From: a virus
Direction: 5' to 3' (one strand)
Length of the DNA: 43,691 bases
Virus record (IMG/VR): IMGVR_UViG_3300025154_000178
Location: 1-43,691 of that record
Below, in pieces: positions 1 through 43,691 of the stretch. Numbering within the stretch: position 1 is the stretch's first letter; the number at the start of each line of letters is the position of its first letter. Made by a program: the position numbers and the translations under genes. The notes under the pieces were generated by a model. It was not told the origin of the DNA, made no database searches, and saw nothing but the letters and a program-made list of their open reading frames with translations.

Positions 1-40
1 CACTTTTCCTTGTACAACCAAAATTGGAGCAATTTCGACC

Positions 41-424
41 TTGCCACCCAGACCACATAAACCATGCCGTAAAGCAGGCTGTAACGCACTCCAGCAGAAC
101 GCAAACGGCTATTGTGATGACCACCAAACTCTCGCGGCAGAGCAGGAAGAAAAGCGGTTGTCGGCTCGTCGGAGGTCTTGTGATGAAAAACGCGGCAATT
201 CAGCGCAGCGGGGTTATGGGGAGAAGTGGCGGAAAGAGCGAGAGGCGTATCTGAAGGAAAACCCGCTATGCGTGGATTGCTTGAAGCGCGGTCAGTATAT
301 CCCGGCGACCGTGGTTGACCATATTATCCCTCACCGGATGGATATGAAACTGTTTTGGCGCAGAAGCAACTGGCAGGCGCTTTGTTCCGATGATCACAAT
401 GCAAAAACTCGGAGGGGTGAATAA
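41..424 (+). CDS. HNH endonuclease
   Basis: Probable HNH nuclease of the kind encoded beside phage terminases, where it assists cutting of concatemeric DNA during packaging. The 127-residue product has a Cys pair C77-x2-C80, the core DH at 93-94 followed by H98, then N110, C115 and H119, which is the expected zinc-bound beta-beta-alpha-metal layout. The N-terminus has further Cys/His residues (C9, C14, C25, H28) that may form a second small zinc site. The TTG start follows a GGAGC about 10 bases upstream. The frame is open to the left edge, so a longer form cannot be excluded. It ends one base before the terminase small subunit start. Confidence 0.85.
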   Translation: MPPRPHKPCRKAGCNALQQNANGYCDDHQTLAAEQEEKRLSARRRSCDEKRGNSAQRGYGEKWRKEREAYLKENPLCVDCLKRGQYIPATVVDHIIPHRMDMKLFWRRSNWQALCSDDHNAKTRRGE

Positions 425-877
425 ATGGCAGCAGGAAGGAAGAAATTGCCCGACAAAATGAAGGTAGTAAAAGGGACGTTCAGAAAAGGCCGGTCAGTGC
501 CGACCGCCGACCGCCAGTCTTCAAGTTCAATGGTTGCCCCTTCGTGGCTACCTGAAGACTGTCTGCCGTACTTTGAGCGACTTCGTGAACTTGTGGCCCT
601 GGTTGGGCTTGATTCAGATACTTACTCGATTCTCCTGGCTCAGACCGCCATGCGATTGGCAGAGATTGATGCTTGCAATCAGGATATTGCTATAAATGGC
701 CGGGTAAGCCGCGGCAAATCGTTTGCCAGAACCAATCCGGCGGTAACGCAACTCAACGAGGCAACGCGGCACCTGCAAAGCCTGCTTGCTGAGTTTGGCC
801 TTACTCCGTCGAGTATCGGCAAGATGCCTGTTAAGAAAAAAGAGGCCGAAAAACAACAAGGATTTGGGGGGTTATAA
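425..877 (+). CDS. terS: Terminase small subunit, P27 family
   Basis: Probable DNA-recognition subunit of the packaging motor. It would bind the phage cos or pac site and load the large subunit. The 150-residue product has the family's basic N-terminus (GRKKLPDKMKVVKGTFRKGR), then a helical body with PEDCLPYFERLRELVALVGL and a C-terminal stretch ending near LLAEFGLTPSSIGKM, typical of P27-type small terminases. Position between HNH nuclease and large terminase matches HK97-like phages. The ATG directly follows the HNH stop, with a GGAGGGG ribosome site inside the end of that gene. Confidence 0.85.
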   Translation: MAAGRKKLPDKMKVVKGTFRKGRSVPTADRQSSSSMVAPSWLPEDCLPYFERLRELVALVGLDSDTYSILLAQTAMRLAEIDACNQDIAINGRVSRGKSFARTNPAVTQLNEATRHLQSLLAEFGLTPSSIGKMPVKKKEAEKQQGFGGL

Positions 878-1062
878 TGTCTTTTTTTGATGAAGAAGCA
901 GATTTGTATGTCTGTGAGTGCGGCGAAGACACATTCACGATAGTGAACAATATAATTAGGTGTGGTCGATGTAAAAAAGAGTTTTCCCTGACGCCGAAAA
1001 CCGTTGAAGAGCGCAAGGAATTACTGCGCGACTATAGTTTTTTGCCGACGAGCAGAATTTGA
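877..1062 (+). CDS. Small zinc-ribbon protein between terminase subunits
   Basis: A 61-residue protein of unknown role with a C13-x-C15 and C29-x2-C32 pattern, consistent with a single zinc ribbon. It starts in a TAATG overlap with the small terminase and its stop overlaps the large terminase start, so it is co-translated with both. A DNA- or protein-binding accessory role in packaging is inference from position only. The reading frame is open throughout, and the Cys pairs and tight overlaps argue that it is a real gene. Confidence 0.6.
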   Translation: MSFFDEEADLYVCECGEDTFTIVNNIIRCGRCKKEFSLTPKTVEERKELLRDYSFLPTSRI

Positions 1063-2738
1063 ATCGAGAAATCAAAAAGCGCAGAACGCACCCGCACACC
1101 CGCCGAGCGATCAAATACGCAAATGACGTGGTGTCGGGGAAAATCCCCGCCTGCCGGTATACCATTCTCAGTTGCCAGCGCTTTCTTGATGACCTTGAAC
1201 GTAAAGACTTCCCGTACCACCTGAACCGCAATAGGGCTGAACGGTTTTGCGAGTTCATAGAAATGATGCCGCACGTAAAGGGCAAATGGGCCGGCACACA
1301 GTTAAAGATTGAGCCTTGGCAGTCATTTATAATCGTGAATTTGTACGGTTGGGAGGACGCGAACAACTTGCGGCGTTTCCGCAGGGCTCTTGTTTTTGTT
1401 CCGAGGAAGCAGGGAAAGACAACGATGGTTGTTCCGGTCGGCCTCGGGATGCTCACCATAGAAGCAGAGCCAGGGTCGGAAATATACTGCGGGGCAACCT
1501 CAGAAGCGCAAGCGGATGAAGTTTTCCGACCAGCGAAGGCAATGGCAGAGCGGGCCAAAGGGTTTAAGCAAGCCTATGGTGTCAGTATTGCGGCCTCTTC
1601 CATCTTCCGTGAGGACGGCCTGTCATTCTTCAAGCGATTGATCGGCAAACCCGGCGAGGGGCAGTCTCCATATTGCGCTATCCACGACGAATACCATGAA
1701 CACAAGACCAGTGATCAGGTTGACAGCATGGATACCGGCATGGGGGCTCGGCAAGAGCCGTTGCAGTTCATCATCACGACAGCCGGATCCGACACGTCAA
1801 GCCCTTGTAAAGAACTGTACGATTATGCCGCAAACGTCCTTGAAGGCCATTTCCAGAATGAACAATTCTTCGCGCAAATATACGGCATAGACGTAGAAAC
1901 CGACGATTGGACAGATTTCAACGTTTGGAAGAAGGCAAACCCGAATATCGGCGTGTCAGTCTCCGAGGAATATCTCAGAGGGAAACTTGCCGAGGCGATA
2001 CAGCGGACCTCTCTCCAGAACACCGTCAAAACAAAGCACCTCAACATGTGGGTGAATGCCGGCGTCGGTTGGATCAACATGGCGAAGTGGAATTCAAACG
2101 CTGACTCATCTCTCGCTCTGGAAAACTTCGACGGATGTCCGTGTTGGATCGGTATTGACCTTGCATCAAAGATCGACCTGACCGCTATGATGTTCCTCAT
2201 CTATGACAACGGCGTTTGGTATCTATTCGGCAAATATTACCTCCCAGAAGACACAATCGAACTCCCCGGCAACGAACATTATCAGCGATGGCAGATGGAC
2301 GGCCACTTGGTCGGCACTCCAGGGGCCCGGACCGATTACGCCTACCTTGAGGAAGATCTTCTGAAGGTCTACGAAACATTACAGGTTCAGGAAATTGTCT
2401 ATGACCCGCGCGAGGCTGAATACCTCATGCAGTCCATCAGAGAGCAGGTTTCTTGTCCTGTTGTCGAGATGACGCAATCAGCGGCTGTCCTCAGTGAGCC
2501 GATGAAGGAATTCGAGGCGCAGTACCTGGCCGGGAACCTCCTACACAACGGCGATCCTGTTTTAACCTGGGCGGCGGGGAACGTCATGTTGAAAGAAGCG
2601 CGGAATAAACTGTACTACCCGGCAAAATCAAACGTAGCAAGTAAGATTGACCCAATTGTAGCGGCAGTCATGGCAATGGCCAGGGCAAAAGCAACCGTAG
2701 AGGATTTGGAAGCCACTCAAGGCTTTGTGGAGTTGTGA
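1059..2738 (+). CDS. terL: Terminase large subunit
   Basis: Packaging ATPase and nuclease that translocates DNA into the prohead and cuts genome ends. The 559-residue product has the two-domain layout of the Terminase_1 family: an ATPase domain with Walker A PRKQGKT at 115-121 and a Walker B ending in acidic DE at about 210-211 (YCAIHDEYHEH), followed by a motif III-like FIITTAGS. The C-terminal RNase H-like nuclease has acidic positions in WIGIDLASKIDL (about 363-374), VYDPREAEYL (about 446) and IDPIVAAVMAMA (about 532). The TTG start overlaps the upstream stop; no in-frame ATG occurs until about residue 69, which would remove conserved sequence. The family usually goes with cos-type packaging. 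Confidence 0.95.
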   Translation: MNREIKKRRTHPHTRRAIKYANDVVSGKIPACRYTILSCQRFLDDLERKDFPYHLNRNRAERFCEFIEMMPHVKGKWAGTQLKIEPWQSFIIVNLYGWEDANNLRRFRRALVFVPRKQGKTTMVVPVGLGMLTIEAEPGSEIYCGATSEAQADEVFRPAKAMAERAKGFKQAYGVSIAASSIFREDGLSFFKRLIGKPGEGQSPYCAIHDEYHEHKTSDQVDSMDTGMGARQEPLQFIITTAGSDTSSPCKELYDYAANVLEGHFQNEQFFAQIYGIDVETDDWTDFNVWKKANPNIGVSVSEEYLRGKLAEAIQRTSLQNTVKTKHLNMWVNAGVGWINMAKWNSNADSSLALENFDGCPCWIGIDLASKIDLTAMMFLIYDNGVWYLFGKYYLPEDTIELPGNEHYQRWQMDGHLVGTPGARTDYAYLEEDLLKVYETLQVQEIVYDPREAEYLMQSIREQVSCPVVEMTQSAAVLSEPMKEFEAQYLAGNLLHNGDPVLTWAAGNVMLKEARNKLYYPAKSNVASKIDPIVAAVMAMARAKATVEDLEATQGFVEL

Positions 2739-4051
2739 TGATACTTTTCAGGAAGAGAAAGAAGAGGGAGCAGGAACAGGCCGCGAAGATTGCGGAACTG
2801 GAAAACCAGATACTGACCATAAAGAACGAGATGTCACCCGCTGAAGAGAAGTTCATGAAAGACTTCATGGTTGGCGGATGGGTAGGTGGCGGCGTGTCAG
2901 TCAATGGCGATTCTGCCATGAAATGCTCTGCCGTGTTTGCCTGTGTCCGCCTTCTGTCAGGCGCTATTGCATCAGCTCCGGTGAAGATATACCGGCGCGG
3001 CGAGAAAAGGGCGAGGGTAGAGGTCGAGAATCACCCTTTCAAGAGAATGCTTGGATTGAAACCGAACGACAATATCACGGCCAGCACTTTTTGGAAAACC
3101 CTTGCCGGTAATAAGGTTCTCCATGGCAATGGGTTCGCTGTGATTGTCCGCTCCACCTCTGGCCGTCCTATTGCCCTGTATCCCATCAGACCGGCGCGGG
3201 TAACCGTATATCAGGCATGGGAACTCAACCTGCACTTAAAACTGAACGTTGATAAAAACCGCCTGTATTACTCGGTGACATGGGATGACGGCACAATCAA
3301 TATCATCGATCAGGACGATATGATCCACGTTCCGAATATCGGATGGGACGGAAAGCAGGGTCTATCCACAATACGTGCAGGGGCGCAGGCTATTGGACTG
3401 GCAATTTCCTCTGAAGAGTCTGCATCAAAGCTCTTTGAACACGGGATGCTGAACAACCTGGCACTGACGTACCCGGCAAAACTGAACCAAGAAGCACAGG
3501 AGCGGCTCAGAAAACACCTTGCCGACCGCCATGGAGGTAGCGCGAACCATTATAACCCGCTGATACTCACAGAGGGTGGTGATGTTAAGACCATGAACAT
3601 GAACCCTGACGACGCGCAATTGATCGAGTCTCGGAATTTCTCAGTCATCGACATAGCCCGCTTTTTCGGAGTCCCCCCAGTGATGATCGGAGAGAATGAG
3701 AAAACCTCATCTTTCGGCGGCGGTGTCGAGCAAATGGCGCGGTGGTTCGTCATGTTCACCCTGAATGATCATTTCACCGACATCGAACAAGAGCTTGAGG
3801 TTAAACTTTTCCGCAACTCTGACTGTTTTGCCGAGTTCGATGAAACCGAGCTTACCCGTGGCGACACGAAAACCATCACGGAATACAACAAGGCGGCTAT
3901 CGGCTCAATGCAGCAACCCGGTTGGTTGACTAAGAATGAGATCCGCTCCAACATCGGCATGGGACCGATAGAGGGCGGTGATGAACTATTTACGCCAGAC
4001 CCATCAACACAACAGCCCGCAAAAGGAGGGGCAAACGATGCTCAAAAATAG
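2738..4051 (+). CDS. Portal protein, HK97 family
   Basis: Forms the dodecameric ring at the capsid vertex through which DNA enters and leaves. The 437-residue product has family hallmarks: AVFACVRLLSGAIASAPVKI near residue 70, LLGL-like MLGLKPNDN, HGNGFAVIVR, MIHVPNIGWDGKQGLS and the C-terminal ARFFGVPPVMIGE followed by FTLNDHFTDIEQELEVKLF. The N-terminal 40 residues are a charged coiled-coil-like segment. I prefer ATG 2738 (TGATG overlap with terL, GTGGAG five bases upstream) over the GTG at 2735. The 3' end overlaps the protease gene by 14 bases. Confidence 0.93.
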   Translation: MILFRKRKKREQEQAAKIAELENQILTIKNEMSPAEEKFMKDFMVGGWVGGGVSVNGDSAMKCSAVFACVRLLSGAIASAPVKIYRRGEKRARVEVENHPFKRMLGLKPNDNITASTFWKTLAGNKVLHGNGFAVIVRSTSGRPIALYPIRPARVTVYQAWELNLHLKLNVDKNRLYYSVTWDDGTINIIDQDDMIHVPNIGWDGKQGLSTIRAGAQAIGLAISSEESASKLFEHGMLNNLALTYPAKLNQEAQERLRKHLADRHGGSANHYNPLILTEGGDVKTMNMNPDDAQLIESRNFSVIDIARFFGVPPVMIGENEKTSSFGGGVEQMARWFVMFTLNDHFTDIEQELEVKLFRNSDCFAEFDETELTRGDTKTITEYNKAAIGSMQQPGWLTKNEIRSNIGMGPIEGGDELFTPDPSTQQPAKGGANDAQK

Positions 4052-4775
4052 ACTGATGCAGTTGTTTCAGGACAACAAGGACATCGGCCCTAAAGCTGTC
4101 AGGGTCGAAGGCAAAACGGAAGATGAGGCCACTATATACCTCTATGACGCCATCGGCGATTGGTACGGGATAAGTGCTGCTGATTTCGTCAAGGAATTAT
4201 CTGCTATCGAGTCAAAGACCATCCATCTTAGAATCAATTCCCCTGGGGGTGATGTATTTGACGCAAGGTCGATTGCAACAGCTATCAAGCAGAAAGGCAA
4301 CGTCATAGCCCACATCGACGGCGTGTGTGCATCTGCAGCAACCTACATAGCCACATCTTGCAGCGAGGTTGAGATGGCGGAAGGTTCTTTCTTTATGATC
4401 CACAAAGCGTGGACTTTGGCGATGGGTAACGCTGATGACATGAAAGCGACTGCCGGTCTTCTGGAAAAGGTTGACGCCTCGATAGTCAACGACTTCTGCA
4501 AAAAGACCGGGAAAAAGGATACGGAAATCTCCGAGATGATGGCGGCAGAAACGTGGATGACGGCACAGGAAGCGCTTGACTGCGGTTTCGTTGACCGAAT
4601 TTTCGACGGAGAAGAGGTAGAAAATAACTGGAATCTTTCAGCATATGACAATGTTCCAGAAAAAGTTAAAATTGGCATGGAAAATGCTATTGCAAAAACT
4701 GAGCCAATACTGTACGATAGAGAGAGGTTTGAGAAAAGACTCTCTTTGATCGAGGCCGTCTCGTCGCGCCATTAA
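4038..4775 (+). CDS. Head maturation protease, ClpP-like
   Basis: Prohead protease that would remove the capsid scaffold domain during maturation. The 245-residue product has a ClpP/SppA-type crotonase fold: LRINSPGGDVFDARSIATAI, then the nucleophile motif DGVCASAATYIA with Ser99, then FFMIHKAWT with His122. Asp146 in VDASIVNDF is a candidate third residue. The downstream MTAQEALDCGFVDRI is also typical of this family. The ATG at 4038 is chosen because it follows a strong AAAAGGAGG; an upstream in-frame ATG at 3978 lies inside portal and has no comparable site. It sits between portal and capsid as in HK97 and related phages. Confidence 0.92.
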   Translation: MLKNRLMQLFQDNKDIGPKAVRVEGKTEDEATIYLYDAIGDWYGISAADFVKELSAIESKTIHLRINSPGGDVFDARSIATAIKQKGNVIAHIDGVCASAATYIATSCSEVEMAEGSFFMIHKAWTLAMGNADDMKATAGLLEKVDASIVNDFCKKTGKKDTEISEMMAAETWMTAQEALDCGFVDRIFDGEEVENNWNLSAYDNVPEKVKIGMENAIAKTEPILYDRERFEKRLSLIEAVSSRH

Positions 4776-4799
4776 ACAACTTCACAGAAGGAAAAAGCC

Positions 4800-6092
4800 A
4801 TGCTTATTCTCCAGAAATTGCGCGAGGACCGCGCAGCCAAAGCCGCAGAGTGCCGGACGATCCTTGACCAGTCCGGGGAAAAACTCACCGAAGACCAGAA
4901 GACCAAACTTGATACTTTGATGCAGGACATCAAAGACCTTGAGGACAAAATCAAATACACCGAGGATGTCCTTGCCGTTGCCGCTGATGGCGTGAAAGGC
5001 CAGACCATTAAGCAGTTCGCCGACAATATCCGTATCGATGTTGGCTACAAGCCTGTTTACAAGAATCTCGGCGAACAGATGCTTGATGTTATGGCGATGA
5101 CCGTAAAAAATAGCGATGCTCCCAAAGCAGCCGACCGTTTCCAGCAGGTTGTCAATGCTGCCGCAGGCGCTTCAACCGGCATCGACAAAGAAGGCGGTTA
5201 TCTGGTCGAGACGGACAAGTCGAAAGACATCATCACCACAGCCATTGAAACCGGCGTCTTTTCTTCCCGCTGTACCCGCCAGCCTATCGGTGCAAACGCA
5301 GATTCTTTCTCCTATATGGCCGCAGATGACCGTGACCGTTCAACCGGTAAGCGTAACGGCATTCAAGTTTTCCGCAAGTCAGAAGCGGCAACCATGGGTT
5401 CGTCTGGCAAGGCAACACTGACCGAACGTGAACTCCGCGTTGAGGATATGTACGGCCTCGTCTATGTGACAAACCGGATGCTTCGAGATGCAGTAGCGAT
5501 GGCAACCTACACCAAACGGTGTCTTCAAGAGCAGCTTGCATTCAAGTTGGATTATGAGATTTTTCAGGGCAACGGCGTAGGCCAGTGCCTCGGTATTAAA
5601 AACTCTGATCTTCCCGTGTCGGTTGCAAAGGTTTCTACGCAGTTGGCAGACACCATCATCGCTCAGAATGTCGTTGATATGCTTGGCAGGTTTTTCGGCA
5701 ATATCATGAACGCTGCCTGGTTCGTAAACCAGGATTGTTTGCCGCAGCTCCCGATGATGACGGTCGGTGATCAGCCGGTGTTCATCCCTGGTGGGTCTTT
5801 TGCAAACGCTCCTTTCGGCTCACTCTTTGGCCGTCCGATTGTCCCGGTAGAGTTCTGCTCGACCGTTGGAACTGTCTATGACATCGTTTTAGCCGACTGG
5901 TCGCAGTATCTCCTGATCGAGAAGGGCGGTACCGAGATGGCCGAAAGTATTCATGTCAAGTTCCTGACCGACGAAACCGCCTTCCGCTTCATCTGCCGGA
6001 ATAACGGTCAGCCGCTGCATGACGGCCCCATTACCCCACTGAACGGCGCAAATACCCTGTCTCCTTTTGTCACGCTTGCACAGCGCGATTAA
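4800..6092 (+). CDS. Major capsid protein, HK97 fold
   Basis: Main shell protein. The 430-residue product begins with a charged, helical segment of about 75 residues (KLREDRAAKAAECRTILDQ and following) that resembles the delta domain, the built-in scaffold removed by the preceding protease. The rest matches HK97-type capsids: GGYLVETDKSKDIITTAIE, MYGLVYVTNRMLRDAV, the E-loop/P-domain region and FGSLFGRPIVPVEFCSTVG, ending with ITPLNGANTLSPFVTLAQRD. The capsid should assemble without a separate scaffold gene. A GAAGGA site precedes the ATG. Confidence 0.93.
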   Translation: MLILQKLREDRAAKAAECRTILDQSGEKLTEDQKTKLDTLMQDIKDLEDKIKYTEDVLAVAADGVKGQTIKQFADNIRIDVGYKPVYKNLGEQMLDVMAMTVKNSDAPKAADRFQQVVNAAAGASTGIDKEGGYLVETDKSKDIITTAIETGVFSSRCTRQPIGANADSFSYMAADDRDRSTGKRNGIQVFRKSEAATMGSSGKATLTERELRVEDMYGLVYVTNRMLRDAVAMATYTKRCLQEQLAFKLDYEIFQGNGVGQCLGIKNSDLPVSVAKVSTQLADTIIAQNVVDMLGRFFGNIMNAAWFVNQDCLPQLPMMTVGDQPVFIPGGSFANAPFGSLFGRPIVPVEFCSTVGTVYDIVLADWSQYLLIEKGGTEMAESIHVKFLTDETAFRFICRNNGQPLHDGPITPLNGANTLSPFVTLAQRD

Positions 6093-6119
6093 CAGACAAT
6101 CCACAATAGGTGAATGATT

Positions 6120-6584
6120 ATGAATCTCGCTGAAAATTTTTCAATCGTCGAAGCGATCCAGCCGCAAGCTGGAGGCGCTATCACCGGGGATTATATCTCC
6201 CTGAAGAAAACCGGGCATGTGTCCGTCATGGTCCACATCACCCAGGCAACCGCCGATGTCGTGGCAATCACGCTTGAGCAGGCAACCGCAGTAGCCGGAA
6301 CCGGGTCGAAAGCCCTGGCCGTTGACGTGCCGATCTTCCTCGTGGCTGATACTGCAACGTCTGACCTTCTGGTCGCCCAGACTCCCGGAGTTGCCTATAC
6401 CACCTTGGCCGCTGCGAAACACAAGATCGTCGTGTTTGAAGTGCCTGCCGAAGCCCTTGATCTGGCCAACGGTTTTGACTGCCTGACGGTCAAGACCGCC
6501 GCTTCTCACGCCTCAAACCTGACCTCTGCCGTGTACATCTGCGGCCTGAGACGGTACGGCGCGGAATCTCTCATAGTTGACTAA
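6120..6584 (+). CDS. Capsid-proximal structural protein, possible head decoration
   Basis: A 154-residue, mostly beta-strand protein with few charged residues and repeated threonine/alanine stretches (VVAITLEQATAVAGTGSKAL). Proteins of this size and style commonly follow the major capsid gene in HK97-like phages and are thought to be virion components. No catalytic motif is visible. ATG 6120 is preferred over ATG 6114 because the AATAGG site at 6105-6110 is then nine bases away rather than three. A head-decoration role is inference from position and composition. Confidence 0.65.
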   Translation: MNLAENFSIVEAIQPQAGGAITGDYISLKKTGHVSVMVHITQATADVVAITLEQATAVAGTGSKALAVDVPIFLVADTATSDLLVAQTPGVAYTTLAAAKHKIVVFEVPAEALDLANGFDCLTVKTAASHASNLTSAVYICGLRRYGAESLIVD

Positions 6585-6595
6585 AGGTGGACACG

Positions 6596-6772
6596 ATGCG
6601 GATACGATTACTGACCCGATGGGGTTCATATTTACAGGGCGCGATTGTGTCCGTATCAGTCGCCAGAGCAGCGGCCCTTGTTGAAGCCGGTTATGGCAAA
6701 TATGTTGATCAGCCAAAAGCAGAGGCAGACCCCAAGCCGGCCAAACAGCAACACAAAAAAGAAGGTAAATAA
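6596..6772 (+). CDS. Small head-region protein
   Basis: A 58-residue protein starting MRIRLLTRWGSYLQGAIVSV, with a short central part that resembles the small beta-barrel proteins found near head completion genes (AAALVEAGYGKYVD) and a lysine- and proline-rich tail (EADPKPAKQQHKKEGK). The ATG at 6596 follows AAAGGTGG at the usual distance; the GTG at 6587 lies inside that site and is unlikely. Function unknown, probably structural or assembly-related. Confidence 0.6.
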   Translation: MRIRLLTRWGSYLQGAIVSVSVARAAALVEAGYGKYVDQPKAEADPKPAKQQHKKEGK

Positions 6773-6774
6773 CC

Positions 6775-7119
6775 ATGGCGGCAATCACAGCAAATTCACT
6801 CACGGCGGGCATGGTTACCACCACCCGCGTCACTCTCGGAGCGTCTGACACGTTCACGTTCAATGAGAGCAAGAACCAGATTTTAATCCTCGATAACGTT
6901 ACAGCCGGTGCACTCACTGTCGTGATCGACGGCGACGGCGCAACGACTGTTCCGGTCCCTGGTGTCGGCACGATGACAATCAGCGGCGGGTTCAGCACCG
7001 GTTCTATCGCAGCCGGGGCGCAGGTAGCAATCCCTTTAAACGCAATCAAGAAATACTGTGCTGGAGTTATCGCCGTAACTGGCGGAACAGGCATTAAGGC
7101 CACTCTTCTGCAGTATTAA
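6775..7119 (+). CDS. Small beta-rich head protein
   Basis: A 114-residue protein rich in Gly, Thr and Val with alternating hydrophobic beta strands (FTFNESKNQILILDNV, GALTVVIDGDG). It resembles small capsid-associated or decoration proteins in style, but I do not recognise a specific family. It has one Cys and no active-site pattern. It lies three bases after the previous gene and ends just before the head-tail connector, so it belongs to the head module. Probably a virion protein. Confidence 0.55.
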   Translation: MAAITANSLTAGMVTTTRVTLGASDTFTFNESKNQILILDNVTAGALTVVIDGDGATTVPVPGVGTMTISGGFSTGSIAAGAQVAIPLNAIKKYCAGVIAVTGGTGIKATLLQY

Positions 7120-7120
7120 G

Positions 7121-7705
7121 ATGGTCAAAGTTATAACCCCCCCGACAATCGAGCCTGCAACGGTCGATGAAGCAAAAGCCCAGGCGGTCATTGGCCACAA
7201 CGCTGATGACCTCCTGCTGGCTTTACTCATCGGCGCAGCTCGGGAGAACGGGGAGGCACTGACCGGTAGAAGTTGGGCGGAAAAAACGCTTGAGGTAGTT
7301 CTTGATGCTTTTCCATCTTGGGAAATTGAATTACCGCAAGGCCCGGTCACAGATGTTGTTTCGGTGAAATACATCGATGTTGACGGCGATGAACAAACCC
7401 TCACTGAGTCAACAGATTACGAAGTTGACACCGACTCACTGGTTGCCCTGATCTCCCCGGTATTTGAAGGAGAATGGCCGGAAACGAAAAACACTTTCGG
7501 CGCAGTCAGGATCCGCTACGAAGCTGGTTGGGCGCGGTCAGATTTCCCTCTTGCTCTAAAACAATGGCTGTTGATCAGAGTGGCCAGTATGTACGCGCAG
7601 AAAGAGAACCACGTTGCAGGTCCGGGAATGTTGACCGTCATGGAGATGGGTAGAGGTTTTGCCGATTCTCTCCTTGATGGCTATCGCGTTCAGGAGTCCT
7701 GCTGA
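7121..7705 (+). CDS. Head-tail connector protein (gp6-like/phiE125 gp8-like)
   Basis: Adaptor that binds below the portal and continues the neck. The 194-residue product has the family order: an N-terminal PPTIEPATVDEAKAQAVIGH, LLLALLIGAARENGEALTGRSW, then LDAFPSWEIELPQGPVTDVVSVKYID and the C-terminal VRIRYEAGWA with PLALKQWLLIRVASMYAQKE. This is the typical sequence layout of the phage gp6-like connector proteins. It overlaps the next gene in TGATG. Confidence 0.85.
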   Translation: MVKVITPPTIEPATVDEAKAQAVIGHNADDLLLALLIGAARENGEALTGRSWAEKTLEVVLDAFPSWEIELPQGPVTDVVSVKYIDVDGDEQTLTESTDYEVDTDSLVALISPVFEGEWPETKNTFGAVRIRYEAGWARSDFPLALKQWLLIRVASMYAQKENHVAGPGMLTVMEMGRGFADSLLDGYRVQESC

Positions 7706-8034
7706 TGGTTCACCGGGTGGCTGCGGGCGAACTCAGGCATGTTGTAAGTGTCCAAGAGAAAACGCAGACGCGCGGCAGCATGGGCGAGGTTGTAGAGGAT
7801 TGGATCGAGATAGCGGTAATCCGCTGCAAGATTTGGGCGAAGACCGGAAAAGAGGCTGAAGAGGCCAGAAGGGAAACCGGGAAAACGCCTGTCAGGTTCT
7901 TTGCAAGATACGTGCCAGGAATTACAATTGGTCAGCGTTTGGTTTTTGGAACGCGGATTTTTGATATAAAAAGTGCGGTGAATGTCGGTGAATTGAACAG
8001 GGAGTTGGATATCACCACAGAGGAAACCTTATGA
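7705..8034 (+). CDS. Head-tail adaptor/stopper (SPP1 gp16-like)
   Basis: A 109-residue head-closure protein. The sequence follows the family plan: AGELRHVVSVQEKTQTRGSM, then WIEIAVIRCKIWAKTGKEAEEA, a beta strand with VRFFARYVPGITIGQRLVF and a C-terminal RIFDIKSAVNV. Proteins of this group plug the connector until the tail attaches. Placement between connector and gp10-like gene supports it. Starts in a TGATG overlap with the connector gene. Confidence 0.8.
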   Translation: MVHRVAAGELRHVVSVQEKTQTRGSMGEVVEDWIEIAVIRCKIWAKTGKEAEEARRETGKTPVRFFARYVPGITIGQRLVFGTRIFDIKSAVNVGELNRELDITTEETL

Positions 8035-8417
8035 TTCAAGCGCATGTATCTATCAGAAATATGGACGGATTCGACGCTCAGCTATCAGAGGTTCTTGAGG
8101 CGATAGACCAGAACTTGAACGAGGTTGCAAACTTCGTGCTTGCAGAGGCGAAGGCGTCAACCGGTTTCTCCGACAAGACTGGCAATCTCCGAGCGTCGAT
8201 CAAGAAACGCAAGTCACGATTTGAGGATGGCGGGTACATCGTTTTCGCTCGTGGTGCAAAGGACGCGAAAGGTTATCACGCGCACAATGTGGAATTCGGT
8301 CATGTGATGATTGCCTGGGGGAAAGTGACTGGTAAAAGAGTCCCGGCGCATCCGTTTCTCAGGCCAGCAAAAGAGAAGGGCATTCGTAAGGCAATTGAGC
8401 TTTTCAGGCAGAAATGA
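8031..8417 (+). CDS. HK97 gp10-like head-tail/tail completion protein
   Basis: A 128-residue member of the HK97 gp10-like group: it begins with a helical segment (FDAQLSEVLEAIDQNLNEV), then STGFSDKTGNLRASIKKRKSR and the conserved HNVEFGHVMIAWGK / VPAHPFLRPAKEKG pattern. These proteins join heads to tails or cap the tail tube end. The start ATG overlaps the previous stop (ATGA), and the stop overlaps the next start. Confidence 0.82.
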   Translation: MIQAHVSIRNMDGFDAQLSEVLEAIDQNLNEVANFVLAEAKASTGFSDKTGNLRASIKKRKSRFEDGGYIVFARGAKDAKGYHAHNVEFGHVMIAWGKVTGKRVPAHPFLRPAKEKGIRKAIELFRQK

Positions 8418-8803
8418 AAACGGTCTTTGAGGCGGTATATAGCAGGTTCACCGGGTCGGAGCTTGACGCAGCAATAGAGGGCAGGCTGTACCCGATGCAA
8501 GCACCTGTTGGCACTTCCGCCCCGCTGGTAATATCCACAATAACTTCTGAAACATCAACCTACGGGTTCACCAGCAGTTTTATCACGGCGCTCGTAGAGT
8601 TGAGCGTATACGCAACCGACCCGGTGGCCATGAACGCAATAGCAGACAAGGTTTTCTCCCTGTATGACGATTGCAAACTGTCAGGGCTTGTCGGATATGA
8701 CCAAGTAGGGCCAATGTCGCGGGACTTTGCAACGCCTCTGATCGTTGAAAACGTTTACAGATACATCATCGAGTACAGACTAAACCTGCAAAAACAGGGA
8801 TAA
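8414..8803 (+). CDS. Tail terminator/completion protein (DUF3168-like)
   Basis: A 129-residue protein with the pattern of small tail-completion proteins: EAVYSRFTGSELDAAIEGRL, a strand-turn region (PLVISTITSETSTYGF), LVELSVYATDPVAMNAIADKVF and a C-terminal YRYIIEYRLNL. Members of this group form the ring that stops tail-tube growth and joins it to the head. It occupies the slot just upstream of the major tail protein, as expected. ATGA overlap at its start. Confidence 0.75.
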   Translation: MKTVFEAVYSRFTGSELDAAIEGRLYPMQAPVGTSAPLVISTITSETSTYGFTSSFITALVELSVYATDPVAMNAIADKVFSLYDDCKLSGLVGYDQVGPMSRDFATPLIVENVYRYIIEYRLNLQKQG

Positions 8804-8817
8804 AACGAGGTAACAAA

Positions 8818-9276
8818 ATGGCTACATTATCAGGAAGGCAGGGTCGCGTGACAGTAGGCTCAGGGGTGAACGAGGTTGTAGTTGCTGAAATGGGAACATG
8901 GAAACTGAACATTGAGGCCAGCGAAATTGATACTACCTCGTTCGGCTCAGAGTGGGGCAAGTCTGATGTCGGTATGCTGAAGTTTTCCGGATCTATGGGC
9001 GGTTTTTGTGATCCGACCGACACGACCGGACAGAAGGTCATCGAGGACGCGCAGATTTCCGGCAATCTTATTCAGGACATCAAGTTCTACGTCTCATGGT
9101 CCGACACTCCCGGCGAAACTGTCTATTACTATGCCCCCGACACCGCGACGGACGCGACCGCTGGAATGCGGGTTACGTCATACGGTGTCGGCCAGGATAA
9201 GGGTGGCGTGGCAACGGCTGAAATCAGTCTTTCAGGGTCAGGCCCGGTCAAGAGATTTTCCGCAGTAGTAGTTTAA
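8818..9276 (+). CDS. Major tail protein
   Basis: Main subunit of the tail tube. The 152-residue product is beta-rich with ATLSGRQGRVTVGSGVNEV and EMGTWKLNIEASEIDTTSFG at the front, then SGSMGGFCDPTDTTGQ and a C-terminal YGVGQDKGGVATAEISLSGSG, the pattern of small TP901/lambda-gpV-type tube proteins. A GAGGTAACAAA site precedes the ATG. A hairpin lies between it and the chaperone gene, consistent with its need for higher expression than the genes downstream. Confidence 0.85.
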   Translation: MATLSGRQGRVTVGSGVNEVVVAEMGTWKLNIEASEIDTTSFGSEWGKSDVGMLKFSGSMGGFCDPTDTTGQKVIEDAQISGNLIQDIKFYVSWSDTPGETVYYYAPDTATDATAGMRVTSYGVGQDKGGVATAEISLSGSGPVKRFSAVVV

Positions 9277-9284
9277 TTCCAAAT

Positions 9285-9331
9285 AGAGCGGGCTGGCTGG
9301 GTGATTTCTCCTAGCTCTGCCGGTCCGCTCT
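9285..9331 (+). promoter_or_regulatory. Hairpin between major tail protein and tail chaperone genes
   Basis: AGAGCGG at 9285-9291 pairs perfectly with CCGCTCT at 9325-9331, with a long loop that contains further short GC pairings. There is no U tract, so a full terminator is unlikely. A partial attenuator or 3' mRNA stabiliser that raises major tail protein relative to the chaperone is the likely role, by analogy with other tail operons. Confidence 0.35.
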
Positions 9332-9354
9332 CCCATGCTAAAGGAGAAAACGGC

Positions 9355-9705
9355 ATGAAAGTCAAGAAAAACAAGTTCACAATTTTTGAAGAGTTTGAGG
9401 GTGCAAAATTTGAGTTTTGCCCGCTTACCCCTGGTGCGCTCGGCAGATTGATTGACCTTGGAGCGCAGGGACGGGGTGAAGAGCTTAGGATTCAGCAGGC
9501 CATGGACGGCATTGTCGGGTGGTCAGAAGTCTATGATGACGATGATAAACCCATTCCGTACAGCGACAAACTGAAGCAGAAACGCGAGGCGCTATCAGCC
9601 TTTCTTGAGCATGTTGAAGGGTTCGCGGTATTCGTAGCCGACTCGATAAATAAAGCCGCTGCAGCCAAGCAGGAGGCGGAAGAGGCACTGACAAAAAACT
9701 CCTAG
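9355..9705 (+). CDS. Tail assembly chaperone, short form (gpG-like)
   Basis: A 116-residue protein in the position of lambda gpG. It binds the tape measure during tail assembly and is not part of the finished virion. It is helical and acidic, with FEFCPLTPGALGRLIDLGAQ and a C-terminal Ala/Glu-rich helix (NKAAAAKQEAEEALTKNS). ATG 9355 follows AAAGGAGAAAA; a GTG at 9301 lies in a hairpin region and is not supported. The last codons contain a perfect -1 slippery heptamer, so a fraction of ribosomes should continue into the longer form. Confidence 0.85.
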   Translation: MKVKKNKFTIFEEFEGAKFEFCPLTPGALGRLIDLGAQGRGEELRIQQAMDGIVGWSEVYDDDDKPIPYSDKLKQKREALSAFLEHVEGFAVFVADSINKAAAAKQEAEEALTKNS

Positions 9706-10046
9706 AGCACGTCTCGGGCCTGGTGTTCGTCTCGTCGTCAGGTGTCGATGACGAGACAGGGACACCAATCCGCTGCGAGGCGTGCAGGACGATCAACCGA
9801 AGGAAGGGAATCGAACCAGACTGCATAAGCTGCATTCCTCCTTTGATGCAAAAAAACGTGGAAGGGTTCAACCTTTGGCGAATGGTCCAAGGTCAGTACA
9901 GATCGGCAGGAGCAGGACCGTCGGGAGAGTTGGACGTTACCGCGATTTCACACGCGATGGACAAGTTAGAAATGGATGACCCAACCGTAATGTATCGGGT
10001 CATTTTAGTAGGTCGGGAAGTGGCGAAACTCAGAAGGACGGAATGA
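9355..10046 (+). CDS. Tail assembly chaperone, -1 frameshift form (gpGT-like)
   Basis: Predicted fusion of the gpG-like protein with the following -1 frame. Zero-frame codons AAA AAC at 9694-9699, preceded by A, allow slippage, giving TKN then LLEHVSGLVFVSSSG. The downstream frame has no stop between 9699 and 10046 and has no convincing own start (only a GTG at 9723 without a good ribosome site), as expected of a T domain. The extension holds a four-cysteine pattern (CEAC and CISC) that may bind zinc. It ends in an ATGA overlap with the next start. In lambda, the T domain recruits major tail protein to the gpG-tape measure complex. Confidence 0.8.
9693..9699 (+). promoter_or_regulatory. Programmed -1 ribosomal frameshift site
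   Basis: A AAA AAC in the correct zero frame of the short chaperone, the canonical X XXY YYZ heptamer, four codons from the TAG stop. A perfect 8-bp stem, 9729-9736 with 9750-9757, lies about 30 bases downstream. That is further than usual for a stimulatory structure, and its role is uncertain. Confidence 0.82.
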
Positions 10047-10339
10047 AGATACCCAGCGTATACGTTGAAATTAGGGGTGACTCGACCCAACTGCGGAAGG
10101 ATATAACCGCAGCGAAGCAGATTGTCACAGAATCTGCCAAGGGGATGAGCAACGCCCTTAATAATGCGTTATTAGTAGGTCGGGAAGTGGCGAAACTCAG
10201 AAGGACGGAATGAAGATACCCAGCGTATACGTTGAAATTAGGGGTGACTCGACCCAACTGCGGAAGGATATAACCGCAGTGAAGCAGATTGTCACAGAAT
10301 CTGCCAAGGGGATGAGCAACGCCCTTAATAATGCGTTAT
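10005..10339. repeat. 167-bp tandem duplication at tape measure start
   Basis: Bases 10005-10172 are repeated at 10172-10339 with an offset of 167. Only one difference is visible: C at 10113 against T at 10280, which changes Ala to Val. Each copy holds the end of the chaperone T frame, the AGAAGGACGGA ribosome site, and the first 43 codons of the tape measure. Because 167 is not a multiple of three, the first tape-measure start is put into the T frame of the second copy. Near identity implies a recent event or, less interestingly, an assembly artefact. Confidence 0.95.
10043..10213 (+). CDS. Chimeric 56-residue ORF created by the duplication
   Basis: Starts with the same 43 residues as the tape measure (MKIPSVYVEIRGDSTQLRKD onward, with Ala in place of one Val) and then, across the repeat junction, reads the last residues of the chaperone T frame (LVGREVAKLRRTE) before stopping. 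It keeps the full ribosome site and overlaps its neighbours by ATGA on both sides, so it should be translated between chaperone and tape measure. Any function is unknown. It carries tape-measure N-terminal residues and could compete for partners, or be inert. Confidence 0.6.
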   Translation: MKIPSVYVEIRGDSTQLRKDITAAKQIVTESAKGMSNALNNALLVGREVAKLRRTE

Positions 10340-13300
10340 CGCCGGGACAGATAAGCGGCGGCATTAATAAGCTTATCGGGAATCTTGGCACACTCAGCAG
10401 GGCTTCCGACCAGACCTCAAAACAGTTTGATTCTCTCGGCGTTGATCTTAAAGACCTGCAGAGAATAACCGGCATCACAGCAGGATCTTTCGCCACTCTT
10501 CAATCGAAGATGATGGCAACGAAAGCGGCAAAGCTCCAAGAACGCGCCCTCCGAGACATCGCCACAGCAGCAAACCTCACCGAAAAAGAAATCCGCGAAC
10601 TCGGCCAGCAGTTCGGCCTATCTGCAGCACAAATAAAAAGCGTTTCAGCATCAACACACCAAGCCAGCGGGTCAATGACTCTGCTCGGCGGCGCAGCACG
10701 TACCGCACTGGCCTATCTCTCTGTTTATCAGGTCTACGAGTTCGGTAAGGCTGTCCTCGATACCGGAATTAAAGTCGATTCTCTCAAGCGGTCTTTTGTT
10801 GCCATAACCGGCAGCACCGAGGGAATGGAGAGCGAGTTTGCCTTTATGAAGCAAACCGCAGCGGAAACCGGCCAGAATATGTATGCCCTTGCCGACTCGT
10901 ACCGGCAGCTTACCGCATCGACGCAAGACACCATCCTCGAAGGCCAGAAGACACGCGATCTCTTCCAGGCGATGTCCGAGGCGTCCGCAGTCCTCGGACT
11001 GTCTAATGAACGCGTAGAGCTTTCAATGAAAGCATTTGCACAGATGGCCGCGAAAGGCGTTGTGCAAATGGAAGAGTTGAAGAATCAGCTTGGCGATTCT
11101 CTTCCTGGCGCAGTCAACATTGCCGCTCGGGCTATGGGGGTTTCTCAGGCCGCACTGATGAAGATGTCGGCGGCTGGTGAACTGCTGGCCGTTGATCTTC
11201 TGCCGAAAATGGCTGAAGAGTTGCACAAGATGTATGGCGTTGCGGCTAATGTAGCAGCGCTTGAATCAGGGCAAGCGGCAGTCAATAGGCTTTCTCAGGC
11301 ATGGACCGAGTTCAAAAACAATTTATATGACAATGAAACTGCAGTCGCCTCGATAAATCTTATCACCAAGGCGCTAGACGGCGCCATAAGGATGCAGCAG
11401 GCCCACGCCAACAGTAAAGGAATAGGCGGGCTGTTAGGATCAAGCAAAGGCATTGGCGAACAGTTAGGAGAGATGAGGGCGCAGCAGGAAGCGGCCCTTG
11501 CAATAGCTGGTGAGTACGCGGTAGGCCGTGAAGCGATAGCGGCTGAAAGTGCGAAAAGAGTACAGGCTATCGAAACCGGTCTTTCTATTGCCTTAAAATC
11601 TCACAAGGAACAAGAATACCAGTATTACATCGATGCCGAAAAGGCAAAGGCTGACGCAGTTGTAAAGGCCTATGATGAGCAGGCAAAAGCATCGAATAAA
11701 GCTTTTACCAATCAAGGAAAGGCCGAAGCAAAGGCCTACGATGCAGTAGCTGAAAATCGCAAGCGGTTGGCCGAAGAACTGACAGACGCCCTTGCCAAAG
11801 AAGGCAAGACCCAGACCCAAATAGAGATTTACGAACTCAAGAAACGCTACGCCGAAAATCTCAAAATAGCCGGAAATAATATTGAGCTGGCCAAAATGGC
11901 CACACAGGTATACGAGGCCGAACTCAAAAAAAGAGCAGGGGCCGATAGAGATTATAACGCTGGCTGGCTGGCGTTTCAAAACAAACAACAACAGACCTTC
12001 GTGGACGGCTGGCAGGGTGCCGCAGAGCGCAGACTGGCCATTGATGAATCAGCAAATAAGGAGCTTGAGAATAACACCAGCGAAACCACCTCAGTAATTG
12101 TCTCCGAGTGGTCAAACGCCTACGCCAGCATTCAATCCTCCCTGGCCGATATGATTTATGAGTTCGATTTTTCCATGGACTCAATCTTGGACATTTTCAA
12201 ACGCATGTTGGCCGAAATGGCCGCGGCGATCATTATGTCAGGGGTGAAAAACGCTTTTCTTAACATGTTTGACGGCAACGCGGCTACTTCTGCCTGGGGC
12301 GGGATGATCTCGGGCATCACTGGCGCAATCGGTAAAGGCGACAAATCCCCGAGCGGCACACCTTCAGTTGGAACGGCTGGCGCGGCAGGATGGGGAACCA
12401 TCGGTGGAACGGTGGCGGTCGCTGGCGGTGCCTATGGCATGTACGCTGGTGCAAAAAACATCAAAGACGGCAACGCTGGCGTCGGTGCGCTCCAAACTGG
12501 CCTGGGCGCGTATTCAGCATATAAAGGGGCTGTGACTCTCGGGATCGTTGAAAAAGGTGCGATCACCGAGGCTGCCAAACTGTTCGCGGCAAAACTCGGA
12601 TATGCGGCTACACAAACCGGCGTCGGGACCGTTGCAACTGAATCAACCTTTGCTATAGGCAAGGGTGCTGTCGCGGCCCAAACAACAGGGACAGGCACGG
12701 GAGCGGCCACGGGCGCATCCGCAAGCAGTTACGGCGCATCAGCGGCAGGCGCAGCAGCCTACGCGGTACCAATAGCCGCAGCGGTTATGGTTGCGATGGG
12801 GGCATATCAAAAATCCCAGCGCCCACAAGCCGAGAACGAGATTGACAAAAGGGGGATCACTCCAGGAGATCTCGGGCAATTCTACGAGGGCTGGCGGTCG
12901 ATCAAGGACACCATTGTCGAGACCATCCCCGGCATTAGCCAATACGAGCAAGCTCTCTACGATGCCAACTCCGGCCTGCTGGTAGCCACATCGGCAACAA
13001 GCACACTGGCCTTGCAATATAACGCCAGCGCGGAAGCAGGGCACCAATGGGAAATGGCATTGCATGTTGGTGGGGAAGCTACTCGTAACGCAATTATCGC
13101 ATCAGAGGAATATGCTAACGCTCTTGGGGTATCAGGGGAGGGCATGGGGAAGGCGGCAGAAATCGCCTATGTTGAGCGCGATGCGATGGAGTGGCTCTCT
13201 GACACCCTCAACGGCACCGCAGATGCAGCGGGCAATCTATCGGCGGAAGGCGAAGGGTTAAGCACAGCGGCCATGAATGCGGCAAGCTCTACCGCGATAA

Positions 13301-13758
13301 TGGCCAGCACGGTTCAGGATATGGGGTCTATTTCCCAGCAGGCCGCGAATAAAATATCGGGAGCCTGGGCGTCGATCGGGGGCATCTCGTCTGATGCAAA
13401 GTCATTCGGCGCGGGCTATGTTATCGGGCCGTCGACCGGAAGCACCTTTGCACATGCTGACGGTTTTGTCACCAAGAGGGCGACATGGTTTGGCAATCAC
13501 GAAATCGGCGAGGATGGAACAGAGGCGCTTTTGCCTGTCCCTGGTGGGCCAGATTACTTTTCGCGGCAGGATAAACGACTCGACAAAATCGAACAGATGA
13601 TATCGTCAATGTCAGGTGGATCTGGGCCGATAACCATAGTCCTTGAGGTTGAAGGCGAGGCAGTTGCAAAAAAGATAATACCAAGGATCGATCAACACGT
13701 AGCCGACAAGGCAAGACGCGGGCAGCTCTCGCAAAGGACGGCTTATGCTACTCGTTGA
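10210..13758 (+). CDS. Tail tape measure protein
   Basis: Sets tail length and acts during DNA injection. At 1182 residues it is the largest protein here. Residues about 165-340 match the conserved tape-measure N-terminal domain (VDSLKRSFVAITGSTEGMES, LADSYRQLTAST, MEELKNQLGDSLPGA, LLPKMAEELHKMYG). A long charged helical/coiled-coil region follows (about 430-600), then glycine/alanine-rich hydrophobic stretches around 725-760 and 845-870 that could cross a membrane, and a C-terminal MSSMSGGSGPITIVLEVEG segment. The start lies in the second copy of the 167-bp duplication. Its end overlaps the next gene by 14 bases. Tail length estimates should use this ORF, not the upstream copy. Confidence 0.93.
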   Translation: MKIPSVYVEIRGDSTQLRKDITAVKQIVTESAKGMSNALNNALSPGQISGGINKLIGNLGTLSRASDQTSKQFDSLGVDLKDLQRITGITAGSFATLQSKMMATKAAKLQERALRDIATAANLTEKEIRELGQQFGLSAAQIKSVSASTHQASGSMTLLGGAARTALAYLSVYQVYEFGKAVLDTGIKVDSLKRSFVAITGSTEGMESEFAFMKQTAAETGQNMYALADSYRQLTASTQDTILEGQKTRDLFQAMSEASAVLGLSNERVELSMKAFAQMAAKGVVQMEELKNQLGDSLPGAVNIAARAMGVSQAALMKMSAAGELLAVDLLPKMAEELHKMYGVAANVAALESGQAAVNRLSQAWTEFKNNLYDNETAVASINLITKALDGAIRMQQAHANSKGIGGLLGSSKGIGEQLGEMRAQQEAALAIAGEYAVGREAIAAESAKRVQAIETGLSIALKSHKEQEYQYYIDAEKAKADAVVKAYDEQAKASNKAFTNQGKAEAKAYDAVAENRKRLAEELTDALAKEGKTQTQIEIYELKKRYAENLKIAGNNIELAKMATQVYEAELKKRAGADRDYNAGWLAFQNKQQQTFVDGWQGAAERRLAIDESANKELENNTSETTSVIVSEWSNAYASIQSSLADMIYEFDFSMDSILDIFKRMLAEMAAAIIMSGVKNAFLNMFDGNAATSAWGGMISGITGAIGKGDKSPSGTPSVGTAGAAGWGTIGGTVAVAGGAYGMYAGAKNIKDGNAGVGALQTGLGAYSAYKGAVTLGIVEKGAITEAAKLFAAKLGYAATQTGVGTVATESTFAIGKGAVAAQTTGTGTGAATGASASSYGASAAGAAAYAVPIAAAVMVAMGAYQKSQRPQAENEIDKRGITPGDLGQFYEGWRSIKDTIVETIPGISQYEQALYDANSGLLVATSATSTLALQYNASAEAGHQWEMALHVGGEATRNAIIASEEYANALGVSGEGMGKAAEIAYVERDAMEWLSDTLNGTADAAGNLSAEGEGLSTAAMNAASSTAIMASTVQDMGSISQQAANKISGAWASIGGISSDAKSFGAGYVIGPSTGSTFAHADGFVTKRATWFGNHEIGEDGTEALLPVPGGPDYFSRQDKRLDKIEQMISSMSGGSGPITIVLEVEGEAVAKKIIPRIDQHVADKARRGQLSQRTAYATR

Positions 13759-15274
13759 GATGAAAATAAACGGTGTCTGGCATTTACTCAGTAATGATTA
13801 TCACGACCTGCCTGAAGGATTTTACGACGGCTACATTGCCAGCCTTGGCCAGTTGCGGATCGCGACGAGAAAACCATACGGCGGGATCGTAGAGGCGAGT
13901 TATGGCCAACTCGATCTCCTGCCGACGCCTTTCACCCTCCCCGGCAACTGGCCGCCGCCTCGGTCCTGCGCGATAAAAATCAGCATCGGCACACCCGGAA
14001 CATCATCTGTCGTCTCGTATCCCGGCAGCGCACTGGTTGACGAGGGTGGAGACTCCCCGACAGATGGAACGGCCATACTCGTTGACGATGGCGCGGCTTT
14101 GGGGATCATTCAAAACCCATCAACGATTGAACTGATTGTTGAGGGTACCGCGCACCTCCGCGCACCGTCGCGCGACAGCGTGAAATATGACATTTACGGC
14201 CCGCAGATTGAAACTCGGGTGACGGATGCGAAATACACCGGGACGCTGCAGGAGGTTTTCGCCGCAGCCTGCATTACCCTTGGGCTGGCGTTTGATTACA
14301 CTTATGCCCGGGCGGTATCTCCAGTGGTGGATTACACAGCGGACGGTGAACGGCTTTTGACTGACAATCTCTCTGTGATGGCGGAGTTTTTCAGCCACCG
14401 GGCCCCCATCGAAAACGGCACTCTGTACCTGATTGACTGTTTGCTCGACAACGGGCCAGTGCTTGAATTGACCGAGTTTGATATTTTCCCCAGCTCGTAT
14501 CCGGCGCCCGCTCCTATCAAAAGAATAACCGCGAAAGTTCAGGCCGAAATCTGGCAATACCGATGGGTTCTCACGGCGAACCAGGGCGCAACAGTTTGTG
14601 CGATCGCTGAGATTGAACTGAGAACAAAAGTGGACGGCTCGGACGTTTCCGGGACGGCGACATTTACGGCGTCCAGCACGTCAGGCGCAAACGTACCGGC
14701 GAACCTCAATGACAACGACAATAATACGTTGTGGGTATCAACAATTGCTCCCTCAGAAAACCTGTACGTGCAGGCCAGCTATGGCGGCAAGATCAAAATC
14801 ATTGGATACACTTTCCGGGCTCCGACTCTGAACTTTGCCAGAATGCCGACAGAGTGGAAAGTGCAAGGCTATGATCTCGAGACAAGCACATGGCGGACGA
14901 TCAAGGAAGAAATAACCGAGGACGATTGGACGGCTGGCGAGGTGAGAAAATTCAGTATCGCGCAGCCCGAGTGGGAGGTTGTCGTTGCCGGGAGCCATTC
15001 ATACGGCGAGACATTAGACATCTCACCGGCATGTCAAACCACGCGAGCACTTATCCGGCCAGCATTGACTAATATCAAAACCATCATGGAGCGAATGCAA
15101 ATTCAGTTGACAAAACCGCTCTCCGGCGTGCCGAAATTCGGCCAGAAAATAGAACTGCTTGATGAGAGCATGCCGGTGCCCTCGAACGTATGGGGTCGGG
15201 TTGCTGAACAGGTCTACGATTGGGACGGCGAGCAGTGCATCGTTATCGGCGAGGGGGCCATTACAGCCGCATGA
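13745..15274 (+). CDS. Tail tip protein with discoidin-like domain
   Basis: A 509-residue protein directly after the tape measure, where distal tail or baseplate hub proteins are encoded. The N-terminal part (HLLSNDYHDLPEGFYDGYIA) looks like a virion attachment region. Residues about 300-400 resemble an F5/8 type C (galactose-binding, discoidin) domain: DNDNNTLWVS, then GYTFRAPTLNFARMPTEWKV. The C-terminal part has KFGQKIELLDESMPVPSNVWG. A role in surface glycan contact is inference from that domain. ATG 13745 has AAGGACGG upstream; ATG 13760 has no clear site. Confidence 0.65.
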   Translation: MLLVEMKINGVWHLLSNDYHDLPEGFYDGYIASLGQLRIATRKPYGGIVEASYGQLDLLPTPFTLPGNWPPPRSCAIKISIGTPGTSSVVSYPGSALVDEGGDSPTDGTAILVDDGAALGIIQNPSTIELIVEGTAHLRAPSRDSVKYDIYGPQIETRVTDAKYTGTLQEVFAAACITLGLAFDYTYARAVSPVVDYTADGERLLTDNLSVMAEFFSHRAPIENGTLYLIDCLLDNGPVLELTEFDIFPSSYPAPAPIKRITAKVQAEIWQYRWVLTANQGATVCAIAEIELRTKVDGSDVSGTATFTASSTSGANVPANLNDNDNNTLWVSTIAPSENLYVQASYGGKIKIIGYTFRAPTLNFARMPTEWKVQGYDLETSTWRTIKEEITEDDWTAGEVRKFSIAQPEWEVVVAGSHSYGETLDISPACQTTRALIRPALTNIKTIMERMQIQLTKPLSGVPKFGQKIELLDESMPVPSNVWGRVAEQVYDWDGEQCIVIGEGAITAA

Positions 15275-16053
15275 AAATAATTGTCAGAAATTCCATAACA
15301 GAAATTTCGGCCACATCAGAAGCAACGAATTTTCCTGCATCCAATTTGCTCAACGACTCTATCATAAAAGGATGGAAAGCCGCGAACTCTGGCGTCACTG
15401 CCGCAACGCTTACGGTGAAAACAAGAGGGATAACTGGCGGATTTGGCCTTGTCGGGATTGTTGCTGAAACCGTGCATGTTGAGGTTTCCGGCAGATCCGG
15501 AATATCCTGGCAGAACGTCAATTGGCAAAACATCAACTGGGGTGGAGATGCTGGGACAGTTGCAATATCGGAACAGCTTATACGGTACTCAAAAGATGTC
15601 GAGGCGCAGCTATGGGTCGATTTTGCTGAAATTGAATCACCTGTAGAGATCACAATTACACTTTTGAAATCCAACACAAACCCATTCTGGCTCAAGGCCG
15701 GTGTGCTGGTTGTCGGGCAAGTATTTTCATTCCCAGACCCGAAAGCTGGTTTTGAGGAAGGTCTCGACGACAAATCTATTTACCGGGAACTGTCAAACGG
15801 CGCCGAATGGTCGCTTGACCGTCCGAGGTTGCGGACGTTTTCGGCGCTGATCGACATGGAGCGGGACGGCTATTTTTATCTCTTTATGCGGAACATTGCG
15901 AAACGGTTTGGCCGCCGGCCGATGATGATATCTCTCACTGACAAAATGGTCAACGAATGGGTGCTTTACGGCAGGTTTGTGGGAATGCCGACAGGATCAC
16001 ACTATCACAGGACTCGATCGAGTCTACAGGTTGCATTTAAAGAGGTGGTATAG
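15271..16053 (+). CDS. Tail tip-associated protein
   Basis: A 260-residue protein that starts in an ATGA overlap with the previous gene. The N-terminal part (ISATSEATNFPASNLLNDSI) resembles the carbohydrate-binding-like segment of tail proteins, followed by repeats in WQNVNWQNINWGGD. The C-terminal half (ERDGYFYLFMRNIAKRFGRR and the closing SSLQVAFKEVV) looks like a baseplate structural domain. I do not recognise a named family. A start upstream at 15220 is rejected because it lies inside the preceding gene with no ribosome site. Confidence 0.6.
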   Translation: MKIIVRNSITEISATSEATNFPASNLLNDSIIKGWKAANSGVTAATLTVKTRGITGGFGLVGIVAETVHVEVSGRSGISWQNVNWQNINWGGDAGTVAISEQLIRYSKDVEAQLWVDFAEIESPVEITITLLKSNTNPFWLKAGVLVVGQVFSFPDPKAGFEEGLDDKSIYRELSNGAEWSLDRPRLRTFSALIDMERDGYFYLFMRNIAKRFGRRPMMISLTDKMVNEWVLYGRFVGMPTGSHYHRTRSSLQVAFKEVV

Positions 16054-16731
16054 ATGGCAACAACTTTTCAGGGCTGGAAATTTAAGCAAGCAACCGGCGG
16101 CGTCTTGGACGCTATGGACTTCGAAGACGGCGCAACGTTGACAGATGGCGCTGTTGCGATTGTCACGGATGGCGGATCTTTATCGATTTACGAAGGTGAC
16201 GCGGACAGCGGACTGGTCGCAGACGGCGTACACGTTGTCGCTCCTGTTACCAACGCTGGTGATTATCGGTGGATTCTTCAGCGGGTCATCACAAACGACA
16301 TGCCGGTAGGATCGATCATAGGATTCTGCCCTGGGTATTTCACCGCATCTAATAATACTGGATTTGTTGCGGTGCTTCCGAATACGGTTGCAGGGGTCAA
16401 CGCCCTTTTCAATCCCCTTGGCTTTTATGTAATGGACGGTGGGCTTCTTAACCTTTCGGGGTCAGCGATTTTCGACGGTGCGGGAAGAAGGCTTCCAAAC
16501 GGAACAACCGACGTTTATCTGGTTGGCAATGACACCGCAGGAGAAAAGGTGGGCAGCAACACTTCGTCGCATATCCACCAGACAAACGATGCCCAGCCTG
16601 GGGAAGGTGCGCCAGCTGTTGGTTTGGTTGCCGGCGGCGTCCCGCATGATCACGGCGGGACAGACGGCCCATCGGTGACGAATATTCAACCGAACTCATT
16701 GACAATATTCTGGCTTATAAAGGCGATCTGA
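16054..16731 (+). CDS. Tail fibre-like protein with collar-type tip
   Basis: A 225-residue protein. The C-terminal half has the look of a phage tail collar or fibre tip: PVGSIIGFCPGYF, a central FDGAGRRLPNGTTDVYLVGN, then two His-x-His motifs (SSHIHQT and PHDHGGT), and a final SLTIFWLIKAI. In long tail fibre tips, such His pairs bind metal ions along the fibre axis. It is therefore a candidate receptor-binding protein. AGAGGTGG precedes the ATG. The last base of its stop begins the next gene. Confidence 0.7.
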   Translation: MATTFQGWKFKQATGGVLDAMDFEDGATLTDGAVAIVTDGGSLSIYEGDADSGLVADGVHVVAPVTNAGDYRWILQRVITNDMPVGSIIGFCPGYFTASNNTGFVAVLPNTVAGVNALFNPLGFYVMDGGLLNLSGSAIFDGAGRRLPNGTTDVYLVGNDTAGEKVGSNTSSHIHQTNDAQPGEGAPAVGLVAGGVPHDHGGTDGPSVTNIQPNSLTIFWLIKAI

Positions 16732-18329
16732 TGAAAAAACTACTTCCGCTTTTTCTTCTCCTGGCGCTGGCCAGCTGCTCGACAAAAACCGCGCAGGTTG
16801 ACAACGCAGGCCCGGTTGATGTCAAAGAGCAACCTGGCAAAGCGTATCCCGATCCAGGCCCCGAGCCATACGATACTTTTTCTCCGCGTGATCTACCAAT
16901 GGTGGGCGCAGGCTCGACATTCAGAATCAATGAAAAGAGCGCAAAAACCACGCTCGTTGCCGGAGACTATTTCCTGATCGAGAGCTACCCATCACTGACA
17001 ACGATGCGGACCAGCACCGATAATATTGCAACCTACACCCTGAACAAAATCAAGACGCAGGCAGGTTTTGAGTCCATACTTTTCGAGCTTCCCGAGGGTG
17101 GCGGAACCGGGACGCCTGGCGGAACCGACACGCAGATACAGTTCAACGACTCTGACGTTTTCGGCGGCGATTCTGGCCTCCTGTTCAACAAGACCACAAA
17201 TGCGCTCACGGTCAGCGGGGCCGTATCAGCTCCCTCTTATGTCTCAAGCGGCGCAGACGGTACCCACGGCCTCGATATCACCAACACGGTACCGATAACC
17301 TACACGCCGACATCTGGTCGGATCTCGTGGTATGGCGACAGGCTTCGCGAGGCTGACGGTGTCGATTGGGACAACTATTTCCTCGAAGCTGCGGACCTCG
17401 GAATATTGATTCAGGGGTATGACACCGACCTGGCCATTGCGGCTGGCATGAGCGCGGCTGGCAACTCCAAATACTTTGGGACAAACGGCGGCGGCACTCC
17501 GGGAATTTATGATCTCCCGACCGGATCCGGCGGCGGGGTTGAATCGGTATCGACTGACCCAGCATCACCGTCAGCTGGCTATGTCTGGTACAACACGACT
17601 GACCATAAGATCAAGGTCCGCGAGGCTGGCGGGACCACGGTATTTGAGGGAGTTTATACCGCAGACACCCCGACGAGCGGGCCGGAGTTTGAAAGCATAG
17701 CGGTTGGCCTGGGCGATACAGGGGCCACATCTTTATCCACATCCACAAGCCTTGTGGTGCCTGAAGATGGGCTGATAGTGGCGGGAGTCCACGCCTACAC
17801 CGGAGTGACCTATGATATCACCGGGGTGACCTGTGGATCAAACACCCTTTCGCTAAAAAAGACAGTTTCCATCGGCGGCGACGAGTTCAAAGTTCAGGTG
17901 TGGTCATTGGCGAATGCCGTAGCCTACACAGGCACATGCACAGCAACGTTCAACGAAAGTTTACCCTCAAGGGGAATAATTGCCGCTGCTTACTCGGGAG
18001 TTGCGACAACAACGCCGCTCGACAAATCAAGCTGCAATGTGGCTGACTGTGATGAACTGACAGGCGCGACTGTGAACCGTACAGCGGTGGACACCGCGAC
18101 CACAGCGCAGGCTGACGAACTTCTAGTTGCTTTCGAACTATCATGGGATGTCACGCACGCATACACCGCGCAGAACGGCTACACGCGACGGACAGCCGCC
18201 AGCGGGGTGCAGTTCAGCTTGTTTGACAAAACCGTATCGGCAACCGGGGCATATCCGGGCGGAAATTTTGCAACGGTGGATTCGGCTGATAGCTATGTTT
18301 CAATTTTTCTGACCTTCAAGGCTCTGTAA
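16731..18329 (+). CDS. Tail fibre-like protein with lipoprotein signal peptide
   Basis: A 532-residue protein with an N-terminal lipoprotein signal, MKKLLPLFLLLALASC, with lipid-attachment Cys16 followed by Ser, which in Gram-negatives favours the outer membrane. The rest is unlike a host lipoprotein. Residues from about 124 have the standard fibre module GGTDTQIQFNDSDVFGGDSG and FNKTTNALTVSG seen in many tail fibres, and the C-terminal half is a Gly/Thr-rich beta region. The start overlaps the preceding gene in TGATG with AAAGGCG upstream. An export signal on a fibre-like protein is odd, because tail proteins normally assemble in the cytoplasm. Confidence 0.75.
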   Translation: MKKLLPLFLLLALASCSTKTAQVDNAGPVDVKEQPGKAYPDPGPEPYDTFSPRDLPMVGAGSTFRINEKSAKTTLVAGDYFLIESYPSLTTMRTSTDNIATYTLNKIKTQAGFESILFELPEGGGTGTPGGTDTQIQFNDSDVFGGDSGLLFNKTTNALTVSGAVSAPSYVSSGADGTHGLDITNTVPITYTPTSGRISWYGDRLREADGVDWDNYFLEAADLGILIQGYDTDLAIAAGMSAAGNSKYFGTNGGGTPGIYDLPTGSGGGVESVSTDPASPSAGYVWYNTTDHKIKVREAGGTTVFEGVYTADTPTSGPEFESIAVGLGDTGATSLSTSTSLVVPEDGLIVAGVHAYTGVTYDITGVTCGSNTLSLKKTVSIGGDEFKVQVWSLANAVAYTGTCTATFNESLPSRGIIAAAYSGVATTTPLDKSSCNVADCDELTGATVNRTAVDTATTAQADELLVAFELSWDVTHAYTAQNGYTRRTAASGVQFSLFDKTVSATGAYPGGNFATVDSADSYVSIFLTFKAL

Positions 18330-20512
18330 TGAGACGGCTCATAATAGCACTCATATTCCTGACCGCAGGGGCAGCGCACGCCACAACTCCGACCATCTCT
18401 TTGGTGTCCGGTACCGTCTCGACCGGGGCGACGCTGACCATCACCGGCAGCAACATGATGGATGAGGACAAATCCGGCTGGCAATCCAGATTTACATCCG
18501 GGTCGGCCTACGGGTTTGAAGGCTCCACGGTGACCGCTGACGGCTATTATATGGGTGGCGGCAATGTGATTGATCCGGTTTACGATTCATCTGTCAAACT
18601 GAGCGGCAACAAATCCCTGAAGGCTCGCGGGCAAGGTGCCTGGGAAGGACCGAACGGACCTGCCAGCTTGATCTATTTTCCCGGTGGTGGCGGTGCCGAA
18701 ACCGGCGATATTTGGATCAGGAAATATGTCCGCATGGATATCCTTGGCGGGACATGGCCGTCCGAGTATCAGAAAATTATCGATAGCCAGGGGTCGGCAG
18801 GGCAGTACTATCTAGACACCATCGGCAACAGCACGTTCATGGCAACCTGGCAGATCGGCGGCAGCAACACGGCTCACTATGTCGATGCTCCGGGCGGAGG
18901 CTTGCAATCCGGGAGATGGTACGCTGTCGAACTGCACTGGAAAGCGAGTCCGTCACGGATTTACGAGCTGTACATCGATAATACGCTGATGCTCACCGGA
19001 TCAACGATGACCACGGCGGACCTGACATGGCTGCTCGTCGGCTTGATCAATTACGGTGGTACTTCTTCCGCTTTCTCGGAAAATGTTTATTACGATAATT
19101 TAGCGGTAAGCTCGAGCAGGATCCGGCCATCATCGATTATAGAGGTTTCTGGTGACGGAATAACCTGGAAATATCAGGAGCCAGTTGCCCTCGGCGACAC
19201 ATCATCCCAGATAAAACTCGACCTGTCTGGCCTGACCGGAACCAATTACCGAATGCGGGTCACAAACAACCGGCAAGAGGTCAGTTCGGTTTATTATCTC
19301 AGCGGCGGGACAAACGATTCAACGGCGCCGGTGGTGGCAATCTCCACAACGGATCCGTCAAACATCACAGCAGTACCCTTGCTCGTCTCCGGGACTGCAT
19401 CGGATGGGGTCGGCGTTGTCGGCTGCAAATGGCGGCTCGGATCACAACCTGATGCGCTTAATGGAACCTCCATGGTGGGGACTACATCATGGTCAGGGAA
19501 TGCCAATTCGTTTTCGTCGGGGTCGAATACTCTCTATGTCGGATGCTATGATCTCGCAAACAACTGGGGATACGACTCAATCACGGTGAATTACACACCT
19601 GAAACCTTGCCGGCGGTAACAAGTATCAATGAATCATTCGAGGACAATTCTTTCGGCCTGCGGAACTGGTACGACAACACCAATCACGGAACGATAGCAA
19701 CAGGCGGCTATTCTGGCAACTGCCTGCAATGGTCCTGGGCGCAGGGCGAAGCACAGCCGACGAACGGTGGATCGATGAGACGGTTGTTCGATCCTGCCGA
19801 CCGTCTCTATGTCTCTTTTTACGTGAAACTTCAGACCGGCTGGCGGGGGTCGCAGCAAACCTATCATCCGCACATGATCACCATTCCCTCGGATCTAGAC
19901 GAAGAATACGCACCTCTGGCGAACAATTACCTCAACACGTATATCGAATTCAACAGTGACCTCGGATCGCCGTATACCATCCGTCCAGCCATGGCCATTC
20001 AGGACGAGAAAAGGGTAAACACGGCCAGCGGTACACCTCCGCTTGATCTGTCGGCAATCACGGAAAACCGGAGCGTGGCCTACTGCAACACGCCTGTGCC
20101 TGATGGCGCTGCTGGTATCTGCTACGCAGATAATCCGTATTACAGCGCGAACGTATGGAAGGCATCGAACGCCTCGGTATCCACAAACTCCTGGCATCAT
20201 GTCGAAGTCTATCTACAGATGAACACCATCGACGGCGGCATCGGCCAGAGCGACGGCATTATGCGCGAGTGGGTTGATGGCGTGCAGGTCCTGAATCACA
20301 CGGACGTGATGTATCGCACCGGGCAGGACGCAACGAAGAAGTGGGCGCAGTTTGTTTTCTCTCCCTGGATAGGAGACGGGTCGCCTATCGCGCAAACGAT
20401 GTGGATTGACGAACTGACGGTCGGGACGACATCGCCGTATGTGGTTATTGAACCGGGGCCGGAGCCTTGGCGGGTAAGCGTGCCGAAATCATTTAGCGGG
20501 AGCATCCAATAA
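18329..20512 (+). CDS. Exported multidomain carbohydrate-binding-like protein
   Basis: A 727-residue protein with a Sec signal peptide, MRRLIIALIFLTAGAAHA, cut near residue 18. After a short IPT-like start (TISLVSGTVSTGATLTITGS), residues about 47-267 and 430-715 look like two concanavalin-type jelly-roll domains (RWYAVELHWKASPSRIYELY; SWHHVEVYLQMNTIDGGIGQ), separated by an Ig-like bacterial repeat at about 324-425. This resembles secreted polysaccharide-binding or lyase proteins of environmental bacteria. Activity cannot be assigned. It starts in a TAATG overlap in the middle of the tail region, so it is co-expressed with late genes. Confidence 0.65.
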   Translation: MRRLIIALIFLTAGAAHATTPTISLVSGTVSTGATLTITGSNMMDEDKSGWQSRFTSGSAYGFEGSTVTADGYYMGGGNVIDPVYDSSVKLSGNKSLKARGQGAWEGPNGPASLIYFPGGGGAETGDIWIRKYVRMDILGGTWPSEYQKIIDSQGSAGQYYLDTIGNSTFMATWQIGGSNTAHYVDAPGGGLQSGRWYAVELHWKASPSRIYELYIDNTLMLTGSTMTTADLTWLLVGLINYGGTSSAFSENVYYDNLAVSSSRIRPSSIIEVSGDGITWKYQEPVALGDTSSQIKLDLSGLTGTNYRMRVTNNRQEVSSVYYLSGGTNDSTAPVVAISTTDPSNITAVPLLVSGTASDGVGVVGCKWRLGSQPDALNGTSMVGTTSWSGNANSFSSGSNTLYVGCYDLANNWGYDSITVNYTPETLPAVTSINESFEDNSFGLRNWYDNTNHGTIATGGYSGNCLQWSWAQGEAQPTNGGSMRRLFDPADRLYVSFYVKLQTGWRGSQQTYHPHMITIPSDLDEEYAPLANNYLNTYIEFNSDLGSPYTIRPAMAIQDEKRVNTASGTPPLDLSAITENRSVAYCNTPVPDGAAGICYADNPYYSANVWKASNASVSTNSWHHVEVYLQMNTIDGGIGQSDGIMREWVDGVQVLNHTDVMYRTGQDATKKWAQFVFSPWIGDGSPIAQTMWIDELTVGTTSPYVVIEPGPEPWRVSVPKSFSGSIQ

Positions 20513-20603
20513 TTATTAACAGAATGGAAATCTGATTAACAAAGTGTGCATCATATAGTATGTTAGATGCATCGGATACACAACGACATAGCGGAGGCCG
20601 ACA

Positions 20604-20693
20604 ATGAGCAATGAGTGGAAAACAAACATAGGATTGATTGTTATGATCATCATCCTTGCCTCGGCACTGTACAACTTCTTGACAGTATCATAG
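20604..20693 (+). CDS. Small membrane peptide, 29 residues
   Basis: MSNEWKTN followed by one hydrophobic span, IGLIVMIIILASALYNFL, preceded by GCGGAGG at the right distance. It is too short for family assignment. The 90 bases upstream contain TGCATC/GATGCA (20547-20552 with 20566-20571), a possible operator or hairpin, and no clear promoter. Position at the head of the lysis-type cluster suggests a membrane role during lysis, but that is inference. Confidence 0.55.
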   Translation: MSNEWKTNIGLIVMIIILASALYNFLTVS

Positions 20694-20701
20694 GAGACAT
20701 T

Positions 20702-21460
20702 ATGGAAAGGCGAATTTATGGCGTTATCGGCGGAATGTGCTTCTGGGCGGCTGCGGTGATTGCGGTTTTTGCTCTCAACGGGTGCTCAGCAAATATCAGA
20801 TTGACAGATATCACGTTTGAACAGAACGCAGACAACGGCTCCGATGTGGCGATGAAGACAGACGCCAGCGGGGCGACAAATACCACGGGTACCGACCAGG
20901 TGGCGGACGGCAGGATCAACCTTGCGGCAGCAATGGAAGGCGCACAGGCCGCACTGCAGGGGATCAAGGATTCTCTTGCAGAGTACAAGCCTGACCTTTC
21001 TAAGAAGGATTCTGAGAACCAGACCGACAACAGCCAAACCACAACCATCTATAACGAGGCCAAGCTTGCTCCTGGTGAAGACCTGACGGATACGGTTGAC
21101 CCGGGCAAAGTTGAGCCAGTTCCACCGACTGAGCCAAACCCGGGCGAGTATAAGAACAAGGCGACATATACCAGCTATGGCCAAAGAAACGGCGGACGCG
21201 AGGCATGGCGCATCCCTCACAAGGGGCCTGAGTTTGGCAAGCTGATCAAGGTTGTCTTCTCTGATGGTCACACGGTTTTTGTCAAAGACACTTCGCATAA
21301 TTACCGAGAGAGTGACGGTTTTGTCTTCAAACCGGGGATCGGACCCAATGGTGAGGGGTCTGCGGACACCGGGACGGCCCATGGTGGCGTCTACCTGCAT
21401 GCTCCTTACGGCAACAAATCGAAACAGGTAACGTTTTACTTTGACGGCGATTTGAAGTGA
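20702..21460 (+). CDS. Lipoprotein of unknown function
   Basis: A 252-residue protein with a lipoprotein signal: a hydrophobic span (FWAAAVIAVFALNGC) with lipobox LNGC and Cys28. Next comes a low-complexity linker rich in Asp, Ala and Thr, a proline-rich stretch (PVPPTEPNPGEYKN) and a compact C-terminal domain with YTSYGQRNGGREAWRIPHKG and HGGVYLHAPYGNKSKQVTFY. I do not recognise the domain. ATG 20702 follows ATAGGAGACATT; an upstream GTG at 20615 overlaps the 29-residue gene and is rejected. It could be a lysis, outer-membrane or superinfection-exclusion protein. Confidence 0.7.
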   Translation: MERRIYGVIGGMCFWAAAVIAVFALNGCSANIRLTDITFEQNADNGSDVAMKTDASGATNTTGTDQVADGRINLAAAMEGAQAALQGIKDSLAEYKPDLSKKDSENQTDNSQTTTIYNEAKLAPGEDLTDTVDPGKVEPVPPTEPNPGEYKNKATYTSYGQRNGGREAWRIPHKGPEFGKLIKVVFSDGHTVFVKDTSHNYRESDGFVFKPGIGPNGEGSADTGTAHGGVYLHAPYGNKSKQVTFYFDGDLK

Positions 21461-21552
21461 TAACCTGCGCCCGCTGCGGCTGCCAATACCATGGCCGACA
21501 GCACTGCCCCGAATGCGGATGGCCAGCCGGAGACGAAAACCCTGATGATTGA
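21457..21552 (+). CDS. Mini zinc-ribbon protein, 31 residues
   Basis: GTG start in a GTGA overlap with the lipoprotein stop. The product has C4-x2-C7 and C17-x2-C20 with HCPECGW, a minimal zinc ribbon and little else. It resembles the 25-residue zinc-ribbon product encoded at 22130 (ICLACGW), which suggests a paralogous pair. The tight overlap and Cys spacing support translation. Role unknown. Confidence 0.55.
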   Translation: MITCARCGCQYHGRQHCPECGWPAGDENPDD

Positions 21553-21739
21553 ACGGGTAATTGCAGACGATAACATGAATGAACGGCCTTACCGAATGGT
21601 CAAGGACCGGTATGCGACATGCGACGAGCCATTTTGTTTTGCCTACGACTACCAAGGGAAAGAGCCACAATTAACATGCAAACATTATTCACAGATGAGC
21701 GGGGTTAAAAAATGCGACAGGGCGAAGATACAACGGTAA
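21545..21739 (+). CDS. Small Cys-containing protein
   Basis: A 64-residue protein starting at ATG 21545, which overlaps the stop of the mini zinc ribbon and has CCGGAGA upstream. An earlier ATG at 21491 has no ribosome site. Cys residues in CDEPFC, TCKHYSQMSG and KKCDR could form a metal site. It overlaps the start of the holin-like gene. Function unknown. Confidence 0.6.
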   Translation: MIERVIADDNMNERPYRMVKDRYATCDEPFCFAYDYQGKEPQLTCKHYSQMSGVKKCDRAKIQR

Positions 21740-21981
21740 TGGAAGCGCTCAACAAGGGCGAGATCGTATCAAACGCGGCGGAACTCAAAACCACCGGGAT
21801 CACCGCGAACAAAATCGCGATCATCCTCTCCCTATTCCTCGCTGCCCTAAAAGCCTTTGACATCGACATCCCGGCAATCGATGACGACACACTGATCATG
21901 ATATCTGGCGGTGTCGCGGCGCTGCTTCTGTGGATGAACAATATTATCGCCACGGTCACCTCCCGGAAGATCGGCAAATGA
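21712..21981 (+). CDS. Putative holin
   Basis: An 89-residue protein with two hydrophobic spans (KIAIILSLFLAALKAF and LIMISGGVAALLLWMNNIIATV) and a short charged end (SRKIGK). That size and layout fit a two-span holin, the inner-membrane pore that times lysis. It has a second in-frame start at ATG 21739, in a TAATG overlap with the previous stop, giving forms that differ by nine residues, as in dual-start holins. No strong ribosome site picks between them. Neighbouring genes are also small membrane proteins. Confidence 0.6.
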   Translation: MRQGEDTTVMEALNKGEIVSNAAELKTTGITANKIAIILSLFLAALKAFDIDIPAIDDDTLIMISGGVAALLLWMNNIIATVTSRKIGK

Positions 21982-22133
21982 AAGTGCAAGAAAAGTCCCG
22001 GACACCCGGGCCTCCCCCTCGGTTTACCATAAAAGGAGATGAGGGGGCGACTGATTCACCGCTTTTTGAAATCGCAATTATAATCCTGATACTGTCAATC
22101 ATCGCCGGCCTGTGCCTGGGGTGGATACCATGA
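21978..22133 (+). CDS. Small C-terminally anchored membrane protein
   Basis: A 51-residue protein with a charged, proline-containing N-terminus (KVQEKSRTPGPPPRF) and a single hydrophobic span near the C-terminus (IAIIILILSIIAGLCLGW). It starts in an ATGA overlap with the holin-like gene. It could be a second holin component, an antiholin or an unrelated membrane peptide. No family recognised. Confidence 0.6.
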   Translation: MKVQEKSRTPGPPPRFTIKGDEGATDSPLFEIAIIILILSIIAGLCLGWIP

Positions 22134-22207
22134 GATGCCCTGATTGCGGGGCCAGATTGGAGCCAGGCGCAGGAATATGCCTGGCCTGTGGATGGGAAAG
22201 CTGTTGA
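22130..22207 (+). CDS. Mini zinc-ribbon protein, 25 residues
   Basis: ATGA overlap with the membrane protein stop. The whole product is one zinc ribbon: C3-x2-C6, ten residues, C17-x2-C20, then GWESC. It resembles the N-terminal ribbon of larger bacterial membrane proteins, but here stands alone. The related 31-residue gene is 0.6 kb upstream. A free zinc-binding peptide in a lysis-type cluster is unusual; role unknown. Confidence 0.5.
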   Translation: MRCPDCGARLEPGAGICLACGWESC

Positions 22208-22247
22208 TATTACATTCCCGGCAGTTTGCCGGAAAGGAACGGAGCGA

Positions 22248-22652
22248 ATGCCGGATACTGGAAACGTAGGGGTTGTCTCAAGCATTGCGGCAATCATCGG
22301 GGCGATGGTCGGTGGAGCAATATCCTTAATTGGCTGGGGTAAAAAAATCGAACGAGTAGAATCCGGACTTGCTCGGAGCCATGAGCGGATTGACAAGACC
22401 GAGAAAAAGGCAGAGGAACTTGAACACGCTCTCAAGAGTATGATGGCCAGCTTCACCCGAGCTGACGGGGAACCAAGGTTCATTTCTAAGCCAGCGTGTA
22501 TTGAACTGCAGGCAAAATGCCATGAACTCCTTGCGGAGAAATTATCCGGTGGTGAGAAGCGGTTCGGCGACCTCGAGGCAGAGATCAGAGACATAAAAAG
22601 CGCACAGGAAAGAAACTTTAAAGACATCCTTGATGCTATAAAAAATAAATAA
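22248..22652 (+). CDS. Membrane-anchored coiled-coil protein (spanin/holin-like cluster)
   Basis: A 134-residue protein with one N-terminal hydrophobic span (VVSSIAAIIGAMVGGAISLI) followed by a long charged coiled-coil region (RIDKTEKKAEELEHALKSMM, then ELLAEKLSGGEKRFGDLEAE). This is the layout of inner-membrane spanins and of several phage membrane proteins of unknown role. ATG 22248 follows AAAGGAACGGAGCG; a GTG/ATG region at 22188 overlaps the zinc-ribbon gene and has no site. A spanin role is plausible, but no outer-membrane partner is certain. Confidence 0.6.
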   Translation: MPDTGNVGVVSSIAAIIGAMVGGAISLIGWGKKIERVESGLARSHERIDKTEKKAEELEHALKSMMASFTRADGEPRFISKPACIELQAKCHELLAEKLSGGEKRFGDLEAEIRDIKSAQERNFKDILDAIKNK

Positions 22653-22669
22653 CAACAGCGAGGTAAGAA

Positions 22670-23050
22670 ATGGCTGGATCATGGGCGGCAAGCAGTGAAG
22701 TAAGCGGCTACCTAAACGGGACGCTAAACAGACCGCAGGGCATGTCAATTCCCTTCACATCGGACGCGGCGGACGCCTCCGTGCCGGATCTGCAGATTGC
22801 GGGCATATCAGGGCATCTTGAATCTGTAGAAGTGGTTTTTGACGGAACAGACACGCCGACATCGGTAATCACAACGGTCAAAACAGTGGATGATACCGCA
22901 CTTCCCGGCTTCCCCTCGGCGACATTGAGCGCAAGCGGGTGGGCGATGGAACCGGGTGAAACTCCACTTTGCTTCTCTGGCGGACTGAAGGTTGCGCTTA
23001 CGGTGGTCGGGAACGGCAAAAAAGGCAAGGTAATCCTTAATATCCTCTAG
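22670..23050 (+). CDS. Beta-rich structural protein
   Basis: A 126-residue protein, Gly/Ser/Thr-rich, with alternating strands and a C-terminal KVALTVVGNGKKGKVILNIL. The style resembles small virion-associated proteins such as the one at 6775. It opens a second block of fibre-type genes after the small membrane cluster, with GAGGTAAGAA before the ATG. Function unknown, probably virion-related. Confidence 0.55.
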   Translation: MAGSWAASSEVSGYLNGTLNRPQGMSIPFTSDAADASVPDLQIAGISGHLESVEVVFDGTDTPTSVITTVKTVDDTALPGFPSATLSASGWAMEPGETPLCFSGGLKVALTVVGNGKKGKVILNIL

Positions 23051-23058
23051 GAGCAACT

Positions 23059-23532
23059 ATGAACTTAGCTCACAGGATAATGCTGTTTTCGGGGGTTCGA
23101 CTACCGCAAGACGGCATAGTCGCTGCTTTTTTGATCGCCAACGATTTGCAAGATAATATCGGCTTATTGAGCATAACCCTGACAACCGGAACTATTGAAA
23201 ATCTCGCTGAAGCGACCTGGCCATTCCCCTCGAATGCTGTCACTTTGCAGGCCGATTCGGACATGGGCGGCGGGATTATGTTCGACCCAGAAAACGCCAT
23301 GGCCCCTTTCGTCCGGTCTGGCGCTGAATGGTATGCGCTGCTTAATGTCGATTTCGCCTGGATTGGGTTTCACCCGACGAGGGGTGGAGTTATTATTTAC
23401 GATGCTAATAAATCGGCAAAGGCAGCGCAGATACAGAACTACCTCGGAAGATATTATCCAGCTATTCCATTCACCTTCCAAGACTCATCTGCCTACACCT
23501 TCCAGAATGGCACAACTTATGATTTCCAATAG
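23059..23532 (+). CDS. Probable virion protein with C-terminal FQ repeats
   Basis: A 157-residue protein with no motif I recognise. Its C-terminus has a short repeat pattern, FTFQDSSAYTFQNGTTYDFQ, in which a strand ending in FQ recurs about every 8-10 residues. This looks like an attachment or oligomerisation tail on a fibre-associated protein. TAGGAGCAACT precedes the ATG. It sits directly before a classic tail fibre gene. Confidence 0.5.
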   Translation: MNLAHRIMLFSGVRLPQDGIVAAFLIANDLQDNIGLLSITLTTGTIENLAEATWPFPSNAVTLQADSDMGGGIMFDPENAMAPFVRSGAEWYALLNVDFAWIGFHPTRGGVIIYDANKSAKAAQIQNYLGRYYPAIPFTFQDSSAYTFQNGTTYDFQ

Positions 23533-23541
23533 GATAACGAT

Positions 23542-24954
23542 ATGGCAAAATTAACAGACCAGACAGCACTGACTACTCCCAACAAGCTTGACGTTATCCA
23601 TGTTGTCGATGTTTCTGACACCGCTGATGATGCAGCTGGGAGCAGTAAAAAAGTTGCCTTGCAGCACATCCCTTCGGCAATCGCTACCGAAATTAAAACG
23701 GCATACGAGGGAAATGCGGATACCAATGTCCTCACTGACGCCGAAAAGACATTACTCGGCAACACGTCAGGCACCAACACAGGTGATCAAACTCTGCCAA
23801 CTGCACTAGCTGATCTGTCGGCAGATGCGACGCACCGCTTGGTAACAGATACTGAAAAATCAACGTGGAATGGCAAGCAGGATGCTTTGCCCGCAGCAAG
23901 TCAAGCTGAGATGGAGGCCGGAACAGAAACAGCCGTCAGGTCTATGTCTCCGCTGAGAGTAAAGCAGGCCATTGATGCACTCGGCGGGAGTGGTGGTGCT
24001 ACTGCCATAAATGATCTGACTGATGTTGATACCACGGGCAAGGCAGCAGGGCGTATTCTCGTCTTTGATGCCTCCGGTAATCTTGTTGTCGGTGACGACC
24101 AAACCGGGGAAGCCGGAAGCGGTATCACCACAGTAACGGCTGGGACAGGCTTGGATGGTGGTGGTTCAACCAGTTCTGTTACTCTCAGTATTGAACAAGC
24201 AATTCTTGATGCAATAACAGCAAATACTGCCAAAGTGAGTTTTGACCCAGCCTCCAGCGCTCGGCTTGCCGACACCAGTGGAAGCAATACTGGGGATCAA
24301 GATTTAACAGGAAAACAAGACATACTTGTAGAGGGGCCATTTGTTGACGGAGACAAAGATCTGCTGGACAACGCACAACCCTCCCTTGGGATCGTTGGCA
24401 CGGCAGGAATGTATTTTATTGAAGAGTCGGTCCTCGGTGTCACAGGAAAAGGGGTCCCTGGAGCATGGAAATTGTTTTACACAGACGGCTCTGGTGGAGG
24501 CATAAAAGAGCTAAATATAGGAACCACAGGACATCTCCTAAAGTCAAGCGGGACTGGAGGCGCTCCGTCATTTGTTGACCCGAACACACTAAATAACCTC
24601 ACCCTCTCCGCAGCCGCAGCAAATGCATTCAGTGCTGGCTCAGTCGGCTACCTCCACACAGACGGCACTGTTATCCTCGCCGACGCAGATACTGAGGCGA
24701 CGACAAAACCTTTACTGCTTATGTCTACAGCAAACATATCAGAAGGCGGTTCTGGAGTATTCAGTCGTGGAGGTATGGTGACCGTTGCAGGCCACGGCTT
24801 TTCTGTCGGATTGCCGATATTTTTATCCGAAACGGCAGGAGGTTTAACCCAGACGGCTCCAGGGACCGGGAAATTTGTCAGATTGATTGGCTATCCGACT
24901 GACGCAAACACCATATTATTTAATCCTTCTAATGTATGGGTGGAGGTAGCATGA
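23542..24954 (+). CDS. Tail fibre protein
   Basis: A 470-residue fibre protein. The N-terminus (KLTDQTALTTPNKLDVIHVV) is a common fibre start. Residues near 72 and 243 carry SGTNTGDQ-type motifs typical of phage fibre shafts. Then follow EAGTETAVRSMSPLRVKQAI, INDLTDVDTTGKAAGRILVF and a C-terminal domain with TANISEGGSGVFSRGGMVTV. No signal peptide. It probably contacts the host surface. Its stop overlaps the next gene start. Confidence 0.8.
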   Translation: MAKLTDQTALTTPNKLDVIHVVDVSDTADDAAGSSKKVALQHIPSAIATEIKTAYEGNADTNVLTDAEKTLLGNTSGTNTGDQTLPTALADLSADATHRLVTDTEKSTWNGKQDALPAASQAEMEAGTETAVRSMSPLRVKQAIDALGGSGGATAINDLTDVDTTGKAAGRILVFDASGNLVVGDDQTGEAGSGITTVTAGTGLDGGGSTSSVTLSIEQAILDAITANTAKVSFDPASSARLADTSGSNTGDQDLTGKQDILVEGPFVDGDKDLLDNAQPSLGIVGTAGMYFIEESVLGVTGKGVPGAWKLFYTDGSGGGIKELNIGTTGHLLKSSGTGGAPSFVDPNTLNNLTLSAAAANAFSAGSVGYLHTDGTVILADADTEATTKPLLLMSTANISEGGSGVFSRGGMVTVAGHGFSVGLPIFLSETAGGLTQTAPGTGKFVRLIGYPTDANTILFNPSNVWVEVA

Positions 24955-27110
24955 TGAAACAAATATTTTTAGCAGTTCTGTTGTTGCTCATTGCTCCGTC
25001 AGTAAGCGTTGGATTAACAATATTCGGTAAGGATATTCAGTCAATACTAGGGATAGATAGTCCTGCCAGGGTTGCAGGAGTGCAGAATGTAAGTCCTGCC
25101 CAAACATTAATATTGGAGGATAACACCAACAATTACACAATAGAGAATGATTATTATAAAGCGGTATTGCTAAAGGGCGGGCAATTTGGGTCAGGACTGG
25201 TAAGAGAGCTTTATGTTAAAAAAGAAGACTTGTCATGGTCACAAAACTTAGTATATGCCGGGGCATCATTGAACTATGGCCTCGGATATCTTGAGGGGGT
25301 TGGTGACGCGACCTCCAATAGGTACACTGGATTCAGTAATTTAGCCACAGTAGTAGTTACGTCACAGACCGCAACTGAGATAGTTATTACATCCACGCTG
25401 GCGAACTCGTTAGCCAGCAACTTGACAGAGATATGGACATTTTACGCTGGGCTTCCTTATTTTAAAAGCGAAGCGGTAGTGGAGAATATTAGTGGAAACT
25501 ATGTTACGAATCAATACCAGTTCCCACAAATGATAAACAGTACCCTGCCGAGTGTATGGACAGGCACAGATGAGAGCGGCTCCGTTAAAACGTTTCCGAA
25601 TCAAGTTAATCAACCATTGTTTGGGCTCACGGATACTTACCCTTGGGTCAACTGGAGTTTTACCGGCGAAACAGTATCACTCGGAACTATTTTTACTGAC
25701 CTGCCCTATGGTGTTAATGCTGTTACTGGGGATTGGGCGTTTGAGTACCAATTAAATTTTAATCTTGGCGGTGGGTTTCAGGGTAATCCAACAAAACCAG
25801 GATTTTCTCGGTATCTAACCACAATGTATTACACATCAGATTCGGCATCAGATGCCAGTATCACTAGTTTTGCATCCTCTGAGTGGTCAGAGGGCGAGGA
25901 GATTGTAAAAACCGCTACTGTCCAGCAGGCAGCGCAGTATCTAACAAACGCATATGGACAGCGAGCAGGTATTTCTTCTTCTCTGGTTTCAGAACCTTAT
26001 TTTTTGGTGAGGCAAAACGCGTCTTCTGGTTTAACAACCTTGCCGCAATACACTACATGGATTTATTCTCCGCTTTTTGCTTTGCCGAAAAGCAGCCAAG
26101 TAAGCTGGGGCGCGGACTACACCTCCAACCTAGAGTTTACACTTAATTATAATAACGGGGCAACCGATTATACCTACGGTACAGTGTCAAGCGCCAGCGT
26201 CCAGAACGGAGCCACAACGTCTCTGACAAACAATGCGGCCAGTAGCGATGGAGAGGTGGCATATACTGTGACATTCGCGACATGGGATGACTCCGACAAA
26301 CTACAGATAACCGGGACGGCGTCTAATGGCGATGCAAGCTCAACAATAAAAGATATTTGGGCTAACATAGACGTGGTGCCGTTTTATGTTGAGGTTGAAA
26401 AAAACGCGGACAACTCAACAGATCAAATAAAAACACCTGCCAGTGACACATTAACTCAAAACGATGGACGGTGGGACACATATACCGGATATACCTCCCT
26501 GGGGATACACCAATATACACTTGTTTACCGTGATAACGGGGAAACTGTCCAGCCGCTAATGGTTAGTTGCCCAGCCATAATCCCAGGCAACCAGTACCGT
26601 GTGTATGCTGTGGTAAAGCAATCGTCAGCAGGAAGCGCCACCTATCAATACTCTCTCGATGGCATCACGTATACGCCTTTTGTTGTGCCACAGGGGGGGG
26701 TGGCAGCTCGTTATACTGCCGACCTAGGCACCATAACGATGCCAACGAATAATTTTTACATAAACGATGATGACTCAACGTCGGGAGCGGTAGATTATAT
26801 GTTTTGGGATAGGGTGGCTTTTGTCCCAATCATCAAGGAGATCGCCGCAGGACATTATGATTTGCAGTGGCACGATGAGATTCATGGCAATATTGGTGTG
26901 GGTATAAAAGTAAACACCCCGGCCGGAGCCACTATAACAACAGACGGACTCAATGTTTATTTAAACACCAACGAGGCGGCACAGAACACCACAACATTCA
27001 GCCACGCGTTTGATGTCGAGTTGCACCCGCATATCGGGCTATACGATCAATCGTCAGACTTTGGAACTTTACACACCAAAACAGAGATTACGTATCCGTG
27101 GAGGCAATGA
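24951..27110 (+). CDS. Large exported protein of the fibre block
   Basis: A protein of about 719 residues with a Sec signal peptide (MMKQIFLAVLLLLIAPSVSV) and no lipobox. The mature part is beta-rich: NNYTIENDYYKAVLLKGGQF and ELYVKKEDLSWSQNLVYAGA resemble the galactose-mutarotase/polysaccharide lyase type of sandwich, but I cannot name a family or an active site. The C-terminal part (AGHYDLQWHDEIHGNIGVGI) may be a separate domain. ATG 24951 or 24954 is likely because GGTGGAGG lies just upstream. The start overlaps the tail fibre stop. Confidence 0.6.
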   Translation: MMKQIFLAVLLLLIAPSVSVGLTIFGKDIQSILGIDSPARVAGVQNVSPAQTLILEDNTNNYTIENDYYKAVLLKGGQFGSGLVRELYVKKEDLSWSQNLVYAGASLNYGLGYLEGVGDATSNRYTGFSNLATVVVTSQTATEIVITSTLANSLASNLTEIWTFYAGLPYFKSEAVVENISGNYVTNQYQFPQMINSTLPSVWTGTDESGSVKTFPNQVNQPLFGLTDTYPWVNWSFTGETVSLGTIFTDLPYGVNAVTGDWAFEYQLNFNLGGGFQGNPTKPGFSRYLTTMYYTSDSASDASITSFASSEWSEGEEIVKTATVQQAAQYLTNAYGQRAGISSSLVSEPYFLVRQNASSGLTTLPQYTTWIYSPLFALPKSSQVSWGADYTSNLEFTLNYNNGATDYTYGTVSSASVQNGATTSLTNNAASSDGEVAYTVTFATWDDSDKLQITGTASNGDASSTIKDIWANIDVVPFYVEVEKNADNSTDQIKTPASDTLTQNDGRWDTYTGYTSLGIHQYTLVYRDNGETVQPLMVSCPAIIPGNQYRVYAVVKQSSAGSATYQYSLDGITYTPFVVPQGGVAARYTADLGTITMPTNNFYINDDDSTSGAVDYMFWDRVAFVPIIKEIAAGHYDLQWHDEIHGNIGVGIKVNTPAGATITTDGLNVYLNTNEAAQNTTTFSHAFDVELHPHIGLYDQSSDFGTLHTKTEITYPWRQ

Positions 27111-27113
27111 CCT

Positions 27114-27452
27114 ATGAAAATAGCAATTCTAGCGATGATGCTTTCCTTTTTGTGTGGTTCCGCCTTTGCCGGATCCTTGGAGTTTGAATGGGGATATCCA
27201 GCCGAAGCGCAGGCGCAAATAGTCGGTTTTAGACTTTACCGAGATGGCACCATACTTGAACCTGTCAGCATTGCAGCAACCGACAGAACAGCGACAGTCC
27301 CGAGGCAAACTGATAAGCGGAGCCACACTTATCATCTCACTGCATATTCGGCGGAGGATGAGAGCGGGCCGTCCGCTACAGCCATAGATGCCTATGTCGC
27401 AGCGAAGGTTGAGCCGATCACCGGGACGCTGACTATCAAGGTTATCCCGTGA
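27114..27452 (+). CDS. Small exported FN3-like protein
   Basis: A 112-residue protein with a signal peptide, MKIAILAMMLSFLCGSAFA, cut after residue 19, then a single fibronectin type III-like domain (EFEWGYPAEAQAQIVGFRLY, HTYHLTAYSAEDESGPSA). It is the last gene of the late operon and ends just before the terminator. Such domains often mediate weak glycan or protein contact. It is the fifth exported product of the region. Confidence 0.6.
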   Translation: MKIAILAMMLSFLCGSAFAGSLEFEWGYPAEAQAQIVGFRLYRDGTILEPVSIAATDRTATVPRQTDKRSHTYHLTAYSAEDESGPSATAIDAYVAAKVEPITGTLTIKVIP

Positions 27453-27515
27453 TTGATAAGAAATTACTATCAATCAATCCACCGTAGTCAAATGTAGTCA
27501 AATCGAAAAAATCAA

Positions 27516-27545
27516 AGGCGGTTAGGTTTTCACTCCCAACCGCCT
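27516..27545. terminator. Bidirectional terminator at the end of the late operon
   Basis: AGGCGGTT (27516-27523) pairs with AACCGCCT (27538-27545). GTTTTCTTT follows on the plus strand and TTTGATTTTTT follows on the minus strand, so it can end both the late operon and the leftward operon. It also sits just downstream of the tRNA-Leu 3' end on the minus strand, so it may be the host tRNA's own terminator carried with attP. Confidence 0.8.
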
Positions 27546-27553
27546 GTTTTCTT

Positions 27554-27621
27554 TGGTGCCTGAGGTCGGGATCGAACCGACATTGCATTTCTGCAGCGGG
27601 ATTTTAAGTCCCGTGGGTCTA
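27554..27621 (-). pseudogene. 3' part of tRNA-Leu(UAA)
   Basis: On the minus strand this contains the anticodon arm CGGGA-CTTAAAA-TCCCG (27597-27613, anticodon TAA), a class II variable arm, the T arm GTCGG-TTCGATC-CCGAC and the acceptor 3' strand CTCAGGC-A-CCA. The 5' acceptor strand and D arm are absent: the sequence departs from tRNA just beyond TAGA, and no GCCTGAG occurs nearby. It is therefore an attachment-site fragment that would restore the host gene on integration, not a working tRNA. Confidence 0.85.
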
Positions 27622-27692
27622 ATTACAGAATTATTACAATGGTTTACAAAATTGAATACGATTTTTGACTACTGTGGTCAAGGTTTTGCAAA

Positions 27693-27908
27693 TTATAATT
27701 TATATTCCCTACACAGCCTTATCAGGTCCAGGCATTTCGGGCACGTGATCCTCTTCCTTTTTTGGTAGTCATCATACCCCCACTCTTCGGGTGCTACCCC
27801 ACACAACGTGTGTTCAACTTCACCCATTCCATGGGATAGTTTGAAAAAATCATCATCTTTTTGAAGCTCATCGGCGTGATTATTGTTGTTCGGCTTTATT
27901 ATTTCCAT
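27693..27908 (-). CDS. Small protein with C-terminal Cys motif
   Basis: A 71-residue leftward product with an acidic, Asn-rich N-terminus and a C-terminal part with HTLCG and ITCPKCLDLIRLC, which could bind zinc. GGGGAGGG lies just before the ATG, inside a 30-bp element repeated upstream of the next gene. Last gene of the leftward operon. Function unknown. Confidence 0.65.
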   Translation of the reverse strand: MEIIKPNNNNHADELQKDDDFFKLSHGMGEVEHTLCGVAPEEWGYDDYQKRKRITCPKCLDLIRLCREYKL

Positions 27909-27913
27909 TCCAA

Positions 27914-27943
27914 CCCTCCCCGAATCTCAACCATCATCTTCAA
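27914..27943 (-). repeat. 30-bp repeated translation-start element (copy A)
   Basis: Matches 28474-28503 at 29 of 30 bases. On the minus strand it encodes LKxMVEIRGG in an upstream frame and supplies the GGGGAGGG ribosome site for the next gene. Copy B does the same for the Lar-like gene. The repeat therefore looks like a duplicated ribosome-loading module. Confidence 0.75.
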
Positions 27944-27979
27944 AGCAGCGCCCCGCAGATCCCGGACGCCCTGCTCCCA

Positions 27980-28468
27980 CTATTCTTCTTGGCTATCGAG
28001 TTCTGCCTGAGAAACAGCCTCTTTAATCCATTTAGAAATGGCCTCGCGCTCCGGTACGTTTTGAATACCGTCTGGCGTTTCAAGTTCGACAGTGGCGGCA
28101 CCTTTCTCCATCCTCAATATTACCGCATAGCCGTCCGGCAAATTCGCGCAGGCGTCGCACAATACTTCAGATATGTTCATTTCCAACCTCCATCCATCGT
28201 CATCGTAAAAGCAATCTGGCAGGCGCGCGCCGTCTACCCACAGGTCAACTTCAGTTTTGTCTTTCGGCGCTGTTTCGATCGGTTGCCAGCCGTCTGCGCG
28301 TTTATTCCACTCTTCAGGGGCCTCTTCTTTTAATAGCATGTGTGGGCCATAGGCTCCGCATTTGTCGCATTTTATTCTGTGGAACACATCCCTTTCATGC
28401 TTTATCGCCACTGAGACATATCTTGGCTTTTTGTGCCCGCAAAACGGGCATGGCAATAACTCACTCAT
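27980..28468 (-). CDS. Lar-like zinc-ribbon protein with DUF551-type segment
   Basis: A 162-residue protein. The N-terminus, MSELLPCPFCG, with C7-x2-C10 and C34-x2-C37, matches the Lar restriction-alleviation type of zinc ribbon. The middle, WQPIETAPKDKTEVDLW, matches the DUF551-like phage segment. Such proteins are common in accessory operons of temperate phages; an anti-restriction role is inferred only from the ribbon. The gene ends in TAG, but 26 further in-frame codons (WEQGVRDLRGAALKMM onward) follow before TAA, ending with the same VEIRGG seen in the leader ORF upstream. Confidence 0.75.
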   Translation of the reverse strand: MSELLPCPFCGHKKPRYVSVAIKHERDVFHRIKCDKCGAYGPHMLLKEEAPEEWNKRADGWQPIETAPKDKTEVDLWVDGARLPDCFYDDDGWRLEMNISEVLCDACANLPDGYAVILRMEKGAATVELETPDGIQNVPEREAISKWIKEAVSQAELDSQEE

Positions 28469-28530
28469 TTTATCCCTCCCCGAATCTCAACCATCCTCTT
28501 CAAGGCCTGTGTAAGTTTTTCCCTTGGCAT
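28465..28530 (-). CDS. 21-residue leader peptide upstream of the Lar-like gene
   Basis: MPREKLTQALKRMVEIRGGI K, with a stop that overlaps the next ATG (ATGA). Its last codons encode the GGGGAGGG ribosome site of the Lar-like gene, so translating it would load ribosomes onto that gene. Its own ribosome site is weak. It could also be the end of a larger gene that was lost. Support is the overlap and the repeated C-terminus. Confidence 0.4.
   Translation of the reverse strand: MPREKLTQALKRMVEIRGGIK
28474..28503 (-). repeat. 30-bp repeated translation-start element (copy B)
   Basis: Partner of 27914-27943, differing at one position (C at 28496 against A at 27936). It lies at the same place relative to the downstream start codon. 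Confidence 0.75.
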
Positions 28531-28544
28531 GGCGCACCACCACA

Positions 28545-28615
28545 AAAAATCCCCAGAACAACAAAGTATCTTGGCCTTCGCGGGGAGAAAGATACCTGCC
28601 GAACTGGGGATTTTT
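28545..28615. terminator. Two-tier inverted repeat, possible bidirectional terminator
   Basis: AAAAATCCCCAG (28545-28556) pairs perfectly with CTGGGGATTTTT (28604-28615). Inside it, GTATCTT (28566-28572) pairs with AAGATAC (28589-28595), leaving internal loops of nine and eight bases. T runs lie on both outer ends, so it could end transcripts in either direction. It follows the leftward HTH gene. No convincing gene covers this stretch. Confidence 0.55.
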
Positions 28616-28621
28616 GAATAA

Positions 28622-28700
28622 TTTACTTGAGCCCGCGAAAGCCGTTTTCTCCCTCCAGAATATCAAACCGGACAAAATTGTCAATAATTTTTCAAGTAAA
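28622..28700. repeat. Second inverted repeat next to the HTH gene
   Basis: TTTACTTGA (28622-28630) and TCAAGTAAA (28692-28700) are perfect inverted copies 61 bases apart; the right arm includes the stop of the HTH gene. Between them, CCCGCGAA (28632-28639) is the inverse of TTCGCGGG at 28577-28584 in the neighbouring hairpin, so the two structures could form alternative pairings. Confidence 0.45.
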
Positions 28701-28967
28701 AATTCCCTCAAACATCAGCCGGACACACTTTTCCCCATTGGTCCGATTCTCGATATTATATCGCCTAACCATCGCGTCGTAATTGATGCCGACAGCCTGG
28801 CACATATCCCGTCGCTGATCCTCCGTGGTCCGCCTCCGGCCCTTCAGTCGATTGTTTAATGTTGCCCTGCCGACCCCGAGCTTATCCGCAAGCTCAGCTT
28901 GATATCCCCATCCCTTTGACCATACGATTTCCCGCATTTTGTCCGCAAAATATTTATCTATTGTCAT
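28692..28967 (-). CDS. HTH regulator, candidate lysogeny repressor
   Basis: A 91-residue protein with an XRE-type helix-turn-helix: YQAELADKLGVGRATLNNRL followed by KGRRRTTEDQRRDMCQAVGI. It has no peptidase domain, so if it is the repressor it would not be cleaved like LexA/CI. First gene of the leftward operon, with a GGGGGAAA ribosome site and a good -10 upstream. It is divergent from the next HTH gene across about 100 bases, which is the standard switch layout. Confidence 0.75.
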   Translation of the reverse strand: MTIDKYFADKMREIVWSKGWGYQAELADKLGVGRATLNNRLKGRRRTTEDQRRDMCQAVGINYDAMVRRYNIENRTNGEKCVRLMFEGIFT

Positions 28968-28989
28968 AATATTTCCCCCTCATTTTAGT

Positions 28990-28995
28990 ATTATA
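28990..28995 (-). promoter_or_regulatory. Leftward promoter -10
   Basis: TATAAT on the minus strand, with a poor -35 (CTTTCT/TTTCTT region) 17 bases upstream. ATATTC-N5-GAAAAT at about 28993-29009 overlaps it and is an imperfect inverted repeat that could be an operator. It would drive the HTH gene at 28967 and the genes beyond. Confidence 0.5.
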
Positions 28996-29035
28996 TTCTC
29001 ATTGAAAATAAAAGAAAGGGGGCGGCAAAAAAACA

Positions 29036-29067
29036 TTGCATTTAATTGTCAGCCGGAATATATATTC
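29036..29067 (+). promoter_or_regulatory. Rightward promoter with overlapping palindrome
   Basis: TTGCAT (29036-29041), 17 bases, TATATA (29059-29064). The perfect 12-bp palindrome GAATATATATTC (29056-29067) covers the -10, so a bound regulator would block it. The expected start of transcription falls at or within a base or two of the ATG at 29071, which suggests a leaderless message, as for lambda cI from pRM. No strong ribosome site precedes that ATG, in agreement. Confidence 0.55.
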
Positions 29068-29070
29068 AAT

Positions 29071-29349
29071 ATGAAAACAACGCATCAGTACCAAATAGCA
29101 GAATGGCTAGGGCAGAAAGCAACAACTCTTTCTAATATTCTCAACGGTCGGCGGTATCCCTCAAGGGAAAAGGCCGCGAGATTGGCGGAGGTGTCTGGTG
29201 TTTCTTTAGAGGTATGGTTGCTTTCGGATCGTAAAGATTTACGAGAAAAGGTTTTTGCCGCTTTCGAAGCTCGGGGTGGTGATCTGAGGAAGAATCCGAA
29301 GGAACGGGGAAAAAGACAAATACAAATAGAGAAAGGGAGGGGAAAATGA
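29071..29349 (+). CDS. HTH regulator, Cro-like or second repressor
   Basis: A 92-residue protein with an N-terminal HTH: YQIAEWLGQKATTLSNILNG and PSREKAARLAEVSGVSLEVW, then a basic C-terminus. It is the first rightward early gene and its mRNA is probably leaderless. Which of the two HTH proteins maintains lysogeny cannot be told from sequence. A longer frame from 28939 overlaps the other gene and lacks a ribosome site. The stop overlaps the next start (ATGA). Confidence 0.72.
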   Translation: MKTTHQYQIAEWLGQKATTLSNILNGRRYPSREKAARLAEVSGVSLEVWLLSDRKDLREKVFAAFEARGGDLRKNPKERGKRQIQIEKGRGK

Positions 29350-29648
29350 AACTGACTATCGAGATTGACGACACGGCCTTTGCGCTGGCCATGGATGCAA
29401 AAGTGAACAGGGCAATTGCAGAGATATCTGATGAAATAATCAGACAGAAGATTGACGAGGTCCTCTATAAAAAGATCGAGAGGATCGCTGGCGGAGTAAC
29501 CAAGAATTTCGAAAAATCAACGATGACAATGGTCAGGGAAATGGTCGCTGACGTTATAGGATCATCGACATACAAGGCCCGTGAGAAAATAACCGCCATG
29601 GTTCAGGCAGAAATTAAAGAGATGCTGCGTAAAAGCATGGCAACATGA
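29346..29648 (+). CDS. Helical early protein
   Basis: A 100-residue, charged, helical protein (TIEIDDTAFALAMDAKVNRA; EKITAMVQAEIKEMLRKSMA). It could dimerise through the C-terminal helix. GGGAGGGGAAA precedes the ATG, and it overlaps the HTH gene by ATGA. No family recognised; probably an early accessory protein. Confidence 0.6.
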   Translation: MKLTIEIDDTAFALAMDAKVNRAIAEISDEIIRQKIDEVLYKKIERIAGGVTKNFEKSTMTMVREMVADVIGSSTYKAREKITAMVQAEIKEMLRKSMAT

Positions 29649-29671
29649 TGCACGCATCTGCGGAGGAAACC

Positions 29672-29881
29672 ATGAACATAGAAAACGAGCATTGCCAAAA
29701 GCACGATTCAATCATCTGCGGATGCACAGGCGAGAAGCGAGAAGCAGCTAAAGGCGTAGAGTTCCACAAAAAGTGTAACGACTGCGGAAGGTTTCTCAAA
29801 AAAGAACTATGGGTTAGAAAGGATCATCCACGGAAGGCCCACGGCCTTTGCCATGGATGTTTTAGCAATTACGACTGCTAG
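29672..29881 (+). CDS. Small zinc-binding early protein
   Basis: A 69-residue protein with CNDC and CHGC pairs and other Cys/His residues (CQKHDSIICGC), consistent with one or two zinc sites. ATG 29672 follows GGAGGAAACC; the ATG codons at 29645-29648 lack a site. Likely nucleic-acid or protein binding, role unknown. Confidence 0.6.
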   Translation: MNIENEHCQKHDSIICGCTGEKREAAKGVEFHKKCNDCGRFLKKELWVRKDHPRKAHGLCHGCFSNYDC

Positions 29882-29896
29882 GTAAAGGAGGATTGG

Positions 29897-30130
29897 ATGC
29901 AAACAACACACGCATCATTCGCCAGTGTCGAGAATGCCATTGTCAAGCTGCACAGCGACTATCAGCAGGTGTGGGCGGCTTTGGCTGGGTTGGTTGGGAC
30001 TGACACTAAACACAATTTAGACCTGATGGAGTCAAGAACATATCCAGGCCTACACATGCTCGCCAGGGAGATGGATGTAATTGTTGCCGCAATCGCAGCA
30101 CTCCGCGAAACCCTGCCGGGAGGAGAATAG
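29897..30130 (+). CDS. Small early protein
   Basis: A 77-residue helical protein (ENAIVKLHSDYQQVWAALAG; MLAREMDVIVAAIAALRETL). AAAGGAGGATTGG precedes the ATG. No motif recognised. It lies in a run of small early genes with strong ribosome sites. Confidence 0.55.
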   Translation: MQTTHASFASVENAIVKLHSDYQQVWAALAGLVGTDTKHNLDLMESRTYPGLHMLAREMDVIVAAIAALRETLPGGE

Positions 30131-30132
30131 CC

Positions 30133-30276
30133 ATGCACAACTCAAACGCCTTTTGCTTTTTCATCATAGCCTGCCTCGCAACAGCCTGCATCATGATGGT
30201 ATTCCATCGCGACGAGATCGCGGCGGCTCAGGCTACAACTCGGTCACATTTTTTGCGGGCGGAGGTTCAGCCATGA
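30133..30276 (+). CDS. Small membrane protein, 47 residues
   Basis: MHNSNAFCFFIIACLATACI forms one hydrophobic N-terminal span, followed by a polar tail. AGGAGAATAGCC precedes the ATG. The stop overlaps the next start (ATGA). Function unknown. Confidence 0.55.
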   Translation: MHNSNAFCFFIIACLATACIMMVFHRDEIAAAQATTRSHFLRAEVQP

Positions 30277-30461
30277 AGCCAGGTGATCTTGTCTTTGTGA
30301 GCGACTTTCCCAAAGACATCGAAACAATCGGAGTGAGGGCCATATTTGTTGGAATGACAGCGGAAGGTAAATACCAGACAAGGCCGATATCGCCGGCAAA
30401 GTGGAAGAGGGATCTTGTTGAATGGAAATATTGTGTCCCTTGTCAATCAACGGAGGATTGA
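30273..30461 (+). CDS. Small early protein, KOW-like fold possible
   Basis: A 62-residue protein (MKPGDLVFVSDFPKDIETIG; YQTRPISPAKWKRDLVEWKY). The PGDLVFV start resembles small beta-barrel proteins. ATG 30273 follows GCGGAGGTTCAGCC; a longer frame from 30081 crosses two other genes and is rejected. Confidence 0.55.
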   Translation: MKPGDLVFVSDFPKDIETIGVRAIFVGMTAEGKYQTRPISPAKWKRDLVEWKYCVPCQSTED

Positions 30462-30464
30462 GCC

Positions 30465-30818
30465 ATGTTTTCGATTACCGAGAAAAGCGACGTTCCGTTT
30501 TATGTGTTATTGGTGGTGATCTTTTCCGCAATACTGGTGATGACGTTTAAAGATTATGGCGGTCCGTCCGCCGCGCCACCAGAGCCGAAAACAGTTTTCC
30601 AGATAGGTAAATGCTACCTGCTCGAAAACAACAATCCTTTTGAAAAGACTGAACTGGTTATCGATATAATTGATATTCAGGGCGACTATATCCAGTTCGG
30701 CGTCTCGCTCAATGGCGCGTGGTCTGGTGTCAATTCTACGTATGGCCCGAGCGCTGCTGAAATTTGTACCGAGGTTCACTGCCAAAAAATACAAACCGGA
30801 ATGGAGGTCCAGCCATGA
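30465..30818 (+). CDS. Membrane protein with small extracytoplasmic domain
   Basis: A 117-residue protein with one span near the N-terminus (VPFYVLLVVIFSAILVMTF), then a soluble beta-type domain (GKCYLLENNNPFEKTELVID) with two Cys residues near the end. CGGAGGATTGAGCC precedes the ATG. It could act at the membrane in exclusion or host takeover; no family recognised. Confidence 0.58.
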   Translation: MFSITEKSDVPFYVLLVVIFSAILVMTFKDYGGPSAAPPEPKTVFQIGKCYLLENNNPFEKTELVIDIIDIQGDYIQFGVSLNGAWSGVNSTYGPSAAEICTEVHCQKIQTGMEVQP

Positions 30819-31012
30819 CAACCTACCTGGCCAAGAAAAACCGCGCAGTCCGTTTCCAGCGCCTCCGTACCAAAGCATTCGAGTGGTTCATTCCCCGGCT
30901 TGACATCGTGGAATCTGCAGGCGCTGCAATAGCGCTCGTCTGCGTGCTCGGCATCTGCATCATCCTGGCATTATTGGGCCTGGCTGATCTGGCCTGCGCT
31001 CCTGTGAGATAA
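30815..31012 (+). CDS. Small membrane protein
   Basis: A 65-residue protein with a basic N-terminus (KKNRAVRFQRLRTKAFEW) and one strong span (AGAAIALVCVLGICIILALL). It starts in an ATGA overlap with the previous gene. A 144-base gap follows, with no clear promoter and only a weak CATCG/CGATG inverted repeat. Confidence 0.58.
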   Translation: MTTYLAKKNRAVRFQRLRTKAFEWFIPRLDIVESAGAAIALVCVLGICIILALLGLADLACAPVR

Positions 31013-31156
31013 CAAGCACGGTTGGTCTGACCTTCACTTTACAGCAGGTTTGTCTCCTCCAATAGTCCTGCGCCGATGTCCCGGCAGCATCGCAACCGAC
31101 CGATGCCGGATTAGGTTTTAACCAGCCCAACAGTCAACCAACAACAAGGAGCAAAA

Positions 31157-31438
31157 ATGGCAATAGAAATCCAAACCCAAGACCTAGCCGACCGTATCGA
31201 GAACGCAGCGGTGCAGATCCTGCAGGGCTACGCGGCAAGCGAGGCGGTTGTGGCGAAAACTGTGCAAGGGGTTTTCTCCACGGCATCGCAGTATTTCAAC
31301 ACTCACTCGTTGGCCCATGGACATCGGGTCACGATTGAGAGCCGGGTGCGAGAGAGGATCGCGGAGCCAGCGACAGACAAAGATGGTCACTGGCAGCACT
31401 GGAGCGGCCAGGACACGGGAGAAAGCGACGAAGTATAA
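31157..31438 (+). CDS. Hypothetical early protein
   Basis: A 93-residue protein, helical at the N-terminus (TQDLADRIENAAVQILQGYA), with His-rich middle (HSLAHGHR) and a Trp-containing end (GHWQHWSGQD). CAAGGAGCAAAA precedes the ATG. No family recognised. A minus-strand frame that overlaps it looks random in composition. Confidence 0.5.
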   Translation: MAIEIQTQDLADRIENAAVQILQGYAASEAVVAKTVQGVFSTASQYFNTHSLAHGHRVTIESRVRERIAEPATDKDGHWQHWSGQDTGESDEV

Positions 31439-31856
31439 AGGAGGTACCAAAATGATCAGAGACGGCCCCAAATAACGCACCACAAGCCGCCCGCCACGCA
31501 AGGCCGTGATGTGGGTACAACCTGAAACACTCAAACTCCGAGAGGTCCGACGATGAAAAGAGCAAGCCCGAGCACCGAATCTCACAAATATATTATAGGA
31601 CGCCGAATGTAAAAGCAGCACCGTGAAGCACCCATGACTTGCCAAAAGCCCACTCTCACAAGGAGTGGGCTTTTGGGGTGAATATTCCACCTTTTCTGTG
31701 AGCAGAAACAAAGAGGCGATTAACCATTCAATCATTAACAAAAGGAGGCAGCGCCTATGACGATCAGCGGCTAAAGCCCACACCAATCAAACAAACAGAT
31801 ATCGTGCCAATTCACAGCCCGGCTCTCTGGCGAGGGTCGGGCAATCTGGAGAAAAG
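31439..31856 (+). other. 418-base region without a normal gene: tiny ORFs and a hairpin
   Basis: Contains three very short ORFs with ribosome sites: MIRDGPK at 31452-31475 after AAAGGAGGTACCAAA, a 19-residue ORF at 31553-31612 after AGAGGTCC, and MTISG at 31757-31774 after AAAGGAGG. A strong hairpin lies at 31642-31676. The first and last have better ribosome sites than most real genes here, so they may be leader peptides or leftovers of deleted genes. I see no convincing larger frame on either strand. Confidence 0.45.
31642..31676 (+). terminator. Strong hairpin, likely terminator
   Basis: CCAAAAGCCCACTC (31642-31655) pairs perfectly with GAGTGGGCTTTTGG (31663-31676), loop TCACAAG. The T run is inside the 3' arm rather than after it, so termination strength is uncertain. 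It would separate the first early genes from the recombination genes. Confidence 0.65.
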
Positions 31857-32282
31857 ATGAAAAGAATCTACATCCCAGGGATACCAGACGTAAAAATGCG
31901 GCCACGGGCGACAAAGAACGGGCGGATGTATGACCCCAACGCGCAAGCCAAAGAGGCCAGTATCCAGAAGGCCTGCATTTCTGGGAACAACAAGGTTTTC
32001 GACACGGCGATTGAGATCAGTTTTGAGTTCGTTTTCCCGCGCCCAAAAAACCACTACAGAACGGGGAAGAACGCCGGAGTCCTCAAACCCGACGCGCCGG
32101 TGTTCTGCACGAACAAGAAAGACCTGGACAATATGGAAAAGTTCTACGCAGACAGCTTTAATTGTATCGCCTGGGTTGATGACAACCTGATCGTTGAATC
32201 GTCGGCAAAAAAGCGGTGGGCGGCTGACAAAGAGTTGCCGCATGTGCTGATTTGGGCCTGGGAATTGCCGAGGCCGTTTTAA
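31857..32282 (+). CDS. rusA: RusA-like Holliday junction resolvase
   Basis: A 141-residue protein of the RusA type, a small dimeric nuclease that cuts four-way junctions. It shows the family core: KPDAPVFCTNKKDLDNMEKF, then WVDDNLIVESSAKKRWA, with the acidic residues of DLDN and VDD expected to bind metal. The N-terminal IPGIPDVKMRPRATKNGRMY also fits. TGGAGAAAAG precedes the ATG. It would resolve branched intermediates of phage recombination and help packaging. Near RecT and an SMC-like ATPase, as in many phages. Confidence 0.85.
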   Translation: MKRIYIPGIPDVKMRPRATKNGRMYDPNAQAKEASIQKACISGNNKVFDTAIEISFEFVFPRPKNHYRTGKNAGVLKPDAPVFCTNKKDLDNMEKFYADSFNCIAWVDDNLIVESSAKKRWAADKELPHVLIWAWELPRPF

Positions 32283-32300
32283 TAAGCAAAAGGAGAAATC

Positions 32301-32783
32301 ATGTCAGAGGAAAACAAGAAGGCCGAATACAAAGAAGAAACCTGCAAGTACGAGTTCACCCCTGAGGAACTCCGCGATATCGCCGAAACCCTGGCGATCA
32401 AAACCCAGGATCTGGAAAAGGTGGAGGATGAAAAGAAATCCGTGATGTCCTCCTACAAGGACCGGATTGACAAGATCGGCATCGATATCAAACAGGCAGC
32501 CAGGCTTTACAAAGACCGTTTTGAAATGCGGCAGATCGAGTGTGAGGTTTTCCGTAATTACGAGGATGGTGTTGTCATATACATCCGCACCGATAACGGC
32601 GAGGTTGCCAGGACATCAAAAATGACGATGGGCGAACGGCAGATGCATATTGACCAGGCAATTAAGGATGAGGCCAAACTTGCCGAGCCGCTCACCGAAG
32701 AGCAGGAGCGCGAAGCGTTTGAGGAATACAATCGGGCGGAAGGTATCGCGCATACAATGAGAAGCGAAAGGTCATCGCTCTAA
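32301..32783 (+). CDS. Coiled-coil protein next to recombination genes
   Basis: A 160-residue acidic protein with a coiled-coil segment (EELRDIAETLAIKTQDLEKV onward) and a small beta part (EVFRNYEDGVVIYIRTDNGE). Proteins of this kind are frequent beside RecT-type genes in phages, without known function. AAAGGAGAAATC precedes the ATG. It is followed by a strong hairpin. Confidence 0.6.
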   Translation: MSEENKKAEYKEETCKYEFTPEELRDIAETLAIKTQDLEKVEDEKKSVMSSYKDRIDKIGIDIKQAARLYKDRFEMRQIECEVFRNYEDGVVIYIRTDNGEVARTSKMTMGERQMHIDQAIKDEAKLAEPLTEEQEREAFEEYNRAEGIAHTMRSERSSL

Positions 32784-32788
32784 ACAGA

Positions 32789-32817
32789 ACCGGCCAGCTA
32801 GGGGATAGCTGGCCGGT
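32789..32817 (+). other. Perfect 12-bp stem after the coiled-coil gene
   Basis: ACCGGCCAGCTA and TAGCTGGCCGGT with a GGGGA loop. No T run follows, so it is probably an RNA processing or stabilising hairpin, or a protein-binding palindrome, rather than a full terminator. Confidence 0.55.
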
Positions 32818-32876
32818 CAGGGGCAGGCTGCAAGGTTGAAACAGGAAAACGATAACAAATAATATGGAGATCGGCA

Positions 32877-33257
32877 ATGACAAAAACTGAGTTTAAAACC
32901 GGAGACACCGTTCTGGTTGATGGCGTTATGGGAGACGAAAAAAGGATATTCCTTTATATCGCCGACAACTTGAGATACGTGGTCCAGAGGGAAGAACAAT
33001 ATAGAGCAGGCCGTATTTTTAACGGCATATCGCAATGGAAAAACGTCAGGCCAGTTCCGCGCACTGAAACCCGAGTGAAGTCGGCCTTGGCGCTGATGAT
33101 ACTTTTTGCTGAGCAGGGCTATACGACAAACTATGACGGGTCGTGGAGCAAGGGATCGTCATATTTTCGCCCGGGGATGTGGTACTTTTGCGGGAAAATA
33201 CCAGAGCAGGGCCTTTATGGATATCTGCCTGAATGGCTCGAAGAGGTGGGGATATGA
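32877..33257 (+). CDS. Hypothetical protein
   Basis: A 126-residue protein. The first part (FKTGDTVLVDGVMGDEKRIF) resembles a small beta-barrel, and the rest includes KSALALMILFAEQGYTTNYD and WYFCGKIPEQGLYGYLPEWL. No family recognised. ATGGAGATCGGCA precedes the start. Overlaps the ATPase gene by ATGA. Confidence 0.55.
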   Translation: MTKTEFKTGDTVLVDGVMGDEKRIFLYIADNLRYVVQREEQYRAGRIFNGISQWKNVRPVPRTETRVKSALALMILFAEQGYTTNYDGSWSKGSSYFRPGMWYFCGKIPEQGLYGYLPEWLEEVGI

Positions 33258-35194
33258 AAAAACTCACGCTTTTGTCTTTACATCTTCGCAATTTCAAAGG
33301 TTGCCAGGAGTTCAACCTGGCCGTCAACGGCCGGAATGCAAACGTTTATGGCGACAATGCATCCGGCAAAACGTCCTTGTTTGACGCACTCTGCTGGCTC
33401 TTTTTCAATAAGGATTCCTCATTTAAAAGCGATTTCGAAATCAAAACCCTTCGCGATGACGGAACCGTTGAACACAACCTCAGCCACGAAGTCAAAGGCC
33501 TGTTTCGATGGGACGGCCGCGTGATCGAACTGAAAAAGGTTTATACCGAAATATGGACCAAAAAAAGAGGGTCGGCAGCAAAAGAGATGACCGGCCACGA
33601 AACCAATCATTTCGTTGACAGCGTGCCGGTACAGAAAAAGGAATACCAGCAGCGGATATCCGAGATCGCCAGCGAGGAACAATTCAAACTGCTCACTTCC
33701 CCGTTCTATTTTCCTCAGCAAATGAAATGGACGGAGCGCAGGGCGCTACTGATGCAGCTCTGTGGTGATGTGTCGGACGCTGATGTCCTCGACTCAATGG
33801 CAACATTGCAGAGCAAAGACTCAACTTTCAAGCTAACCAATATCATCAATACCCGCTCCCTGGAAGATCATAAAAAGGTAGTGGCCGTCCGACGGAAAGA
33901 GATCAATCAGGAGCTCGTCAAGCTGCCTGCCAGAATCGATGAGGTTGTCCGGGGGGTGGAAGATATTTCCGGCATCAATCATCTCTCAGAAATAAAATAC
34001 GTTGAATCATTGGTCGACGAGCTGGCCCTGATCGATCAGAAGATCGCCAGCCTGAAAACCGGCGGCGCCCTGGGAGATCTGCAACGGCAACTGGCTGATG
34101 CCGAAACCGAGTTGATCGCTGCGAAAAATGCAATGCAGCGGGAGGTCAACGCGGCAAAAACCCAAAAGGATAATGCGATATTTCTCCTGCAGAAAAACCG
34201 CGATGATGTTGAGCGGTCAATCTCGAAAGCCGCGGTTGATATCGGCATCCTCGAGGAAGAGAAAGACGCACTGCAACAGCATATGGCGGCGCTCAGGGAA
34301 GAGTGGGCCGATATCAAGCCATACCAGGCATCCGAGAATTGCCCGACATGTGGACAGCATCTCCCGGCTGATCAAATCGACGCGGCCAGGGAATCATACA
34401 ACGAAGCCATTTCGAAACGAAAGGCAGGTATCAACGAGAAGGGCAAGGCGGACAAGGAGCGGGTCGAGGCGATTGATCAAAAGATCGTCTTACTCAATGG
34501 CCTGGTTGATGGCGCCCGTGAAAAAACAAAAACGCTTGATACAGAGATTGCCGAAACAGAACGAACCGAACAAAAGGTCGACGGCAAAGCAGTAGCCGCA
34601 GCGCAATCCAAGGTCACCGACCTGGCCGCTCGGATCGAAGTCGAGAAGATGGGCGCCGGATCCAATCAGCCGCTCACCGATGCCGAAGAGTCCCGCCGAT
34701 TGATCGCTGAAAAGATCGCGGCCGGCCAGTCGAAGATTGCCAAGGTTGAGGCGCACCAGAAAGCGGTCGACCGGAAGCTTTTGCTTGAGAAGGAAGAAAA
34801 GAAACTGGCTAAGGAGTTCGAGCAGCTGGAAAGCGAACTTTTCTTGATGGATCAATTTACCCGGGCGAAGGTGGATATGTTGGAGGGTAAAATCAACGGC
34901 ATGTTCTCCATGGCCAGATTCCGGATGTTCGAGGAAAACATAAACGGCGGCCTACAGGAGTGTTGCAAGGTCACATTCAACGGCGTGCCGTTTGAATCGT
35001 CGTTGAACAACGGGGCCAGGGTCAATGTCGGACTTGACTGTATCAACACGATCAGCCGGGCGCAGGGGTTGTCTTTGCCGATCTTCATCGACAACTCGGA
35101 ATCAGTCACTTCTCTTATCTCGGTCGAGGCGCAGGTTGTCCGGTTGGTGGTGAGTGAGCCAGATAAAACTTTACGGGTGGAGGTGGGACAGTGA
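33254..35194 (+). CDS. SMC/SbcC-like ATPase
   Basis: A 646-residue ABC-type ATPase of the SbcC/Rad50/RecF group. Walker A is GDNASGKTS at 33-41 after LHLRNFKG. Two long coiled-coil halves flank a CPTCGQ motif near residues 363-366, which resembles a Rad50 zinc hook. The C-terminal head has LNNGARVNVGLDCINTISRA (signature-like) and LPIFIDNSESV, a Walker B in which Asp and the usual Glu are replaced by Asp-Asn. Expected to work with a nuclease on DNA ends, but no SbcD-type partner is visible. The ATG at 33254 overlaps the previous stop. Confidence 0.85.
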   Translation: MKKLTLLSLHLRNFKGCQEFNLAVNGRNANVYGDNASGKTSLFDALCWLFFNKDSSFKSDFEIKTLRDDGTVEHNLSHEVKGLFRWDGRVIELKKVYTEIWTKKRGSAAKEMTGHETNHFVDSVPVQKKEYQQRISEIASEEQFKLLTSPFYFPQQMKWTERRALLMQLCGDVSDADVLDSMATLQSKDSTFKLTNIINTRSLEDHKKVVAVRRKEINQELVKLPARIDEVVRGVEDISGINHLSEIKYVESLVDELALIDQKIASLKTGGALGDLQRQLADAETELIAAKNAMQREVNAAKTQKDNAIFLLQKNRDDVERSISKAAVDIGILEEEKDALQQHMAALREEWADIKPYQASENCPTCGQHLPADQIDAARESYNEAISKRKAGINEKGKADKERVEAIDQKIVLLNGLVDGAREKTKTLDTEIAETERTEQKVDGKAVAAAQSKVTDLAARIEVEKMGAGSNQPLTDAEESRRLIAEKIAAGQSKIAKVEAHQKAVDRKLLLEKEEKKLAKEFEQLESELFLMDQFTRAKVDMLEGKINGMFSMARFRMFEENINGGLQECCKVTFNGVPFESSLNNGARVNVGLDCINTISRAQGLSLPIFIDNSESVTSLISVEAQVVRLVVSEPDKTLRVEVGQ

Positions 35195-35403
35195 GCGGAC
35201 AAAAGCCAAAAACCAAATCATGGTACGGGCCATGCGGGTCGCTCGTGACCGATACCGAGATACCCGGCGTGTCGTATGACATTGGTAAAGATGACTCTGA
35301 TTTTTACGGAGCCAGGTTTTTCATCGGCGAATCCATGTCGGTATCTGCAGCAAAAACAATATCAGAGGCTTTAGGCCTCGACTATCAAGGAGAAGTAAAA
35401 TGA
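35191..35403 (+). CDS. Small protein between ATPase and RecT
   Basis: A 70-residue protein with a GTG start after GGAGGTGGGACA. Sequence includes SWYGPCGSLVTDTEIPGVSY and ESMSVSAAKTISEALGLDY. No family recognised. It overlaps both neighbours by ATGA or GTGA, so it is co-translated with the recombination proteins. Confidence 0.6.
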   Translation: MSGQKPKTKSWYGPCGSLVTDTEIPGVSYDIGKDDSDFYGARFFIGESMSVSAAKTISEALGLDYQGEVK

Positions 35404-36326
35404 GCAACACACCAGCAACAACAAACCAGAAAGAACTCGCAGTAAAGCCGATAGACCGCCTCAAAACGGTCATGGCAAGTGAGTCAGTACAACAGCAATT
35501 TAAAAACGCCATGGGCGAAAACAGCAATCTATTGGTTGCTCAGATAATCGACCTCTACGCCTCCGATCGGCAACTCCAGAAATGTGAACCGTCGCTGGTT
35601 GTGGGTGAATGCCTCAAGGCGGCAACACTCAAGCTCCCGGTAAATCGCTCTCTCGGGTTCGCCTGGATCATCGCCAGGTTTAACAATAAAGAGAACGCCT
35701 ATATTCCTCAATTTCAGCCAGGGTGGAAGGGAATCGTCCAGCTGGCTCAGCGTACCGGCCAATACAAATACATTAACTGCGGCCCTGTCTTTGAGGGTGA
35801 GCTGAGGTCGATAAGTAAGCTTACCGGGGTGGTGGATATCGATGGTGAGGCGGTATCCGATGAAGAGGTTGGATATTTTGCATACATCGAACTCATGAAC
35901 GGGTTCTCAAAGACGCTTTACTGGTCGAAAGCCAAGGTCGAAGCACACGCGATCAAATACAATCCTGAGTGCAAAAAGGCCGGGAAACTGGCGAACGTCT
36001 GGAAAGAACATTTTGCCAGTAGAGCGCAGGCCACGGTACTCAAGCACCTGATTCAGAAATACGGAATTATGTCGATTGAAATGCAGGCGTACATGAAGGG
36101 TGATGAGGATATAAAACTTTCCCATGCTGGCCAACTTGATGACGAAACCGGTAATCTTGCCAACCAAGGCGAAATAATCGACATCGATCCCGAGGGCATG
36201 CAGGTTAATACCGATACTGGTGAGGTAACCAAATCAAACGAGGTATCCGGCGACGGCTCAGGACACAAGCTGCCACCTGTCGAGGAAACCAAAGGGCAGG
36301 TTCAGGAAGACGGCCCGAGCTTCTAA
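35400..36326 (+). CDS. recT: RecT-type single-strand annealing recombinase
   Basis: A 308-residue RecT family protein that anneals complementary single strands. It matches the family through VQQQFKNAMGENSNLLVAQI, QLQKCEPSLVVGECLKAATL, LGFAWIIARFNNKENAYIPQ and FQPGWKGIVQLAQRTGQYKY, and NVWKEHFASRAQATVLKHLI. The C-terminal 70 residues are acidic and probably disordered, the usual place for SSB or nuclease contact. No RecE/exonuclease gene is visible next to it; the adjacent ATPase may play a part in end processing. Confidence 0.93.
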   Translation: MSNTPATTNQKELAVKPIDRLKTVMASESVQQQFKNAMGENSNLLVAQIIDLYASDRQLQKCEPSLVVGECLKAATLKLPVNRSLGFAWIIARFNNKENAYIPQFQPGWKGIVQLAQRTGQYKYINCGPVFEGELRSISKLTGVVDIDGEAVSDEEVGYFAYIELMNGFSKTLYWSKAKVEAHAIKYNPECKKAGKLANVWKEHFASRAQATVLKHLIQKYGIMSIEMQAYMKGDEDIKLSHAGQLDDETGNLANQGEIIDIDPEGMQVNTDTGEVTKSNEVSGDGSGHKLPPVEETKGQVQEDGPSF

Positions 36327-36327
36327 C

Positions 36328-37044
36328 ATGACGATCAAAATAGAATCATTCGCCAGCAGCAGTAACGGCAACCTCTACCGAATTTCAGACGGCCATTCGA
36401 CGCTACTGATTGAGGCAGGGTTGCCGATTGCAAAGATTAAAAAGGCGCTTGATTATCAGCTTTCGGAGGTCGATGGATGCTTAGTTACCCACGAACACCA
36501 GGACCATACAAAGGCAGTTCACGACCTCCTTAAAGCTGGTGTTGATTGCGCTATGAGTATCGGTACAGCTCAGGCGATTGGATGTTTGAACCATCGTCGG
36601 TGCTACACGTTAAAAGCGACTCGCCGGGATGATTTTCACGGCTGGACAGTGCTTCCATTCCCTATAGAGCATGACTGCGCTGAATCCTTGGGGTTTCTTT
36701 TGATGAGTAAAATCACCAGAGAAAGGGTTATGTTCGCGACGGATACGGCATACATTCGGCCTCGGTTTTTTGGCCTTAACTATGTAATGGTTGAGTGTAA
36801 TTATGATACGCAAACAATCAGCGAAAATCTCACGAGTGGCGAATTATCAAGTGCTCAATACGAAAGAATACTGGGGACGCATTTCGGCTTGAATAATGTG
36901 GTTGAATTCCTAAAAGCGAACGATTTAAGTAAGGTTAAAGAGATACATCTTTTGCATCTTAGCAGAGGTAATGCAAATGAAGAACGGATATTGTCAACAA
37001 TTAAAAGACTGACCGGGTTGCCGGTTTATGTTGCTGGGGAGTGA
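36328..37044 (+). CDS. MBL-fold hydrolase, phage RecT-associated
   Basis: A 238-residue metallo-beta-lactamase-fold protein with THEHQDH at 54-60 (H55, H57, D59, H60), then later metal ligands likely in PIEHDC, ATDTAY (Asp) and HLLHLSRGNANEERI (His). It starts IKIESFASSSNGNLYRI as other YycJ-like members do. Such genes often follow RecT in phages, where a nuclease activity on DNA or RNA is suspected. It has the residues needed to be active. The start follows the recT stop by one base. Confidence 0.88.
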   Translation: MTIKIESFASSSNGNLYRISDGHSTLLIEAGLPIAKIKKALDYQLSEVDGCLVTHEHQDHTKAVHDLLKAGVDCAMSIGTAQAIGCLNHRRCYTLKATRRDDFHGWTVLPFPIEHDCAESLGFLLMSKITRERVMFATDTAYIRPRFFGLNYVMVECNYDTQTISENLTSGELSSAQYERILGTHFGLNNVVEFLKANDLSKVKEIHLLHLSRGNANEERILSTIKRLTGLPVYVAGE

Positions 37045-37049
37045 TGGCT

Positions 37050-37268
37050 ATGAAAATTGACAAAGTAAGTGTGCGTGTCGGAGAGTTACGCAGCACAGGA
37101 TATCCGACATTTTCAAACCGCCGCGTTGAGGTTGAATTGACTGCCTGCCTTGAGCCCGGAGAAACAGCATCTGCGGTAAAAGATAGGCTTTTGTCTCACG
37201 CAAGAAAAGCAGTTGCTTTTAAACTTGGCGACATCAAAACTGAAGATGAGATGGACGTTCCTTTTTAA
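37050..37268 (+). CDS. Small hypothetical protein
   Basis: A 72-residue protein (KIDKVSVRVGELRSTGYPTF; LEPGETASAVKDRLLSHARK). It resembles a small alpha/beta fold that may bind nucleic acid. ATG 37050 is chosen because GGGGA at 37036-37040 is nine bases away; ATG 37044 is too close. No family named. Confidence 0.55.
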   Translation: MKIDKVSVRVGELRSTGYPTFSNRRVEVELTACLEPGETASAVKDRLLSHARKAVAFKLGDIKTEDEMDVPF

Positions 37269-37288
37269 AAAATCAACAGGGAACGTTT

Positions 37289-37999
37289 ATGTCAAACGAT
37301 GGATGGGTAAAGAATTATCGCAAAATAGCGGAGTGGGAATGGTACACCACTCCGCACATGGCTCACCTATGGCAGCATCTCATACGGGAGGCAAATCACA
37401 AAGACGGAAGGTGGCAGGGGTATGATGTAATGAAAGGGCAACTGGTCTGCGGATTGCACACTCTCAGTGCCGCAACAGGCATATCAGTTAGGAGTTTAAG
37501 GACGTGTCTGGCAAGGCTTGAACAGAGTGGCGAAATAGTGCGAAAATCGACAAACAGATTTTCAATCATAACTATTAGCAAATATTGCAAATATCAGAAC
37601 GAAGAAATTCAGAGCGACAAGCAAGCGACAAGCAAGCGACAAGCAAGCGACAAGCAAGCGACAACAAACAAGAATGAGAAGAATGAAAGAATGAAAGAAG
37701 TAAAAAGCATAGGGGAAAAATCCTCAAGATTTATTCCTCCAACGCTCGAACAAGTAGCGGCATATTGTTCTGAGAGAAAAAACAACGTCGACCCAGAGAA
37801 GTGGTTAGCTCATTACACATCTAACGGTTGGTTGGTTGGTAAAGCAAAAGCGAAAATGCAGTGCTGGAAATCTGCGGTTATTACTTGGGAAGGAAACGGA
37901 TTCAGCAACGGCGCAGGCAAAAAGGAGTTCAAGACCTTTTCAGAAATCAAAGACGAGAAAGTGAAACAGGCAATGCGAGAATGGGCAGGTGAGGAATGA
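37289..37999 (+). CDS. Winged-helix replication initiation protein
   Basis: A 236-residue replication protein. The N-terminal 110 residues look like a phage replisome organiser wHTH: HMAHLWQHLIREANHKDGRW, GQLVCGLHTLSAATGISVRS and RTCLARLEQSGEIVRKSTNR. A polar linker (SDKQATSKRQASDKQATTNK) encoded by DNA repeats follows, then a C-terminal domain with PEKWLAHYTSNGWLVGKAKA. This layout (DNA-binding domain, linker, loader-interacting part) resembles lambda O and DnaD-type initiators. Overlaps the next gene by ATGA. Confidence 0.75.
   Translation: MSNDGWVKNYRKIAEWEWYTTPHMAHLWQHLIREANHKDGRWQGYDVMKGQLVCGLHTLSAATGISVRSLRTCLARLEQSGEIVRKSTNRFSIITISKYCKYQNEEIQSDKQATSKRQASDKQATTNKNEKNERMKEVKSIGEKSSRFIPPTLEQVAAYCSERKNNVDPEKWLAHYTSNGWLVGKAKAKMQCWKSAVITWEGNGFSNGAGKKEFKTFSEIKDEKVKQAMREWAGEE
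37614..37657 (+). repeat. Four 11-bp iterons inside the initiator gene
   Basis: Four perfect tandem copies of GCGACAAGCAA plus a degenerate fifth (GCGACAACAAA, to 37668). An AT-rich stretch precedes them. Placement inside the replication gene's linker is just like the lambda origin inside gene O, so this is a likely replication origin. Because 11 is not a multiple of three, the repeats are not explained by protein repeats. Confidence 0.7.
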
Positions 38000-38604
38000 C
38001 CGAGAACGACAAAAAGCAATTCCTGGCGATTATGTACAAGCTTTTCGCAATCTACGAAATGCCGATGGAAAACAAACACCTCCTTTCCGCATGGTTTGAG
38101 GCCTTGTCCGGTTATTCGGTCGAGGAAGTGGCGGACGCTGCACAGCGGTACATCAAAAGCGCTGATTTTGGCACATACAAACCGAAACCTGCAGACCTCA
38201 TCAAGATGATCGAGGGAACGTCAGTAGACAGGGCGCTGCTGGCATGGACAAAGGTTGAGAAGGCGCTGAGAAGCGTAGGAACCTACGCGACGGTGGTTTT
38301 TGATGATCCGACTATCCACCGGGTTGTTGATGACATGGGAGGATGGATAACACTCGGGCAATCGCAAGAGGCAGAGTTGCCATTCATCTCCAAAGAGTTT
38401 GCGAACCGTTACCGGGGATTTTCTCAGCGGCAAGAGATCCCTGAACATCCTCGGAAGCTCTACGGCCTCATCGACCAGCAGAATGGCGCTGGCGGGTATC
38501 CAGTTGAGGCTGATCCGGTTTTGATCGGCGAACCAGAGAAGGCTTCACTGGTGTTGAGCGGGGCGATGTTGCCAGAGTGCTGCTTTCGGAAGCTGTTAAA
38601 CTGA
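37996..38604 (+). CDS. Replication-associated protein, possible helicase loader
   Basis: A 202-residue protein. The N-terminal half (MYKLFAIYEMPMENKHLLSA, FGTYKPKPADLIKMIEG) resembles loader or primase-associated proteins, and ALRSVGTYATVVFDDPTIHR with VVDDMGGWITLG matches the DUF6475-like phage family. It directly follows the initiator with an ATGA overlap, the usual place for a helicase loader. No ATPase motif is visible, so it is not a DnaC-type ATPase. No helicase gene is visible, so the host's is probably used. Confidence 0.65.
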   Translation: MTENDKKQFLAIMYKLFAIYEMPMENKHLLSAWFEALSGYSVEEVADAAQRYIKSADFGTYKPKPADLIKMIEGTSVDRALLAWTKVEKALRSVGTYATVVFDDPTIHRVVDDMGGWITLGQSQEAELPFISKEFANRYRGFSQRQEIPEHPRKLYGLIDQQNGAGGYPVEADPVLIGEPEKASLVLSGAMLPECCFRKLLN

Positions 38605-38709
38605 CAAGGAAACGACAAGGCGATACAGCCAGCAATCGAACTCCACCTCCGGCATACATTCGCCTGGCCTATCCACAAAATGCAAATTAGAGGCAATTTT
38701 GGAGGTTTT

Positions 38710-38922
38710 ATGGATATCGAAATTCACGAAACGGGAATCATGGAAATAGCCGGCGAATTTGAACCCGAGGTTGCGATCCTCGAAGGCATGCCAGGCAGGG
38801 CGTTCTCGCCGATGCCATTCATGACGATTGGCCGCAAGAAAAGCAACCGGGAGAAAGGAGTGGAACAGGCGTACGCTTATGCTCGGGCGCAGGAAAAACG
38901 ACAACAGGGGGAGCGAGGGTGA
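38710..38922 (+). CDS. Small hypothetical protein
   Basis: A 70-residue protein (DIEIHETGIMEIAGEFEPEV; PFMTIGRKKSNREKGVEQAY) with a basic helical end. ATG 38710 follows TGGAGGTTTT. The 105 bases between it and the previous gene contain no convincing gene. Function unknown. Confidence 0.55.
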   Translation: MDIEIHETGIMEIAGEFEPEVAILEGMPGRAFSPMPFMTIGRKKSNREKGVEQAYAYARAQEKRQQGERG

Positions 38923-38924
38923 TT

Positions 38925-39030
38925 GTAAAATATTACCGCCGTGTCCGTAAAATATTACCGCAAGATGTAAAATTATTACCGGTCACAATGGTAAATAATT
39001 ACCTACTAAGTAGTTTTAAAAGCTTTTAAA
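38925..39030. repeat. Cluster of four GTAA-TTAC dyads and two palindromes
   Basis: GTAAAATATTACCG occurs at 38925-38938 and 38947-38960; GTAAAATTATTACCGG at 38967-38982; GGTAAATAATTACC at 38990-39003. Each is a dyad GTAA-N4/5-TTAC and centres are 20-24 bases apart, about two helical turns. CTACTAAGTAG (39003-39013) and the 16-bp palindrome TTTAAAAGCTTTTAAA (39015-39030) follow. The stretch 38923-39085 has no gene. It looks like an operator array, a second origin or a partition site. Confidence 0.7.
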
Positions 39031-39085
39031 GGATGTGTATAAGTATGGATTTTTCGGCTAAAAACAACAACAAATAGGCTGTGTA

Positions 39086-39478
39086 ATGGCAAAGCCAGGA
39101 ATATACCCAATAACGATAACCAAATACTGCAAGCACTGCGACCGGAATGATCAGGTGACGGTAAACTCCCATCACGAAAAAATAGCAAATTACTACTGCT
39201 GCGATCCCTGTAAAGCCGCATACACCAGTAAAATACAGGCGCAACGGGCAATCAATCTCAGCGCAAAATATCGGGCCTTGCCTGCGCCGGTCTGGGAAAA
39301 ACGCGGGAAGTATGGGCCGAGGAAGGCTGAAAGCTCGGAGCAGTTGCAGGAGAGGATGGAGATGGAAACGCGTCGACGGATCGCTGATGCTCGGAATTCG
39401 CTGAAGGAGCGGGATGCTGAATATTTGCGGTTGCGGCGGCGGAGTTTGGGGTTGCCTGAATTGAGAATTGGAGGTTGA
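39086..39478 (+). CDS. Zinc-finger protein with coiled-coil end
   Basis: A 130-residue protein. C15-x2-C18 and C38/C39-x2-C42 form a zinc site in the first 45 residues. The rest is a charged helix rich in Arg and Glu (ERMEMETRRRIADARNSLKE). It is the first gene after the dyad cluster, so it could be a regulator that binds there, but this is only position. Weak ribosome site. Confidence 0.6.
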   Translation: MAKPGIYPITITKYCKHCDRNDQVTVNSHHEKIANYYCCDPCKAAYTSKIQAQRAINLSAKYRALPAPVWEKRGKYGPRKAESSEQLQERMEMETRRRIADARNSLKERDAEYLRLRRRSLGLPELRIGG

Positions 39479-39481
39479 AGT

Positions 39482-39676
39482 ATGGGCGATTATTTTGCAT
39501 CTTACGAAAAGAACGTTGAGGCAATAGTTACTCGGACACGGCACACCGTCAGAATGAGGATCAACGCAAGAGCCGTTGATATCAGGGCTGCGCTGGCCGA
39601 CGTACCGGATAATGCCATCTTGGTAATCGTCAACGGGGACGAGGACACTGCGAGTGAGGGAATTCCGGCAAAATAA
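39482..39676 (+). CDS. Small hypothetical protein
   Basis: A 64-residue protein with an Arg-rich middle (TRTRHTVRMRINARAVDIRA) and an acidic end (VNGDEDTASEGIPAK). GGAGGTTGAAGT precedes the ATG. No family recognised. Confidence 0.55.
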   Translation: MGDYFASYEKNVEAIVTRTRHTVRMRINARAVDIRAALADVPDNAILVIVNGDEDTASEGIPAK

Positions 39677-39710
39677 AATTAACAAAATAAAAAATAATTG
39701 CTTTTTCCTC

Positions 39711-39738
39711 TTGCAATCCGCTCAATGAGTGGTAAAAT
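39711..39738 (+). promoter_or_regulatory. Sigma-70-like promoter
   Basis: TTGCAA, 16 bases, TAAAAT. The upstream sequence is AT-rich and could serve as an UP element. It would drive the genes from 39795 onward. Its -35 resembles those of the promoters at 29036 and 41940. Confidence 0.6.
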
Positions 39739-39794
39739 ATAGGTAAGAGCAGAGGGAATGGGCAATTAAGCCGAATCGAAAAACGGAGACAGCC

Positions 39795-40016
39795 ATGAGA
39801 ATTAAAATCGGAAATAAAGAAGTCCTGATCATCAAAAGAGAAGAATCGGCAGAATACGAATCAATAATCAAGATTCAATCCTCAACAAGCGCTCAGCCTT
39901 TCTGTGGAATTAACTTTCTGGATGGCAAGGCGGTTGGCGGTTCAACGATGTCTCAGGGCCAGGTTGATGGCCTGATCGCCAATGCAAAGAAATCCGGTTT
40001 TGAAATTCAAGAATAA
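39795..40016 (+). CDS. Small hypothetical protein
   Basis: A 73-residue protein (KIGNKEVLIIKREESAEYES; GSTMSQGQVDGLIANAKKSG). It begins as a small beta sheet and ends in a helix. ACGGAGACAGCC precedes the ATG, about 57 bases after a good promoter. Function unknown. Confidence 0.58.
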   Translation: MRIKIGNKEVLIIKREESAEYESIIKIQSSTSAQPFCGINFLDGKAVGGSTMSQGQVDGLIANAKKSGFEIQE

Positions 40017-40029
40017 AAGGAGATAAGCC

Positions 40030-40233
40030 ATGTATTTAATCGCAAACGCATCACAGGGAGATACAATAGTAGAAAAAAAGGAAATCCTTCAGGCAAATTA
40101 CGATATGAGAATGTGTATCGCGCCGGAATGGGATAAGCCAAAGGTATTTGAGTTTCTACCAGGCTGCGCCGGAACGGATTGCCAGTGTGGCGGGAAGATC
40201 CACCCCAAAAGCCAAGAAATCTTGCTACCATGA
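40030..40233 (+). CDS. CGG-motif protein, module 1
   Basis: A 67-residue protein with GCAGTDCQCGGKI near the end, resembling CGSADCLCGGNFG in the product at 42030. The shared pattern is C-x4-C-x-CGG with D before the second Cys, which may bind metal. AAGGAGATAAGCC precedes the ATG. Its stop overlaps the next HTH gene (ATGA). It is the first gene of a three-gene set that has a counterpart at 42030-43129. Confidence 0.58.
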   Translation: MYLIANASQGDTIVEKKEILQANYDMRMCIAPEWDKPKVFEFLPGCAGTDCQCGGKIHPKSQEILLP

Positions 40234-40442
40234 CCCCTCAAGAACTAAAAGCCAAGCGCCTGGCCGCCGGACTATCCAGAGCCGAAGCGGCTAGGTTATC
40301 ACAAACACCGCTCCGCACATGGGAGGGATGGGAGGCAGATGGAAAGGGTAACCGCCGGGTGCCGGGGATCGCGGTGGCCTGGCTGGAACTGTATGTCGAG
40401 GTAAAAGGAAAGCACAGCCATGCCGGAGAGGATAAACAGTGA
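40230..40442 (+). CDS. HTH protein, module 1
   Basis: A 70-residue XRE-type HTH protein: TPQELKAKRLAAGLSRAEAA, RLSQTPLRTWEGWEADGKGN and RRVPGIAVAWLELY. This resembles antitoxin-type or phage regulators with a Trp in the recognition helix. ATG 40230 overlaps the preceding stop. The related HTH gene is at 42789. No toxin-like partner is recognisable. Confidence 0.68.
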   Translation: MTPQELKAKRLAAGLSRAEAARLSQTPLRTWEGWEADGKGNRRVPGIAVAWLELYVEVKGKHSHAGEDKQ

Positions 40443-40443
40443 G

Positions 40444-40516
40444 GTATCTACAGCGTCCGAGTTGCGATACCAGTAAATACTCGAGGCGCGCACAGGTTCG
40501 AATCCTGTTGGCTACT
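40444..40516 (+). other. tRNA-like structure or tRNA relic
   Basis: At canonical tRNA numbering, nt 49-65 form a perfect T arm, ACAGG-TTCGAAT-CCTGT, and nt 1-7 (GTATCTA) pair with 66-72 (TGGCTAC) at six of seven positions including one wobble. D and anticodon arms are not canonical; instead CGAGT (40458-40462) can pair with ACTCG (40479-40483). No CCA is encoded. It starts two bases after the HTH stop. Either a decayed tRNA, an attachment-site relic or a tRNA mimic. Confidence 0.4.
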
Positions 40517-40545
40517 TTTAATCATGGAGTTTTCGGGGGAAACGA

Positions 40546-40740
40546 ATGAAAATGATTGCAACGGTAAATATAACACTATCTGTCCAATGCCATAGCACAT
40601 GGGGTGACGACTGCACTATGTCGCAGGTAAAAAAACAAGCAAAAGAAGAAGCAATGTCGTTGGCAACAAGGGCATTAAGGTCAGACCCGTTAGTTTCCAA
40701 CATAACACCCGGCAAAATATCGATAACACTGACGGATTAA
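40546..40740 (+). CDS. Small hypothetical protein
   Basis: A 64-residue protein (ATVNITLSVQCHSTWGDDCT; KEEAMSLATRALRSDPLVSN) with two Cys residues. It begins at ATG 40546 with GGGGGAAACGA upstream. No family named. It lies inside module 1, between HTH and HYNNAL genes. Confidence 0.55.
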   Translation: MKMIATVNITLSVQCHSTWGDDCTMSQVKKQAKEEAMSLATRALRSDPLVSNITPGKISITLTD

Positions 40741-40746
40741 ATCAAA

Positions 40747-40914
40747 ATGAAGATCCACTACAATAACGCACTCAATTATTGGTTATTCTTTTTACCGGCA
40801 TGCAATCAAAAAACCGAAGTTTCCAGCACAGCGGCAACAAGGGATAAAAACAAGGTAACATGTAAGCGCTGTCTCAAGATCCTTGGGTTGATTCCTAAAA
40901 AGGAGGCTGCGTGA
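40747..40914 (+). CDS. HYNNAL/CKRC protein, module 1
   Basis: A 55-residue protein with an N-terminal KIHYNNAL and a C-terminal TRDKNKVTCKRCLKILGLIP. The product at 42968 shares both ends (IIHYNNAL and TCKRCLKILGLLP), so the two are clear paralogues. Cys residues near the middle (PAC) and the end (CKRC) could form a single zinc site. No strong ribosome site. Function unknown. Confidence 0.65.
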   Translation: MKIHYNNALNYWLFFLPACNQKTEVSSTAATRDKNKVTCKRCLKILGLIPKKEAA

Positions 40915-40988
40915 AAACCTAACAACTCGGCCAAAAAAGCGGGTATTCTGCGAGTGTAGGGACTAGACTAAGGCTTTGTGGTTATTGG

Positions 40989-41017
40989 TTTAATATTTTG
41001 GCGTGATGGAGTATAAT
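40989..41017 (+). promoter_or_regulatory. Promoter upstream of the CTTTG array
   Basis: TTTAAT, 17 bases, TATAAT (41012-41017). The -10 is perfect and the -35 is poor, so an activator may be needed. The CTTTG array begins just after it and would lie in the 5' leader of the gene at 41167. Confidence 0.5.
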
Positions 41018-41024
41018 TTATCAA

Positions 41025-41145
41025 CTTTGGCCTCTTTGCAGGCTTTATCATAATCGGCTTTGCCTACTTGGGGCTTTGGGGCGCTTTGCAGGGACTTTGC
41101 CTTGTTTTGAGGCTTTGGGTGCTTATGTAGGCTTTGGCAACTTTG
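41025..41145 (+). repeat. Phased CTTTG repeat array
   Basis: Nine CTTTG copies (41025, 41034, 41058, 41074, 41084, 41095, 41113, 41132, 41141), often as GGCTTTG, with partial copies (CTTTA, CTTG, CTTA) filling gaps, so the period is about 9-11 bases. The repeats fall in all three frames, so they are not a protein repeat. The frame with FGLFAGFIIIGFAYLGL reads as a hydrophobic peptide but has no start codon. Confidence 0.6.
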
Positions 41146-41166
41146 ACATAGAAAGGAGAAAAGAAG

Positions 41167-41403
41167 ATGAAAAATAAGGAGTGGAAGGAAAAGCCAGACA
41201 CAGAAGGGTTATGGTGGATGTTCGACACCGCCGACCCGGAAGAAGATTGCGATTTGTGCCGAGTGGATACATTTCTCGGGGTTCTATGCCTTTTTGACCT
41301 CGGTTATCCAGTAAACTACGCAAAACCAACGGCAGTTGACGGTTTAGGCGATGGGTTTCTGTTCTACGGGCCGATACTACCACCAGCGAGGCCGAAATCA
41401 TGA
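41167..41403 (+). CDS. Small hypothetical protein
   Basis: A 78-residue protein (KEWKEKPDTEGLWWMFDTAD; VLCLFDLGYPVNYAKPTAVD) with Cys residues in EEDCDLC. AGAAAGGAGAAAAGAAG precedes the ATG. It follows a 5' leader that contains the CTTTG array. Overlaps the next gene by ATGA. Confidence 0.58.
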   Translation: MKNKEWKEKPDTEGLWWMFDTADPEEDCDLCRVDTFLGVLCLFDLGYPVNYAKPTAVDGLGDGFLFYGPILPPARPKS

Positions 41404-41669
41404 ATCAATGCGAGAAGTGTGGAGAATTAAACAGGCAGGTTACGAAATACCACGTAGGCTGCGGCGGTATCGAGATCGGTAGCGATCCAGGTCCAAGGTG
41501 CGAGTTTTACGACATCAATCAGCGCAACGACGAACATCTGCACATTTACTGCCAGTGTGGGTATGATTGGATTGTTGATGTGTTGAAATCGCCGGAAGTA
41601 ATTGAAATAAATATTGAACCAAAAGAACTCAAACAATTACTTTTTAGAAAATACGCGGCAAAACCCTAA
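41400..41669 (+). CDS. Small zinc-ribbon protein
   Basis: An 89-residue protein with CEKCG near the start, GCGG, and IYCQCGYDW in the middle: six Cys residues in pairs, likely one or two zinc sites. The C-terminal helix is rich in Glu/Lys. Overlaps the previous gene by ATGA. Probably nucleic-acid binding; no family named. Confidence 0.58.
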   Translation: MNQCEKCGELNRQVTKYHVGCGGIEIGSDPGPRCEFYDINQRNDEHLHIYCQCGYDWIVDVLKSPEVIEINIEPKELKQLLFRKYAAKP

Positions 41670-41678
41670 CAACAAAAC

Positions 41679-41756
41679 AAAAGTTCCAACGAGCCTTTTC
41701 ATTTTGACGAGCGGCGTTTCAAAAGTTCCAACGAGGTTTTTGAAAGTTCCAACGGG
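41679..41756 (+). repeat. AAAGTTCCAACG repeats at 21-bp multiples
   Basis: Three copies of AAAGTTCCAACGAG/GGG with the conserved G at 41683, 41725 and 41746, spaced exactly 42 and 21 bases. Copies 1 and 3 are followed by CTTTTTCATTTT-GACG-type sequence. Same-face spacing suggests cooperative protein binding. They lie in a 360-base gene-free stretch (41670-42029) that also contains a hairpin and a promoter. Confidence 0.65.
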
Positions 41757-41817
41757 CTTTTTCATTTTTTGACGTTCTATCCGCAACAGCCGCAACTTTC
41801 CTGTCCCGACCGGGCCT

Positions 41818-41856
41818 GACCGCTGTGCCGATCGGTTTTACAATCGATCGGCGGTC
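41818..41856 (+). other. Bulged hairpin upstream of module 2
   Basis: GACCG (41818-41822) pairs with CGGTC (41852-41856) and CCGATCG (41828-41834) with CGATCGG (41845-41851); a five-base bulge CTGTG lies on the left. No T run follows. It could be a structured leader of an upstream transcript or a binding site. Confidence 0.5.
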
Positions 41857-41939
41857 GCCTGGCTCATCGCTCCAAATCCACCACGAGCAGCTCCTATATA
41901 AATAATATCATCTTTTTTTTATTTTGCTCCATTTTGCCC

Positions 41940-41968
41940 TTGCATTGTACGCCAGTCGAGTATACTAT
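41940..41968 (+). promoter_or_regulatory. Promoter for module 2
   Basis: TTGCAT (41940-41945) with TATACT at 41961-41966 (15 bases) or TACTAT at 41963-41968 (17 bases). The leader that follows resembles that of 39795 (TAGG, then CGG-ATCG-AAA motifs). It would drive the genes from 42030. Confidence 0.55.
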
Positions 41969-42029
41969 TTAATTAACGATAGGGAGTAGGCCGGAATAAA
42001 CCGGGATCGGAAACAAAAAGGGGAAAATT

Positions 42030-42287
42030 ATGAAGAAAATCACCTTATCAAACAACTTCCACAATACCGAGGCAACAGTTATCCCGCAGGCTATCACAGA
42101 GGGGAGATTTAAGGGATACGCCAAAATAAGCCGCAAGACTGCAATGCGCCTGAAAAATGAGTTGTGCGGATCGGCCGACTGTCTGTGTGGCGGGAATTTT
42201 GGAGAGCGTGGCGGTAGTCACCTTGAGGTTATTAATGAGGATTACGAGCGCAATTACATCATTGATTTAGGGGCAAGCCATTTTTAA
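42030..42287 (+). CDS. CGG-motif protein, module 2
   Basis: An 85-residue protein (KKITLSNNFHNTEATVIPQA; YAKISRKTAMRLKNELCG) with CGSADCLCGGNFGERGG and a C-terminal VINEDYERNYIIDLGA. It shares the Cys-Asp-Cys-CGG motif with the 40030 product. AAAAGGGGAAAATT precedes the ATG. First gene of the second three-gene set. Confidence 0.65.
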   Translation: MKKITLSNNFHNTEATVIPQAITEGRFKGYAKISRKTAMRLKNELCGSADCLCGGNFGERGGSHLEVINEDYERNYIIDLGASHF

Positions 42288-42375
42288 TTATCCCGCTCTA
42301 TTCCAGCCCATCACCAACCAGGTGGGCTGCGATAGGTTGGGGCAATTATGCCGGGGAAATACTGAGGGGGAAATT

Positions 42376-42792
42376 ATGGCATACGTATCACAGCAACTCA
42401 AAAAAGAATTACAGCCGGCAATCATGGCTATCTGTAAAAAATACGGGATCAAGGCCAGCTTAGCGGTGCGTAATCACTCTACCCTTTGCCTTAATATCAA
42501 ATCAGGGCCGATTGATTTTATCACTCCCTGGAATAAATTCACAAAGGATCGGCAGGAGCGCAATGGCCTGAAATTTTACGAGTCGAAAAGCATTGATCTC
42601 CCGTCGCAGGGGATAGCAAAAGGGATTTTCACCGGGCAGGCCGCAGAGTTCGTTGATGAGATTTACCCGGCAATGGATAAAGGCAATTGGGATAAATCGG
42701 ACATTATGACCGACTATTTTAATGTTGGATGGTATGTGGATATTAATATCGGCCAGTGGGATAAGCCGTACGTGTTGGAGGCCAGTAAATGA
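42376..42792 (+). CDS. Conserved phage/plasmid-type protein
   Basis: A 138-residue protein (SQQLKKELQPAIMAICKKYG; IKASLAVRNHSTLCLNIKSG) of a type seen in phages and plasmids without known role. The C-terminal half has AAEFVDEIYPAMDKGNWDKS and YFNVGWYVDINIGQWDKPY. ATG 42376 follows GAGGGGGAAATT. The gap before it has AGCCCA/TGGGCT and CACC/GGTG inverted repeats. Its stop overlaps the HTH gene. Confidence 0.65.
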   Translation: MAYVSQQLKKELQPAIMAICKKYGIKASLAVRNHSTLCLNIKSGPIDFITPWNKFTKDRQERNGLKFYESKSIDLPSQGIAKGIFTGQAAEFVDEIYPAMDKGNWDKSDIMTDYFNVGWYVDINIGQWDKPYVLEASK

Positions 42793-42968
42793 CAAAGGAA
42801 GATTTTAAAGCAGCAAGAAAATTACTCAACCTCTCGACCGCGCAGCTCGGTAAGCGGGTGCGGCTATCGGGCAGGACGATCGAGAAATATGAGCAAGGGA
42901 TATCCAAAGTACCAGGGCCTGTCGCTGCCCTGGTTGAGATGATGATTCAGGGTAGATGGGGGAAATAA
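42789..42968 (+). CDS. HTH protein, module 2
   Basis: A 59-residue XRE-type HTH protein: KAARKLLNLSTAQLGKRVRL, SGRTIEKYEQGISKVPGPVA. It aligns with the 40230 product around the HTH and the VPG. ATGA overlap at its start, and TAATG overlap with the next gene at its end, so it is translated as part of a tight unit. Confidence 0.72.
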   Translation: MTKEDFKAARKLLNLSTAQLGKRVRLSGRTIEKYEQGISKVPGPVAALVEMMIQGRWGK

Positions 42969-43129
42969 TGATGATCATCCACTACAACAACGCGCTCGGC
43001 AACGACCGCGGATACTCGGCATGTCCAGCGCAGGGGCCGACGATCCCGACGACGAGGGATAAATCCAGGGTGACGTGCAAGCGCTGCCTCAAGATCCTCG
43101 GGCTGCTGCCTAAAAAGGATAGCAAATGA
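42968..43129 (+). CDS. HYNNAL/CKRC protein, module 2
   Basis: A 53-residue protein (start at 42968 or 42971) with MIIHYNNALGNDRGYSACPA and a C-terminal TCKRCLKILGLLPKK, clearly homologous to the 40747 product. The conserved ends and variable middle suggest a small zinc-stabilised protein. It ends the rightward transcript. Confidence 0.68.
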   Translation: MMIIHYNNALGNDRGYSACPAQGPTIPTTRDKSRVTCKRCLKILGLLPKKDSK

Positions 43130-43166
43130 TCTAGGCATAGGGCACACCACAGCACATCGCACCACC

Positions 43167-43205
43167 AAACCCGGAAGGCATGACCGCTTGTCCGGGTTTT
43201 CTTTT
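43167..43205 (+). terminator. Rho-independent terminator of the rightward operon
   Basis: AAACCCGGA (43167-43175) pairs with TCCGGGTTT (43191-43199), loop of 15 bases, followed by TCTTTT. It closes the early rightward transcript after module 2. Confidence 0.8.
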
Positions 43206-43691
43206 GCCCTTTCCCTTTCGCTTTCCTTTATCCCTTCCTTCCTCCTGCAGTATCACCCGCAGCACAGGCCTTCCTTTCCTGTTTGGCTCGCCTTATCTGG
43301 CATTGTCATAGTTGTGTTATGCCGATCAGTCCCGCATCAGTCCCGCATCATCTCACTCAATCCATTGCCGATACCATAGGCCATGCCCGAGCTGCGCTGC
43401 AGCAGCCTGTCCTGTCGTCGGCTGGGACCGCTACCCCATCCATCAACCGTTATGCAATCTTCATGCCATTGCGCGTTTTCCCTTTATTTAGTTCATTGCA
43501 AAGATCGTGCCATTGTGTTACCATGTTGTAGATGTATGGTGATGGTATCGCATATCGAGCGCATGTCTAGTTGGATGTAGAGCTATATAACTAGCATGAA
43601 TGATTGATAATTGTATTGATTATTGCATGTCGTGTCGTGTCGTCTCAACCCGGTGCCGGGGGTAAAAGTATGCAAGTTTCGCGCCAAGACA
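43206..43691. other. Non-coding right end, possible packaging or late-promoter region
   Basis: No convincing gene in 486 bases on either strand. The left part is pyrimidine-rich. There is a tandem CAGTCCCGCAT pair near 43326, an inverted CTAGTT/AACTAG near 43570, repeated GTCGT near 43630 and a possible promoter TTGCAA-N17-TACCAT near 43496. If the ends join, this lies just upstream of the HNH and terminase genes, the usual place for cos/pac and a late promoter, but no specific site can be identified. Confidence 0.5.

Follow-up and report, generated by a model that had tools for sequence, protein, structure and literature searches.

The window, a 43,691-base record from IMG/VR, belongs to an HK97-type siphophage as judged by its head and tail genes. 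TerL, portal, head-maturation protease, MCP, head closure, major tail protein and tape measure genes occupy positions 1059-13758, and the tail-tip genes (13745-16053) are followed by the region under study (16054-27452), in which the genes named below all lie on the plus strand. A RusA gene is found at 31857 and recombination genes (SbcC-like, RecT) from 33 kb onwards. Scans of the window for tRNAs and Rfam families were empty.

Export signals and start sites in the late region

An earlier note had proposed that five late-operon products carry export signals, lipoboxes in two and Sec signals in three, and had named signal-peptide prediction as the check. We scanned the 48 genes of the window with rules of our own thresholds that look for a positive n-region, a hydrophobic core and an AXA-type site or lipobox; calls thus rest on n/h/c-region and lipobox rules. 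Exactly the proposed genes were called, 16731 and 20702 with lipoboxes and 18329, 24951 and 27114 with Sec-type signals, each ORF lying where the note had placed it. The N-termini read MKKLLPLFLLLALAS/C for 16731 and MERRIYGVIGGMCFWAAAVIAVFALNG/C for 20702 (both SPII, the latter with lipobox LNGC), and MRRLIIALIFLTAGAAHA/TT for 18329, MMKQIFLAVLLLLIAPSVSVG/L for 24951 and MKIAILAMMLSFLCGSAFA/GS for 27114 (all SPI). The slash marks a cleavage site picked by eye; for the three SPI cases the scan puts it a few residues earlier. An n-region, core, lipobox and tether after the Cys, the sequence features of SPII substrates, are present in 16731 and 20702, and the n, h and c regions and AXA-type site of Sec/SPI substrates in the other three, the site of 24951 (SVG or SVS) being weaker.

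Controls indicate how often such calls arise. Two of 170 spurious ORFs of the window DNA were called, with lipoboxes in 0 of 170, and 80 viral loci gave 25 calls among 1046 genes, several of them evidently false. In lambda the scan called lom, bor, Rz and Rz1, marked rexB as TM and passed over all virion proteins; late genes gave no calls in HMO-2011 (0/32) or phi38:1 (0/27). Taking the spurious-ORF rate, five or more calls in 48 genes have a chance of 2.5e-4; taking the viral-locus rate, evident false calls included, the chance is 5.7e-3.

SD-like sites lie ahead of all five signal-bearing starts, and no SD-preceded start was seen just downstream of a signal in any of the five. Four of the genes are coupled to their upstream neighbor: the first base of 16731, like that of 18329, is also the final base of the stop codon before it (1 nt overlap), 24951 overlaps 23542 by 4 nt (ATGA), and 27114 starts 3 nt after the preceding gene. 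The fifth, 20702, has no upstream overlap and lies immediately behind a 29-codon ORF (20604-20693, MSNEWKTNIGLIVMIIILASALYNFLTVS) with an SD and one predicted TM segment. The proposed overlap with tail genes therefore holds for 16731, 18329 and 24951 but not for 27114 or 20702. Their placement among tail genes also needs qualification, since 20702 heads a lysis-like cassette and the genes around the five (16054-27452) mostly have weak tail matches or none.

Architecture and composition of the five proteins

The lipoprotein gene 16731 (16731-18329, 532 aa, LIPO call, SD aaagg) directly follows a gene for a possible collar or short-fibre protein that lacks a signal (16054-16731; phrog_38064, 0.024, a weak match). 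Behind its lipobox (LAS/C) come a Pro-rich tether of ~40 residues, a linker that by eye resembles fibre N-termini and, at about aa 128-166, a tail-fibre module; the C-terminal part contains four Cys. The module, GGTDTQIQFNDSDVFGGDSGLLFNKTTN, is common to 80 viral loci, the best segments being 38-76% identical, and its assignment to fibres comes from a PHROG match (phrog_9942) to the same region of L080:9806-11041. It resembles the QIQFN-type tail-fibre modules of environmental phages; most ORFs with such modules start like ordinary cytosolic virion proteins, unlike 16731. Judged by its sequence, 16731 is a chimera that holds a phage tail-fibre module. Cys16 is followed by Cys at 368, 403, 435 and 440, with 368-403 and 435-440 as possible pairs.

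The protein encoded at 18329 (18329-20512, 727 aa) comprises a Sec signal (AHA/T), a TIG-like start, a region without match, a bacterial Ig-like part and a polysaccharide-lyase-like C-terminal part. All of its Pfam matches fall under the gathering score (TIG, 0.0022; Big_7, 0.006; PF14099, 3.6e-5; PF21294, 2.1e-4); against PF14099 it reaches 24.2-24.3 bits with a cut-off of 29.9, so we call the protein lyase-like only. The C-terminal part resembles the polysaccharide lyases of PF14099 and PF21294, though at sub-threshold scores, and a Halorussus polysaccharide lyase matches weakly (E 3e-3 over 14%). Overall, 18329 looks like an extracellular carbohydrate-active protein. Four of its five Cys could pair (366-406, 586-598). 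Such pairs in mature 16731 and 18329 would suit an oxidising compartment, an agreement that is suggestive only. AlphaFold2 models of parts of 18329 and 24951, made without an alignment, had pLDDT values of 30 and 33 and were discarded.

The gene 24951 (24951-27110, 719 aa, Sec signal, SD ggtggagg) starts within the stop of 23542; its product has no recognised domain and no homologue among phages, plasmids, IMG/VR patterns or the PDB. The short product of 27114 (27114-27452, 112 aa) consists of a Sec signal (AFA/G) and one short beta-type domain, fibronectin-III-like by eye, with no significant family match. Gene 23542 (23542-24954, 470 aa) encodes a fibre-type protein without a signal (phrog_19691, virion structural, 6.6e-4; phrog_32345, tail fibre, 0.002).

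GC3 in the late region is mostly 0.51-0.64, with 0.60 for 16731 and 0.64 for 18329. Only 24951 (0.44) and the adjacent fibre gene 23542 (0.43) differ, and this shared low GC3 suggests joint acquisition, 23542 being the likely co-acquired partner of 24951. The suggestion that the five are simply co-opted host surface proteins is thus only partly borne out: 16731 holds a phage fibre module, and 16731, 18329 and 20702 are not marked as foreign by their composition.

The lipoprotein 20702 (20702-21460, 252 aa, SD atagg) is the first gene of the lysis-like cassette (20702-22652). Its lipobox (LNG/C) has the less usual Asn at -2 and is followed by a long tether (about aa 29-140) and a C-terminal part without match; there is no PHROG match to the protein. 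The cassette also holds a small membrane protein that is a holin candidate by position and hydrophobicity (21712-21981), with no family match, and an Rz-like spanin candidate with one N-terminal TM and a coiled coil (22248-22652; phrog_739, E 4.7e-4). Neither the cassette and its surroundings nor the other genes scanned yielded a recognisable endolysin domain. Two tiny frames noticed by eye among the lysis-like genes, 21460-21554 and 22130-22207, would encode Cys-rich zinc-ribbon-like peptides (VITCARCGCQYHGRQHCPECGWPAGDENPDD and MRCPDCGARLEPGAGICLACGWESC).

These data bear on whether the five form one set. In one tentative account, which we regard as possible but on the unlikely side, 20702 is a lysis protein, the outer-membrane partner of 22248, while 16731 with 18329 and, separately, 24951 with 27114 were picked up at different times as accessory surface proteins with no relation to one another. 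The place of 20702 at the head of a cassette with holin and spanin candidates, the low GC3 of 24951 and 23542 relative to 16731 and 18329, and the absence of detectable homology among the five all speak for it. Its weak point is 20702 itself, which as a lipoprotein in this position fits an o-spanin but at 252 aa with a C-terminal domain is unlike the known ones. This account is compatible with action of the five at the host envelope, the reading we prefer, and the difference is mainly one of grouping.

Relatives of the phage and signals on virion proteins of other contigs

Full-length relatives of the five proteins were not detectable in the collections searched. Apart from the fibre module of 16731, nothing was found by tblastn of the five against INPHARED phages or by IMG/VR pattern scans for 16731, 18329, 20702 and 24951; plasmid searches with 18329 and 24951 gave only a weak lyase match to 18329. 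PDB searches with 16731, 18329 and 24951 returned nothing useful, and none of the five (0/5) matched NCBIfam. A search for relatives anchored on the tail-tip genes of the window was unsuccessful, and a genome-contig scan yielded two candidate-phyla MAG contigs, both without signal-bearing genes.

Contigs with a TerL 73-85% identical to that of the window were found. L095 and L097 are the two whose records run past the tape measure and take in the full tail tip. In both, the tail tip of the window is replaced by a long gene of gpJ size, and no late gene carries a signal, which argues that the tail tip and signal cassette of the window are a replaceable module. Compared with the window, both contigs display a clean module swap following the tape measure gene.

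We then turned to the 80 viral loci, which had been collected via the fibre module and not selected for signals. The module ORF is readable from its start in 77 of them and carries a signal in three (L022, L078 and L080), in L078 on a fibre of 2174 aa; a probable signal from a GTG start was noted by eye in L044. Signal calls on the fibres of L023-L025 and on several minus-strand ORFs were judged false. The wider pattern accordingly concerns three to four metagenomic contigs.

Contig L080 (IMGVR_UViG_3300025087_000179) encodes seven signal-bearing proteins, six of them in the late cluster and the seventh close to the end of the contig. Among them is its sole SU10-type head-tail adaptor (L080:57-773; PF24175, E 1e-29), the domain of which starts at the end of the signal, at residue 23; a collar protein (PF07484), a fibre and further late proteins also bear signals, while the candidate MCP, assigned by position, has none. 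In L022, an MCP (5376-6692; PF13252, phrog_334) begins MKKIGMFVLALLFGVSGWTDE, and the same gene occurs at L082:5900-7216; its N-terminus has no Ala at -3/-1 and is rated by the scan as a TM-like segment only. No close relatives of this MCP were found. The gene after it and a fibre gene of L022 also begin with signal-like sequences, and in L044 N-termini that look signal-like by eye were seen on an adaptor-like product (14469-16025) and on a fibre ORF that bears the module (8321-11149). The L080 adaptor and the L022 MCP each have an SD-like site ahead of the signal start and none ahead of the internal ATG with which the mature part begins.

Of the six SU10 adaptor matches sampled, that of L080 alone showed a signal (the start of one of the others is uncertain). 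HMO-2011 gp44, which is related to L080:770-3565 over residues 158-302, lacks one as well, and for these reasons the prefix looks derived and added. Signals on virion proteins of tailed phages, as read from these sequences, are rare yet recurrent and look like added prefixes. Our literature search, with most subscription papers outside its reach, turned up no account of tail-fibre, adaptor or capsid proteins that bear signal peptides. According to one paper, the DGR target proteins of phages have no signal peptide, in contrast to those of bacteria (PMC6199706).

The earlier note had also raised an unusual assembly route, and an SU10-type adaptor, a collar protein and probably an MCP of unrelated contigs, with their Sec-type signals, lend it some substance. 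Applied to the window, 16731, 18329, 24951 and 27114 would be fibre or spike parts of the virion that mature at the inner membrane or in the periplasm by virtue of a signal prefix and join particles at lysis. Although the tail-fibre module of 16731, the location of this gene after the tail tip, the signals on the L080 adaptor, collar protein and fibre, the L022 MCP and the L078 fibre, and the placement of SD-like sites at signal starts speak in its favour, we think this rather unlikely: an exported adaptor or capsid protein could not meet the cytoplasmic portal and DNA, the candidate MCP of L080 itself lacks a signal, and the L022 MCP is only TM-like. The broader proposition, that several unrelated tailed-phage lineages put Sec or lipoprotein signals on ordinary virion components (fibres, collar, adaptor, even MCP) as part of maturation at the membrane or outside the cytoplasm, the five being one instance, seems to us doubtful.

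Cytoplasmic assembly could be squared with signals on adaptor and capsid proteins if the hydrophobic N-termini did not serve export at all, and either had come in by domain shuffling and were tolerated or acted as uncleaved tethers that concentrate late proteins at the inner membrane during assembly. For the window this is improbable. Its signals are complete (n, h and c), with near-ideal sites (AHA/T, AFA/G, LAS/C) and lipoprotein tethers, and neutral drift would erode such signals, of which there are five in one genome.

Proposed action at the host envelope

The reading we prefer, with about even confidence and on the strength of predicted features, is that the five proteins are genuine export substrates and exert their action late in infection, at the host envelope or outside it. 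18329, 24951 and 27114 would be Sec/signal peptidase I substrates, and 16731 and 20702 Sec/signal peptidase II substrates. They would be made late, probably from transcripts shared with tail and lysis genes and in part through translational coupling to them, before leaving the cytoplasm. In a Gram-negative host, the Ser after the lipid Cys of 16731 and 20702 would predict outer-membrane anchoring under the Lol +2 rule, although this rule may not apply here. The fibre-like module of 16731 and the C-terminal domain of 20702 could then be displayed and bind or mask surface glycans or receptors, and 18329 could bind or cleave surface polysaccharide. Jointly, they might block superinfection and keep progeny off debris and capsule at release.

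Several observations support envelope action. Signals are borne by 5 of 48 genes, lipoboxes are absent from the spurious ORFs, and the same scan picks lambda lom, bor and Rz1 and no virion protein. SD sites precede the signal starts and none was seen just after the signals. Long low-complexity tethers follow both lipid Cys, as in surface lipoproteins; 16731 and 18329 have pairable Cys, and 18329 has a carbohydrate-active look. The cassette is missing from the TerL relatives that reach the tail tip, as an accessory module would be, and 20702 heads a lysis-like cassette with a spanin candidate. Host-envelope action had been one of the options of the earlier note, and it accommodates the lipoprotein architecture, the possible disulphide pairs and the lyase-like domain. 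Against it, none of the five is backed by a relative of known function, the tail-fibre module of 16731 is real and needless for a pure envelope protein, and the lyase-like matches of 18329 lie under the Pfam gathering scores. Envelope action also fails to explain the signals on the L080 adaptor and the L022 capsid protein, so phage signals may have another use.

Known phage proteins offer partial parallels. Lambda Lom, an outer-membrane protein whose gene lies between J and the side-tail-fibre ORFs, is likewise a Sec-signal late-operon protein directly after the tail tip gene and may be taken, by analogy, as a precedent for the position of the five. In lambda, however, a single gene of this kind is found there, against five in the window, where lipoprotein and lyase-like architectures occur. 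Lambda Bor, the signal of which our scan calls, and Llp of phage T5, a receptor-masking lipoprotein, are phage-encoded lipoproteins like 16731 and 20702, but they are small, are not chimeras with tail-fibre modules and are not translation-coupled to tail genes.

Tailed phages are held to assemble wholly in the cytoplasm. A late cluster of export signals that includes a fibre module on a lipoprotein would point either to late envelope-modifying proteins of a new class, with their origin in the phage's own adhesion machinery, or to an extracytoplasmic step in assembly; if the latter is true, the textbook rule would have to be revised. For annotation, signal prediction is seldom applied to virion genes, and module-based "tail fibre" calls may label proteins that are exported.
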